Of a stretch of 64,000 bases of DNA, positions 1-64,000 are shown piece by piece; position 1 is the first letter of the stretch, and the number at the start of each line of letters is the position of its first letter. Position numbers and translations under genes: made by a program. Origin of the DNA: Ectocarpus siliculosus (Eukaryota > Sar > Phaeophyceae > Ectocarpales > Ectocarpaceae); contig FN649732.1 in NCBI GenBank assembly GCA_000310025.1, forward strand, positions 420,169 to 484,168, written 5' to 3'. A model generated the notes under the pieces. The model saw nothing but the letters and a program-made list of their open reading frames with translations, was not told the origin of the DNA and ran no database searches.

Positions 1-962
1 GTGCGAGGCCTTGCCTCGACCGCTTCATGCCACCCTTGCGTGGTACATGCATGTCTGCTCAGTCGAAACGGCACTGCTGTAGTGCAAATCTTCAGCACAT
101 AACGATCTTTTTTGCTTCGCACACACTGTTTGATCTGCGGGCAAATGAGGTACGAGGTACTGTAGAGGGATCGGAACGGTTTTTCATCTGAAGATAACAG
201 CAACAACAACAACATCACATGTCAAGCCCGGACGCACAACGATCATCGTACAAGAGATCGCTTGTCACATTAGTTCAAACCTCCTCCCGCTTTTCATACT
301 TCAAACGAGAGAATCGCTGATCACATAAGTTCAAACCTCCTCCCGCTTTTCAAACTTCAAACGAGAGAAATGAAACACTCACCGGAGGCAACATCTACAC
401 ATATTTTACCACACCACACCAATCCACAAAACTCATTATTTCACCATCACTTCTTATACCTAGACGTTTGATCCAGAGGAACCTGTATTCTAGTCTGCTA
501 CGCTGCGTTCTACCCAGCAACAAGGGTTACACAAATCTCGTCCCATCCTCCTACTTTTGTGGCTTGTGGCGTCACAACTCATCGTCAGAACGTTGTTCGC
601 AGCATTCGGCCCCTCAAGTGCGCTACAGCAGTGGGCGGTGGCACGCGCTCGCGTCTACGTCGGGGGGGCTTCTGCTTGGAAATCGCCAGCGACTTCGTTT
701 ATCTCGACCCCGGGTAACCCAGAACAAACTCCAAACGAAACGATAGCCCTCGCCGGGGTGGCGTGGAATCCAACAAGGTCACTGCGATATCCAGCACCAT
801 CCAGCAGCTCCTGCAGGAAAGGCACAATCCGTGCTAAACATACAAATGTCCACGGCAACTCCTTCATACACTAGCCGGCGGTCAACGCCAATTTCTGCCG
901 CGGCCGATTTCTACCGCCGCTGTAGCCAAGGTACATGGAGAACCACATAATAAAGCAGGATT
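1..962. other. Gene-free left edge with a short tandem duplication
   Basis: No exon or domain is recognisable here. A unit of about 55 bp is present twice in tandem at 265-319 and 320-369, differing by a few bases. Positions 150-222 carry, on the minus strand, one copy of a dispersed family that joins a (GTT)n run to the motif AAAACCGTTCCGATC. The stretch ends where the last exon of the CAP gene begins on the minus strand. Confidence 0.5.
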
Positions 963-3900
963 TCACTCTTCAGCGCGGGTGCCGTCGTAATTGCATTCAC
1001 TTTCGGTTTTGGATGGAGGCAACACGTACGTCGTTGTTTGGCCCTCCCAGTTGCCCCTGCAAGGAAATATCGAAAAATCAAATGAAACGCGACAGAACGG
1101 ATTTGCTACATGTATAGGACAAGGGTTGGTGAGAGTTGCATTTCTTTCGTTTGCCCTGATGGGTGGCAGGATTGGCGAATGTACGGAAACTATTGCACAT
1201 ACGTATGTTCAGGTCGAACGATCACCAGTTTTGTTTGTAGGCAGGCACAGGTAGTCAGTCATACGTGGGTTTTGTGACTTTCTCCGTCTCACCGTACACG
1301 GAACTGCAGCAAGAAAATGCAACGAGACGGAGAGATGGGGGTCGGTATTATCAAGATGGGAGGGGGGCAACTACATCCATAAAACGACGGAGTGCACGTG
1401 AAGCAGGACAGACATGAACTCCTCTGCTTCCGTTTCACAGCGACAAACTCAAAACACGTCGTATAGTCTATGTGTGGCCATACTGAGCTACGGGATATTG
1501 CGGCATAAGCGCCAACGTTTTCTTGGACGGCTCACTAAGTGTGCCGCACGCTTGGAGCAGTCGTGGTTAGAGATCAAGATGGACAGAGAACATAGGTGCA
1601 CCGATAACTACTACGCATCATTGCATAATATATCGGATTCTGTTTCTACGACTGTCTGAAGCCGTAAGTTGATGGACCGCATTGTGTTTGTCCATTTTTC
1701 GAGTACGGCTGTCTGTGAATCATACGAGAAGCCAGCAACGCGTGCTGCGAAACGCGAAAAGCGTTTCAGCACCATGAAAGGTTCGTGTCTGCAGCGTGAG
1801 TAATCAGCACACACTAATCCCTCGAAAGTTGATGAAAAGAGAAGCGGGGTGGTGGCATTGACAATACGTGAGGAGGCGCAGCTGTGTAAATACACTCGCC
1901 CGCAGGGAGGCTAGAGCGAGAGGTTATTACTCTCATGTGTGATCAATACGACCGAGGGCGCAGACGTGTGCTTTCTGGAAGGCGTGCTCTGGAGACCGTA
2001 ACAAGACAATGTGAATTAAGGACTCACGGTGGGTTGTAGTTGCAGGTGAGGAATTCGTAAGACCAGCCGCTCTTATGGCACGAAGCCACGGCGCAGCCGA
2101 GCTGAGTGGTTTCGGTCCACAGCATGGCGGTCGCGTGCCCCTCGTAGGTGGTCCGGTCTCCCTGTGTGACTTCATCGTCGTCTGGGCATTCATTCGTCCG
2201 TTCGGCAGACAACACGTATTCATTGATGGCGGCAGCAGAGCGCGGGTTAGGGAACCCATTTGCGCTCGTCGCCGTCTGAAGATACGCGTGAATTCATAGA
2301 CTGCCGGATAGTGCGGCTACACACTGCGGGAAACTGGCCCAAGGTCAGATAACTTCGTCGAAAATTCACTAAAGGAAACGATGACAATAGGTTATGATAG
2401 ACAGACACACATGTCCAACCGCACCAGTGTGGAGGGGCGGGAAGTCAGTGATATTGAGGAAATAGAGAGAACCACCACTGCGAGGGAGGAAACGTAACAA
2501 CCACGTGAAGCAGTCGAGGGCTCCGATAGAGCGGGTACGTGCTCGACCAGAAACTCGGGTTATACCCAACGCCGGCGGAAGACACGATAAGACAATATAT
2601 ATTTGTCGGGGCGCAATGAATCGTAGTACAAAAATGGACAAACGATGTGCTGAATGCTGCCCGTGCCGCCCCAACGTTTCTTAGAAACCACCTAGAGGAC
2701 ATAATCTACTTGGTGGGAGGGACGCCCGGGTGATCGGAAGACTTGGGTGTGGCAATCGCGAACGACGGTAGAACAGATTGCACAAGCTATGCCACAAAGA
2801 GCGAACGAAACACAACGAAGCGCCGAGCACTCACACCAGCGAACGGCGGCGTTCGTAGCCTGTGTAGCAGCCGTCGCCGGCGGTTGTCCAGCACAGGTAA
2901 AGGTTCTCTCCGTAACTTGAGGTGCTGTGCCCCATTGTGCCGCAGTTAGTGGCAGAGGTCATTTTTTGGGCGTAGTCCTGCAATTCACAGTATCCCCCCC
3001 GGGGGGGGGGGGGGCATTAGCTGGACACAACGAGAAACGAAACCTCGGCGTAGTCGACGCAAAAAAATCGTGAACTTGAGCCTGGCTGGAGGGGTCGAGG
3101 CGACAGGGGCGCGGGAGGTACAAACACGAATGAATACCTTCGTTCTTGATGCCGGGTGGCTCGAAACCAGTCCGAGAAATTTTGTTACTTCAAGTAATAA
3201 AAATATTTGCAATGCTCGTGGGAAAACATGTTCCAAAACTTCGTGCCGACTTACTCAGAGTTTCGATTTCGTCAACGGCGAATTTCCGAGATTCTGCGGG
3301 CCTCGCCGTTGATATCCACACCGTTATCCAGCATGAAAGTTGCGGTAACAACTCTTGCAATCAAGTGCCCACGACATGTTCAGCCCTCCAGACTCACTCA
3401 CCCTCGCGAAGGAAGCTACTTCGTCACTCCAGACCAGGGGGTCGGCGCCGTGCATGCACCTGTCGCAACCCGTTTTCATATCGCCAATCATAACAGGTGC
3501 ATGAAAACGCGCCACCGAGGGCGTTAATGCTTTTCTTCGACAATATCAGAGCAAGACGCGAGACTCGTCATGCAGGATGGTACACTTTCTTTCACCAGAG
3601 TTCGCTGGAAGACGAGACTTCACGAACGGCTATGCACCCTCGATAACATGTCGGCCATTCTCTCGCAGGAAACCAACACGACAGCCCTCCACACTTCCAA
3701 TGTCGAAGGCCCCCCCGCCTAGCTGAAAACCTCTCCTAAAAAAATGTCAACTACACTCGCTCCCCATTCGCCCTCAGCTCGTTCAAGACATCGACCGGCG
3801 GGAGCACGATAAACGAACAACAATCACAGGTCTTCGGGGCCGTACGGAAGCGAAGCCTTTCGACATCTGCACGCATCCATCCGCAAAAAATTGTACCTGC

Positions 3901-4570
3901 GAGCAAAGAGATTGGCAACCTGAACAACTTCCCGGAATATGTGGCGTACATTGGCTTTTTCCGCCTTCCTGGAACACACCGCTGCGTACATTTCGTGCCG
4001 TGTGTCTCCACACCTTCCCCACTCTCTCTCGCCTGATCTGGTTGTGGCGTTCGAGAAGCTCCTGATACTCCCCAGGGTCATCGCCCCCGCCTCCACTCGG
4101 AGCGGTCGCGGGCCCGGCCTCGGGTCCAGGGGTGGGTTTCGAGGTAGGTTCCGCGGTAGGCTCCGTCACGGGGGAGGGGGTCGTCTTAGCCTCGGGTACA
4201 GGGGGGGGTTTCGAGGTAGGTTCCGTGGTAGGCTCCGTTACGGGGGACGGGGTCGTCCTAGTCTCGGGTGCAGGAGTGGGCTTCGAAGTAGGTTCCGCGG
4301 TAGGCTCCGTCACAGGGGAAGGGGTCGTCCTATCCTCGGGTACAGGAGTGAGTGTCGAGGTAGGTTCTGCGGTAGGCTCCGTCACAGGGGAGGGGGTCGT
4401 CCTATCCTCGGGTACAGGGGTGGGTTTCGAGGTAGGTTCCACGGTAGGCTCCGTCACAGGGGGCGGGGTCGTCCTAGCCTCGGGTACAGGAGTGGGTTTC
4501 GAAGTGGGCTCCGACGTGGGCTTGGAAGGCGTCACGGGGGACGGGGTGGTACCATCGTGCTTCTCAACAG
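963..4570 (-). CDS. Secreted CAP/PR-1-like (SCP/TAPS) protein with Pro/Thr-rich stalk, five exons, 5' end missing
   Basis: Exons on the minus strand are 4570-4033, 3459-3402, 2977-2837, 2275-2028 and 1056-963, ending in TGA. The phases agree throughout and give 359 codons plus two leading bases. The first exon encodes a Pro/Thr-rich stalk and then the CAP start (EYQELLERHNQIR). The next exons give HGADPLVWSDE, the GHSTSSYGENL segment with its cavity His and Glu, the CAP1 signature GHATAMLW, the CAP2 signature CNYNPPGNW, and a short tail. CAP proteins are usually extracellular; many bind sterols or lipids or act in defence, but the role here is unknown. The intron after 4033 would use a GC donor, since AG|GCGAGA joins the domain exactly. 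No signal-peptide exon could be found between 4571 and 4979, so the start is open. Two WSC genes lie upstream on the same strand. Confidence 0.85.
4110..4511 (-). repeat. Coding minisatellite: 72-bp units (24 residues) in the CAP gene stalk
   Basis: Five full units and one partial unit of a 24-residue motif of the type EPTSKPTPVPEARTTP follow each other in the first known exon of the CAP gene. Units differ at a few positions (EAR, EDR, ETR, EAK). The periodicity leaves long open frames on the opposite strand that are not genes. It probably forms an extended, O-glycosylated wall stalk (inference). Confidence 0.85.
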
Positions 4571-4979
4571 CTGGTGGAGGGAAAACGAAATCGTTACCAT
4601 GATGTCAAAACAGCGAGAGGAAAACAAGGGAAAACGTGGGCCAAAACAAGAACCAGTCGATCAGTATTTGCGATATACAGAGCGACTAACAGATGAGGAG
4701 GTTGTTTCAATTCTTTCGAGAAGCTTCGTTTGGGCTGTGGCTTTTGTCCACCGAAACCTCGCTCTTCTCGTGCCGTAGAGATTGGGGACGAAAAAGGCTG
4801 CACAAACTACTGTAGCTACCGGAACGATTGTGTTAGGAGGAGAGCATCAACACCACCAACAGCACATCGCACGAAGGACAAAAGGGGCAAACAGTCTATA
4901 GGTGCATGACGACCGGCGGTCCTATGCGGCACCAACAGTGACTGGGTCCCATGCTTAGCCAGGGTTCATCCAACTTTCA

Positions 4980-7900
4980 CTACGACGCATACGCATACGC
5001 ACCGGCGTTCGTCGTGCAAGGGGCTATGCCGCACACCTCCCCGAGCTCGAGGATGGTACCCTCGCAGCAGTCCTCGGCCCCCAACCCGAGGTCCTTGCCA
5101 AACGTGGAGCAGCCCGGACCACCGCACTGTCCGCAACTGCGACGACACGATTGCATTGGTACGGGGCACCCACGGTTGTTGGTTGAAGTCACTCTGGTGT
5201 TAAAGATTTCGTGTGCACACGACGTGCTTCCAGACCCTCGCGGTTGGGAACACGGTCAAGGGCGTCCGCGTTGGAGCATACACGCATGGTTCCGAAATGT
5301 TCCTCGCGGACAGTACCTTCTTCGCGTTTCTGTTGATACACACAACACCTGGCAGCATCAGGAAGGAAACCTACATTATTTAACGTATGGTGCACGCTTC
5401 CAGGTAGTCGATATTGACATCCGTGGAAATCGTTGACAGTTTCCATGGAAGCCCACGGAAGCTGGCCACGCTTCCATGGAAGCTCAATGTACTTCCTCCC
5501 ATGGGAGCCACCTAACTTCCATGGAAGCCGTATGGAAGTTGCGTGGCAGATTCGCGCCACAACTTCCATGCGGCTTCCATGGAAGTAGATGTAACTTCCA
5601 TGGAAGTCGATCGGTTTCCATGGATGCAGTGGGTTGTTGCTTCCATGAAACTCTCGTCTTCAACTTCCACGGAAGTGCGAAGAGCTTCCATCGAAGTAAG
5701 ACTTTCATGGAAGTCCGTCCATCGATCCCCTCCACAAAGCTGGAAGGTACCTTCACGGAAGCACAATTACTCCCACGACAGTAACTTCTATGGAAGAAGC
5801 GTTGTATCGACTGGACAGCTAACTTCCATGAAAGACAAGCAACTTCCATGGAAGCAAATTCCACGGAAGCGTTCGTCTCGATTCCTTGGCAACTTCTAAG
5901 GAAACTCGGCAACTTCCATACAAGCCAGTCCAAGCACTTCCATAAAAATGTTTGAAGATGACGTCACGGGCAGACGATCTAAACACCAACTCCCGTCCTG
6001 ATAAACAGAGCACCAGCGACCAACCAAGCGTGGACCACACCACACATCCAGTCCACCTAAACCAACTGGGAAAGAAGGTACCTCGAATTGACCCTATAAC
6101 AAACCCTAACCCGAACCCAAACAACCCAGCAGACTGGAATGTCCACGCACGTGGCAAGCTCCAGGGGCTGATCAGCTGGGAAAGCACTTCCCCACTACTG
6201 GTCTTCGCTGCCGCAGGATCGAGACTATAATGGTTCCATGGAAGTCGCGTATAGTTTGCAGCTGGGGTCAGGGGGTATACTTCCATAGAAGTAGGGTGCT
6301 GATGCTTCCATGGAAGTAAAATATTATGCTTCCATGGAGGCTGGGCCGAATATGGCCTACTTCTTCCATCGACGTCCTGGAAGTGGTGTGGTGTGATCGA
6401 CTTCCGGGAAGCGCACCAAGCGACTCCGATAGGAGCTAGCTGACTTCCACAAAACTTCCATGGAAGTTGAAGCTTCCATGGAAGTTGATCGGGAACCCCC
6501 CGATACATAAACTTCCACGGAACTCGTCCGCACTGCCATGGAAGTTGTTTGCGAGCTTCCATGGAAGGTAAATCACACACTTCCATGGAGGAAGTCTACA
6601 CTACTTGCTTCCATGGAAGTAAAAGGCTACTGCCATGGAAGCTACACACATTTGTTAAATAACATAGGACGGCAACCAGGGGCTGCGTTCCCTACCCCAC
6701 CCGAATATCTGGTTGCTACGCACAGACATGGCCTAATGTGGACCACAGGGGTGAGAATAGGGTCCAAATGGCAATCAATCATCAGTCGGGGCCAAAAGAC
6801 TGACTCAGAACCATCTGAATAGACCTTTTTGTAGCCCAACCTGGGCTGTCATATTGGGGATACGGGGGTTCGGTCGGGTACATTCACAAACAACTACCAT
6901 GTATTTTGGGGTGTGGGGGAAAAAATGAGCCGTTATTGTTATAATGCAGGCATGCACTGCGGGGGGGGGGGGGGCGTGAGTGGCCCTGGATCCGAAATCT
7001 TGAGTTTAACAAGGGACGGCCGGAGCCAAAAAAGGGAAAGCGAAAGGGGGTTATTCAAAGGATGGATCATGAAAAACACCTGGCCACCCAACAAGCCCCC
7101 CCCTTGGACTCCATGCCCGGGGTACCCTCCCTGCCCCTCCCTTCCGCAATGGGCACATTTTTAATTTATTTTTTGAGGGGGAAACAAAAACCAAAATTAC
7201 CCCGGGTGTACCCCGGTGCGGAAAAAAAGTCCCGGTTATTTAAAAGGTTACCGGAAAAGGGACAATTTTTCCAACAAAAGCAACAAATTCCCGGCCCCAC
7301 TTATTTTAAATTTCCCCGGGAAAAAAAAAAAAACCATTTTTTTTCCTGCTACCCCAAATGGGTCAACCTTTTTCTTGGGGTTTGCCTTCCCATCAAGGGC
7401 TCCAAAACGCGTTTCCACCCCCTCCTTTTTCCCCGAACCTCCCCCCAAAAACAAAGGGAATTANNNNNNNNNNNNNNNNNNNNNNNNNNNNNNNNNNNNN
7501 NNNNNNNNNNNNNNNNNNNNNNNNNNNNNNNNNNNNNNNNNNNNNNNNNNNNNNNNNNNNNNNTTGGGGAACCCCCCAATACATAAATTTCCAGGAAATT
7601 CTTCCGCACTCCCATGAAAGTTGTTTGCGAGTTTCCAGGAAAGGAAATTCCCACATTTCCAGGGAGAAATTTTCCATTATTGGTTTCCAGGAAAGAAAAG
7701 GGTTATTCCCTGGGAAGTTACACACTTTTGTAAAATAACATGGGAGGGAACCCGGGGGTGGGTTTCCTTCCCCCACCGAAATTTTGGGTTGTTACGCACA
7801 GACAGGCCTTAATGGGGCCCCCGGGGGGGAAAATGGGTTCAAAAGGCCAATAATTCTTCATTGGGGGCAAAAAGATTGATTAAAACCCTTTTAAATAGCC

Positions 7901-10900
7901 TTTTTTTTACCCCACCTGGGGTTTTCTTTTGGGGGATAGGGGGTTTGGTTGGGGTACTTTCAAAAAAAATTCCCATTTTTTTGGGGGTGGGGGGAAAAAA
8001 AGGACCGGTTTTTTTTATAATGCAGCCATCCATGGGGGGGGGGGGGGGGGCGTGAGTGGCCCTGGATCGGAAGTCTTGAGTTGAGCAAGGTACGGCCGGA
8101 GCCAAGACAGGGAATGCGAGAGGCGGTTATTCAAAGGATGGATCATGAGACACACCTGGCCACGCAGCAAGCGCCGCCGTTGGACTCGATGCCCGGGGTA
8201 CCGTCACTGCACGTCGCTTCTGCAATGTGCACATGTTGAGTTGATTGTTTGAGGTGGATACAAAAGCCAATATTACCGCGGGTGTACGCTGGTGCGGAAG
8301 ATAGGTCCCGGTTATTGAGATGGTTACGGGATAAGGCACAATTTTTCCAACGAAGGCAACGAATTCCAGGCACGACTTATTTTAGATTTCCACGGTAGAA
8401 AGAACGATACCATTTATTTTCGTGCTACCCGAAGTGGGTCAACGTTTTCGTTGGGGTCTGCCTTCACATCAGGGGCTCGATAGCGCGTTTCAGCGCCGTC
8501 CTGTTGCCCGGAACGTCTCCAGAAGACAATGGGAATTAACGTCACATCGTCACAAAAAATCCAATCAATGCGGCTTTTTTTTGGTGAAGTCAAGCCAAGG
8601 TTGCAGAATTCTGACACAGCGGCAAATCACCATCGATAGGCATGAACCCGGGCATCTCCGAGGTTGTCGGAGATTCTGGGCTGTCCGTGCGGGCGGTCGA
8701 CGGAGACGGGGTATACCAAGCGTCTTCGCCGTGGTCGTCGTCGTCGCTACCCTCGTCGGCGCACTCGGTGGCGGTCTCGTCGTCGTCGTCGTCCAAGTAC
8801 TCGAACAGACTAAAGGCATAGTATCCGCCTGGGACGATCGGGGTGAGCACGGGGGGGCTACAGTACAGTCTGTGTTTCGGTGAAGAAATCCGAATAAGTG
8901 AGGAAGTATCCTGTTCGCGATTTTTGTTGGGAAAAGTAAAGGCGAGCGGGAATTGCATGCATAACCTTTCGAAATGCTGAGGTACGCAGTGACACGTAGG
9001 TCGTGTTTGTAGATGAGATACCCTACATGAGAGCGCAGGGAATGACTGGGTGGCATTTTTGATAGGATGCATTGTGCAGAAAAGGGGACGAGGAGGAGGG
9101 TGCAGAATGGGATGCTCATCGAATATTTATCAAGGTTCACAATGTCCTCCTACCGCGCTATTGGTTCGAGGACCGCTATGCCCTCTCCGGCTGGCCGGCT
9201 GGTAGGCTACCGTTCGCTCTCTCTGCCTCCCTTTCCGGCTCTCTTCCTAATGCCTGTCATTCCGCCCCTGGGTGTCGTGCTTCCGTCTCTTCCCTCGCCC
9301 TTTTAATTCGTCGCTCACCACAAGCTATCGCCGGGTCCCCGAAACAGCCGGCGATGCACTCGCCGTCCCCGTGCCGTTTGTACTCCTCGACGTCGTCGGT
9401 CGCACCACACCAGCACTCATCTCCGTACTTTTTCGTGTTACGTGAGGCGACGGCAGGAGTAGGCGGGCGAAAAGCCGAGAAGAGCAGCTATAGGGACGAC
9501 GTTGCACCAAGCACCGACACCGATACCAACAAGAATTCCAAGTTTTAATACCGCGCTTCGGCTGCTTGGTGAAATGCTTCCCGGGGGCGACGCAAGAGGA
9601 ACACGGCGATGATATTCTCACGGCGCGCTGCATCTCAACTCAGTGGAAGACTGCGCCGAATGCACTCAGCCCAAGCGTATACACGCACGCACACGAGAGT
9701 GAATGCACGCAACAACAACCCTTGGCGTTCGTGCGTGTGCTTCTTATACACATCCCTCACACCTGAGTGGCGTAGAAGCTCGAGCCGAACCTTTCACAGT
9801 AGACGCGGCAGACGTCCTGGGTCATGTTGTCCTGGAACTTTATCTTGTTTGCCAGTGCCCTGTCCTCCTGGTCATCTGCGAAGCAGCCTACATACTCGCG
9901 ACTGTCGGACGGCATTGGGCCGTCGAGTTTGTACAGGTCTGGACCAAAAACGAACAGAAACGAACGAGCAGTTAATGAGAGTACATGTGGTATACCAGAA
10001 AAACGGTTTGATAAGTGCACAATGACGAATGGTGTTGCATTGAATTAGCTCCAGCCTCGTTCGACCACGCGCCTGCGCCGATATTTTTCGACGTCGGAAA
10101 GGAAGAAGAAAAACGCACAAACCAATGAAACCTCAAGACCAGAGGAGTGTACTACTGTACAAGTCTGAAATAATCAAAGCATCGATTATTAGTACGCAGC
10201 GACAGAGTAACGGGGCTTACCGAAGGCATATAATCCTCCGCAAGTCTCAGCCTAATGGGGAAGGGAGATACGAAAACCAGAGAGGGAGCAGAGGAAGTGT
10301 GACATCGGGTTGGGTTGAAAAACGGTGATCTGTAGATTGTACGAATCGGGAACCACTTTGTTCATGCATGGGTTGGCCAACCTTATCTCCACGCGCTTAT
10401 CAATGAGGACATTAATGACATGTACGAAGGGAAACTACCCTCTAGACAAACCTTTCTAATGCATACCACGAGACTCAAATACGTCCTCCTGTTCCCACCC
10501 CGCCCCCCTGCCGCGCAAGCCAAGGCCCCAAACATTCAGAAATCTTGCGGGGGAAGTATTCAATAGGGCCGAAAGCAAGCGAGGAGTCGCAGCAGAGAGT
10601 AGTATCATTTTTTTACTAGGGGAATCGGCTAACCCAAGCCTGCCTGTGTACAGTAGTTCGCTCCATTGATATTTTTCATATGATTTCGTTATCCTCGCTA
10701 CAGTGGTTTGGAAATGGGAGCGTGAGTCTAAAATACCCGCCAGCGCGTTAGAGTATTTCTCGCAAATGACTCACGTCACATCCGTAGCAGCTAAGATCGC
10801 ATAGGTCCGCGTCGCCCTTGTCCGTCCCAGAGTGGCGAGAATAGTCAAGCTCCGTGTACCGGCTGCACCAGCATTCATACCCGTACTGAAGGGCCATGTA

Positions 10901-12903
10901 GGTGGCGCGTCTTCCGAAGCAGTGCTCGGCGCACATCTGGATGTGCGAGTGTGGAGCGGGGAAGGATTTGAACACGCATCGCTGACCACACGAACACGAC
11001 GCAGCTCGCCGTGGCCTGCTGCATTTTGAGTAAACAGACCGAAGAGGCTGGTTGTTTCAGGTTAGTTGTGCCGCGCGGCGAACCGTCCTCCGAAGGAAGG
11101 TTAATTCAGCACGTTGTGCGGGTCAGAGGCGCGCAGTCCATGCAAATGAAACCAAGTTCAGGGCCTCGCAGTCCATGCAAATGAAACCAACCGACACGGT
11201 ACAGACACCAACCGTGCAGAGTTTCATCCTGCTCGACGTAGCGCCGTCTCTGTCGCAATGACGAAACAGACAAGCACACCAACCCCTGAGGAGGCGGGGG
11301 CTAACAATAGTGATGCCGGGGTCTGATGCCGCCATTCATTCTGCTGCAGGATACGCACTTTGAACCATACGAATTGTATGGGATGTGGCTGGTTTCGCCG
11401 ACAACCCCAGGCCGCGAAGGGGGCCACTCACAGCGCTCGTCATAAGAGGTGACTTCATCAGGTGTCCGAGCACCCGGTCGGTTTTGTTGTCAGCAAAGCA
11501 TCCGATGTGCTCGTACTCGAGGGAGAATTCCTGGAGAGCAGTCGTAGTGCAAAACGCCCCAAAAAACACGAGTGGAAAAGAACAACCAAACAGTAATAAT
11601 CGTTTATCGGCGAAGGTTACCTACAGTACCGACTATCTGATACTCCACGAAGAATAGAAACACGTGCGGTGCAGGAACAACCCGTGCAGCAGGACTGCAA
11701 TGCACAAGAGGAATGAAACGCATTCTCAGTAGTTGACAACGTACAGCAGTCACATCGGAGACCGAAGAGCCCCATAGTAATAAACACCCCTTCGCGTGAG
11801 TATTGGGAAGTAATACGGTGGCCACAACCTACACGCCGCACCCGCTAATGGTTGTTAGGGCTCGTCCGAAGCCGTCCTGGTCTGGAGTGCACAATGTACG
11901 TACCGCCTTGACCCCGTCGTTGTTGCGCTTGCGGCATGGGCGAGATTTGCGGCTGGAGCGAGCGCCGTGATGTGAAGGGCCTTCATTTTTCTTGGAGACT
12001 TTCCGTTGGAGAGAGCTTCCTGTCTCAGCGACCAACCCCTCGCCCTGCACAACAACAGTCATGTAGTACTTACTTAATTCGTATGTCAAAACAAGGGACG
12101 AATCTGAGAGATCAAGGGGGAGGGGAAGGGGACCGCAGGGTGGGAGCCTGTCGTAGCCCATTGGAGTTTATGGACTTGAGCTAAAATGTAACGTGCAGTA
12201 TCGGCGTATCGGCGTATTGTCGGCATTGGCAGGAGCACGTCCTTTGACTTGCGTCCGACTGCCACAGTACGTAACCTTTTCTGTTCTTGTACGTGCCGTT
12301 CGTATATTTATATGCATAGAGGAGCCAACTGTGTGCTGCTTCCAGGACATGTCGCCGAAATGACCGCACTGTAGGCGAGCAGAAACATCAAGGGTCGCCT
12401 GCCTTCTGGCAGGAGGACTCTTACGGATAAGTGATCAAGTACGACGAGAAGAACACCTCGAGTGTAGATGTAATGCTGTACTGTAGTCTTTCATGATGTA
12501 GACAAACCACTACTGTAGAGAGATGCAAGAGACCATCAACGATTCTATGCTGTAGAGCAATGTAAGAGACCATCAACGAACCAAAATCCTGCAGTTTCCG
12601 CGGTCAACTACCGTCAGGACCAGAGGAAACAAGCGGGTCCTGCTCTTGATGCAACTTCGGCACGCTGGCCTGTCTGTATCAGCGCACACGCGCGCGCGGG
12701 CGAGCACACACACATGATACATGAAAGCGAATGACGACTACTGTAGGCTTCATCTCTGCCGGGTCCTTATTCGTATCTCTCATACGCCGAGAACACGTGT
12801 ATCGCACCTGAATTGAGTGGTCGCCCAGCCATACAGCCGCCGTCGAATCTTCCGCAAATGCGACGGGAGCCGCGCCGAGAAGGAGGGTCCAAAGCACCTT
12901 CAT
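4980..12903 (-). CDS. Secreted protein with two WSC domains and a C-terminal double-cysteine module, ten exons, 425 aa
   Basis: Minus-strand exons: 12903-12808, 12044-11904, 11530-11432, 10981-10775, 10251-10221, 9938-9763, 9427-9319, 8828-8631, 8219-8156, 5136-4980. They sum to 1,278 nt, exactly 426 codons, with all phases matching. Exon 1 is a signal peptide (MKVLWTLLLGAAPVAFA). A basic, Ser-rich linker follows. WSC 1 spans about residues 84-191 (EHIGCFAD, MCAEHCF, YGYECWCS, CGGLYAF) and WSC 2 about 205-295 (EYVGCFADD, VCRVYCE, YGDECWCG, ACGGYYAFS). Then come an acidic Asp/Glu linker, the module GIESNGGACCVAS, and a Cys-rich end (CGQCGGPGCS, EDCCEGT, CGIAPC). WSC domains are thought to bind glycans at the cell surface, so a cell-wall or matrix protein is likely. 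Exon 5 (31 nt) and the exon 8 donor are the least certain. The last intron contains a palindrome array and an assembly gap. Confidence 0.82.
5420..6660. repeat. Array of CTTCCATGGAAG palindromes in the last intron of the double-WSC gene
   Basis: The palindrome ACTTCCATGGAAGT and near variants recur dozens of times over about 1.2 kb at irregular spacing, often abutting. The spacers are unrelated to each other. Because the unit is its own reverse complement, the array looks the same on both strands and would form many small hairpins. It lies between exons 9 and 10 of the gene on the minus strand. Confidence 0.9.
6490..8540. other. Unmerged contig overlap: one locus present twice, each copy partly corrupted
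   Basis: The clean sequence at about 6,490-6,975 reappears in degraded form at 7,564-8,050. The clean sequence at about 8,035-8,540 appears in degraded form at about 6,960-7,463. Both copies change quality at a run of G (about 6,960-6,974 and 8,035-8,051). The degraded parts show stretched homopolymers and scattered substitutions, typical of reads failing past poly-G. The true locus is about 1.1 kb shorter than drawn, and open frames at 7.06-7.46 kb and 7.56-8.03 kb are meaningless. Confidence 0.9.
7464..7563. other. Assembly gap (100 N)
   Basis: One hundred N separate the two corrupted ends of the same locus. The gap has negative true length, since the flanks overlap. Confidence 0.99.
12513..12579. 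repeat. Short tandem duplication, 37-bp unit
   Basis: A unit containing AAGAGACCATCAACGA is present twice in tandem with a few differences. It lies in the first intron of the double-WSC gene. Confidence 0.75.
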
Positions 12904-13931
12904 CCTGTTGCCTGTGACACACACCACGCCATCAGCAGGAACCACAAGCCCGGAGGGTCCGGAAGCGTGAAGAGGATCGGACACAACAGCATTGGCATCA
13001 GTACCGCCTAACGCTCATCAGGGATGTAAAATAGAGTCGTTCATTTCGGCCACGAGAAGAGCGACACTTATGAACACACGTCCGCAAGGCCAGATGTCAC
13101 ACGCCCTTACCAACGGGTGGTGGAAAGATGGGGGTCTTGAGTTCGGCTGAACGATGACGGAGGAAAGAGTAGGTTGTGGATGTGGGTGGTGTGGGGGTCT
13201 CGTGACAACGATCACGAAACACACACACAAAGAGAGAGAGCGAGAGAAAGAGGGGGGGTTGGTATGTACAATTTGTGTGAAACAGCTTTGATGGGTAGAA
13301 TGCTACTGTACTAAATGCTTCGTAAATATCCGCCGGCATCCCTCAAGAAACAGTTCTGATGGATATTATATTTTCCCACAGATTCGGCGGATGTTGGGGG
13401 GTTGACACCTCGCCAGTTGCTTACGTCTCGTATCTGCCATATCGTCTGGGAAAAGACTGGAAGGGATCACACCCATCAATCCTGCTACATAGTACACAGC
13501 AGCGTACCGTTCATTACAACACATGCTGTGAAGGAACCTGATACTGCACCATGTAGTCCGAACTGCTGCTGATGAGGTTGTTGTGCAGTCCATCCTTTGT
13601 AGTTGTGCATTCATCCTTTAGTCGAGACTACAGAAACAAATGTGCATATGCATACCACGACTGATGATGGTGAAGATGGGAGATCAGGAGATCGCAGACG
13701 GTGGCCGAGCTTATACATCCGAAAAACTTGGTTCGGCTGTTGTGCCAGGCAATGACGTCGCCACCGAGTCCTATCCTGACCCCACCTACTCAAGCCTCCC
13801 CTTCCTCCTACTCTTGCCCCTCTTACTCCCGTCCTTCGCCCATCCGGTTGCTTGTCTGCATGTCCTCTTGTCTGTCATGAGTCATAATGCATTCCCGAAC
13901 AAATGAGTTTTAGTGATTCACTGGGCGAAGA
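12904..13931. other. Upstream region of the double-WSC gene; no gene seen
   Basis: This is the putative promoter side of the gene starting at 12,903 on the minus strand. It holds short purine and GA-rich runs near 13,225-13,260. I see no convincing exon, TATA box or repeat. The Copia element begins at 13,932. Confidence 0.4.
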
Positions 13932-14263
13932 TATTCGATATACTCGTAGCATAGCATGGGGGTGGTATATTGCGTATACATATGCGGGGATTGCAGTGAC
14001 GAACTACGGAGGGACAAGAAGTTTCTTTGTGTTTTCCTTGGGAGTGTAGTAGATTGGTGGAGATTCATGGAGATTCGTTCTGGGTATTAAAGCGTTATGC
14101 GTGACTTGATGCCGTGATGGAATGACGAGCTCAAGCACGCCCCCGATGAATACAACACGTTTTTCACCACGTCTACACGTCTTTACCTACCCGTGCGGCC
14201 CGTCATGGCCGAGCTGCTCTACGCTCCCATCACACACAACTGAGCCACCCGAATTATCGATCA
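13932..14263 (+). repeat. 5' LTR of the Copia element
   Basis: It begins TATTCGATATACTCG and ends CGAATTATCGATCA, and is the same as the copy at 17,517-17,848. The ends are not the usual TG...CA on the left side. Confidence 0.93.
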
Positions 14264-14347
14264 CGCTAGCGTATGACACGTCGTCTACGAGATTCGAGTC
14301 GAGCTTAGTTTGGAGTATCGCTTTGCGGCGATCAGCAGCAGCCACCG

Positions 14348-17215
14348 ATGAGCGACACCGAGCAAGATCGAGTGAGCGCCCGACTAGCAGAGGAGGAAGC
14401 CCGGATCAACTACTTGGTCGAACAGAGGGTAGAAGCAAGACTGGCCGATATGTCGAGGCAAGAAGCAGAGGAGCGGAGGACAGATGACGTCCGGACCGGA
14501 AGAGAGCACGAGGATCGCCACCAGCAACACGCGGGGCGGCCATCGGCCAACCCGACGACCGACGAAATCGCCCGCACACTCGCCGACGCCCTCACCGGTC
14601 GACTTCACGTCTCATCAGGGGACATGGGTAGAGTACCCATTAACGCAGGGACGGTTCGAATGACTGAGACTAAGCGCCTAGCGCCTTGGGATGGTGTTTT
14701 CAAGCAAGGGGAGGATGAGCAGGCTAAGTTTTTGATTTTTCGATCGAACATGGTAGCTATGTTTGCCCAGGAAGGAGTGCGTGACGTAGTACTGACTGAA
14801 GAAAAAATTCCAGTTGGGAAAGAAGGCGTGAGCATGGAGGAGATGCGTAGGGTGCATAGCGCCGACACCGGAAGGATCTGCCTGTCCAACAACGTCGTGT
14901 GGATCAACCGCCGCACCGCCGTGCCGGCGCCGGTACCGGCCAGCGGGGGGGGCTCTTCGGTCACCGCGGCGCCCTCGCCGGCCGCCGCCGTTCCTGCAGC
15001 CGCTGCCGCACCGCCACCGCCATGGGCATCGCGGACGTACACCTACACCCCGCCCACAGCGACCACCGCTTCGCCGCCGCCCACTTCTCCGTCGATCTTC
15101 ACAGGGTCCGGAGCCGCGTCGCCGATCTCCACGGCGTCTTCGAGTGCACCGCCGTCCACCGCAGCCACGCCGCCCCGTCCACCGCCGACACCCCCGCCCG
15201 CAAGCGCCGCCGCTCCCGCTCACCCGCCGCTTTCACAGCGAGCGGTCAGAGAATTGGGCGAGAAGGAAACCAGAGTGCATGGCCGTACGCGCGGCGACCG
15301 AGTGCGCTTCATGGATGAGCAACAGCAACCGCCGTCGCCGTCAGGTGGCGGCACCGCTCTCCAACACCGCCTTGGGCTGCTGTCGATGATGGGCAAGGAT
15401 GCGCTCGTCTCGTCGCTCGCCACCCGGGAGGCCGTCGATCAAGGACGTCGAGACCTGCCACCGTCCGCCAGCATCGCCCCTCCCGCTCCCCCACCGCCGC
15501 AAGATACGAGTTTAGCAGGCCATGGGAGCGGGGGGGCCGCAGGAGCTGGAGGGCCGGGGGGCCTGCACATGTTCGCAGCAATGTTCGCCACCCGCGAGGA
15601 CGTGGAAGCCACTCTTCGTGGCAAGCGCCCTCCTGACAAGATGCCGGACCTCCCTCACTGCCTCGCCAGCGACCTCCGCGTGCCGAAAACGTTCAAGGAG
15701 GCCATGCGGTCTCAACATTCAGAGTTGTGGGATGATGCAGTCGGTCGGGAGTTTTTCGGTCTGTTGGATGCAGGTACTTTTAGTCCGGTGTAGCAACCAG
15801 TAGAAAACTTCATCAACGCCAAGTGGGTATTCAACTGTAAGGCAGACGAGTACGGATGGCCGACGAAATTCAAGGCAAGACTTGTAGCGCGGGGGGACAT
15901 GCAGAGGGCTTCGATTGATTTTGGAGAATTGTTTGCACCCACCGTATCCGTGTCTAGTGTGCGTTTGTTGGCAGCTTTGGCATGTGAGCAGAACCTTGAC
16001 TTGTGTCATTTCGATATTCAGCAGGCGTTTGTGCAGTCTGAGCTTGAAGAGGATGTTTTCATGCGTCTCCCGCAAGGTTGTGGTAGGTTATCTGGACTGA
16101 TCGTGAAGCTATGCAAGAGTCTGTACGGTTTGAAGCAGGCGTCACGACAATGGCATGCGCACCTGACGAGGTGTTTGTTACTTTTAGGATTTGTGCAGTG
16201 TTTGGCGGATGCATGTGTTTTTCGATTTATGGAGGATGGATGTGTGATCATGATCATCGTGGTCCACGTGGATGACATTTTTGCCGTAGGGCAGAAGGAG
16301 AGATGTGACAAGTTTGGCAGAGACCTCAACGAGATGGTCCCCGTGAAGAACCTTGGGGAGTTGAGGTGGTACTCCGCGTGCTTTTACCAGAGAGATCTAG
16401 AGAGAGGCCTTTTGAGGATCTCGCAGCAAAGGTTTGCAGAAGAGTTGGCTGCAGAGTACGGCGTAGAGTGGGGGAAGAGTGTGCCCTTGCCTGTGAGCAT
16501 GAAGCTCACCGACTTTGACGAGGACGAAGCGTGTGCTGATGTCCCTTTCCGCGAGTTGGTAGGATCCCTGATGTGGTTGGCCACTCAAACCAGGCCGGAC
16601 ATCGCGAATGCAGTACGAGCAGTAGCGCGGTATTGCGCGTCTCCCAAGATGGTGCACTGGAAGGCAGCACTTGGTATTTTAGGGTACGTGCGTAGGACGA
16701 GTTGGATGGGGATTACATTTGAGAGGGGTGTGGTGACTGGCATGAGCATGCAGGTGTTCGTGGATGCTGACTATGCGAGCAAGGCAGCAGACCGTAGGTC
16801 GGTTTCAGGAGGACTAGTGATGTGTGGGGGTGGGTGTGTGACTTGGTTTTCGAGGACGCAGAAGTGCGTTACGCTTTCCACAACGGAAGCAGAGTATGTG
16901 GCAATTGCCGACGTCTTGAAGGAGGTGCTTTTCTTGAGGCAAGTTTGGCGTTTTATGTTGCCAGATGCAGGTATGCCGTGCATTCAAATCTTCGAGGATA
17001 ATCAGGGAGCGATTCAGATTGCGCACAACCCGATCACGAACTCAAACTCGAAGCACATTGATGTACGGCATCACTTTATCAGGGAACTGGTAGAGAGGAA
17101 GGAGATTTCGATTACTCATGTGGCGTCGGAGTTTCAGCATGCAGATTTCTTGACGAAGGCTATCAGCAAGGAATCTTTTGCGTTGCACAGAGACTTTGTG
17201 ATGAATTTGCAGTGA
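14348..17215 (+). pseudogene. Copia Gag-Pol fusion remnant with one in-frame TAG
   Basis: Frame 14,348-15,793 and frame 15,899-17,215 are the same reading frame, broken only by TAG at 15,791-15,793. The N-terminal 170 residues are Gag-like (charged coiled region, then TKRLAPWDGVFKQGEDEQ). Near 14,860 it jumps to the end of the integrase region (GRICLSNNVVWINR), followed by a long Ala/Pro-rich linker and the reverse transcriptase start (FKEAMRSQHSELW). After the stop come KARLVARGD, FDIQQAFVQSELEEDVFMR, SLYGLKQASRQWHAHL, VVHVDDIFAVG with its catalytic DD, and RNase H (FVDADYAS, STTEAEYVA, DNQGAIQIAHN, KHIDVRHHFIRE). Protease and integrase have been deleted. Apart from the TAG the reverse transcriptase looks intact. 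Confidence 0.9.
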
Positions 17216-17516
17216 CAGAGGTGTTTTGGGATCAAATCGTGCTTTGCCGTTGAGTGGAAGAGAGAGGATATGTACGAGTTTGAACAAGAGATAGAGAGGG
17301 TCAAGTGGAGATGGTAGTGTTTTGGAAGGTTAATGTTCGGGATTTTTCTTGATGATTTGGAAGAGTTGGTATGCGATTGATTGTTTTTGGAGGTATTGTT
17401 TTGGTGTTGGAGTTTTCGATTTTGTCTTGGTTTTGATTTGTTTTGGGATGAACTGGTATGATAAGGATGACTTTGATATTTTGTTGGAGCATGACGATGC
17501 ATACGAGCAGGGGGGC

Positions 17517-17848
17517 TATTCGATATACTCGTAGCATAGCATGGGGGTGGTATATTGCGTATACATATGCGGGGATTGCAGTGACGAACTACGGAGGGAC
17601 AAGAAGTTTCTTTGTGTTTTCCTTGGGAGTGTAGTAGATTGGTGGAGATTCATGGAGATTCGTTCTGGGTATTAAAGCGTTATGCGTGACTTGATGCCGT
17701 GATGGAATGACGAGCTCAAGCACGCCCCCGATGAATACAACACGTTTTTCACCACGTCTACACGTCTTTACCTACCCGTGCGGCCCGTCATGGCCGAGCT
17801 GCTCTACGCTCCCATCACACACAACTGAGCCACCCGAATTATCGATCA
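17517..17848 (+). repeat. 3' LTR of the Copia element
   Basis: It is 332 bp and identical by eye to the 5' LTR. It follows a purine tract and is followed by AAGA, which also precedes the 5' LTR. Confidence 0.93.
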
Positions 17849-20152
17849 AAGAGGCACCGCCCGACAGCACTCAACGGCGGTTGCTGGGTCGATTGCAGCT
17901 TGGCTTTCACCGACAAGCACGCTTGCTTTTCGTTGCGATTAGGACTAGTAGCCGTCCGCGCCTTCCCGCGGAGTTTAGGGTTCGAATTTTGGGACAACAG
18001 GTTCACCCAGGACATATGTTGATGACATACACCTTGAGTGCCGCACACCGTGGTCCTTCCAGCACACAGACATACTGTAGGTAAAGAGCAACCAAGGTAG
18101 ACAACAATTCCCACGTGTCCGTGCTCTGTCTCAATAGGCCCCGCACTTGGACCCCAACAGCATACCCCCCAAACACATGTATTTCCCAGATCGGATGTCT
18201 TGTGTCCAGATCCATGTACCCCAAACAGCCCCCCCTACTTGATAATACGACAAACGACCTTGAATTGAAGTCCGTTGTGAAATATCATCCAACCACAGAC
18301 CTATACAAATATGTATACCAAAACACCAATAACACCACTGGATATGCCCTACAAAAACTTACTATCTATGAATTCAGCGCGAAGCGTCCACATCAGTTCA
18401 TCCACGAACCAATGCATTCGTCCCGGGATGTGATCTCAAACAGTCAGCACAAACTTTTCATCCTCAGAAGACCAGCCAACAAGCATTTGTGCTACTTCAT
18501 CAGACAAGCGTCGGAGCAATGACGGGCATTGGAAGACAGCTTCACATAGTTGACGCAACATACTCGAACAAAACGAAGTTTGTTTCCACTTCTTGGCAAA
18601 GAAAACGAGCATACGGAAAGCGCGGGGGCTTCAATCATAACTCATCATGAACACGTGCCAAATCCTTCCTCCAATGCAATGTCCAGAAATAGTTGTACCA
18701 ATTCAAACATATACTAGAAGTACTAAGCTAACAGCGCTCCCTACTGTAACTTTTCCTGAAACATGCAAACCTGTGCCTGCCTCCTGTCACTGGTTTGCAC
18801 AAGACAACAAGACTATCACGAACGCCATATGTGTGAGACGATATCCAAACTGCTGGGTCGAGCAGCAATCATCACGTGGGGCAGGGAGAGTCCGGTGGGA
18901 GGATACTGTTGCAGCCTCAGAATCTCACTGCCGGCGCGGCAAGGAAAGCTCCTGAGTCACAACTGATGGGATCGTTTTGTTGGCGGCGGGGGCGAATCGG
19001 TGGAAGTGTTTCTGGAGGAGTTGAGCAAATGGGGATGAGGGGTACCGGCAAGGGGATTAGACCTTAGGTGGGCAGTCCTCTGTCGCAGTCAGAGGTCGTT
19101 TTCGTCGGCCCAAGATGACGATCTCGGTTTTCAACAAACGAGATGCTTTTCTGATTCTCAAACGTCAACACCAACACCGACGTCTTGCCCAGACCGATAT
19201 GTACTACAGCACATCAAGCAACATCCAAACGCCAGCAAAAATTGGCACAGCAGACCACACCTCAACATATGCTGACCAAACTTGAATCGACCTCCGTGGA
19301 ACCCAAGGATTCTCTACACAGAGCCCGACACAGTGATGACACGTCAGAAGGCACTGCCCAACAAATAGGGCCATATCCTAAAAACTCTACGCCCAGACAT
19401 GCCTCTCCCATCGTATTTCTTCGGCATCACTTATTTTCGAGCCGCCTTCACCTCATGCAGGCATTAACCAGACCTAATCCGGAAGAACCAATGGACCCTG
19501 GAACCCCATATTGCGACTATCTCCAGAGTAGATTTCACATTTTAGTGCCTAGAAACCGCCACGGCAGCAACAGCTGATGCCCGCAAAGAACAGCCTAGAT
19601 ACTGACGTCGTTTATCATATGCAGAAAGACGAAGTTCTGGTACTGTAGTTCAATCTGCTCCAGGCGACACATAATACATGTCGACACATAAATGTCCATG
19701 TTGATACATCTGTGAATACAAGCCTTCCCTTAGCAAGCAACAGCGCGGACCCTCTTGGTCGTTCCGTTTGGGCTCGCTCATATACCATGGTATATCCCTC
19801 ATGTCTCGCAGTCACTGATCCTGGTACGTCTGGACAGGTACAGACGCGAAACAACCAAAACAATGGGGCAGAACGAGGAGTGTTTCAGGAATTGCACGGC
19901 CGTTCAAGCGCTGGTCCGTGTGTTTCTCTGACAGTAACTCCGGCATTGCCCTTCGTCTCGGGGCCGTAGAAAGCGAAATGAAATGAAACCGGAGACGACA
20001 ATGTCGTTGTCGGATGTTGAGGCCAATGACATAGACTGATCCAAATCGATGACAGCAACTATCAACGACGTTAGAGAACCAAACACCACCCTAAGAAACG
20101 GGAAACCGGCTTCAACGTTGGTGCATACATGTGAGAACGTTCCCTCAGCGCC
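17849..20152. other. Intergenic stretch between the Copia element and the single-WSC gene
   Basis: Open frames here (for example plus strand 18,115-18,522 and minus strand 19,615-19,863) show no domain, no cysteine pattern like the neighbours and no supporting splice sites. I see no gene. It is also the 3' flank of the single-WSC gene, which ends at 20,153. Confidence 0.4.
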
Positions 20153-23100
20153 TTAGATGATGCAGGGTGCCACGCCGCAAACTTCCCCGAACTCCAGAAT
20201 TGTGCTCGTGCAGCAGGATTGGGCGCCGTTGCCACGCGATGAACAGCCGGAACCGCCGCACTGCCCGCAACTGCGTCGAGACCAAATGCACCCAAACAAC
20301 GAGGTTTGTTCTTATGGTTATGAAAACATCCACATGTGGTCGCGAACCATTAAGCGTTTGCAGGCCCTCGAAGTCTTCATCAGGTGCCCGAAATTTCGAA
20401 AACCGCATGGGATAGGGGTGGTGAGTTGGGAGAAAGGGATTTGAGTGATAGGCACGCTCGTCGTGGAGCGCACGCGCTCCCTGCACACGCGATCGTCTAC
20501 GTTGCTGTTGTACCATTGCCTAATGTGCACTATCGCGGCAAGACCTGAACACGCATTCATGACCTAACGAGTGCCTGGCTGCGGGGATGGCGCATTTCAC
20601 GGGGAGCCATGCTTTCTTCTCTAGTGTCAAGAGACGATATATATATGCCATCCATCTCGGGCTGAGATAAGACCCCACATATGAATAGTGGCGGCACGTC
20701 CAACGAGGCACCTAGATTGAGACATGACCTAAGTTGAGGTAAGGGGGGAAGAGAGTTCGGGTCCGAGAGTGGTCGGCACGCGAGGCTACCCGCTGTCATT
20801 CATATACCATGGTACGATGATATATAAATCGCAACCAAAATACGCTAGCGACCTCGTGAAGTAACGCTATCCCAACTGCCGAATGGCGAGTGGGCTACGC
20901 ATGACTGTTTCGACGTACCTGATCTCGCAGCAAACACCGTCGGACTCGATGCCGGAGACGCCGTTGGTGCAAACCGATTCTGTGCAACAACGATCACGTG
21001 AACAAAGATAGCACGGTGTTCATCGAGTACAATGAAATCGAGGCGCTGGGGGCGTACGAAAGCGAATCATATGAGTCGTGGGGGCCATACAAGAAAAACC
21101 AAATGACAATGAGGGAACCAAGGTCATATACGACACACGAAATATTTCCAAACGATACATTTCAAGGGGGCGAAATAGACACTTTATGCTGTAAAGCCCG
21201 GTGTCAAAATCACGTTTACACACCAGTGGAGCTGCTGAAACCGTCGTCATCGTCTTCCTGGACAGTACCGCTGGAGCTCTCGTATTCCTCGTACTCGCCC
21301 GTGCCGGTGGAGCTGCCGACATCCTGGTACTCGAACATGCTAATAGAGAAGACCCCGCCTGGAGTAAGGGGGGTGATGATGGTGAAAAGCGACAAGGGTA
21401 GGAGGGTAAGCGTATGTATGCGGTATCCTAACGTAAACAAGGGCGGTATCCTAACCAATGGTCGGCTGGATGGGTCAGCGGCTCAACAGTTCGTGATATG
21501 CTACAAGTGCCCGGGTACGTGTTAGGAGGGCGTAGAAGGCGCGGTGACGGACAGCCTGGGTGGCTAATGCTTTCTCATTGCCTCTCTTAGTTGTGTTGAT
21601 ACCCCCTTTCTCCGCCTTCACATATTCCCTTCCACCTTGCACCATCAAACAACCTCATATGTCGCTTGCCCTTCATTTGGACTCACCGCAAAAAATGCTC
21701 GGGTCTCCAGTGCAGGGCTTGTCGCAGTTACCAACATCGTCTATGATGTAGTCGTTGATGTCGGGAGAAGTAGGGCACCAGCAGATATCCCCGTGCTGTT
21801 TTGTTGGAATATGAAAAGTGGGGGGGAGTACGATAAGACGATGAACTCAATAGCGGGGGAAATGAGAGTCTTTAAGAATCAATCCGTCGCGTATGGATCC
21901 ATATTGTCAGCATTAACCACTGGTGGCCAAGTTGTTCCGTTTGTGCAGTCGATATCAAGGGACGATGTTTATGGCGTACGTCCTGAGTGCCCTGCTTCAA
22001 ATCTGTGTGTAGGGATGTGGTCTGAGATCACGGGTGCTTCGGTCCGTGCAATATCAAACAACGTATTGGCACCATATTGGTGGTTGTGATTCAATCTACC
22101 ACTCCCATCCAAACAGGACATGGCCGAAGGCGTTACACTTCAAACTCATACCTCCATGGCATAGAAGGCTGTATCGTACTCTTCGCAGTGGGCGCGGCAC
22201 AGGGCCTGATCCGTCTTGTCGTAGAACGATTTCCCGTTCTTCAGGAGGCTACTAATGTCCTTGTTGTAGCGGTAGCAGCCGAGGTACTCGTGATCGGTGG
22301 ATGCCTTGGCTTCCACCTTCTTCTCCTTCTTCATTCTCTGTAGACACGACGCCCCAAACGAACGCAAGCGAGGGAGTTCGCCAAAACAATACAATCATTC
22401 ATATACATAGATATGCGTACATCGGAGAGAGAAGCGAAACACGTTTACAGCAAATAGTCATGCAAATAGCAGTTTGTTACTTTAGTGCAGCAATCGCATG
22501 TTGTCGTGGCCCACATACCATCCGTGGTGACACCTGGCACTACAAAAAATGGTATTTATGAGTATTGTGATGCGCTCCTAAGTCTCCCCTTTGGTAGAAC
22601 ATTACTACTGCTGTAGATAGATGTATGTAACCAGATACAGGTGTCTGTACTTTGAGTTTGTGTACTCGTTTTTCTTGGGTGTCAAACTAATCGTACCTCG
22701 GGGTTTCGGGCGCCCTGCTGACCATTCCTCAACCCTTCACCCTGCACAAGAAAAGAAGCAAACGAGTGTGAATGGAGCGATCCGGGAAAAACAGGCGGAG
22801 AGTCACAGAGGCCGAAGCGATGTGAACATGAGCGCATGAAACAAGCAACTGATACTCAAATGGAACATTGAATACATGTAGCGCCCGCCGTTTTTTGTCA
22901 TGACAACATGATGTCAAGAGGAGTGAGTGGTGGAAGGAGAGGGTAAGGACTGGGCGGGATCTGGATCAAAAACGAGTGTGACTAATTCCTCTCGTTCGTT
23001 GTGAACGCAGTCGATTATCGTCCTGTGGGTGCCTTCACATCAAGTTGTTGAGTGGGCTGGAACAGCAACAGCCTTGAAATTCGATACGGATAATTCAGCT

Positions 23101-23961
23101 CGAGGAAAGCCTAGGACCCAGATTAAAAGCATATTGTATTATTGTTCGGGTTTTCTGGACAAATCTTCAGCTACATGGGGATCGTCCTACACACTTGGGA
23201 TGTGCATACTGCAAACTAGCATCCTTTGTCATCCAAGGGTCTGCTGTATGAACACGAAATGAAGCCCATCGGAAAATATCAAACACGTTCCTCGAATCCC
23301 TCAGGTGTACGCCCTATATGTATTTATGGTACAACCTTACAGATCGAACAAATTCATGGGCCGGTTGAATCTCTCCCTCGCTCGAAGTTTCCCGGATATG
23401 CGACATTTGGCCAGCCGAAACTATCAACAACTACGCTCACCACGATACAGACCACATACAGCGAAGGGTTAGTTTAGATAATGTTGTGGGTGGCTAAGCA
23501 TGGTTCTCGCCCAAGCATTCAAGAAGAGCGTTTTCTGGAAAGCACTTTTGTTTCCCGCCTACTGAAAGGGCACGAGCCGGGCCCGATCTCCTCACACAGC
23601 CCTGCTGCGGCGCATTTTTTTGGTTGGTCGAACATTCTCCCGCCCGTCACGCGCCTATGCCCTAATGCGAAGTAGGGGCGGTGGCCGCCATCAAGGCAAT
23701 TGAGAACCTCAGTACCGCGAGAGACTATCGCATTTAATTGCTGCGGTGGACAAATATTCGTTGCATCTTACCTGTTGTGAGTGTACAAAATCCAGCCACA
23801 AAATCGCGCTACATAGGAGAGGGCAAAGAGATGAAGCGCTATTCTTTACAGCAGTCTATGCAGCCTCTCCCCCAAAAGGAAATCGTACGCACCTGATACG
23901 AACCGCCGGCTAGTGCCACGGTAGCCGTGACGAGGACAAGGCAAACCGCAAGTTTGACCAT
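20153..23961 (-). CDS. Secreted single-WSC protein with C-terminal double-cysteine module, seven exons, 240 aa
   Basis: Minus-strand exons are 23961-23893, 22741-22697, 22337-22152, 21795-21687, 21358-21224, 20979-20919 and 20270-20153. They total 723 nt, exactly 241 codons with the TAA stop, and every phase matches. Exon 1 is a signal peptide ([18 protein letters not shown]). A 15-residue spacer (GEGLRNG...) and a Lys/Glu-rich stretch precede the WSC domain at about residues 52-147: [56 protein letters not shown]. An acidic Ser/Thr/Glu linker leads to [18 protein letters not shown] and the end [26 protein letters not shown]. The layout matches the double-WSC gene, including a 109-nt exon B. 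It probably acts in the wall or matrix, binding polysaccharide (family knowledge, not shown here). Confidence 0.87.
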
Positions 23962-25989
23962 CGTGCTGTATCTGAAAAATCAATTCAGCACACGACCACA
24001 GCACACGTCCGCAACGCCGGGCAGGGCATAAAGAACGGAATGGCACAACTACTAGAGCTATAACATGGGGTCATATCAGATCGACGACGTCGGTTTCTTG
24101 AGAACAGTGAGAGTACGGTGTGGAGAGACGAATGATGCCTATGTATGTAGGGTGTAGTCGACTGTTTGGCCTCTACCTGCCCGCAAGACGTATCACGCTC
24201 TTACCTGTCGGTCGTCGGAAAGTAGGAAGTATAGCGGTCTTCCAAACGAAGGGGGGGAGAGTGGCGTGTGGGCGTGTGGGGCGTGCTCTCTGTGTCGTGA
24301 AAAAACACGTAGGGCGATATGTGTGAAGAAGGTCGAAACGTCGAAACGGAACATTTGTTTTGTCAGACTCTTCCCGAAGACAAGAAGATCCGACTGCTGC
24401 TTTGCTGTTCGACCTGGCATATTCTGTTGCATGGAGAGGGGCAGTGAGAGAGAGAGGAGAGATGGGTGGGAAGGTCGATACGGAACAGTATTTTGAGACT
24501 TTACCCTAACATGCACTTGTAGTACACGTGAAACCAGGTATCCACGTATCCACAAGATCTGGCTCTAGACTCTTTCTTGCGGTTGGTGGTGGCATCATTT
24601 TTTGTAGAGAATGGTTTGTTTGAAAGGAGAGATAGTCAGTGGGAGGGAAGAGAGATGCGTGCAAAGGTCGACACGGAACAGCTTTTTGACACTCCCCCCC
24701 ACTGCTGTATGCATTGTATGCTAGAACTTCCGACTGTGATACAAAGTTGTGGCATCTTTTGCACCATAGGGAGTAGACACAGAGACGCAGTCAGCGGAAG
24801 GTGAGAGGAAGGAGAGATGTGCTCTATGTGGGAAAGAGGGTCGACAGTTCGATTGCTTCTCGACACTTCGTCTACTGTAGTCAATGTGGAGACATCCTGA
24901 TGTCTGGAGTCAATGTGGAGACATCCTGATGTCTGGAGATACATGTCTCGCCTTCCTTCTGGCAGATGAACTCTCCGTTCTCAGAAAAAACATGTGCAAT
25001 CGCGAGGTCGTTCGTGGTTTGACGTGTCTATCGTAGCATGCCATGCGCAGATACGCATACACCACGAACCCTCGCCAGTTTTTTTTTTTTTTCTTACTAC
25101 AGTGTATGACACAATAAATCCATCTCTATCTACAGAACAAAGTCCAAGATAGATTAGCAATGAATCAATAGCGTCAGCGAAGGGCTATCTGTGTGTCTAC
25201 GATTTCTGTTTTTTTCTACACTCTACGGGACCAATTCTTTCGCAGCAATCGGGTTCAGAACCGGAACCAATGCGTTTCGGCCGCCAAATCGTTTCGCCGC
25301 AGCCTGTTGGTAAAAAATTGACTGAAATGCTTTGTTCGATATATTGTTGTTGTTGTTGTTGTTGTTGTTGTCTTCACATTAAAAACCGTTCCGATCTCTC
25401 TCTACCCAGTACCTTCGTATGTCCGTACTGATCCAACACTCGACGCGGTCGATTCCCGTGGTCACAGGTTAACTTACCCTCAAAAAGGTACACTCAAATA
25501 AACTGGCCCCGAGGGGTCCGCAAGTCAATAGAAATCAACGACAGATATTCTGGAATCCTCCACTCCCTCTTCGCGCTATGCGAGGTATCAACTGAGACTA
25601 GCAGTCACTATCTATCATGGGCCGGAGAGAAAGAGGTACACCCCCTTGGTTCAATCTTGGTACTTCACAACGCAAGCAGAGACAAGGACATCTGGCACAG
25701 AAAAAGAGAGAAAAAAAGAGAGAAAAAAGAGAAAAAAGAGAAAAATGGAAACCGTAAGGAGAAGAGAAAATAGAAATAAAATGAAAATAAAATGAAAAAG
25801 GGCGAGGACAAAGAGGGACCAGGCTGAAAATGACAAGAAGTAAGTATGAGGCAGAGCAAGGCACACGGTGGAGAGACCACTAACGAACAAGCAAACACGC
25901 AAACATGGCCACCAACCAGCGATACATTGTAATGGTACGAAATCACTACTGGGGGGTTGGTGCAATGGTGCAGCGTTGGGGCGGGGGAA
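23962..25989. other. Upstream region of the single-WSC gene, rich in dispersed repeats
   Basis: I see no gene. A copy of a repeat shared with 56,520-56,700 lies at about 24,175-24,320 (common strings CACGCTCTTAC, GTCGGAAAGTAGGAA). A 30-bp unit is tandemly duplicated at about 24,879-24,938. A (TTG)n run at 25,342-25,372 leads into the dispersed AAAACCGTTCCGATC family. A purine tract of AAAAAGAGAG type occupies about 25,695-25,750. Confidence 0.5.
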
Positions 25990-26004
25990 TTGGCTAAAAG
26001 AAAT

Positions 26005-28132
26005 TCAATCCGGCACGTGTCGTGCCACTCGGTCCGTCTCTTCTCGTTTGCTTTCTTCCCTCGCCGTCTCGTCCGTCTCCTGCCCCCCTCCCGCCCCATT
26101 GGTTGTTGGCTTGTGGTTTCGTTTGAGCGCTCGTTGTCGGCTGGCCTCTTCTTCCTTCTCGTGCCAGGAGGTCATGAACCTCTCAGCTCCCTGCAGCACC
26201 GCCGCATGCCAGGGTACTCCCTCCTCCACGTTCGCGGCTTCCGTCCATCTTAACTTCGGTGCCGTGTCTTTCGGTACGGGAATTCCGAGACAACATGGGT
26301 CGGTTTTCGTAGATCCGTGGTCGGCCCCGAATGCCTTCAGGTCGTCGAGCACACACTTCGGCCAGTTCTGTTCCTGTCCCCCCCTACGTGGCTTCTCCCC
26401 CCCCGCCAGCTCGCCGAGCATCAGTCGTTTCGGGAGTCGCCCGTCCGGCTGCCTTGCCAGTGCTCCCGCGAACAGTAGGCGTCGTTGTCGGATCGTGGCT
26501 TCAACGCTCTGGCATTCGACCCTCTTCAGCGTCTGGGCGTACGAGAGCTTCCGGTAGGTGTCTTTCTTGCGCTTGTACCCGATAACTCGAAGGAGCAGTC
26601 GGTGGTGTGTCGACCGCAGCGTCTGATAGTGGCCGCTGAGTGGTGACCATGTCATGCAGCCGTACAGCAGTGCCTCCATCGCCTCGGCCTGGAGGAGGCG
26701 GATCTTGAGTCGGAATGGCGCTTTCGGTCTGTCGAAGAGCTCCTGGCCATATCGCCTGAGGCACGCCCACGCTCCTCTGCTCCTGTAGCTGATCTCCCGG
26801 GTGAGGTCGCCATGTTCGTTGACGAGGCCACCGAGGTACCGGAACTCGGTCGTCTGGGCGTATTTCTGTCCCGCGGCTTCGATGGTCAGTGGTGGAGGAG
26901 GCGGGGGGGGCTGTGATGTTGCAGTCGGCTTGTCTTTCGCGCGCATCAGGAGCGTCTCCGTCTTCTTCTCCGACACCGTTAGCCCGAACTCTCCGAACAC
27001 CTCAACGATGATGGTCATCATTCTCGCCAGTCCTTCTGCAGACCTCGATACGACGCCGGCATCATCGGCATACAGCATCCCCCATAATGCCCTCCGTACT
27101 CGGTCAAGGGGTGTCTCCTCCCCCCCGTCCGCTTCCGTCTTCCCCTCCTCCAAGCACACCAGATTCCGCAGAACAACACCATCCTCGCTGAATCGGATAA
27201 CGACGACCTCGAGGACCTCGGCGAAGAAGAAGTTGAACAGCAGTGGGGATAGCACACATCCTTGTCGCACGCCCTGTGTGACGAAGAACCAGTCCGATAG
27301 TTCTCCGTCGTCCATGCGCACCCGGGCCCGCATTCCATCGTGGAATTGGCGGATGACTTTGATTAGCTTCGGTGGAATCCATAGCATCTATCGGTCCACC
27401 GAATCATAAGCCTTCTTCAAGTCGACGAAGCACATGTAGAGCGGTATTTTCTTTCTCCGCCCCAGCTCCTGGAGGCGGCGCACGACAAACAGCATGTCGA
27501 CGGTGGATCGCCCGGGTCGAAATCCGCACTGTTCCTCCGGGAGGATGTTGTTGGCTTCGCAGAAGGCGCTTAGACGGTTGGTGATGCTCTTGATGGGGAC
27601 CTTGCCTACGTGAGATAGTAGCGAAATCCCCCTGTAGTTGTTACAGTTGGACCGGTCACCTTTCTTGTACAGCACCTTGATGGTTGCGTCCTCCCACTCT
27701 TGGGGGGATATCTCCTCCGTTCCACACCTTGACGAGGATGATATGGAGGTGTCTCAGGACAACGGGTTCGTCGTCATCGATCTTGAGCAACTCGGCAGGG
27801 AGGGAGTCATGGCCGGGTGCCTTCCAGTTCTTGAGGCCTTTCGCTGCCCGTGCCACCTCCTCGAGGTCTGGAGTTGACAGTGTCGCTGGCCGCTGCGTCA
27901 CTCGTTCGATGATGTCTGGGTTCAGGGTGGGGGATTTGGTGTTGAGTAGGGTGCTGAAGAATCTCGCCCACCGTTGGAGGATGTCGTCCCTGTTCCGGAG
28001 CAACACGCCGTTCTCATCCGCGACGAACTGCTGTCCCCCCGCTTGTCTCCCGCTGAGGCCCACTGATCTCTTGAGGTGTTGGTACAGTCCTCTCATGTCG
28101 CGATCTTTGTAGATTGCTTCGAGTTCAGTCAC
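26005..28132 (-). pseudogene. LINE reverse transcriptase, interrupted by a frameshift and a TAG
   Basis: From 28,132 down, the sequence gives the pre-RT region (GLKNWKAPGHDSLPAELLK). After a frameshift near 27,700 come [35 protein letters not shown] and [13 protein letters not shown]. Then TAG at 27,390-27,388, and in the same frame [17 protein letters not shown], the catalytic [10 protein letters not shown], and a thumb/C-terminal region with [13 protein letters not shown]. Polymerase aspartates are present, so decay is recent or partly due to sequence error. Confidence 0.88.
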
Positions 28133-29312
28133 ATATCCGTCCAGGTGGGCATAAATGCCCGTTTCGACTGCTAGCCACTCCCTTACACGCTGCTTTGAGA
28201 GTTCTCCACGTTGCTGGGTTCCAGTTGCCCCTCATCGCCCGGCGCGCTTCCCGCCGTTTGGTAAGGGCCTCCTCCAGCACTGCTCTCGCCTCTGGGGTCT
28301 CACACCACTCCTGCGTGCGGCGTCTCCGCGGTTCCTCCCCTAGGGTCGTCCGCGCTGCTTCGAGGAGAGCATTGGTAAAGTCGGTCGCCAATTCCGCGGC
28401 GGTGGTTGTTCGCTCATCCAGTCGTGTGTCGAGGTTGAGGAGGAACCGATTAGTCACCGCACCCCGTGCTGCTTCGAACTGTAATTCCCGTCGGTTGAAT
28501 TGTTGCTGTTTCGGTTTAGTCCGGACTGCACGGTTGTGGGCAAGCCTGCCACCGAGGTTGACGGTGGCTACTACCATGTTGTGGTCTGAGTCTGCTTTGA
28601 CTGGGCGAACCGGCTGGGGGGTGACAACCACGTTAGATACTCGGCCGTAATGTGCCTGTCTTGTCAGGATGTAGTCAAGGCGCTTGCAATCGTTTCCCGA
28701 CACACCGTTGTATGTGTGACATATTCCGCCCTTGCGTGTCTCGAAGAACGTGTTCGTGAGAGCTAGCCTGTTTTCCGTTGCGAAATTCAACAGTAGCATG
28801 CCATTGTCGTTGAGCTCATCACGCCCGTACATTCCTATTACCCTTGCGTCCCCTCCGTCCAACCTATCTCCCGTCCGCGCGTTGGCGTCCAAAAGGACAT
28901 ACACACATTCTTTGGAAGGGATCCTCCGCACGAGACTGTCAAGTTTTCCCCAGAACACGCGCTTGCTGTCGGCGGTTGAAGGTTCGGTTGGAGCATACGC
29001 GGCTACGAAGTTGACCGCTCCACGGTGGCCTGCCAACAGAAACCTCATGGCCATAAGGCGTTCGTCGATAAACTCCGTAGTGAACGTGGATGTCTTGCAC
29101 AGTGACTCTTTGACGGCTATCCCCACACCATGGACTCCACCAGTCTCCGTGCCACAGCAGAACACCCGGAAACCCGCTGCTGCAAATTCCGTTCGACCTG
29201 CCCTCCGTGTCTCCTGTATTCCTACCACCGATACGTTTTGTCTCGCTGCCTCGTGTAGAATGCTGTAGGCTCGTCCGTATCCATTGGCCCCGTTTACAGC
29301 CAAAGTCCGCAC
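28125..29312 (-). pseudogene. LINE endonuclease domain (APE type)
   Basis: The frame shows the ordered motifs of an exonuclease III-like endonuclease: VVGIQETRR with the metal-binding Glu, GVHGVGIAV, the YAPTEPS loop, VYVLLDANARTGD, SGNDCKRLDYIL, and the terminal SDHNMVVATV. The protein would nick target DNA to prime reverse transcription. After about 28,200 the frame goes wrong; the true continuation (REWLAVETG) is one base off, so this frame's last residues are spurious. The catalytic residues that can be seen are intact. Confidence 0.88.
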
Positions 29313-29699
29313 ATTCCAGGTTGCTACCCTAAGAAGTTGACCCTGCTGTCTCTTTCGCGCGGCCCGCGCTGCTCTCTTAGCTAGCCTACGCGCCGCCCGA
29401 CCCCTCCTTCTCCTCCATCTCCCCCTCTTTTTTTGTTTTTTTGCTATTTTTTTGCGAAAACTCGGGCTAAGATGATAGTTATCCCGGTTCTTGCCTTCTT
29501 CCCCATAGAGTTATCTTCTTGTCCCGGAGCGGTGTGGCCCTCCATCTCTGGACTCTCTCCTTTCCTCTCTCTGGGGCATACCCCCACGGCGTGCGGTCAC
29601 TCCGCTACCCTCACCGTGCTCTCTGCTGCTGCATAACCCCGGTGTCCAAGCCGGGGCGTTAGGATCCAGCCTCATTTTGCAGCTACCAAAGCTGGCGGT

Positions 29700-32357
29700 T
29701 CACGAGCTACGGGGTTCCCACATTATCGTGAAAATGGATTCACTGTTATAACAGTGAATTTCACTGTTATAACAGTGAACTGTCACGCTTACAACGGTGA
29801 GGAGCACTCTTATGAAAGTTGAGAGCACTCTTATAACAGCGTGCTCCTTGATCGCTTTTCGCTCGCTCCTAGCCTTCTGTTGCTTCTCGAGTGCCGCCAT
29901 AGACGCCCTCCACGCTGCCTTCGAGGCGTCCGACATCTGGCGTGCGGTGGCTGCTATCTCGGCTTTTTTCTTCTTGTCGTCCTTGATTCTCGCGGTTTTG
30001 ACGGCGTGGTCTTGGTCTTTCTTGCTTTTCGGGGGCTTCTTCGCACGGCCCTCTCGCGCTGCCGCAGCCCCCCCCCCCTCCCTCCGCCGTCGCCGGAGGC
30101 ATGGCAGCCGCTGCTTTCCCAGCAGTAGCCGCGGCCACGGTGGCGGCTGCTTCTCCCCCGCCCGCCACCATCACCGCCATCACAGCGGCAGCGACAGCAG
30201 CTCCAACTGCCGCAGAGGACGCCCCCGCCGTCACCTCCGATGTGTCTGCTGCTATAGACGGTGCCGTCTTCTCGCTCTTGTTGGCACCCGGCACCGCACC
30301 CGCCACGGCGGTGATGCCGCCGTCATCTTGCGTCAGGTCCACGTTGCCTGCTGTCGCTGTCGATGCCGCCGCGCCTTTTTTGACGCCGCGCTTCGGCCTC
30401 GCGGCCACCGGCGCTGCCGCTCTCTTCTTGGCCTTCTTGATGGCACCCGGCGCGGTGCCGGCCACAGCGGTGACGCCGCCGTCATCTTGCGTCAGGTCGA
30501 CGTTGCCTGCTGTCGCTGTCGATGCCGCCGCGCCTTTTGTGACGCCACGCTTCGGCCTCGTGGCCCCCGGCGCTGCCGCTCTCTTCTTGCCCGTCTTGGT
30601 AGCACCCGGCGCGGTCGGCTTCGCGGCCCCCGGAAGCCCCGGTGTGCCGCCGCGCTTCTCGGCAACTGCCGACCTCGTTGGCCTCTTAGGCGCCGGGGCC
30701 GCGGTTGAGGGGACCACTTCTTGTTCTTTTTCGTCGTCGCTGTCGTCGCTATAATCTCGAAGGATGGGTGCTTGGAAGAACCTATCGTCCACACCTCCAT
30801 CTGGCTCGTTGGCCACGTCCAACACCGCCCAGTCTGGAAACGCAGCAGCAGTGGTGCCGGTCAAACTGGTGGTAGACCGGAGAGCCGACGTCGCTCTCCT
30901 CTTGCCTGCAGCACGAACCACGTCGTCACGCTGCACAAGAGCAAATGGGCACAGGGGGGTGAGGGCAGGTGTAGCGCGCAGCGTTCTCTCCAGTTTAGGC
31001 ATTCTGTCGTATGAATGTTGCACAGCCGTGGGTGATCGTGTGGGTTACGCCGAAGGTCATAGTAAGCGCGACCACACCGAGAGGACCCGGAGAGGCGAGC
31101 CCTAACGCTCAAAGTCTAACAAGCACTGGCCTTGAAATGCGAAAAGAAGAGCACTCTGTCGACCTGCCCTACCGCCAACCCTGCCTAGTCGTACGAATGG
31201 CCTACAAACATGGGCACGTGGAGGTCACACCCCGGGAAAGTTTTGAACGTGATGTCGCCTTTCCCTACTTCCCATACCAGTGGAATTAGCTTACCCCGTG
31301 AAGCCGAGAATCGGAACCCAAAATGCACGAGAGGCGGGAAGGAGAGAGAGCTGCACGCGAACCACACCTTGTGGTGCGGCTGGAAACTGCCAGAGCTGGC
31401 AGGCACTTTGTCACATTCTTGAAGGAAACACAGGTCAAATATGGTCTACACATGTACTCCGATTATCATGCTTTTCACTCACCAGCTGTGCTCCAGCGCC
31501 TTTGTCACGAATACTCTTTGCGAAGTCGGCCACCAATTTCTCGAGCTGGTCGCAGCCTGGAACGTACGAGCCATCCGGGATACAACCCGGGACGAACTCG
31601 AAACACTCCGGGTAGTTGCCCCTTTCCTCTTTGGGGGAGCAGACGCACGGCGAAAGGATGTTGTGCAAAGATGTGAACATCGAACACCACAAATAGCAAA
31701 TAGGGTATGCTTGACGCGGCATTCCTCCTATCGGGGCTACCACCAGCGGACTAATCAACGTGACTGACACCAACCCCAGGCACCATTCACCAACGTAAGA
31801 CACCGGTCAGCAGGCGAGATGTTCACCTTTCGTTAATATGCCCTTCACGATGGCCATCCGAAAGATAGGGTATTCGCAGTCGGGCCTTTCGTAGCAAGGC
31901 GCAAGAACGAACGGGTAGGCGGGGAAATCGGCATGATATTTTCGGATGACTACAGTGTGAGCAGCGTCATTCCGTCATCTGCATAGCCCCCTGTTGTGTG
32001 TTCGGCAAGCCATGCGGGGAACTTGTACAGGGAGGTGATGCGATAGCGTCGGGAGCATAGGTATCATATGTCTCCTATCCTTGAATCGTGCTTTGAGGCG
32101 GCCCCTCGAACAAACACATGTACGCCAAGCGGCAACCAGAATGTAGCCATGCGCCGCCCAAAATACAACAAATCAACGCGATGTCGGCCGATTCAAACGG
32201 GCGATTTGACCCTGCATGCGTTCGTGCCCACCGGCTACCTCATCACTCACATCTGCATTTTGTTGACACTGAAGGGCAAGAGGTTGGGATCGCGATCCTC
32301 CTCCGACCGCACTTCTGTCACGAACCCCCGTATCCAGGGTCTCATTCCAACCCTAAG
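29700..32357 (-). CDS. Unassigned multi-exon gene inside the TIR transposon, with K/A/P-rich C-terminal region
   Basis: I do not recognise this protein. Exons supported by splice sites are 32357-32251, 31949-31827, 31628-31483 and 30930 downwards. The last two junctions are phase-consistent; the first is not resolved. Readable segments are GMRPWIRGFVTEV, DPNLLPFSVNKMQ, FPAYPFVLAPCYERPDCEYP, ECFEFVPGCIPDGSYVPGC and LVADFAKSIRDKGAGAQL. A long last exon holds an acidic patch (DYSDDSDDEKEQE) and repeated basic units (KKRAAAPGATRPKRGV, GNVDLTQDDGGVTAVAG). At an 11-C run (30,068-30,078) the frame probably shifts. The other frame continues with a Lys/Ala-rich helix (AAWRASMAALEKQQKAR) and runs through the left TIR to a stop just outside the element. 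It may be the transposase or an accessory DNA-binding protein; a captured host gene is the alternative. Confidence 0.5.
29711..29758 (+). repeat. Left terminal inverted repeat
   Basis: It is 48 bp, pairing without gaps with 34,222-34,269 (40 of 48 positions). It ends in the palindrome CACTGTTATAACAGTG, followed by a second copy and diverged copies to about 29,835. Confidence 0.88.
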
Positions 32358-33087
32358 CTGTGTTGCAACCAAACAAAATTCGACGGACGCGGGGACACGA
32401 CGGGACGTGAGCAGCCGAAAATAATCAAGGAGTCGACGAGGAGCAGCAGGAATGGACGCACAAGACAGCAGCTAGCGGTTTCCACGTCCAGGTGCAGACA
32501 CCTGTACGTCCGGTTTAGCGCAGGCAACCACAAGCGGGTGTCCAAGTGCTGTCGACGTGCTACGTGTTGTTGCGATATACTGTGACAGATTAACTGCGCT
32601 ATCTTCAATTCGCCGGAGGCCCGCGACGATCCCACGCTCTGGCGGACAAGCCCCGAAGGACAGGAAGATTTTCGGTTGAACTCAAGTCGGGCGGAAAGCA
32701 GCAACAGCTGGCTTGAAGGTAGAGCGTCAAAATGTACATGTGTGCTCACCCGCCCTCTTGTCTTTTGTGTTGACCCCGGAAAAAGAGTTCACTTTTTATA
32801 ATTGTTGGTTCACTTTTATAACAGTTAGTTCACTTTTGTAACAAGTGATTCTCACTTTCATGACAGAGACTTGGCGTTTCCCTGGCGACGGCACAACAGG
32901 GTGTTTTCATTAATGCGAGACAGCACACACGAAACGTCCAGGGTGTACATGTTCTTGTGCGATCTGGTCTGTCTCTTGTCTTCCGACTGTCTTGCCAACA
33001 TGCACGCCCACACCATCAAAAGACCGATTTTTGCGCCCACGTCGTGTTTTTTTTTTTTTTTGTAGGCATGCTTTTCCCCTGCTTTTC

Positions 33088-33216
33088 TAGGCTTTGGGGT
33101 CGTCGTCAAACAGATGCCTCAAGTGCTGAGGGACTTCTTCCTCAACCACGCCATCCTTGTTCGGAATGAGACCCTTCTCAGGTCCAAACTGATGAGCCAG
33201 CACCCTAACTTCGATG
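33088..33216 (+). CDS. Possible C-terminal exon on the plus strand of the TIR element
   Basis: A strong polypyrimidine tract and CTAG acceptor precede a frame reading GVVVKQMPQVLRDFF, NETLLRSKLMSQHPNFDG and then a stop. The amphipathic, Leu-rich composition looks coding. No partner exon upstream is certain; a frame near 32,880-33,000 is a candidate. No family is recognised. Confidence 0.3.
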
Positions 33217-33607
33217 GTTGAGATCGGTGGTGGAGAGATGCTGTACATGTTCTGGTTGTGGTGTAACCTTTGCGTTTGGTCAGCAGTTCACCGCTGTTTT
33301 TGCGGGTCTAGATTGGCATTCACCGATCGTCGGATAGGACCCCCGACAGAGACCTACTGTCACGGGTTGAGTGGTTACTGTCATAGGTTGAGTGGTTCAC
33401 TCAACGACCTTCGTCGAGGTTGTTCATCTGCCGTGGGGTTCATTTGCGTCGTCGGAGGAAGGCCCGCGGTGGTATCAAAGGTGTTGTCGGCGGGTGTAGT
33501 GTGCCTTTATCCCTTTACGTCTTGCTCGCGGTATGTGCGAACCTAGGTGAACCAGCCGCACACACCCGTGAGAATCGTTCTAGCTGCACAGGGGGTTCGT
33601 CTTATTT

Positions 33608-33910
33608 ATGCGGTGCACAACACGTACGGGCTTTGCTGCCCGAGGATCGCCATATCGCAATTACCTTCGTCACGTCATGCGCCTGGAACCTGTAACTGAA
33701 GTTGCACATTTCTATGATGCAATGATGCGCCTGGGCAAGTATGTGCTCGTCCCATCGTTCCGTTTCTTGATGAGAGCTGCAGAACTGCTCCAAAATCAAA
33801 GTCATTTTTACCGCCTGGCTGTTAAAGGTGACTTGCACGACAGTCGTTATACTTTTATGAAAGTCCCCAAACTGACTGTTAGTAATGTTCACCCACCGTC
33901 ACTTTCATAA
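33608..33910 (+). CDS. Small open frame running into the right subterminal array
   Basis: The 100-residue frame contains VMRLEPVTEVAHFYDAMMRL and VPSFRFLMRAAELLQNQSHF, which read like protein. It ends within the palindrome array. The opposite strand is also open here, so the strand is not certain. No domain is recognised. It might be an exon of a second transposon gene. Confidence 0.25.
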   Translation: MRCTTRTGFAARGSPYRNYLRHVMRLEPVTEVAHFYDAMMRLGKYVLVPSFRFLMRAAELLQNQSHFYRLAVKGDLHDSRYTFMKVPKLTVSNVHPPSLS

Positions 33911-34245
33911 GAGTCAGCTGACCGTAACAACAGTGTTTGAACTTTCATGATGGTCAGCTGACAATCGTTTCACTTTTTTAAAAGTCCCCAAACTGACTGC
34001 TAGTAATGTGCACCCACCTCACTTTCATAATAGTCAGCTGACTGCTATAACAGTGTGTGAACTGACACCTCACTTTCATAAGAGTCAGCTCACTCTTATG
34101 AAAGTGAATGAACTGACTGTCATAACAGTGAAATAGCGATGACTGTTATAGGAGTGAGCCGACTGTTATAACAGTCAATTCACTGTTATAACAGTCAATT
34201 CACTGTTATAACAGTCAAATATTCACTTTTATAACAGTGAATCCA
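33835..34245. repeat. Subterminal array of ACTGTTATAACAGT-type palindromes
   Basis: At least fifteen copies or half-copies of the motif (forms include CACTGTTATAACAGTC, CACTTTCATAAGAGTC, ACTTTTATGAAAGT) fill about 400 bp inside the right end. The left end has a shorter set at 29,745-29,835. Such subterminal repeats are usual transposase-binding sites in several DNA transposon families (inference). Confidence 0.85.
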
Positions 34246-34269
34246 TATACAAGATTGTGTGGGAGCCCG
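34222..34269 (-). repeat. Right terminal inverted repeat
   Basis: This is the inverted partner of 29,711-29,758. It is bordered on the outside by CGAGCTAC, the same 8 bp that precede the left end. Confidence 0.88.
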
Positions 34270-34371
34270 CGAGCTACCCCGATCTCACGACAGCAGTAAC
34301 TCCCAACCGCCAAACTCAAGGATCCCCCTCTCAACAGTGCTAGGGACCGTATATCCGTCTATATATAATGG

Positions 34372-34693
34372 GGGTATTTGTAGCATAGTGTTGACGGGTT
34401 ATCTTTGGTACATACCTACGGAAATTGCAGTGATGAGATGCGGAGGGAACCAGAACTTTCTGGGTATTTTCCTTGGAAGTGAGAAGAGTTTGGTGGAGAT
34501 TCAGAGAGATCCGTTTGGTTCAAGCGTAATGAGCATGACGCGTGCTTGATGCCGTGACAGTTTTCGAGCGCAAGCACGCCCCCGACGAATACAACACGTT
34601 TCCCAACACGTTTTCTACCCATCCACGGCCCGTCATGGCCGAGCTGCTCTACACTCCCAACACACAGAACTGAGCCATCCGAATTATCGATCA
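34372..34693 (+). repeat. Diverged solo LTR of the 13.9-kb Copia family
   Basis: It shares long stretches with the LTR at 13,932-14,263: ATTGCAGTGA, GCGGAGGGA, TTTTCCTTGG, CTTGATGCCGTGA, CAAGCACGCCCCCGA, CCCGTCATGGCCGAGCTGCT, and the exact end CGAATTATCGATCA. Many substitutions and small indels separate them. No Copia coding sequence lies nearby, so it is a solo LTR left by recombination. The left end is approximate. Confidence 0.87.
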
Positions 34694-34844
34694 TACTTTC
34701 TTCCCATCCCCATCGACTCTGCGGGTAGTCTATATGTCGAATGGGTACGCAGTAGTCTTCATAGTAGTATAGGTAATTTCCTAAAAAGCTGGCTCTGAGG
34801 TTTGCATACACAGATACATATGCACCTCATCCCCACCCCAAAAC

Positions 34845-34925
34845 CGGTCGCCCCGATGTTCTAGTGGGTACCCTCACAGCCTAGTAGGGGCCAGGTCATG
34901 GGTTCGAGTCCCGACAAAGTGGGTT
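34845..34925 (+). repeat. tRNA-like sequence (SINE head?) with A- and B-box motifs
   Basis: An A-box-like TTCTAGTGGGTAC is followed about 40 bp later by a perfect B box GGTTCGAGTCC with a 3-bp T stem. The acceptor arms do not pair, so it is not a working tRNA. It resembles the head of a tRNA-derived SINE. Confidence 0.45.
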
Positions 34926-35612
34926 ATATTTCTCACCAAATAAATCCTGGTCTAATAAGTTGAAAGCGACGCGCTGCAAAGCTCGTTGTTAGTAAACTAG
35001 ATCGACTTCTCAAGTCGCGAGGGAAGGGATTGCTGTACCCTTCTCGCGATGAAAATATCTCAGGCAGGAACCGCAGGAGGGGGTCCAACCCCCCCCTCCT
35101 ATGTGACCCCGGTTGGGTCGTTTAGCTAGTAGAAGTGGAGGATGGGGGGGCCAGAGGGACAGCACAAGAGTCCAATGATCGGAGAAAAAATAAAAAGACA
35201 AAAAAATAAATCAAATGTACCTCATCAACTTGCTCATGGGCGCGACGGACGGTATCAACTACGAAGAAGGGGTGTCGCGCCGTGAGCCGTGGGGCCGTCC
35301 GTGGGGCCGTTCGCTGGGGGTACTTTCCTCCAGTAAGTATCCTCCACAGGAAAAACCGCTGCGTATTTGGGGACACTTCGGGTCCATTTTTAGCCTGTGA
35401 CCACGGCAATCGACCGCGCCAACCTGCTGTATCTACCAAGCGTGTGGTGTTGGTTCGGTGTCGTGGTTGACAAGTGATCGATCAGTACGAACAGAGATGG
35501 AGGTACTGGGCAGAGAGATCGGAACGGATGTAAATGTGGAGACAACAAAGAGAACAACAACAACAGCAGGCAGACTGCTGTACTGTAGAATACGTACACT
35601 ACAGTACATAAT

Positions 35613-35949
35613 CCGCGGAACTAGACCATCCGACTAGTCAGCGCTGACTGGTCGGATGGTCTAGTTCCGCCGATTCAAAGATATGCTCTGAGCTCGTTAG
35701 CACCCGGCCGGATCACATGGGCGTGAGGCTGTTTGCGGCTTACTCGTTGAGAGGAGGGATCTCCGGGGCGTACCCCTCGCCATACGCTGCTGTTCTGTCA
35801 ATGGTAATTCTACGCAAAGAGAAGTGATCCGACGGTATTCGAACTTCGTGCGGGTATCCTTCACTTCTCGGAACTAGACCATCCGACTATAGTCAGCGAG
35901 ACCATCCGACCAGTCAGCGCTGACTTGTCGGATGGTCTAGTTCCGCGGA
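35613..35949. repeat. Composite element: two copies of a 60-80 bp palindrome around a tRNA-like core
   Basis: The palindrome GGAACTAGACCATCCGAC...GTCGGATGGTCTAGTTCC stands at 35,613-35,671 and again at 35,869-35,949. The core between them carries GAGCTCGTTAGCACCCGGCC, TACCCCTCGCCATACGCTGCTG and GGTATTCGAACTTCGTGCGGG; the last resembles a tRNA T-arm read on the minus strand. Related copies are at 39,255-39,895 and 48,000-48,260. Confidence 0.82.
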
Positions 35950-38145
35950 TTAAAAGAATGGTCTACTGTAGTGCCTCGGATTGGACTAGTACAACAGTAT
36001 TAACTGTACATATACATGTGTGCTGCTGTAGTACAGTGTTAACCGGGTTTCACAGGGTTTCTGCTCCTTCTTCTGAAGGCTTACATATCTACAAGGAAGG
36101 GCTCTGGCGACTTCAGCCGCCTCGCGCACTCGATTGACTGCAAGATACGTGACAATTAGTGCTGTTGTCTTCAAAGTCGTTGAAGGCCCTCTGTACATGC
36201 TCTGTCTACTACATGTAGAAATTCTGTGAAAAATGGTTCGGTGCTGAAGAGCGAGGGCATACTTGATTCGTGTCACCCGACCACAAATCACAATGAATGG
36301 ATGATCATGTCAACGGGTCGCGTCATGGAACAAAAGGTCGAAGAGTGCTCGACCAAGAACAACGTACCTACTACCGTACCGTGAGTGAACGACCACGACT
36401 GACTACTGCAGAGGTGCACGATTTGCGCAACAGTCTGTGACACACAGCAGCAGCAGCCACGCCATGCACCAGCAGCATCATTGATGACACACGTACGGAC
36501 GGACAGGTTGACTCCGGTGAAAGAAAAAGGGCTGCGCTACAAACCATGCATGCATAATGTGCTGGCATCCGCTAGCGATGAGGTCCTGTTTTCGCCAAGC
36601 GGGCGAGAGAGGCGCGGAGAGTCACAGAAATAGTAGCGAACGCGGAGAATTTGTGTCTTGCTCTGCCGTATCCGATTGAGATGAGATGGTGAGCGGGCTC
36701 GCCGAGAGTGACGAAACACGGTCTGACCCATGAACCGCGCCAGACTGATTAAGGCGTCCGCTGACCGGTTCATCCAGGGTTCCCGCGAGTTGGTCGACAG
36801 ACGCAGAGTGAAAACACCGCGAACGTAAAAATTTCTGTGAGAGCTCCAACGATCCTGGAAAAGGAAATGCAGCGCCCTGTACACCTCATCCGCTTCACGG
36901 AGCGTTCAATTTCGTTGAGGGAGACAGGTAAGAGGTTCCGATGGAGAAATTGAACAATACCGGAGACGGCAATGGTTTGCGGCACTTGTTGCAGTTGTTG
37001 CCCGTACCTCCTCGATTGGCTGATCAGTCAGCTTTGCTCTGTGCAGTTCCTAGTGTTTCTTTCGAGTCTGCAGTTCAAAACTTCGATTTTTTCCGAGGAA
37101 GCTGCATCTGCGCGCTATCTCTGAAGTACCTCTGTAATGCCGTCCGGTGTTGGCCATTGCAACCACGATTGTTTCAGGGTGCTCAACCCAGAAATCCAAA
37201 AGATGTCGTTCGATCTAATGGAGGGATATTCCTTTATTCGCCAAGCTATTGCCGAGAAATCAGACACATGCATCTTGCTGTGCGGAGTAATGTACAGATT
37301 TATTTTGTTTTCTTTCGAATTGCTTCATTATTTCTTCGGTTTCTAGGCTACGTGTTGGGGAGAGAGACGCACGAAACGCTCATCGTCTCTCTGGCCGCGT
37401 TAGCTGCAAAGGCCGGCGTCAACTCTTACAAATCCATCTCTCTCACCACAAATACTAGCCGGGGGACTACGACTGCAAACGCAGGAGTCCCAAAACTGAC
37501 CAAGTCCTCAAATGGTACACACCATTCTACAACACCTGACTAGATACCGAATATTCCCGAACTTATGCCCCCACCTTCGAAAGAAAAGGGATGGGAGGGC
37601 GGGATTTTCTAAACTGCCGCCGCTACTGCGTTAGGCGGCTGCTGCTGTCCTTCCGTTGCTTCACGCGCTCTGTAGCTGTCACACGTTACCCGACTTTGCT
37701 ACAGCCCCTGCGTGGACTCGATCACGGAATGACACCCCCAACTATAGACTAATAATTCCAAACACCGTGACCCTGGGTTTCCGGTAGAAAATGAAGCCAA
37801 ATTCTAATTCGACTGTTACAAAATAAACACCAGTTTATTCTATCTGCTTCGACGAACAAACCTTCCTATTACTGTATTACATCCCTTTGTTTTGTGCTCC
37901 CGTGCTCGAAACCTATACCTGAGAGTTGCATGTGAGTCGTCATCTCGAACGGCCTCCTTTGAGTGTGTGAATGTTTCCTAAAAGCTGAGTCTGGAGGCTG
38001 CATCATGCTACTAGAAGTATACTCACAAGATGTCGCGATGCATTGAACTTACTTGATATTAGAGTGGACGCACGTGGGGTGCATAGACTATGTACTGTAT
38101 TGTACGATAGTTGGTTTTTTTTGGCCGCGCCACAAGGAGCCTTGG

Positions 38146-38170
38146 TTAACCCTAACCCTAACCCTAACCC
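38146..38170. repeat. Interstitial TTAGGG-type telomere repeat
   Basis: Four tandem copies of CCCTAA read on the plus strand. The run is too short to be a chromosome end and lies within ordinary sequence. A shorter, degenerate run is near 6,110. Confidence 0.85.
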
Positions 38171-39254
38171 AAAACACTACTGGCAACAAGGGAACTCCTG
38201 CATTCACCAATGCGTAAACCTCGGACAAAGTGGAGTACTGTCGTCTCATATGGTGGTGGCCGTTGCAGAATCCAGTTGTTCCAAGTAGAAACTTCGGAGG
38301 ACATGAACGACATGACCTTTGGATTGCAAACAAACCCATGTGAAATGGATCGATCACCTGAATACCATGATGCCGAAATTTCATCGGCTTCGGTCCTTCA
38401 CTTGAAGTGGTACATCCCTCTTTCTTCAGGCCCACATACCTGCCGCTGCAATCGCTGACCATGTTGCAACAACAAGAACAACCCGACCGAGGAGCCGGAT
38501 CACTGTTGTGCACAACAAACGACGCATCTCGTTGTCTATGGCCACCGACTTTCCATCAGCCTTGCATTGCTCGTTAAACATCAAAACAATCAAACATCAT
38601 CATATGCGATGGAAAATGCGACGCTGCGGCACCATTTCTCGTTAATCGATCAGAACGAGTCGACACCGTGGCACCGAACGAACCCGTGAATCTGATGTGT
38701 TCATTCCGGTGGAAAGGATCTTGCGAACACTGAGGTATGATACCTGAAACGCTGTGTATGTACTTCGCCGTGCTGTGGCCATCCCTGAATGCAATACGTG
38801 CGTCACTGCTGTACAACTCTACACCCGCTTTTGGACAACGTCGGTATGACGTCGTAGTCATGATGTACATGTTGACCACTTTGCAGCTGCAGGTACACGG
38901 CATGTCCATGGCTAGATTGCATGTTGCGCTGCACGGAGCGTATGTAATGTGTGTGGGTGTCCCGACGAGCATGGACCACCTTGAGGAGCAACACACCAAA
39001 CGAGCGTGGCAGAGGTCCGAAAAAGCGGTAGTGTAGCTACTTTTCTCATTAGATTCGGCGCTCGCTGTAATTAAAGCGGGTGTAGAGTTGTACAGGGACG
39101 CATCTTACTAGTAGTTTAGTGCAACGGGAAAATATAGCTCGAATTACTTTTTTTCGTCTACGCTCAAACGCAAGGTGATGCCGAAAACTACCGTGTCTTG
39201 GGACATCGGCTGCACGACATTCCTCCTGCGACCGGGGAAAGGGTTAATCGGTAA

Positions 39255-39895
39255 AATTGACCATCCGGCTAGTCAGCCGCTGACTAGCCGGGCTGACTAG
39301 CCGGATGGTCTAGTTCCGCGGAGTAAAAGATATGCTCAGAGCTCGTTAGCACCCACCCGGCCGGATCACATGGGCTTGAGGCTGTTTGTAGCCTAATCAC
39401 TGGGATTGAGAGTAGAGATCTCCGGGGCGTACAGTACCCCTCGCCAGACGCCGCTGTTTTTGGTAAACAAATGGTGATTCTTGTGTAAGTGGACCGATTG
39501 GGATTCGAACCCGTGCGTGGAACCTTGTGTAAGAACGCTTTGACCATTAGATGGTAACTTTACGCAAAGAAAAGTGATCCGGCCGGTATTCGAACTTCGT
39601 GCGGGAATCCTTTAATCGCGGAACTAGACCATCCGGCTAGTCTCGTGCGGGAATCNNNNNNNNNNNNNNNNNNNNNNNNNNNNNNNNNNNNNNNNNNNNN
39701 NNNNNNNNNNNNNNNNNNNNNNNNNNCGCACGAAGTTCGAATACCGGCCGGATCACTTTTCTTTGCGTCAAATTACCATTGACTGAGCAGCAGCGTATGG
39801 CGAGGGGTACGCCCCGGAGATCCCTCCTCTCAATACTCCGCGGAACTAGACCATCCGGCTAGTCAGCGCTGACTTGCCGGATGGTCTAGTTTTAC
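39255..39895. repeat. Head-to-head copies of the palindromic tRNA-like element around a gap
   Basis: The left copy (39,255-39,655) and the right copy (39,727-39,895) are inverted relative to each other. The left copy carries an extra tRNA-like insert: on the minus strand 39,560-39,480 reads TAATGGTCAAAGCG, an anticodon-loop-like CTTACAC, and the perfect B box GGGTTCGAATCCC. The acceptor ends do not pair, so this is a tRNA-Val-like relic rather than a tRNA gene. Confidence 0.75.
39656..39726. other. Assembly gap (71 N) at the centre of an inverted repeat
   Basis: The sequence just left of the N run is the reverse complement of the sequence just right of it. The gap therefore marks the loop of a long hairpin that was hard to sequence. 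Confidence 0.97.
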
Positions 39896-39924
39896 CAGGG
39901 TACACCTCGGTACTAGTTTTTTAG

Positions 39925-40215
39925 GCGGATCCAGGCGGGGCGGTACGTCAATGTGGCGGTACTTTTTTGGCGGTTGGCGGTATTTCGTTTTCCGGCGGTA
40001 CCTCCTTTGGCGGTTCCCGGTACTGCCAATAATGGCGGTACTTTTTTGGCGGTACGTCAATATGGCGGTTTTTTTTAGGCGGTTCCCGGTACTGCCAAAT
40101 ACGGCGGTATTTTTCTGACGGTACTAAAGTATGGCGGTACCGCCTTCGGCGGTTCCCGGTACTGCCAAATATGGCGGTTTTTTGGTGGCGGTACTGAAAT
40201 ATGGCAAATTGACTG
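39925..40215 (+). repeat. GGCGGTAC array, copy 1
   Basis: Units of GGCGGT(ACT) joined by spacers such as TTTTTT, TCAATAT and the motif GGCGGTTCCCGGTACTGCC repeat for about 290 bp. It is linked to the palindromic element by a spacer containing CAGGGTACACCTCGG. A second array at 47,605-47,960 has the same units and the same linker in reverse. Confidence 0.87.
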
Positions 40216-41443
40216 GCCGCGGCCCGCATCTACCATGGTGCGAGACTCGCTTGAGGATTGCAGCTCTGGTTCCCTCGTAGCCACCGATTCCACATCCACA
40301 GAATCGCTCCCGTCCACAGAATCACCGGCAGCACGCGCCACCGACAAAGCAGCAGACCCATCTCCTACACTACTAGTAGCACCGGGATTCCCCTCTAACG
40401 CGCTCATTGCTCTGCTGGGCGCTGGGGCAACTGCTGCGTGTGTGATGGGTGTGTTCAAACAGCTGACGATTGGCGACAGATGAAAGAGCTTCCGCCGAAA
40501 AGGAACAAGGCAGAACCAAAAAATATATATCATGTTATATATACAAGGGCTCCGGACTTCGGGCGCAGAGGCGCCCTCGTCCTGAGTAGTAGGCTTAAAG
40601 GGAAGGTGTGAAGGCTGTGCACAGCATACCAAGGGCATGAAGCCGCAGGGTGACCGAATGAACGGTGTGAACATGTTTGCGTTGTATTCGAGAAATGTGT
40701 CGTTCCGGGTGTAACATGAAGCCAAAAAAGTCGCGTGTACGTGAATTTTTGTCTAGCTTCGCCCGGTGCGGACGAAAAGAAGATGTAAGCGACGGTCGCC
40801 TCCCTATTCTTGCGCTGGTAAGAACGTAGTCGCACTCTCAGGCAACGTTCTCTGGTGGCATTGCGGTGGCCAATATCCTCCCCAAAAGGGGCCAAAGAAA
40901 GAACGAACACTGCAATTGTTCGACGGCATTGCCGGTAGTTGATGGTGTGTTGCCGCCTAGCTCTCATATTCTAACTTCTTCAGTGTCGATCCGCTCTAAT
41001 GTCGCGCCCTTCTCTAATGGCCCCCTCTAATGACGCCGATATGCGGTACCCCTCACATTGTGAAAGGAGTCGAACACCTACAACATTCAGACAAAGTGGA
41101 CGCTAGTTGAGGGTGAAAGAGTTGACGCCTCCCGCCTCGGGTCATCGTTGCCCCTTACTGCCCTGGTGGTTATTGCCGATTACCACTGCGGAAGGTATGG
41201 TTTCGTCTGCAGCCTTGTGCGCAGGTCTCGAGCTTCTTAATGTTGAAGCGCGAAGGTGATGGTCGTGATGATGTCGGTGATGGTGCAGGCGGTAGGGTGC
41301 CTGCGCTGGCGGCAGCTATTGGGGAGATGGATGTAAGAGCGTGTACGTGTCATAATGCCTAGATGATACCGTATAACGTAAAGTTAAAGCCGAAGAAAGA
41401 GGTTGTTGGGGAGGAGGAAATGTGGAGTCATTAAAGTGGATGT

Positions 41444-42480
41444 TTATCTGATCATAAAAAATTCGTTTAGCTGCGATGATTTCTTCGACACAGAATACTT
41501 CTCCAAATGTTGTTGGAGGTCAAATATGCGGTGGTAAGCACGTCCATGCAAGGTGAGCATTGAAGGGGCTGGCGGTTCAGTCCATGTCTTTTTTTGAATA
41601 CCGCCTGCACCTAATGCAGTAAATCCGAAAAGCCCGTTGTACCTTCTTTGAGCATAAATTAATGTAGTAGTTTCGAACAGCGCCATAAGATGGTGGGGGA
41701 TAGATTTGAGAGGATGGATACACGACTTGCCTTTGTTACAACAATTTAATCCCTTTTCTTCTTTCCAAAGTTGAGCATTGCAGTGAGAACATGTGATAAT
41801 TTGTGGATCATCCAAATCCGTGTGTTTTAGCTCGAAAGGTGCCGAGGGGAAGTCGAATGATTGCGAGTCAATGTATTGCACTCCAAGGCGGATTTGGTTA
41901 TTAGCATCACCGCGAAGGCTGTCTAGACTGGGTGCCGGTAACCTTGGTGCTCGATTCCTCATTTGGCTAAAATGTTGACGTATCATATCGAGTTCAGGGT
42001 CTGAGTCGTGTGGTGTGTTATTGTTTGCATTACGACGTCGACGTTCCGTTAGTATTTCAGCACGTCTTCGTCTGCGAGATCTTCCTAGTTCTGCGTGTTG
42101 CGCGTTATCCGGACAGGTTTGTGGTGTTCGAGTTTCAGGCGTCGTTCGTGAGTTGGGTGAGCGATCTTCGTTGGGTATTTCGACGAGCTGAAGGTGGTCG
42201 TCGAGTTGGAATTGTTTGTACGTGCCTTGAGGGAGTGTTACTCTGGCTGGGTGTAGAACTTTGGTGTGGATTGTGACGTGCAGTATGTGATCGTGTTTGG
42301 CGATATTTGAGATGCGGCTGCTCTCGTTGATGGTCTGGTCCCACAGGCGGCGGGCGCACTGGTAGTGCAGCGGCGGGAAGTCTCAATCCTTGATGATCAG
42401 GTCGTCCTCGACGATCTCGCCCGTGCACCCGTCGGCCAGGTCTTCCTCGTTAGTCGCTGCGTCGGAACACTCGCAGTGCA
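41444..42480 (-). pseudogene. Helitron N-terminal domain fragment (Helitron-like N), truncated
   Basis: A single minus-strand frame from about 42,480 (with TGA at 42,385-42,383) to 41,444 ends in the zinc-finger-like N-terminal block typical of Helitron Rep/helicase proteins. Motifs are CSHCNAQLWKEEKGLNCCNKGK, in which the paired cysteines are kept, then LKSIPHHLMALFE, RRYNGLFGFTAL and LHGRAYHRIFDLQQHLEK. An Arg-rich stretch (GRSRRRRAEILTERRRR) precedes it, as usual. The Rep nuclease and helicase domains that should follow are absent below 41,444, so this is a 5' fragment. Upstream, the frame continues into an acidic Cys segment (CECSDAATNEED, CTGEIVEDD) that I do not recognise as Helitron. 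Confidence 0.85.
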
Positions 42481-43096
42481 CCTTTGCAGTGGATATCGGA
42501 TGGGTGACAGGGAAAAATACAAGGAGTAAATTTCACATAGTGTTACTACATAAAGAAATGATATTTTATTTTATGACGTCGACGGTTGAACTCGGTGTAC
42601 TGACAGGCGAAAATGTAAGGAATAAATGTCACATGGTTTTCCCACACTAAAAATGTTAATTTTTTCATGACGTCGACCGGTGAACACGGTGTACTTTTTG
42701 TGACATATGGGAAACTAATTTACAGCAACAGTCGGATGCATCCGCGCACCCATATCTATTTAACTACGCACACACACGACTGTTCACTACACAATCACGT
42801 TCCGATGTAAACGGGTGGACACATGATTTACCCCGATAAGGCTGGCGGGGGCGACGGTGACGTGCTTGAACTTCTTGCCGTCCGAAGACTTGGCACCAGC
42901 GCAAAGACGCCACACCGCGTGGATATTATTCCACTCTGACAACAACAGCAACCAAAAGGGCATTGTTGTGGAGAGATTTCGCGGTTGCGGTTACGATGCA
43001 GTTTCATGTCAGGGCTTCATTCAACACCTGAACAACATTCGGGCACATATCAGGCGGATATTTACTTGATATATTAAAGAGAAAAATTGCTTTTAC

Positions 43097-43391
43097 CTTT
43101 GTAGCCGCGGCTGTTGACCTGTTCGGTTGGGATCCCGAGCGAAGGAGTACCTCCCACCGGGGCGAGGCAGAGCTGGCACGGCTTGGGGTACGTTGTCGAC
43201 CGGGTGAGGATGGTGCAGGATACGCTACAACTGTCCTCGTCGCGGTTGTTGTTAAGGTCGCAAGGGGCAAACTTGCCTTTACCGTGGCGCTTGTTAATGC
43301 TTGAGGTGACCGCCGTCGTCGCAGTCGGGCCCGGGGCAAGGCCAGCCACAGTTGGTGTCGACCTTTTGTACAGGGCGGCGGGACTCTCCAC
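43097..43391 (-). CDS. Cysteine-containing exon of unknown gene
   Basis: On the minus strand a frame ending at donor CAAAG|GTAAAAG reads GKFAPCDLNNNRDEDSCSVSC, YPKPCQLCLAPVGGTP and LGIPTEQVNSRGYKG. Regular cysteines suggest a secreted or disulphide-rich protein. Upstream another frame reads NCGWPCPGPDCDDGGH, so a base may be missing near 43,300. No family is recognised and no partner exons are firm. It may belong with the Helitron fragment as a captured gene piece, or be a host gene relic. Confidence 0.35.
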
Positions 43392-46300
43392 TACGACTCT
43401 CTGACTGGGTGGACTTACGCTTTGCTGGGGAGCTACGGGAGAGGGCGTTCATGTTGTGTTGCAGCTGAAGGTCGATGCGGGGATGAGAGGGGAGGATGTC
43501 GAAAATGAAAGTGACCGGGTGCGGCCGGTGGGGCTGGAGCACGTTTTCACGCTTTACAGACTAAATTCTGACTAACTTGGAGAGGAAATTCGGAACATTC
43601 AACGAAATGTGCACTCTTTCATTCACTCTGTACAGACAAACTCTGACAAACTTCCAGCAAATATTCTAACTTTTGACTAACTTCCAGCAATTATTCCATG
43701 AAACGGTGTGTGTGGTATCACGAAAAGTTCATCTCTCTTGTTTAACTGTACATATATATACGATATAGCGCAGTCTACAGCAGCAGCACCTTCAATACAA
43801 CAACAACAACAGTGTTCACAGCATTTCCGAAGTCATATGCCCCCAACCTTGCAGCACTTGCAGCCATTGATGTTGCCGTGAGATTTACGTGCATGTTCAA
43901 GCTCAAAACATAGCAATCGAAGTCTAAAGTTAGTTGTGGCATACCACAACAACAACAATCAATCTACATGTATTTGTCCAATCTTCCTTACTTACAGCTG
44001 TAGAATATGTGCATCTTGGAGGTGTGTGGCATATACGTATAGTATGTAACCATCCGCGCGGTGACAATACGCGATGCACATACTCCAGTTCGCGTTGCTT
44101 ACGCTAGAGAAGGCGACAGGATGCTACTGTACCTACAACGCATACCACATAATAATAGATAGTACGGACAGTCTGTCGATATCTATCTACAGATGAGACC
44201 ATGCGGCAAAAAAAAGTATGTGCTAGGTACTGCATGTATGCTTGTACTTAAAGTATGTGTCATGATTTATGAGTTAGTTGACGTTCTCCGAAATCTCGTC
44301 CAATGAGCTTCGTGATTCTTTAGAGATCACAGCAGTCACTTGAAGTCCCGTGCGTAGACGCGCCCGGATGCACGATATTTTACCCGTACTTCACGGTGGT
44401 GCTGTAAGTCGGCTCGCCCTTGGAGTCTAGAGCTCGCGACAGGGGCGCTGTGATCGTGAGAGTGGCACGCCCACGTCGGCGAAGACGGCCGAAAAAATTG
44501 TTTGAACCCCATGAAAAAACAGTTAAAACCGATTTACCGCACCACAACGTCTAGCTCAATGACTGAAAAAGTGGTTGCGTGCATTCACCGTCGTCCTGTA
44601 ACTCTGCTCGCCTTTGGAGTTTCGAGCTCGCGACAGGGGCGATGCGATCCAGAGACTGGCCCGCTGCAGCGGGCAACAGCCGGCGAAAAGAAAGTCTCAA
44701 GGCGACCGCGAGCTGATGCACCGAAAAAAAACGTCTTGCTTTTAGAGTGCAACAATGGTTGAACTCTTGTGTCTCAGGCCTCCGACATAATTGTAGTTAA
44801 GTCTATACTTACAGGATGGTCGTCGTGACGTGATACATTTCTTGTTATTATAGGGTATCCACTATGGATTGACGCGGAATTTTGACCTTTGAGGATTGAC
44901 GCCAACATCAAGTAACGGTTGAGGGTTTTGACGGGAAAAATTCGCACCGCGTGTGCCCGTTGGCACGTGGGAGGGAAAAAAAACTGGTGGAGTAGAGTTG
45001 ACGCGTTAACGCCGGTCATGTTCACGACCCCGGGTTGGTTCGGGCTGCCACCCAGGGTCGACATGCTGAAGCGAAGATTCACACTCCCAGGCTCCCAGGA
45101 GACTAGGTGTACCCCTCCGCCTCATCCCGCCGACCTTCTCTCTTTCGCCGCGGCGACTTCCTAGGCGTCATACTGCCGTTCGTTGCTGATGAGTGAGGCA
45201 GCTGCTCGCTGTACTGCTGTGTACTGCTGTGTACCGATTAAGGAATAATAAAAACACACACAGAAAGAGTACCGATGTCACTGCGGCAGCAGAGCACCGA
45301 ACCCCGTGAGGGGGGCGACAAAATGCACCTACTCACTGGCCAAGTTCGTGTACCCTCCCTTAATCCTCTATATGTGCTCCCTCCGAGGGCGGGACTCCCT
45401 CGAGTACTGCCTATCCCCTTTTTGCTGCTGAAAGCCCGTGCGCAATCGCGATGGCTCATCTACCGAACGCGCGCGCCGAACACGCGAGTCCGGCCACTGG
45501 GCCGCCGTGAGAACTGCCGAGACGTGTGTGTGCAGGATCGCGAGGAGCAATCAGTAGGCATGGCCAATGTGTTCGCTGCTGACCGCGCTCCTTTCGTGAT
45601 TTGGTGATGGTAACAGAGCACAGAGCAAGCGTGTGTGAGCCACAGTCTGGCGATATTTGAAGTGTCAATCTTTTCGCGTCGGTTTAAGTTTTGACGCTTT
45701 TTCACAAAAATTTCGCCGTCAGAGTTGGACTCCAAAACGCGGCGTAACCTCGTCACGTCAAAACTTCCTGAAATGTCAATATTTCACGTCATTTCAGCAA
45801 CACGTGGATTCCCTCTACATTAGTATGGAAAAAAAAAAAAAAAAGATCGCTCGATTTTTGAATTTCTACAGTATGGACCAGACGCCGACTTTACATGGAA
45901 GTCGTACGAGTGTCGACTTAGTTGTGCTGTCACAGCATCTTCCACGCACTTCTGCCAGTGCTGGTTTGTTGATTGGAGTCTTGTAGGTCGAGATACAGCA
46001 GTGGGATTCTCGGGTTGTGGAGGCAAAAGTGAACCAGAGCAGAACATTTCATGCATAGCTCGATTACTGCTGCTGTGTTTTTGCTACAGCAGTATAGACG
46101 CCGAACGACGTCCGCGTGCTACAAGTACCGCAACGACCTAACGGGATGGGATACTTCCTGCCACGGCGAAGCATAGTACAGTGTGATGCAAACATCCGTT
46201 CGTGTGTCGCGCGGCTGCCACATGTGTCGACGACAGGTACACGTAGAGCTCTCGCCATGTTGTAGTTACCGCGCAGGAGGACCCCTCGGAGATGTTCCAC

Positions 46301-47604
46301 ATGGTGCTACAACGACAGCAGTACTACTGTACATAGATAGATGTCGTAGGAGAGTGGAGTTGTGCTGTCACGGCATCTCCCACGCACTCTCCTACCGGTG
46401 CTTGTGTCGATTGGAGTCTTGTAGGCCGAAATACAAGAGTGGGTTGGACTCCCGGGTTGTGGAAGCAAACCTGCCTGCAACAACAGAGAAGGCGGTGTTC
46501 TATTTCCTGCGGTATCCCGCTCAACTTTTTTTTTTTTCGCGGCATGTGGTCGCATATTTCTTTGCCACTGCCGAAAAAGACCGCTGGATCTTTACGCAGT
46601 ACATCTTTTGCATTTATCATTTTACACTGAACGACGCAGGACGGGTCGACCTTCATCGTTGTTGTTGTTGCTGTTGTCTCCACATTAAAAACCGTTCCGA
46701 CGTCCTCCTCGATACTTGTGGACTACCTGTTGGAAATTGTGGGAATCCCTTCATTCTGAGAGAGAGAGCCATAGGTCGCCATCCGGCCTTTTCTTTTTTG
46801 TATGCACTATTCTTCTTGTGAAGTTTTGACGTTGCGCTTGCCATCGTCGCCGCGTAAGTGTTTGTGTCTTCAAACCTTCTCAGCCGGCCTTCAAACTTCT
46901 TGTTGATAAGTCTCCGTGTGGTAACTTCTCCGCGCATGAGTCATATGCAGCTATGACCTGCGCTTTGACTTTCACGATAGGTATTTTACCTCCCCGTCTC
47001 GTTGGTGAGTACCTGCGATATACAGAAGGATCGCTCCACGACGCACACAAACGTCGACGTCTCCGTTTTTTTTTTGTTCCCTTCGCACTCCATCCTTGCG
47101 GGGGTTTTCACCCCGAGTTCGAACGTGGGGTGCAATTTCCTCTCTTCGTACCTTCCTCGTCGGCCTTCTCCGTCGTTGTGTACATAATGTATACCTCGAT
47201 TTTTCGGCTTTTCGATTCCGATAGACAAGACTACGGACTGACATGTTCCTTTCACCCCCGACGGGACCGCGCGCTCGTCGAGTGCCGAAATTCTTCATCA
47301 CTTCCTTGCCTCTCCCAACACCGTCCCTTCTTCCCGCCCTTACAAATCCTCTCCCCTTCTTCTTCTTCTTTCCGTCCTCCCGGACACTCACCACCATCCG
47401 TCCTGGACGTTGGCCCACAGCCCCATTGGGGGGCGGGGGGCCAATCCTTAACCCTAGTATATATATATGTATGACGAAAGAGAAAAAGAAAAAAGAATAA
47501 ATAAATGTGAACAAAGACGCACGCCAGTTGGACTCGAACTACTGTTCTGCGCGAGACATGGCGTTGGAAGTAGTGCCCTATGCTACTTTAGAGGGCAAAA
47601 CTGT
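43392..47604. other. Gene-free stretch with small duplications
   Basis: No exon is convincing. About 44,400-44,500 and 44,598-44,700 are diverged direct copies sharing GAGCTCGCGACAGGGGCG. About 45,929-46,028 and 46,366-46,470 are direct copies sharing GATTGGAGTCTTGTAGG and CCCGGGTTGTGGA-like ends. The terminus of the fold-back family (TTAAGGAATAATAAA) appears at 45,237-45,270. A (GTT)n-linked repeat copy lies at 46,656-46,712, and a CCCC/GGGG palindrome at about 47,420-47,446. Confidence 0.45.
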
Positions 47605-47960
47605 AGTATGGCGGTACCATTTTGGCGGTACTGCAGTACGGCGGTATTTTTTCGGCGGTACTGCAATATGGCGGTTCTCTTTTGGCGGTTCCCGGTACTT
47701 CGTTTTTTGGCGGTACCATTTTGGCGGTACTGCAGTACCGCGGTACTTTTTCGGCGGTACTGCAATATGGCGGTTCTTTTTAGACGGTTCCCGGTACTTC
47801 GTTTTTTGGCGGTACTTTTTCGGCGGTACTGTAATGTGGCGGTACTTTTTAGGTGGTCGGCGGTTTTTCGTTTTTCGGCGGTACCGCCTTCGGCGGTTCC
47901 CGGTACCACCGAATGTGGCGGTAATTCCCGCCAGTACCGGGACCGTCCACCACGGCGGGA
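47605..47960 (+). repeat. GGCGGTAC array, copy 2
   Basis: The units match those at 39,925-40,215, including GGCGGTTCCCGGTACTTC and TACTGCAATATGGCGGT. It is followed by the linker CGAGGTGTACCCTG and then by the palindromic tRNA-like element at 48,000-48,260. Confidence 0.87.
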
Positions 47961-47999
47961 AATAAACGGCGGGAATTTTCCCGAGGTGTACCCTGAATT

Positions 48000-48260
48000 T
48001 TACCGATTAAAAGATATGCTCAGAGCTCGTTAGCACCCGGCCGGATCACATGGGCTTGAGGCTATTTAGCTGCTTACTCGTTGAGAGGAGGGATCTCCCG
48101 GGCGTACCCCTCGCCATACGCTGCTGCTCAGTCAATGGTAATTCTACGCAAAGAAAAGTGATCCAGCCGGTATTCGAACTTCGTGCGGGAATCCTTTAAT
48201 CGAGGAACTAGACCATCAGGCTAGTCAGCGCTGACTAGCCGGATGGTCTAATTTTCCCGA
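48000..48260. repeat. Palindromic tRNA-like element, third copy
   Basis: It shares the core strings GCTCAGAGCTCGTTAGCACC, TACCCCTCGCCATACGCTGC and GGTATTCGAACTTCGTGCGG with the copies at 35.6 and 39.3 kb. It ends in the palindrome GACTAGCCGGATGGTCTA. The left palindrome is missing. Confidence 0.82.
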
Positions 48261-51200
48261 TTAAGGGTACTTCAACACGACACCAACAGGCAAAGTGACA
48301 CGACGCTGCTGTCCACAGTTTTTGCGAATGTACCCGCGGTGTTGAACATGTTATGTCGTGTTGTTACGCATCAGTCAAACTCGATTCTCAATTTGCCATC
48401 ATCAATCACAAGCTGCTTCATCTCCGCATGCACATCTAATCTCCACAGGTGCTGTTGTCTAGCCTCCGATACTAGCCCACCTTGTTCGAAAACGGAGGTG
48501 ACAACACCTGAGTGAATGGATGTCATGCTCGATCTCATCCATTCATTCCCTCCTCATAAAATTCCCCACTCATCTTCCGCCCGCCTTTGGTGATCGAGCA
48601 TCGACCTTTCCACGAAAATCCCTTTGTTTTGTTTTTTAACGCCGATTACAGTACATATCTATACGACGGACGGACGCGTGAACCTCACATCGTCTAAGAC
48701 TTACTTGCCCTTTTTTTTGTTCCGATGTCAAAATCGCCTCTACTTCCTCTGCCTGTCAAACCGCTGCACCTGTCCCACGCATGCTGACCGCCCGCCCCAC
48801 TGGGGGGCGGGGGGGCAATCGTTCCCCCTAGTAATATGAACCACATCAACTTGCTCACGCCACACGGACGGCATCAACGGCAAATAATATTGTTCTTGAT
48901 CCGACTGTCTTCAGAAACGAGAAGCGAGTACGGCGAAATTCAGTCAGTGAGGTGTGGGAGGTGGAAGGGAAAAGATATATGTTTGTTTTCGTCCTATATA
49001 TTATGATGTGTGAACATCCACATGATTTCGGGAATTCCTCCCTGGATTGGTTGGTTAATGGTTGCATCACGAAAAAAAAATATTTTTGTCAAGCTCCGGT
49101 GGGAGGTTCCATGAGTATACTTATCGATTTATCGCATTTTCTATCGACATAGAGAAGGCCACAATCATTCTTCGATGATATGCGATTTCGATACGATAAT
49201 TCGACGCGATATACAAAAATATTTGATACGACACCGTTTGATCTCTCTACGTGGGAGGGAAGAGAGACAGATGCGGTGATTAGTAAGGAGGTCGACATGG
49301 CAAGGAATTTTTTTTCGAGATTTTTCCCAAGATCCGATTATCTATGCCGTCGTTGGGTTGCGGCGTCATCCTCGGAACCGTCAGGAGGTGGCAGGAATGT
49401 GTGAAAGAAGGTCGACGCACAGAGAGTATTCAGATCTGATACCTTGAGATACATGTATCGCCCGGCCTTGTGGCGGATGGCCTCTCCACTCTTAGAAAAG
49501 TCACATGAAGTCACGATGTACTAAGTGCGTTTGTTGCATTTCTACGAGTTGATATCCATTTTTGGTTCAGAACCGGAACCTGTGAATCCCACCCAACCAG
49601 CTCGTGGTATTTTCTCCGCCTCTGCCGAACACTGGTTCTATGTAACGGATTCTAAACCAATTTGCGACTGCGTTTCGAGATGCGAGCTGCGAGCTGCGGA
49701 CAATGGCGCAGTGGGGCAATAGCACATTGGCCAAATCCACATTGCGCGTCGGTACATTCACAACTTGTACCGCCGAGGACCGTGTCCTCTCAACTCTCTC
49801 AGTGTCTAGCGCAAAAGAAACAAGAGTAGAGAGGTCATCAAAAGAGAGGGCGAGACTCGTGGTACCCCTACTACCGCTGTACAACTCTACAGTATCTTAC
49901 GCGGGTTGGATTGCAAATCAACAACGAAGTATCACGGTTCGAGTGTGGCGGTGCTTTCTCGAACTCATTCTTCTTCCGCGGAGAACACGTGATGGAAACA
50001 TGGAGGCGGGGAGAACCCAATATGCAAGCGGGGATTATCAGTTGATACACTAGAGGCATGTCCCTCTGCTCCCGGAGTATTACTTATTACTTTCAGTGGT
50101 ATACATGATTGTACGAATTCCGTTGCTCGTACGCATGCAGTCGAGCTCTCAACTATGGGGAGCGAGAAGAATAGGCAGCCCACCGACCCGAATCTACAGG
50201 TGGGATCTGGATGAAAATCGCCGCCGGCATCATCAAGGCGGAACCCGACACACCAACCGAAACGAGCTCCTGTCATGGAAAGCGATCATTGCAACCGAAA
50301 ATTTGCTACACTCAGGATGAGTCGGTATTTCATATCTAGACGGCAAAATCGTGCACAATAGTGCACACAAGGCGAATCCCGAAAACGACACCACTTTCGA
50401 ACACGAGCATGGCGGACAAACAACTCAGCACTTCCTCCGCCGCAGTACGAGACAACAACGTCACATACTTCTTGAATTCACGAATACACCCCCCCGCACA
50501 CATACATGCACTCTCCTACCAGACACAACGATCTTCAATCTGCCGCATGGTCACGTAGCTTTTGCGTCCGCAACCCCCCGCACATTATCAACCCCTCCCA
50601 CATACGCACAGTCGACCTAGTAGAGACATCGTCTGCATCACTTCGATGGTCAACTCTTAGACGTACGTATGCAACAAATGTTCGCGAAGTCCCTCCCTAA
50701 ACATCTTTCTCCGAATGACTTGGAAAACAAGAACCCAGAGTCCACCGCAAATAAAGTAGTTTGTTCACTGGTACCACATGGCCATGGGATCCCTGTCCGC
50801 CCTCCTCCTCTCCTTCTGACCACTTGTCCCTCTCCTCCATCAACCGCAAAACACAGCAAAAGAACAAGACCATCGTACCTCATTTCACTTCCAAGACAAG
50901 CATGTCGGCAAATAACTACGGCGTGGAGAGAATACTTCCCAATATCCTTCGACAACCAACGATACCTCGAAAAATCTCCTTCCAGAACTAAACGCGAACC
51001 TATCTCCAGGAAAACCAATGGTCTTCCACAGAAAAAAAAAACTCTTGCTAATCTAGACTATTACGCCAAAGCCGGTCAACAAAGAACCACACTACTACAG
51101 CACACCTACCTTTTTTATTGCTTTCGTTCGTAGAACAGCGAAAGAACAGCTGTTATTTGTTCATTTTGCTCTGGGCGGCGTGTTAAAACGTTACAACGTC

Positions 51201-51859
51201 TTGACACGTTGCTGTCGTTCGCGGAACAGCAAAAGTAAAACTGATAGGTGTTTATTCCACCCGTCGTGGCATGCGAATTTGCACTAAGCCTGCCCGTGGT
51301 CGCATGATCGCATGCACAATAGTACCACAAGATTTTCGTTGTAGCAGCAACAACAGCTGCGATCGATTCCATTCGACCGCTCGGGTGCCCACGTCTCTTT
51401 TTCACCAAGACGTTCGCTCCTGTACAGACACAGAACAGGTTGTTGCGAAAAGACCGGAGAGAACAGGGAGCGTTTGAGGAATTGCACGACTAGTACAGCG
51501 GCGTTGAATATTATTATTCCTATATAGTTTTGCCTTCCGTATTGTTCCTGACCTCAGGACCGTAGCAAAGCAAAGTGAGAATGAAACCAGGTACGGCAGC
51601 AGTGTCGCCGTGGGGAACCCTATTCATGCCTCCTGCGTTGCCTTCTTTCTGTGCGATCCCGGCTGCTGGTGCATCAGAAATTGCTCCTGAAGGTGTACGG
51701 ACCGCCGTCCGGAAAAGAAGAGGTGGCAAATGAAGATGATCACTGTTGTGTAACGCGACGTTTAGTCAACGACAACATTCACATGGAGCGCATATTACAG
51801 CAGAGAAACTCACTCTTATTTTCACGGTTTCCTGCTTACGTTTGTGAGATGATGGAGCG
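48261..51859. other. Gene-free stretch
   Basis: I find no domain or supported exon. A GC palindrome followed by CATCAACTTGCTCA lies at about 48,790-48,885, with relatives at 35.2, 47.4 and 55.4 kb. About 49,250-49,300 and 49,440-49,510 resemble repeats at 24.6-25.0 kb (GTGGGAGGGAAGAGAGA, GGTCGACA). The frames at 50,350-51,130 are low-complexity Thr/Pro/His strings. Confidence 0.4.
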
Positions 51860-53266
51860 CTAGGCGCGAGGACGAACCAGACGACGAACCAGACGACAAA
51901 CTGTAACCTTCGATAATGCAGGGGGAGACGCCGCAAGGCACCCCGGACTCGTACTCTCGCAACAGGACTCGGCGCCGTTGCCAGCAGTTGAGCATCCGGT
52001 ACCGCCGCACTGCCCGCAGCTGCTAAAGAGACACACACGCGCACGGAACCAACAAGATTTGTTGGAAGAATCCTTCATCTACTCGCAGACTACCCAGCAT
52101 CGTACAATATGCTTGGCCAACGGATTTTCAAACACCGCATGGGTGAGGGGTAGGGTTGGGATAAATATTTTCGAGCTAGGCGTACATCTTGGAACACGTG
52201 GCACTCGCTTCGCCAAACACGGTACACGTAGTGCTATTTGTGTTGGGTCATAGAATCACGACAATATTAATGTGCTGACGGAACGGCTAACGGAACAAGA
52301 TAGGTCAATCGCATTGAGCAACCAAAATCGCTCGTGAAATCATTTTGAGGACGCTCGTGGTATTTAAGCGGCATTACTGTAGTATCATCATGTGTGACCC
52401 CAGTGTGGGACTCTTCGGTGAGGGGAAAATGCAGCCATGTACCGGGAAATACGTTGGCGAATGGTTCACTTCACCTGGCCTCGCAGCAAGTGCCCTTGGA
52501 CTCGATGCGGGCGATGCCATTGCTGCACATCAATTCTGTGCAACAACGATCGCACCATGTTGATCGCGTACGGTGAAATCCAGAAGTGAGTAGCAGAAGG
52601 AAATAACGGACACCGTGGGCACATGGAAAAAAACGATTCAGATGCACCACAGCATGGTCCACTATGTTGCAAAGAGTACCAGGTAGAAAACCTCAACATG
52701 AACGCTTCGATAACACCATCTCGATCTTGTAGGGTGAAATCCGGAAGCGAGGGGCGCCCAAAAATATGTGGCACCTTGGGGTGCACAAAAAAACACAGGT
52801 TCAGCTGCACGTAACATAGCCCGAAGAGGTTGCGAGAAGATACAAGTAGACGTAAACCGCCGCCAGATTCAGGTCTACACACTAAAAAAGAGGACGTGCC
52901 TGAATCGGTGCCTGAAGTCCCGGTAGAACTCCAACTCTGGGTAGAACTCCAAGTCGGGGTAGAAATCCAAGTCTCGGTAGAACTCGAAGACGGGGTAGAA
53001 CTCTAAGTCTCCGTGAAATCGTCGCTGCTCGTTGTGCCACTGGTAGCCGGAGGCTTGGAGGGCTCGCTCCTTTCGCTGTCGTCGTGTTCCTGGAATTCGA
53101 ACAAACTGATAGAATAGGCTCCGCCTAGGACAAGGGGAGCAATGATGGAGAAGAGCGGCAGGGTGGGAGGGTTGGCGTGTGAGCGCGGGTACCCAAACCC
53201 AATTCTCTGCTGGAAGGGATTCGCGGCCCAGGGTTTGCGATTGTTTTGAAGAGGGCACAGAGGGCG

Positions 53267-53366
53267 NNNNNNNNNNNNNNNNNNNNNNNNNNNNNNNNNN
53301 NNNNNNNNNNNNNNNNNNNNNNNNNNNNNNNNNNNNNNNNNNNNNNNNNNNNNNNNNNNNNNNNNN
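53267..53366. other. Assembly gap (100 N)
   Basis: The N run lies between the first and last WSC exons of the degenerate copy and may hide the 109-nt middle exon. Confidence 0.98.
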
Positions 53367-53459
53367 GGTGGGGGGGGAAGTACGAACACATCGTGGCGGA
53401 GGAACGAGTCTCAAGAGTAAACCCATCTCGAGTGTAAGAAATCGGGTTATGTACATTGT

Positions 53460-54060
53460 TTGACCATTGCATAGACACACGTCCACGGACGCCCATGGGC
53501 GCGTAATCGGAAGTCCGCTGTCCACTGACGGATCACGTTTCCTTTGTTCATGTTGACGCGCGCCCGTCCTCCGCGCGCCCGCCCTCCTGCTTTCCCCCTG
53601 CTATGGGTCTCCCACACTTTCGGGGTTTTGATAATCCGCCCATGAGCAGCCCATGGACAGTCCATGGGCAGCTCATGGTGGGCACTCCATGGGCTGAATT
53701 ATTGCCCGCGACGGGCCGCCCATGGTCATGCCCACGGCCAAGCCTACAATGCCATGGGAATCCCAACCAGCCAATCGTGGGCAGCCCACCACGGTGAGCA
53801 TGTTGGGCATACCAGTCGGCCGCCCATCGTGGGCAAAATTCCATGGAAATACGGTGTGACCAGGATCCTTTCATGGTTGGCCAAAACGTTTGCTTACAGA
53901 GTCTTCCGTGATCCCCACCACAAGACATCCTAGGAAAAAAAAAGAGCCGTGAAAGCGTGAGGGTACTCTCCAAATCCTCCTTTCGCAGGCAATAAAGAAT
54001 CCTTCGTTTTGGCTAGTATTCAAGAATCAAATGTCCGTGGACGTCCATGGACACGTCCAT
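53460..54060. repeat. Array of CCCATGGGC / GTCCATGGAC palindromes inside the WSC pseudogene
   Basis: Palindromes centred on CCATGG (for example AGCCCATGGACAGTCCATGG) recur about a dozen times, densest at 53,635-53,850. The centre is the same as in the CTTCCATGGAAG array in the double-WSC gene, but the arms differ. Confidence 0.82.
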
Positions 54061-54707
54061 AGCAGTGCCACATATTGTATATCATTGGGGGGTCGTGTGT
54101 GCTTTTGGTTTCTTGGATAGCTTCTGGATGGGCGGTTCCGTATTGCCAGCCGCATGGCTGAAGGCGGCACTGGTTAAACTCTTTAAACTCATACCTACAG
54201 TGCATAGAAGGGCGTCTCGTAGGATTCGTAGTGGGCGCGGCATGTAGGTTGATCCGCGGTGTCCAAATATTGCCCGTGCTCCAAGAAATAACCCATATCC
54301 GTGGTGTAGGCGTAGCAGCCGAGGTGCTCGTGACCACGTGACTCCTTGGCCTCCATACTCTTTTGTAGAACGGCGCCAAAGACATCACGACACAGAAAGC
54401 AACGAATTAACGAGTTCTCCATCAACAACAAGTAGAACAACCAAAGTCCGGACGGGAGTATGCGGTTTTTCTTGAATATTTGTATCGCCAGTCAGCTTAC
54501 ATGTAACTTCCCCATGTAGGTTCCAACAGTGACCAGCCCATGGCCACGTTGACTTGGAATAGACAGCACGCAGTACTGTGCCTATCACGATGCCCTCCGA
54601 AGCCGCCATATCATGAAACATTGGATAAAACGTACCTCGGTGTGGTCGTCATTGCTCGCGGAGCTTGAGAAATCGTTGTTGCGGTGGAACTTACGACCAC
54701 CGTTGCC

Positions 54708-55575
54708 GTGCACAAAACAAGGAAACGAATGAAAGTATAAAGAATTGAGCAATCGGCGAGGGGAAGGCCAACAGACGGACAGGAGTGATGTGAGTGAAAC
54801 GAACACCACCTGAAATTCGTAAGCCAAAACAACACGCAGCGCCGGCCGTTTCTGCCACACCAATATACGTTAAAGGGGAGGATGGGGAGACATTGGTGGC
54901 TAAGGGGAACCTGGCGGACTGGCACTGAACGCAAGATGCACCCCATACAACGGGGACCATGACGAACTCCTCGCGCTGTGTGCGCGGCCATGTCCGTCGG
55001 TCCGGTGGGCAACATAGTTTTTTTCCTGCGGTTGTGAGAGAGTTTGCTTGCAGTGGAAGAGCTTCGAATTTCTTCATTGCCCGGACAGTTTGCAACAAGT
55101 ATTTTGATGTTGTCAAGTTCAGTTTATTTTTGATAAGCTCAAACACATCCATGTACCTACCCATTTGAATGAATACGCACCCGAGGCGTGTCCACCATGC
55201 TTTCCTATTCCCTTCGTACCTCCGGCCAGTGCCAAGGGAACAGTGCAGAGGAGAAGGAAAGTCGCAAGTGGTCATCGTGCTTCGTCTGTGACGACATCCC
55301 AGCGAAGAACCGGGAATGGAATGGACGCTTTGAGACAAAGAGTAGAGAGTCGGCGGTAAGATGCGGAAAATCCCATCGCGTCAAGGACGTTGGTTTCTCC
55401 ACTACAACAAAACTAGGCAGAACGATCTGCCCCCCGCCCCCCGATGGGGCGGGCGGCCAGATAGCTAGGGAAGTCTGTAGTCATTTTGTGAATTAAGTGA
55501 TCTAGCGCAGGAACAGATTCAGATGTGGTCCGGGTGATTTGCTGCATACTTGCAGCTCGATATATGTGCCCGACA
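54708..55575. other. 5' flank of the WSC pseudogene; no gene seen
   Basis: No signal-peptide exon comparable to those of the intact paralogues is present. A GC-rich palindrome (CCCCCGATGGGGCGGG) lies at about 55,432-55,457. Confidence 0.4.
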
Positions 55576-56053
55576 TTTTGCAGGGTACGTTGTCGACGCT
55601 TTGCGTTGACGCCAACACCGGCCATGGTGCAAAGAACGGCGAAGTATCAGCTAAGTGTAAAACAGCATGTGGTGGCGAAAAAAGAAAAAAGTGCAATCGC
55701 AGGATGACGATGTTTGACTGTTTCGATGATGAATGTAACAGGGTCCTGCCGCAGGGTCGCAAAAGATCAAGTTGCACAGCGACGCACAACCGCGCCGCAG
55801 CAGGGATTCCCTGGAATCCTTGTTAGCGCGCACGAAACGGTCGATCTGTGGGCATGGACAACGAGATGCGATGTTTGTTGTGTACAAGAACGGAAGGAAG
55901 GCAAGTGTTGTCAAATATTTTTACCCGAAATCAGATGGCGAGACGCATCAGCAGCCAGACGAGCATCTCCTTGGTCGAGTACAGAAATACCTTTCTAGTC
56001 CATGCACATGTGGCAGGCTTCTTGTTATTGCATCTGGTTTGTCGAACGACTGA
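55576..56053 (+). CDS. Possible exons of an unknown Cys-containing gene
   Basis: After an acceptor-like TTTTGCAG at 55,583 one frame reads LCVDANTGHGAKNGEVSAKC and KTACGGEKRKKCN. Further on, another frame (55,772-56,053) reads MFVVYKNGRKASVVKYFYP, DGETHQQPDEHLLGRVQKYL and a stop. Both look more protein-like than their surroundings, but no intron joins them with certainty and I recognise no family. Confidence 0.25.
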
Positions 56054-58330
56054 AGCGCCAACACGTATGTATGTATGTATGTATGTATGTATTTACAATG
56101 CATGTATGTATGTATGTGGAACTATTCTCAAGGTAGAGGGACGCACTGTACCATTGCGTTAAACATTGGACCGAGGTAACCGAGGCCGACGGGAAAAAGT
56201 TGCCAGCATGGTCATCAGTCGATCGATATCCTTTCAAGTGGAATTGCAACCTAAACCCGACAATGTCGTGAATGTTCACACTTTCCGACTGCAACAAGTG
56301 AGTTTCTCAGAGGCTACCACCCCTCGTGACGACAGTACGCCATTTTGTCGCAGAATTACGTATCGTGACGACAAGGAAGGGTTCACTCGTTGCGCGGCGA
56401 AAAAAATATCAACCCTACGCGCGTCCACTCTAAAATCAAGTCCAATGTGGTGCAACATCCTATGAATGAATACATAACATGATACGGTGTGGTGGACTAC
56501 CGCTTGCTGTAATCTATGTTGCACACCCGCAAGAAGACGTGTCACGCTCTTACTTGTGGAGATGGTCGGAAAGTAGGAAATCTGGCGGCCCTCCGAACGA
56601 GGAGCTGGCTGACCAAGAAGAAGGGGAGGAGAGTGGTGTGTGGCCGTGTGGCGTGCTCTCAGCCTCGGGGCAACACACACACCACGAGGCGACATGCGTG
56701 AGATGGTGGACACGTTTTTCTGAGAGTATTGGCTAAGATCTCACCGTCCGTGGGGGTCTGGCATGATTTTTATATTTCATCAATATGACCCAACGAATCC
56801 ATGTCTATCGAAGAGTCTAAGACTGATTAAATAGCAATGAATCCATAGCATCAGGGAAAATTCTGCTTTTCCACGATATGCGTCATTTTTTCATTTTTTC
56901 AGAGCACGCTGCCTACTAATGGGAGAGGTAACCATACTTTCTGCCTACACACGGGCGAGATAGGTAACCATACCCACTGCATTTAACACACACCCACATG
57001 CCGGTGATGAAACCTCAACCACACGCCTCTATCGGCGACCACGTCAGGAGGCAATGATGAAATAATGTTCTCCCGTGCCATTTGCACATCTAACAACACG
57101 AAATTACACAAAAAGGTAAGAAAATGGTGAGACCACTCCTCCTGTGTGTCCGCACATACTCCGAAATGTGTCCACACATATACATACCCGGTACATACGC
57201 GTACTACATTGAATATACGTTTGAAAACTGAGGGAGATTGCATGCTATACGACTAAAAGGGTGCCACACACAAAACGCCCGACCAGTACCTGACACATAT
57301 CCTCTGCACCTTCCCAACATAACATATATGAGACACACAAGACAGCTACCTAACTGTCTTGTTGAGCCTGTTACCCGCAGGGGAGATGTCCCTAAATGCT
57401 GTCTGGGAAATCGTAGACATACAGGTACTTTCTGACGCTATGAATTCATTGATTGCTAATCTGTCTCAGACTCTACGATAGAGATGGATTCGTTGTGTCA
57501 TACTAAGAAAAATAAAAAAAAGAGAGATACGCAGTGCAGGGAGGAGACGAGGAGACTCTTGAGAAGGCCAACCGGGAACAATTAATTTCGAAGATCCCGA
57601 CGGTTTTCACGGAACAGTTCCATTTGGTCTTTTTGGGCGCATTAGAAAAGAATCTCCGATAACGGTAAACATTTTTCCTGTAGTCTACCCGTTCGAGAAT
57701 ACTCTCCAAGACAGGAATCGATAGTATTGGATATCGTATCGAATTTTTGAATTTTTCGATAAATCGTATGGACTTATCGTATCGGTATCGGTATCGAAAA
57801 AATATAGCCTTTCGGTGTTTCGGTATTTTCGATATCGATACGATAGGTCGAAAAAAACTCCACGGAACCTCTCGGCGATGAGCGTCTCAGCAGCAGCAGC
57901 AGTGGGTGTGTGCTGTGTGCTGCGGTCGCTTCTTAGGTAGCAGCCTACACAAAGGCTTTAGTCTACACTTCGAGTGCGCGTGCAACTTGATGTGTGCCTC
58001 GGAACGAAGCAAAGAGAGATGTTTGATTACTGACTCACTCCCGGGTCAGGTTTCGATGGAGTGAGAACAAGGGCGAGAGCGCGCTTGTTGTCTCATCTCG
58101 AAAGCAAAAAACATATCACGCAAACCGTCAAAGAAGGGTTGGTTCTCCCGAGATCTACTCGCTGTACTGGTCTCTCGGGGTTTGTTCGGACAAACCCAAA
58201 AGCTTCATCGCAAATATTCCGTCAGTCTCTCTGATGTATCTACAGTACGCGAATAGAAAATATCCCGACAATCTCTCTGACGTATTCAGAGTCTCCCTGC
58301 TCGACTTCTACTTGCAATCTTCTTTTGTAT
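56054..58330. other. Gene-free stretch with simple repeats
   Basis: (ATGT)n runs lie at about 56,066-56,118. About 56,520-56,700 is related to 24,175-24,320. A TATCG-rich segment (TATCGTATCGGTATCGGTAT) occupies about 57,727-57,855. No exon is supported. Confidence 0.45.
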
Positions 58331-58633
58331 TAAGGAATAATAAATACACAAACAGAAAGACTACCCATTCGAGACATGCCCATAGTCGAACGGGATGTGG
58401 TGGAGTCTTTTCAGTGGGTGGAGGAAAACCGGCTGGGTACTGGACTTTTTTCGAGTCTTTTAAGTCCATACACTGATGAACTTATGAACTTATTTCGAGT
58501 CTTTTTTATGTGTATAGACTTAAAAAGACTCGAAAATAGTCCAGTACCCAGCCGGTTTTCCTCCACTACATCCCGTTCGACTGTGGGTATATCTCGAATG
58601 GTAGTCTTTCTGTGTGTTTATTTATTTTTCCGT
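58331..58633. repeat. Fold-back element: long inverted repeat with arms of about 140 bp
   Basis: The left arm starts near AATAATAAATACACAAACAG, and the right arm ends with its inverted copy near 58,630. Matching inner blocks include CGAACGGGATGT, GGAGGAAAACCGGCTGGGTA and TCGAGTCTTTT. The left arm holds a 17-bp insertion relative to the right arm. The loop is short and carries no gene. A related terminus is at 45,237-45,270. Confidence 0.87.
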
Positions 58634-59496
58634 AAATGCATACCTATCATCCCTAGGCTACACGTGTAGAACACACGAAAGTGTTCTTGCGCATACGCAT
58701 GACACAGACAGAACACGTCTTGTTGTGTTGCTGCAATCGAGTACAGAGGGAAATGCATGACTCATGATGCTACTGGCAATACGCAGGTGTCAAGCAATGA
58801 TGCATATCCCCGACACGACCCCTTGACCAAGTAACACGGCAAACGGTGCAGCTCCAAGACCTATCAAGGGTCAACAAACCCTAGTACTTTGACAAACTAG
58901 CGCGAAGGGCTGGCGGCCGATGTCGTCACAAACTTGTCAGCGCGCTGGCGAACTTTCGTGTGTTGCAACAGTACTTGCTCCTTCGAATCTCATCATATCA
59001 TGTAAGTCTAGACTAAAATAATTGCCTACACACACATTTTTCACGAGAAAAGTACAAACTCCCATGCTACGTATCAATCATACATACCATGCGGAACGGT
59101 AAAACTCCCTATGCAAGCTGTCTACTCGACGAACAGCTACATCTGCTTGCTATATGAACCTACTTCCGTGTGCTCGGGTGGTGATACATACTCAGCAGCG
59201 AGCAAACAAACATGTCAGCGGAGAACGCAAAAGACGGAGCCTGAAATTGTTTTTAATGAAGAAGATTCATCTCCGAATTCACGCCTGTAGCTGGACATGT
59301 GCTTGGTGATTCCCACTTCATTCTTGAGCTTGGTGCGCCTGGCGATGATGGGCTCCCTGATGTGGGTGGTCTACTCGAAGTCCAAGCGGCCGTCCCGGTC
59401 TTCGTTGTGGACACCTTCCTCAACCAACGAACCCCATTGATGCCACACCCGTGATGCCAATCAATCCAGCCGTTCGCGGACTGTTGTCTCTGATCC
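58634..59496. other. Region where the 3' LTR of the minus-strand Copia element should lie
   Basis: I found no sequence here matching the part of the 5' end visible at 63.9-64.0 kb. No gene is seen. Confidence 0.35.
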
Positions 59497-60980
59497 CTAG
59501 CATCCGAAATCTTTGATCCGTTGGAGAATGGAGATGAACTTGTGCTGGCCCAAATGCTTACTCGAGATATCGGCCAGCATGGCTTGAGTTGGGACGTGGT
59601 GAACCGTGATGCGGCGCCGCTTGATCAGTTCCCGAAGGAAGAAGAATAGCAGGGCGATGTGCTTGATCCTCGAGCTGAATGAACATGGAGATGGCGGCGA
59701 GACTGAGAGCTCCTGAGCTGTCGCTGCGGATGGAAATAGACTTGAAGGAGATATCGACTTGAGCTCCATGAAGAGGTTGGAGAGGTACACGGCCTCCCTG
59801 GCAGCGTAGCTAATGGCTTGAAGCTTGCTCTCGACGGTCGATTGGGCCGTGAGAGACTTGCGTCTTGGTTCCGAAGCTGATGAGACCTCCTCCAAGGAAG
59901 AACAGGTACCCTGTGGTAGACTCCTGTTGTCCGGGGTACCTGCGAACGAAGCGTCGGCGAATGCTGCAATGCAGGATTGCCCTTGCTTGAATACGATGGG
60001 CAAGTCCGGCGTTCCGCGAAGGTACCGCAGCACGTGCTTGGCGGCAGCCATGTGGACCTGAGCAGGCTTGCTCCATGCCCTCGTCAGCTGGTTGACTGCG
60101 CAACACAGGCCGTACCTGGTGCATTGAGCCAGGTAGAGCAGGCTGCCTTTGATGCACTGGTACAGTTTGGTGTCTGCCGCTCCGAGTTGCTTGTCCGCTG
60201 GCTGATCAGTCGAGAGTTCCGGTCCATATCCTGGAGTGCTGACGGGGTTGCAGTTCTCCATGCCAAACCTTTCAGGGATATTCTTGATGTAGTTGTTCTG
60301 CGAGGCAGTCAGCGTGCCTTCCTCGTAGTTGCGCGTGACTTGCATGCGTCGAATGAGGAGACTTCCGCCATGTCCGTCATTTCGAAGCAGTCGTGGAGTT
60401 CTTTCTTGAGGTCAGCTGCGAGCTTGGGGTCCTTTCCGCTGATGAGGATGTCTTCGACGTACAGCGTCAAGATGACGAGAGTGTCGCCGCTTCCGTATAT
60501 TAATACGCAAGGGTCGGACTGTGTGCGCCTGGATCCGATCACTACTAGCACATCTCCGATGGTGTCGAACCAGAGCACTGGCGAACATGAAAGCCCATAA
60601 AGACTGCATTCGAGTTTGTAGACCACGATGCCCCCGGTCGCGGGGTGCTTCGTGGTTTGTGCTGGGGCGGGCTTGACCCAACCGTCTTTGTCAATCGCAG
60701 ACTGCAGAAACACCACCGCGACGTCCATCTGATATACCGGCCATCCTTGTTCGCATGCTATAGCGAGGAAGGTGCCAACGCTCCTGATGCGGCACACCAG
60801 TGCGTAGCTCCCCCCGTAGTCGATGCCAGACTCCACATGGACTTGAACCACCAGCCTGACCTTGAACCTTCCGTTGGCTTTCTGTTTGAAGACGAACCTT
60901 GTACCGAGGATCTTCTCTTCCTTGGGAATGCTGGTGATGGGGACATACTTGTAGACCTTGTGCTGCGCCAGACTGTCCAT
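59497..60980 (-). pseudogene. Copia reverse transcriptase and RNase H, with altered catalytic motif
   Basis: Frame 60,980-60,309 shows ILGTRFVFKQKANGRFKVRL, VYQMDVAVVFLQSAID, LECSLYGLSCSPVLWF and the polymerase motif as LYVEDILI, where an active enzyme has two Asp. After a frameshift near 60,340 the frame to 59,497 gives the connection region (SLLYLAQCTRYGLCCAVNQL) and RNase H (AAFADASFAG, STVESKLQAIS, HHVPTQAMLADI). It is inactive as read. Confidence 0.87.
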
Positions 60981-61432
60981 CTCCTTTGCGATAGCTGCTT
61001 TCCACTGTAGCGTTTGTGGCGAGTTGATGGCTTCCTTGAGGTGTTCGGGATATTGATGCGCTCCTCCTCCAAGGATCGTTGCTGCAATGGGGAGCCTGTG
61101 GCGTACACGTAGGCCCGCGATGCTGGGAGCAATCCCTCGTCCAGATGAGCAACATCCGGAGCGGCGCTGGCGTGATCGTGGTAGGTCTTGTTGGCCAAGT
61201 CCAACAGCTGTTCAGACGTCAGCGCGCTGGGGTCGGGCCGCATCGTAGTGGACGGCATGCATCCACTTCCGCTGTCGTCCATGGTGATTTCCAGGGGACT
61301 AGGTGCAAGGGAGGGGTCGATCGAACCAGAGGCCTTCGCCTCCTCCTGGTGGCGGCGCGGGTCACTTCAAGTGACCGCGGTATCCCCTGGGTAGGCTTCG
61401 GCGCGCTGCCTGGTAAGAAACTTTCTTCCTGT

Positions 61433-62301
61433 TCAGCGTCTGGGCCGTTGCCGGATGTGGCTACCTGAGGCGAGTTCGGCGGGCTGGGTGGAGTGTCGTG
61501 TCCCGTGTCGATTGCCTGTTGTTGAAGCTCCTCCCGAATCAAGTTGTTGTGTTGCATACGGCGGGTCTCTTGTCGGAGGAGCTGATTCTCGGTTTCCAGG
61601 TCGACGGTGTCGAGGACTCCCGATCCATCGAACTCCTGATGTCTCAATGAAGGTCACGTTCCTGCTTTTCACTACGTTGTTGCCGGTTGCAGGATTGTAG
61701 ATCCGGTAGGCCTTGCTGTCTCGACTGAAGCCACAGAATTTGCCTTCGAACGCGCGGTCACTCATCGTTTTCGTGCACCGCTCGTGATGCACGAAAGATC
61801 TGGCCCCGATGACCCGGAGGCGAGACAGGTCCGCTACGGGGTGACCCCTCCCAGTGCCGAATGGGGTGACTGGTTGGAAAGGTACACTGCCGTAATCATA
61901 AGTTCCCCCGACAGGGTAGGCGGAAAGGATCCATCCTTCATGAGACAGCGGATAATTGTCGTCAGGGTTTGCCCGTCTCGCTCGGATACGCCGTTTTCCT
62001 GAGGCGTGTTGGTCGTGGCGTATTCGATGGTGATGCCTGAGTCCATGCAGTACGTGGTGAACTCGTTGCCGACGTTTTCCCCTCCTCTATCGCACCGAAT
62101 AATCTCAATGCGGTGGGGAGCAGCCACCTGCATGTTGTAGGTGTGAAGTGCTCGAACGGTTTCGGACTTCCTTGAGCAGGTAGATTCCCTTAATCGGTGA
62201 GTATGCGTCGGTGCCGTCGTCTCGCGAGTAGTTTTCTTCGGATGTGCTAGCTGCCTGCTCTTGCTGATGGCGCAGATGTCGCACGGCGTCATGAAGTCCA
62301 A
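61433..62301 (-). pseudogene. Copia integrase, frameshifted
   Basis: The zinc-binding end (CDICAISKSRQLAHPKK) is followed after a frameshift by the core IIRCDRGGENVGNEF and TPQENGVSERDGQTL, with the second Asp and the Glu of the D,D-35-E triad. A further frame (61,792-61,433) gives FEGKFCGFSRDSKAYRIYNP and VVKSRNVTFIET, the usual post-core segment. The first catalytic Asp region is scrambled. Confidence 0.82.
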
Positions 62302-63071
62302 GAAATCGACTCCGTTGCTCTCCTTTTTTGCGTAGCAGTTCCATGCTCCGGAAGTTGAGGAGTGGCTGCATTTGCGACCCCTAGGTCATCATCAATCATC
62401 ACCGCGTCCACCTTGCCAAACGCCCGATCGTCCAGAAGTGCGTGAGACATTGGTTTCGTAGGCGCTGTCTTTTGTTCTGAGGCGGCTTGCAACCCTATGT
62501 CAAGAGAGCACATACCCATGTCGCGCGGATCTTGTTTCAGCGGTAAAATGTGGCTTCCTACCGTAAGGTGCGGGTTGCCTTCCTCGATGACGAGCTTGAC
62601 GCCATTCTTTATCTGCGCGGTAGGCGAGAAGACGTTGTGTCCGAGGCCGGGGACGACTAGCCCTCGCAGGAACACGGCCTGTTCCTCGCCGTTGCTGTCC
62701 TGGACGGTGCAATGGATAGGTCCTGTAGCGTTCCCGTCCAGCTCGGCTTCCGTACTGCTTGCCTCCTTCTTTGTCGTGGCTGATTCCGTTTTGTTGCTGA
62801 CTGAGGAGCAGTGTGCACAAGTAGCGCATGCGGAGAGGGCCTTGCCCGTGTTACTGGATATCTTCGGCCGTGTCGCTGCTTGCTTGAAGCATTCCTCGTC
62901 GGAGTGCCTGGTTGCGAAGTGAACCGAGCACCATTTGGCGGTTCCGGCGGCTTGGTCTTCTCCTTTCCCTTGCCTCTCCTTTCGGGGCAGTTCCTCCGGA
63001 TGTGCCCCTTTTCTTAGCAGTCGATGTAAGTCGGTGCCTCTGAGGTAGTGGTAGTCATGGCGAAACCGCAT
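62289..63071 (-). pseudogene. Copia zinc-knuckle and protease region
   Basis: A CCHC-like knuckle (EKGHIRRNCPE) is read near 63,000 in a frame containing TAA directly after its second cysteine. The main frame then gives CSVHFATRHSDEECF, a linker, and the protease-flanking region RGLVVPGLGHNVFSPTAQI with TVGSHILPL. This is the usual Copia arrangement before integrase. The catalytic DTG-type motif is not clear. Confidence 0.68.
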
Positions 63072-63110
63072 CCAGCGATGCTGCCCTTCGGCCCTTTGCG
63101 AGATTGCTAG

Positions 63111-63743
63111 TCAAGGGACATATGAAGCATGGTGGTTTTGCATCTTGTCGACGTTGAAGTCTGGGTCGCGGTACATGATCATCTTGACATCCTCGTACTC
63201 GTCGGCGAAGCCGGTGACGCATATGTCCTTGAAGTAGCGGTCCGAGATCGTTTCCCCCATCTTCTCAGCCTTGTGTCGTAGGAGGTGCCTCTGGTTGAAG
63301 TATTGTATGTAGTCGTCTGGGTTCTGCCCGTGTTCCATGGGCGTGTTGATCAGCTCCTCCATGGTTGCTCGAATCAAGTCAACCGTACCTTTGTTGTAGT
63401 TCAAGTTCAGTTCCTCGAAGGCTGCCTGACCGCCTCCGCTGATCTCGCTATCGTCCTCGTGCTTCTGTACCGAAAGAGCCGCCGGTAGTTCCACTAGCAG
63501 ATAGAGTGTGGCGTACAGGTCTTCGTTCGACTTGCAGTAGGCGGCGTAGTCATCGTCCGTTTCTGCTGGACTACTCCGGCCTTCAGCAACGGAAGGATGT
63601 CCCTGTGCGTCACTCCCAGAACGACGCAGAGCCTCTTCATCCAGCCCTTGTAAATCAGCTGGGTTCCTTCCGTCGGACTTCTTCAGCCCTCGAACGGTGT
63701 TGGCGAGGTTGGAGGTGTTGTCACCGGGAGAATGATCACCCAT
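63111..63743 (-). pseudogene. Copia Gag
   Basis: From the ATG at 63,743 (MGDHSPGDNTSN) the frame gives about 210 residues, with the Gag-like helical region (DDDYAAYCKSNEDLYATLYL, TPMEHGQNPDDYIQYFNQRH, EYEDVKMIMYRDPDFNVDKM). The open frame upstream of this Met to 63,935 is probably leader. The frame stops before the zinc knuckle, which is found in another frame near 63,010-63,060. Confidence 0.78.
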
Positions 63744-63929
63744 CCTGGTTGTCTTTTCTACCGCGATGCGCTCCTGTTGCCGTGTGGTGTACAGGACGAA
63801 GCTGATGTTCCCTGCTGTCTGTCGCAGCACACAGGTGGAGGTCGACCCCCCTTCCCCAAAATGTCGGATGCCCTCGCCCCCTTGTGGAGACCATGACAAG
63901 GTCGGACACCTTGGAGAAGACAACCAAGG

Positions 63930-64000
63930 CCTCAAAAATACCTCGGTTTCTCCCCTTTTGAGGCCTGCCTCAAAAATACCTCAATTTCTCCCCTTTTCGA
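63930..64000 (-). repeat. Tandem pair of a 36-bp unit at the window edge
   Basis: Two near-identical copies containing CCTCAAAAATACCTC and TTTCTCCCCTTTT follow each other and run to the last base. Their place upstream of Gag suggests the end of the 5' LTR or its leader. Confidence 0.65.

Follow-up and report, generated by a model that had tools for sequence, protein, structure and literature searches.

Is the DNA enclosed by two exact 8-bp repeats in the leader of a LINE in the brown alga Ectocarpus siliculosus a genuine DNA transposon, and if so, which transposase moves it? The locus lies in a stretch of 64,000 nucleotides (GCA_000310025.1, contig FN649732.1, positions 420,169 to 484,168), which was analysed as a whole and is called the window hereafter. 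The original prediction described here a complete transposon with no obvious known transposase. We find that the window copy is very likely a non-autonomous deletion copy of a giant cut-and-paste family, whose transposase would be encoded by an intron-split plus-strand gene with CxC5/CxC6 clusters and three acidic motifs. This assessment is independent of whether the CxC5/CxC6 branch is placed within KDZ or beside it. The features of the locus are given in Table 1.

Table 1. Features of the element and of its host LINE, in window coordinates
Feature	Position	Strand	Basis or remark
Transposon copy, internal-deletion derivative	29711-34269	+	4559 bp; ends and duplication, 19 two-ended copies, alignment to the 14,830-bp C6 copy
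Left target-site duplication, CGAGCTAC	29703-29710	.	Present once in each empty LINE site that was read
Right target-site duplication, CGAGCTAC	34270-34277	.	Identical to the left 8-mer
Left terminal inverted repeat (GGGGTTCCCACATTATC...)	29711-29758	+	40/48 pairs with the right end; recurs genome-wide
Right terminal inverted repeat (CGGGCTCCCACACAATC... read on the minus strand)	34222-34269	-	Recurs genome-wide
Left subterminal palindrome array (ACTGTTATAACAGT variants with ≤ 3 mismatches, spacing about 21 bp)	29742-29840	.	4/19 sites
Right subterminal palindrome array, ACTGTTATAACAGT motif	33851-34238	.	14/19 sites
Deletion junction 1, where about 4.9 kb present in C6 are absent	29813-29840	.	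Element 103-128/129 versus C6 124-128/4992
Deletion junction 2, with CGTGTTG microhomology; loss of about 5.4 kb, transposase core included	32560-32572	.	C6 alignment; common to C3
Retained transposase exon, whose acidic motif LNSSRAESSNSW would hold the third catalytic residue	32589-32718	+	Splice sites and phase agree with C6; motif also in a diverged family
Final transposase exon, retained (FGVVVKQMPQVLRDFF...SQHPNFDG, then a stop)	33091-33221	+	C6 counterpart 52% identical to a diverged family
Second reading frame, A/K-rich	29872-31044	-	420-423 aa in C6, C9 and C113; frameshifted in the window copy near 30070
Probable upstream exon of the A/K-rich frame, predicted	31435-31806	-	Open in the window copy; upstream in several family copies, some with stops
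Endonuclease-like reading frame of the host LINE, whose leader holds the insertion	28128-29510	-	LINE identity by eye
RT-like frame of the host LINE	26008-27387		LINE identity by eye

Ends, target-site duplications and empty sites

The gapless pairing of the 48-bp ends was reproduced with 40 matched positions, and the 8-bp flanking repeat is exact, as had been predicted. The predicted span (29703-34277) does contain the transposon, with coordinates that take in the duplication in addition to the element proper. Searching the genome with these ends, we have found at least 26 left-type ends in the 40 candidates scored (69 in total) and at least 40 right-type ends (all 40 candidates scored, 62 in total). 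Nineteen two-ended copies were compared, the window copy included, and 14 of them have an exact 8-bp duplication, 13 at the aligned ends and one (C9) after a one-base reset of its ends. Near matches were found in two more (7/8 in C23; 7 nt with a 1-nt offset in C33), and the duplication is absent in three (C12, C25a and C59).

The insertion target is the 5' leader of a minus-strand LINE recognised by eye, in agreement with the nesting originally proposed. This leader recurs at no fewer than 40 places in the genome, and copies without the insertion do exist: the joined flanks match across the junction at 95-99% in all 40 scored (from 94 candidate places). In the six empty sites that were read, the 8 bp are present once, unchanged in five and with one substitution in the sixth. 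A chance 8-bp match next to a fossil hairpin that mimics inverted ends has nothing in its favour except the small number of bases, and the exact duplications in most copies and the empty sites at LINE copies elsewhere leave this explanation a negligible probability. It is thus confirmed that the sequence at 29711-34269 is a genuine DNA transposon, with its two ends present and bordered by an 8-bp duplication.

Full-length relatives and internal deletions

Copies of this family have sizes of about 14-26 kb. The C6 contig contains a 14.8-kb copy (14,830 bp) with two stretches, of 4.9 and 5.4 kb, that are missing from the window copy. The second one contains most of a multi-exon transposase gene, of which the window copy keeps the last two exons. 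The description of the element as complete is therefore right for its two ends, but the copy is a non-autonomous deletion derivative. Likewise, the statement that it has no obvious known transposase applies to the window copy only, which looks transposase-less because the core of the gene was deleted, while full-length relatives carry an apparently KDZ-like transposase gene. Junction 2 is common to the C3 copy and the window copy (contiguous 98% match). In C3, about 6 kb separate the left end from its match to the window copy. The internal deletions may be the product of faulty repair at microhomology.

The transposase gene and a second reading frame

The plus-strand gene is conserved, with diverged relatives throughout the genome. 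Its exons have 107 matches in the genome at E ≤ 0.01, copies of its own family included, many of them diverged, and the diverged relatives show about 29-52% identity in the best-matched exon. From the 36 pairs among nine transposase loci, 13 were saturated. The 18 between-family pairs with estimable dS have dN/dS of 0.18-0.59, rough values with many dS above 1, and the five within-family pairs have 0.54-0.96. These ratios indicate that the diverged relatives are under purifying selection, and low values between families with higher values within them are what is expected when selection acts on a gene in the active lineage alone. Two families have the acidic motifs xxDG, YDxAC and SxAES in an identical order, and by analogy with the DDE-type RNase H-like triad the acidic residues may be catalytic. 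A plus-strand gene with all three motifs was not found in any copy examined. Codon-position counts among close copies of C6 gave too few differences to separate coding from non-coding sequence, and a codon-usage scan of C6 returned short scattered pieces only. No relatives were found in viral contigs and prokaryote genomes; one PDB sequence search gave two weak irrelevant matches and another gave none, and Rfam reported nothing at the gathering score in the window.

The interior had been predicted to hold a multi-exon gene of unknown type. Two transposase exons are indeed present on the plus strand, but the gene that was seen is most likely the minus-strand A/K-rich frame and not the transposase. 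Could this frame be the working gene, either a DNA-binding accessory or an unrelated transposase, with the plus-strand gene as a passenger? In 7 of 11 copies read, it occupies the same place and runs for 370 aa or more without a stop. On the other hand, it is of low complexity within a G+C-rich stretch, has no Pfam match in a six-frame scan of C6, and its 46 matches at E ≤ 0.01 all fall on stretches with the ends or DNA of its own family. Constraint is not clear either, since pN/pS is scattered from 0.32 to 2.5 among 21 pairs, in a test where six comparisons involve the window copy and are inflated by its frameshift, and from which four of the 11 copies (longest open frame ≤ 350 aa) were omitted. 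We consider such a role for the A/K-rich frame very unlikely and retain the plus-strand gene as the likely transposase.

Subterminal palindromes and a diverged family

The window copy contains 19 palindrome sites, compared with a mean of 0.17 and a maximum of 2 in 100 first-order Markov sequences. Besides the sites in the two arrays, one is isolated at 32812-32825. The C6 copy has 26 (Markov mean 0.35), 12 of them within its first 360 bp. A diverged family has a palindrome array of its own (CCCATGGG) and the 8-bp duplications GAGTATAG and AAGGTAAC in two of three copies, with no duplication in the third one. The left ends of both families carry ACATTATC at bases 10-17, and the diverged family is built on the same plan.

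Movement in trans

The main aligned blocks of the copies C6, C16a and C10 agree at 97.6-99.3%, yet the three copies are flanked by different duplications. None of the three yielded the first acidic motif, and each has YGxAC in place of the second. The C3 and window copies, which have deletion junction 2 in common, also have different duplications. Copies with a broken transposase, including those that had lost its core, thus kept moving, which indicates movement in trans. We suggest that an active relative is the source of a transposase that would bind the subterminal palindrome arrays and the inverted ends, excise the element by cut-and-paste chemistry with the acidic residues as catalytic ones, and insert it at a staggered cut with an 8-bp offset, generating the 8-bp duplication.

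Affiliation of the transposase

The proteins compared with Pfam were joined predicted exons. The one predicted from C9 matches CxC5 (E = 4.6e-5, 24.0 bits; curated cut-off 26.9) and CxC6 (E = 5.1e-5, 23.9 bits; curated cut-off 27.5). Shorter exon pieces gave weaker matches (CxC5, 8.2e-4; CxC6, 0.24 and 0.027), and the other two concatenates, which left out the CxC5 exon, matched CxC6 only (0.015 and 0.052) and not CxC5. In the genome, the six CxC5 matches are all at places matching exons of the transposon family at 78-87%. CxC6 exceeds its curated cut-off at 4 of the 11 places listed, three of which (C21, C30 and C296) are no more than 2.5 kb from other relative exons, and C424 is not among the listed relatives. 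Pfam describes both domains as 'associated with KDZ transposases', and a cysteine cluster of the KDZ kind is therefore present by E-value, below the curated cut-offs. The KDZ core model PF18758 has no match in the exon concatenates at E ≤ 10, nor in the genome, where exons are intron-split and where control genomes were silent too. When C6 was scanned against Pfam in six frames (X at stops), there was no match at E ≤ 1, probably because the exons are short.

Duplications of 8 bp are also typical of hAT, and a hAT-type element with a diverged transposase would have the same duplication length. This is extremely unlikely, since the concatenates match CxC5/CxC6 without any hAT or BED domain at E ≤ 10, and the element starts with neither CAGRG nor TAGGG, the hAT end signature. 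The six-frame scan of C6 gave no hAT match either (E ≤ 1), which weighs little since the same scan missed CxC5/CxC6. The CxC5/CxC6 proteins could instead form a lineage of transposases outside KDZ, with a core of another kind, and have 8-bp duplications by convergence. This would agree with the silence of the KDZ core model and with the CxC5/CxC6 frames of Pleurotus, which are reported to lie away from the KDZ elements of that fungus, where intact KDZ copies have CxC2 (PMC7641404). We regard it as rather unlikely given the Pfam naming and two features shared with KDZ elements, namely 8-bp duplications (Zisupton, Dileera and Cryptococcus KDZ1) and inverted ends (Zisupton and KDZ1; PMC12730594, PMC12810828); in addition, Kyakuja, Dileera and Zisupton proteins are described as too diverged for ordinary alignment (PMC12730594).

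KDZ/Zisupton, among the candidates that the original prediction had listed for comparison, is the best fit judging from the CxC5/CxC6 matches, the 8-bp duplications known from Zisupton and Dileera, and the inverted ends known from Zisupton and not from Kyakuja. Kyakuja, which belongs to KDZ and has accessory genes in fungi, differs in having 7-bp duplications, CA..TG termini and no inverted repeats (PMC12730594), a combination not found in the window family.

Discussion

Giant KDZ DNA transposons of Ectocarpus have been described in 8 families of up to 30.3 kb, in a study where giant families often have extra genes and a pseudogenised transposase and where movement in trans was inferred (PMC12477816). 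Compared by description only, the window family is similar in its brown-algal host and giant size; in what that source reports on KDZ, the duplication length, ends and cysteine-cluster type are not given. Zisupton and Dileera share the 8-bp duplications, and Zisupton also the inverted ends (PMC12730594), but the transposase of the window family has CxC5/CxC6-like clusters and is unmatched by the Pfam KDZ core model. Cryptococcus KDZ1-KDZ3 have 8-bp duplications (4-8 for KDZ2/KDZ3), inverted ends and a cysteine-cluster transposase, although with CxC1 rather than CxC5/CxC6, about 9-11 kb, and inverted ends of 139-241 bp (PMC12810828). The poMSH4 insert of Pleurotus ostreatus resembles the window family as inserted multicopy DNA with a CxC5/CxC6 frame (6.8 kb, 739 aa), but it is linked to a Copia element; the terms 'target site' and 'inverted repeat' are absent from the main text on this insert (PMC7641404).

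The element is thus for the most part of a known sort, since KDZ transposons, which its family resembles in the transposase gene, are already on record for a brown alga, and it probably represents a CxC5/CxC6 branch. It is possible, and we propose it only tentatively, that CxC5/CxC6 proteins are the transposases of a distinct and widespread branch of giant transposons, with 8-bp duplications, imperfect inverted ends whose bases 10-17 form an ACATTATC-like core, and short-palindrome arrays, specific to each family, next to both ends, the Pleurotus CxC5/CxC6 insertion being a member.

For a lineage of giant transposons whose structure is little documented in the papers cited above, the precise ends are now known together with target duplications, empty sites and relatives, and copies without the transposase core still move. 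The family-specific palindrome arrays and the CxC5/CxC6-type transposase may form a recognition system that is open to direct tests. Should the reading of a distinct CxC5/CxC6 branch be right, a Pfam 'associated' domain would become a defined transposase, and the Pleurotus insertion, at present explained by help from Copia, would be reassigned.

Ends, copies and insertion site

The whole genome (G000; 189 Mb, 492 contigs) was searched with each 80-bp end of the window element, resulting in at least 26 left-type ends (40 of the 69 left-end candidates were scored, the remaining 14 of these being right-type) and at least 40 right-type ends (40 of 62 right-end candidates scored). Ends paired by place and orientation define 19 two-ended copies, including the window copy, with sizes from 0.67 to 25.7 kb, and the flanks were read in all of them. 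Exact 8-bp duplications, varying in sequence between copies, border the aligned ends in 13 of the 19, and C9 (copies are named after their contigs) also has one once its ends are reset by one base. Near-duplications were found in C23 (7 of 8) and C33 (7 nt, with a 1-base offset), and none in the flanks of C12, C25a and C59. The window copy ends at 29711 and 34269, where 40 of 48 bp match on pairing, and has CGAGCTAC on both flanks. 

With the flanks of the window copy joined by a single CGAGCTAC, all 40 scored places (94 candidates) match across the junction with 95-99% identity. From six empty sites read, five are exactly ...GAGCTAC/CCCGATC... and one has a single substitution within the 8 bp, confirming the proposed nested insertion in a LINE leader. 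The element probably inserted into a LINE copy whose leader was already truncated, since all six empty sites share sequence beyond about window 34360, where the LINE copy of the window ceases to match. This LINE looks young, as its leader is found at at least 40 places with such identity.

The window copy is about 96% alike to the 14,830-bp C6 copy in two main aligned blocks, and lacks C6 segments of about 129-4991 and 7747-13138, with a CGTGTTG microhomology at the second deletion joint. In the 10.7-kb C3 copy, a 98% match to the window copy runs unbroken through this joint, preceded by about 6 kb from the left end. Since C3 shares the second joint and has a different duplication, the second deletion is probably older than the first, and the deleted form then moved.

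Features of the elements and their surroundings (L numbers are stretches taken from the contigs in brackets).
Feature	Location	Strand	Remarks
Transposase gene, retained next-to-last exon	window 32589-32718		splice sites and phase as in C6
Transposase gene, retained last exon	window 33091-33221		splice sites and phase as in C6
Minus-strand frame, window copy	window 29872-31044	-	frameshifted near 30070
Second giant family	L060+L041+L061 (C33)		related transposase
Second giant family	L062+L042+L063 (C24)		related transposase
Second giant family	L064+L043+L065 (C188)		related transposase
LINE copy	window 26008-29510 and about 34360	-	endonuclease-like and RT-like frames (by eye)
Long frames	window 14309-17212	+	Copia-type retrotransposon polyprotein-like (by eye)
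Long frames	window 59500-61211	-	Copia-type retrotransposon polyprotein-like (by eye)
Long frames	L044:6940-8999		zinc-knuckle-like motif, adjoining a transposase relative (by eye); probably retroelement gag

Putative transposase and family assignment

Six-frame Pfam scans of the C6 copy gave no matches. The candidate gene, on the plus strand, lies mostly in the second stretch that the window copy lacks, and the window copy retains its last two exons. A search with the concatenated candidate exons produced 107 matches with E of 0.01 or less, including the family's own copies, and diverged matches have about 29-52% identity in the best-matched exon. In a comparison that took in seven diverged loci, the conserved blocks begin with a CxC5-like region and continue in sequence with xxDG, a C..H...H.C region (CxC6), CG...G...L...EG...V..AL...PD..RP..L.YDxAC, RFH, NSSxAESxNxW and MPxVLxxFxL...NExLL..KLxSQHPxFD, the last three being seen only in the window-copy family and a second giant family (C33, C24 and C188). 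Between families, dN/dS is 0.18-0.59 (18 pairs with estimable dS, rough where dS > 1; 13 further pairs were saturated), and within families 0.54-0.96 (5 pairs). Such a pattern is expected for a transposase, under long-term selection and near-neutral among passenger copies.

The C9 exon concatenate resembles the KDZ-associated cysteine clusters CxC5 (E 4.6e-5; 24.0 bits, below the cut-off of 26.9) and CxC6 (E 5.1e-5; 23.9 bits, below 27.5). Shorter pieces score less (CxC5 8.2e-4; CxC6 0.24 and 0.027), and concatenates from two other families, assembled without the CxC5 exon, match CxC6 weakly (E 0.015 and 0.052). All six CxC5 matches in the genome are under the cut-off, at places 78-87% alike to the family's exons. 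Among 11 places listed for CxC6, four exceed its own cut-off (C21, C424, C30 and C296), all except C424 being less than 2.5 kb from other relative exons. We provisionally regard the element as KDZ-type, of the CxC5/CxC6 branch; the label is provisional because the KDZ core model (PF18758) matched nowhere in the genome or the exon concatenates. Duplications of 8 bp are described for Zisupton and Dileera (PMC12730594) and for Cryptococcus KDZ1 (PMC12810828), and duplications of 7 bp without inverted repeats for Kyakuja (PMC12730594). The Pleurotus CxC5/CxC6 frames described in PMC7641404 are not near KDZ elements, which speaks against a simple link between these clusters and KDZ.

Eight KDZ families of up to 30.3 kb are reported in Ectocarpus, where giant families are said often to carry pseudogenised transposases and extra genes (PMC12477816). 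Among the titles and abstract openings listed in literature searches, we found no account of ends, palindromes and CxC5/CxC6 for such an element; it possibly coincides with an already named family. EsV-1-7 repeats, described as having proliferated in brown algae (PMC12477816), are very expanded in G000 (C30, C476, C191, C45 and others), with at least 150 over the cut-off from 880 candidates, which identifies the host as a brown alga.

C6, C9 and C113 also carry a frame of 420-423 aa on the minus strand, which has 46 matches, on stretches bearing the ends or DNA of the window family. Its pN/pS scatters from 0.32 to 2.5 (21 pairs), so that the frame could equally be an accessory gene or a product of chance.

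Subterminal palindromes and movement

The window copy contains 19 variants of ACTGTTATAACAGT with no more than 3 mismatches, and C6 and C16a contain 26 apiece, where first-order Markov sequences average 0.17 to 0.35. Nearly all of these variants are near the ends (in C6, 12 lie within the initial 360 bp and 13 within the final 409 bp). The second giant family has its own ends (GGGTGATGTACATTATC... and CAGTCATATACACTATC...), 8-bp duplications in two of three copies (GAGTATAG, found by script, and AAGGTAAC, by eye from the flanks), and its own long arrays of CCCATGGG/GGGTACCC palindromes adjoining both ends. In both families, bases 10-17 from the left read ACATTATC. Judging by these sequences, the end plan is kept between the families while the palindromes change, and we infer that the latter are putative transposase-binding sites.

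The main aligned blocks of C6, C16a and C10 agree at 97.6-99.3%, but the three copies have different duplications. By pattern search, the first acidic motif (xxDG) was not found in any of the three, and the second (YDxAC) reads YGxAC. In C9, the first two motifs are present and the third (SxAES) was not found. None of seven family copies (window, C6, C16a, C10, C9, C33 and C113) shows all three motifs in this search, which covered 7-8 kb of C9, C33 and C113 and met N runs outside the gene in C10 and C16a. The copies must have moved by means of transposase made elsewhere or, equivalently, the motifs were lost before their shared ancestor spread.
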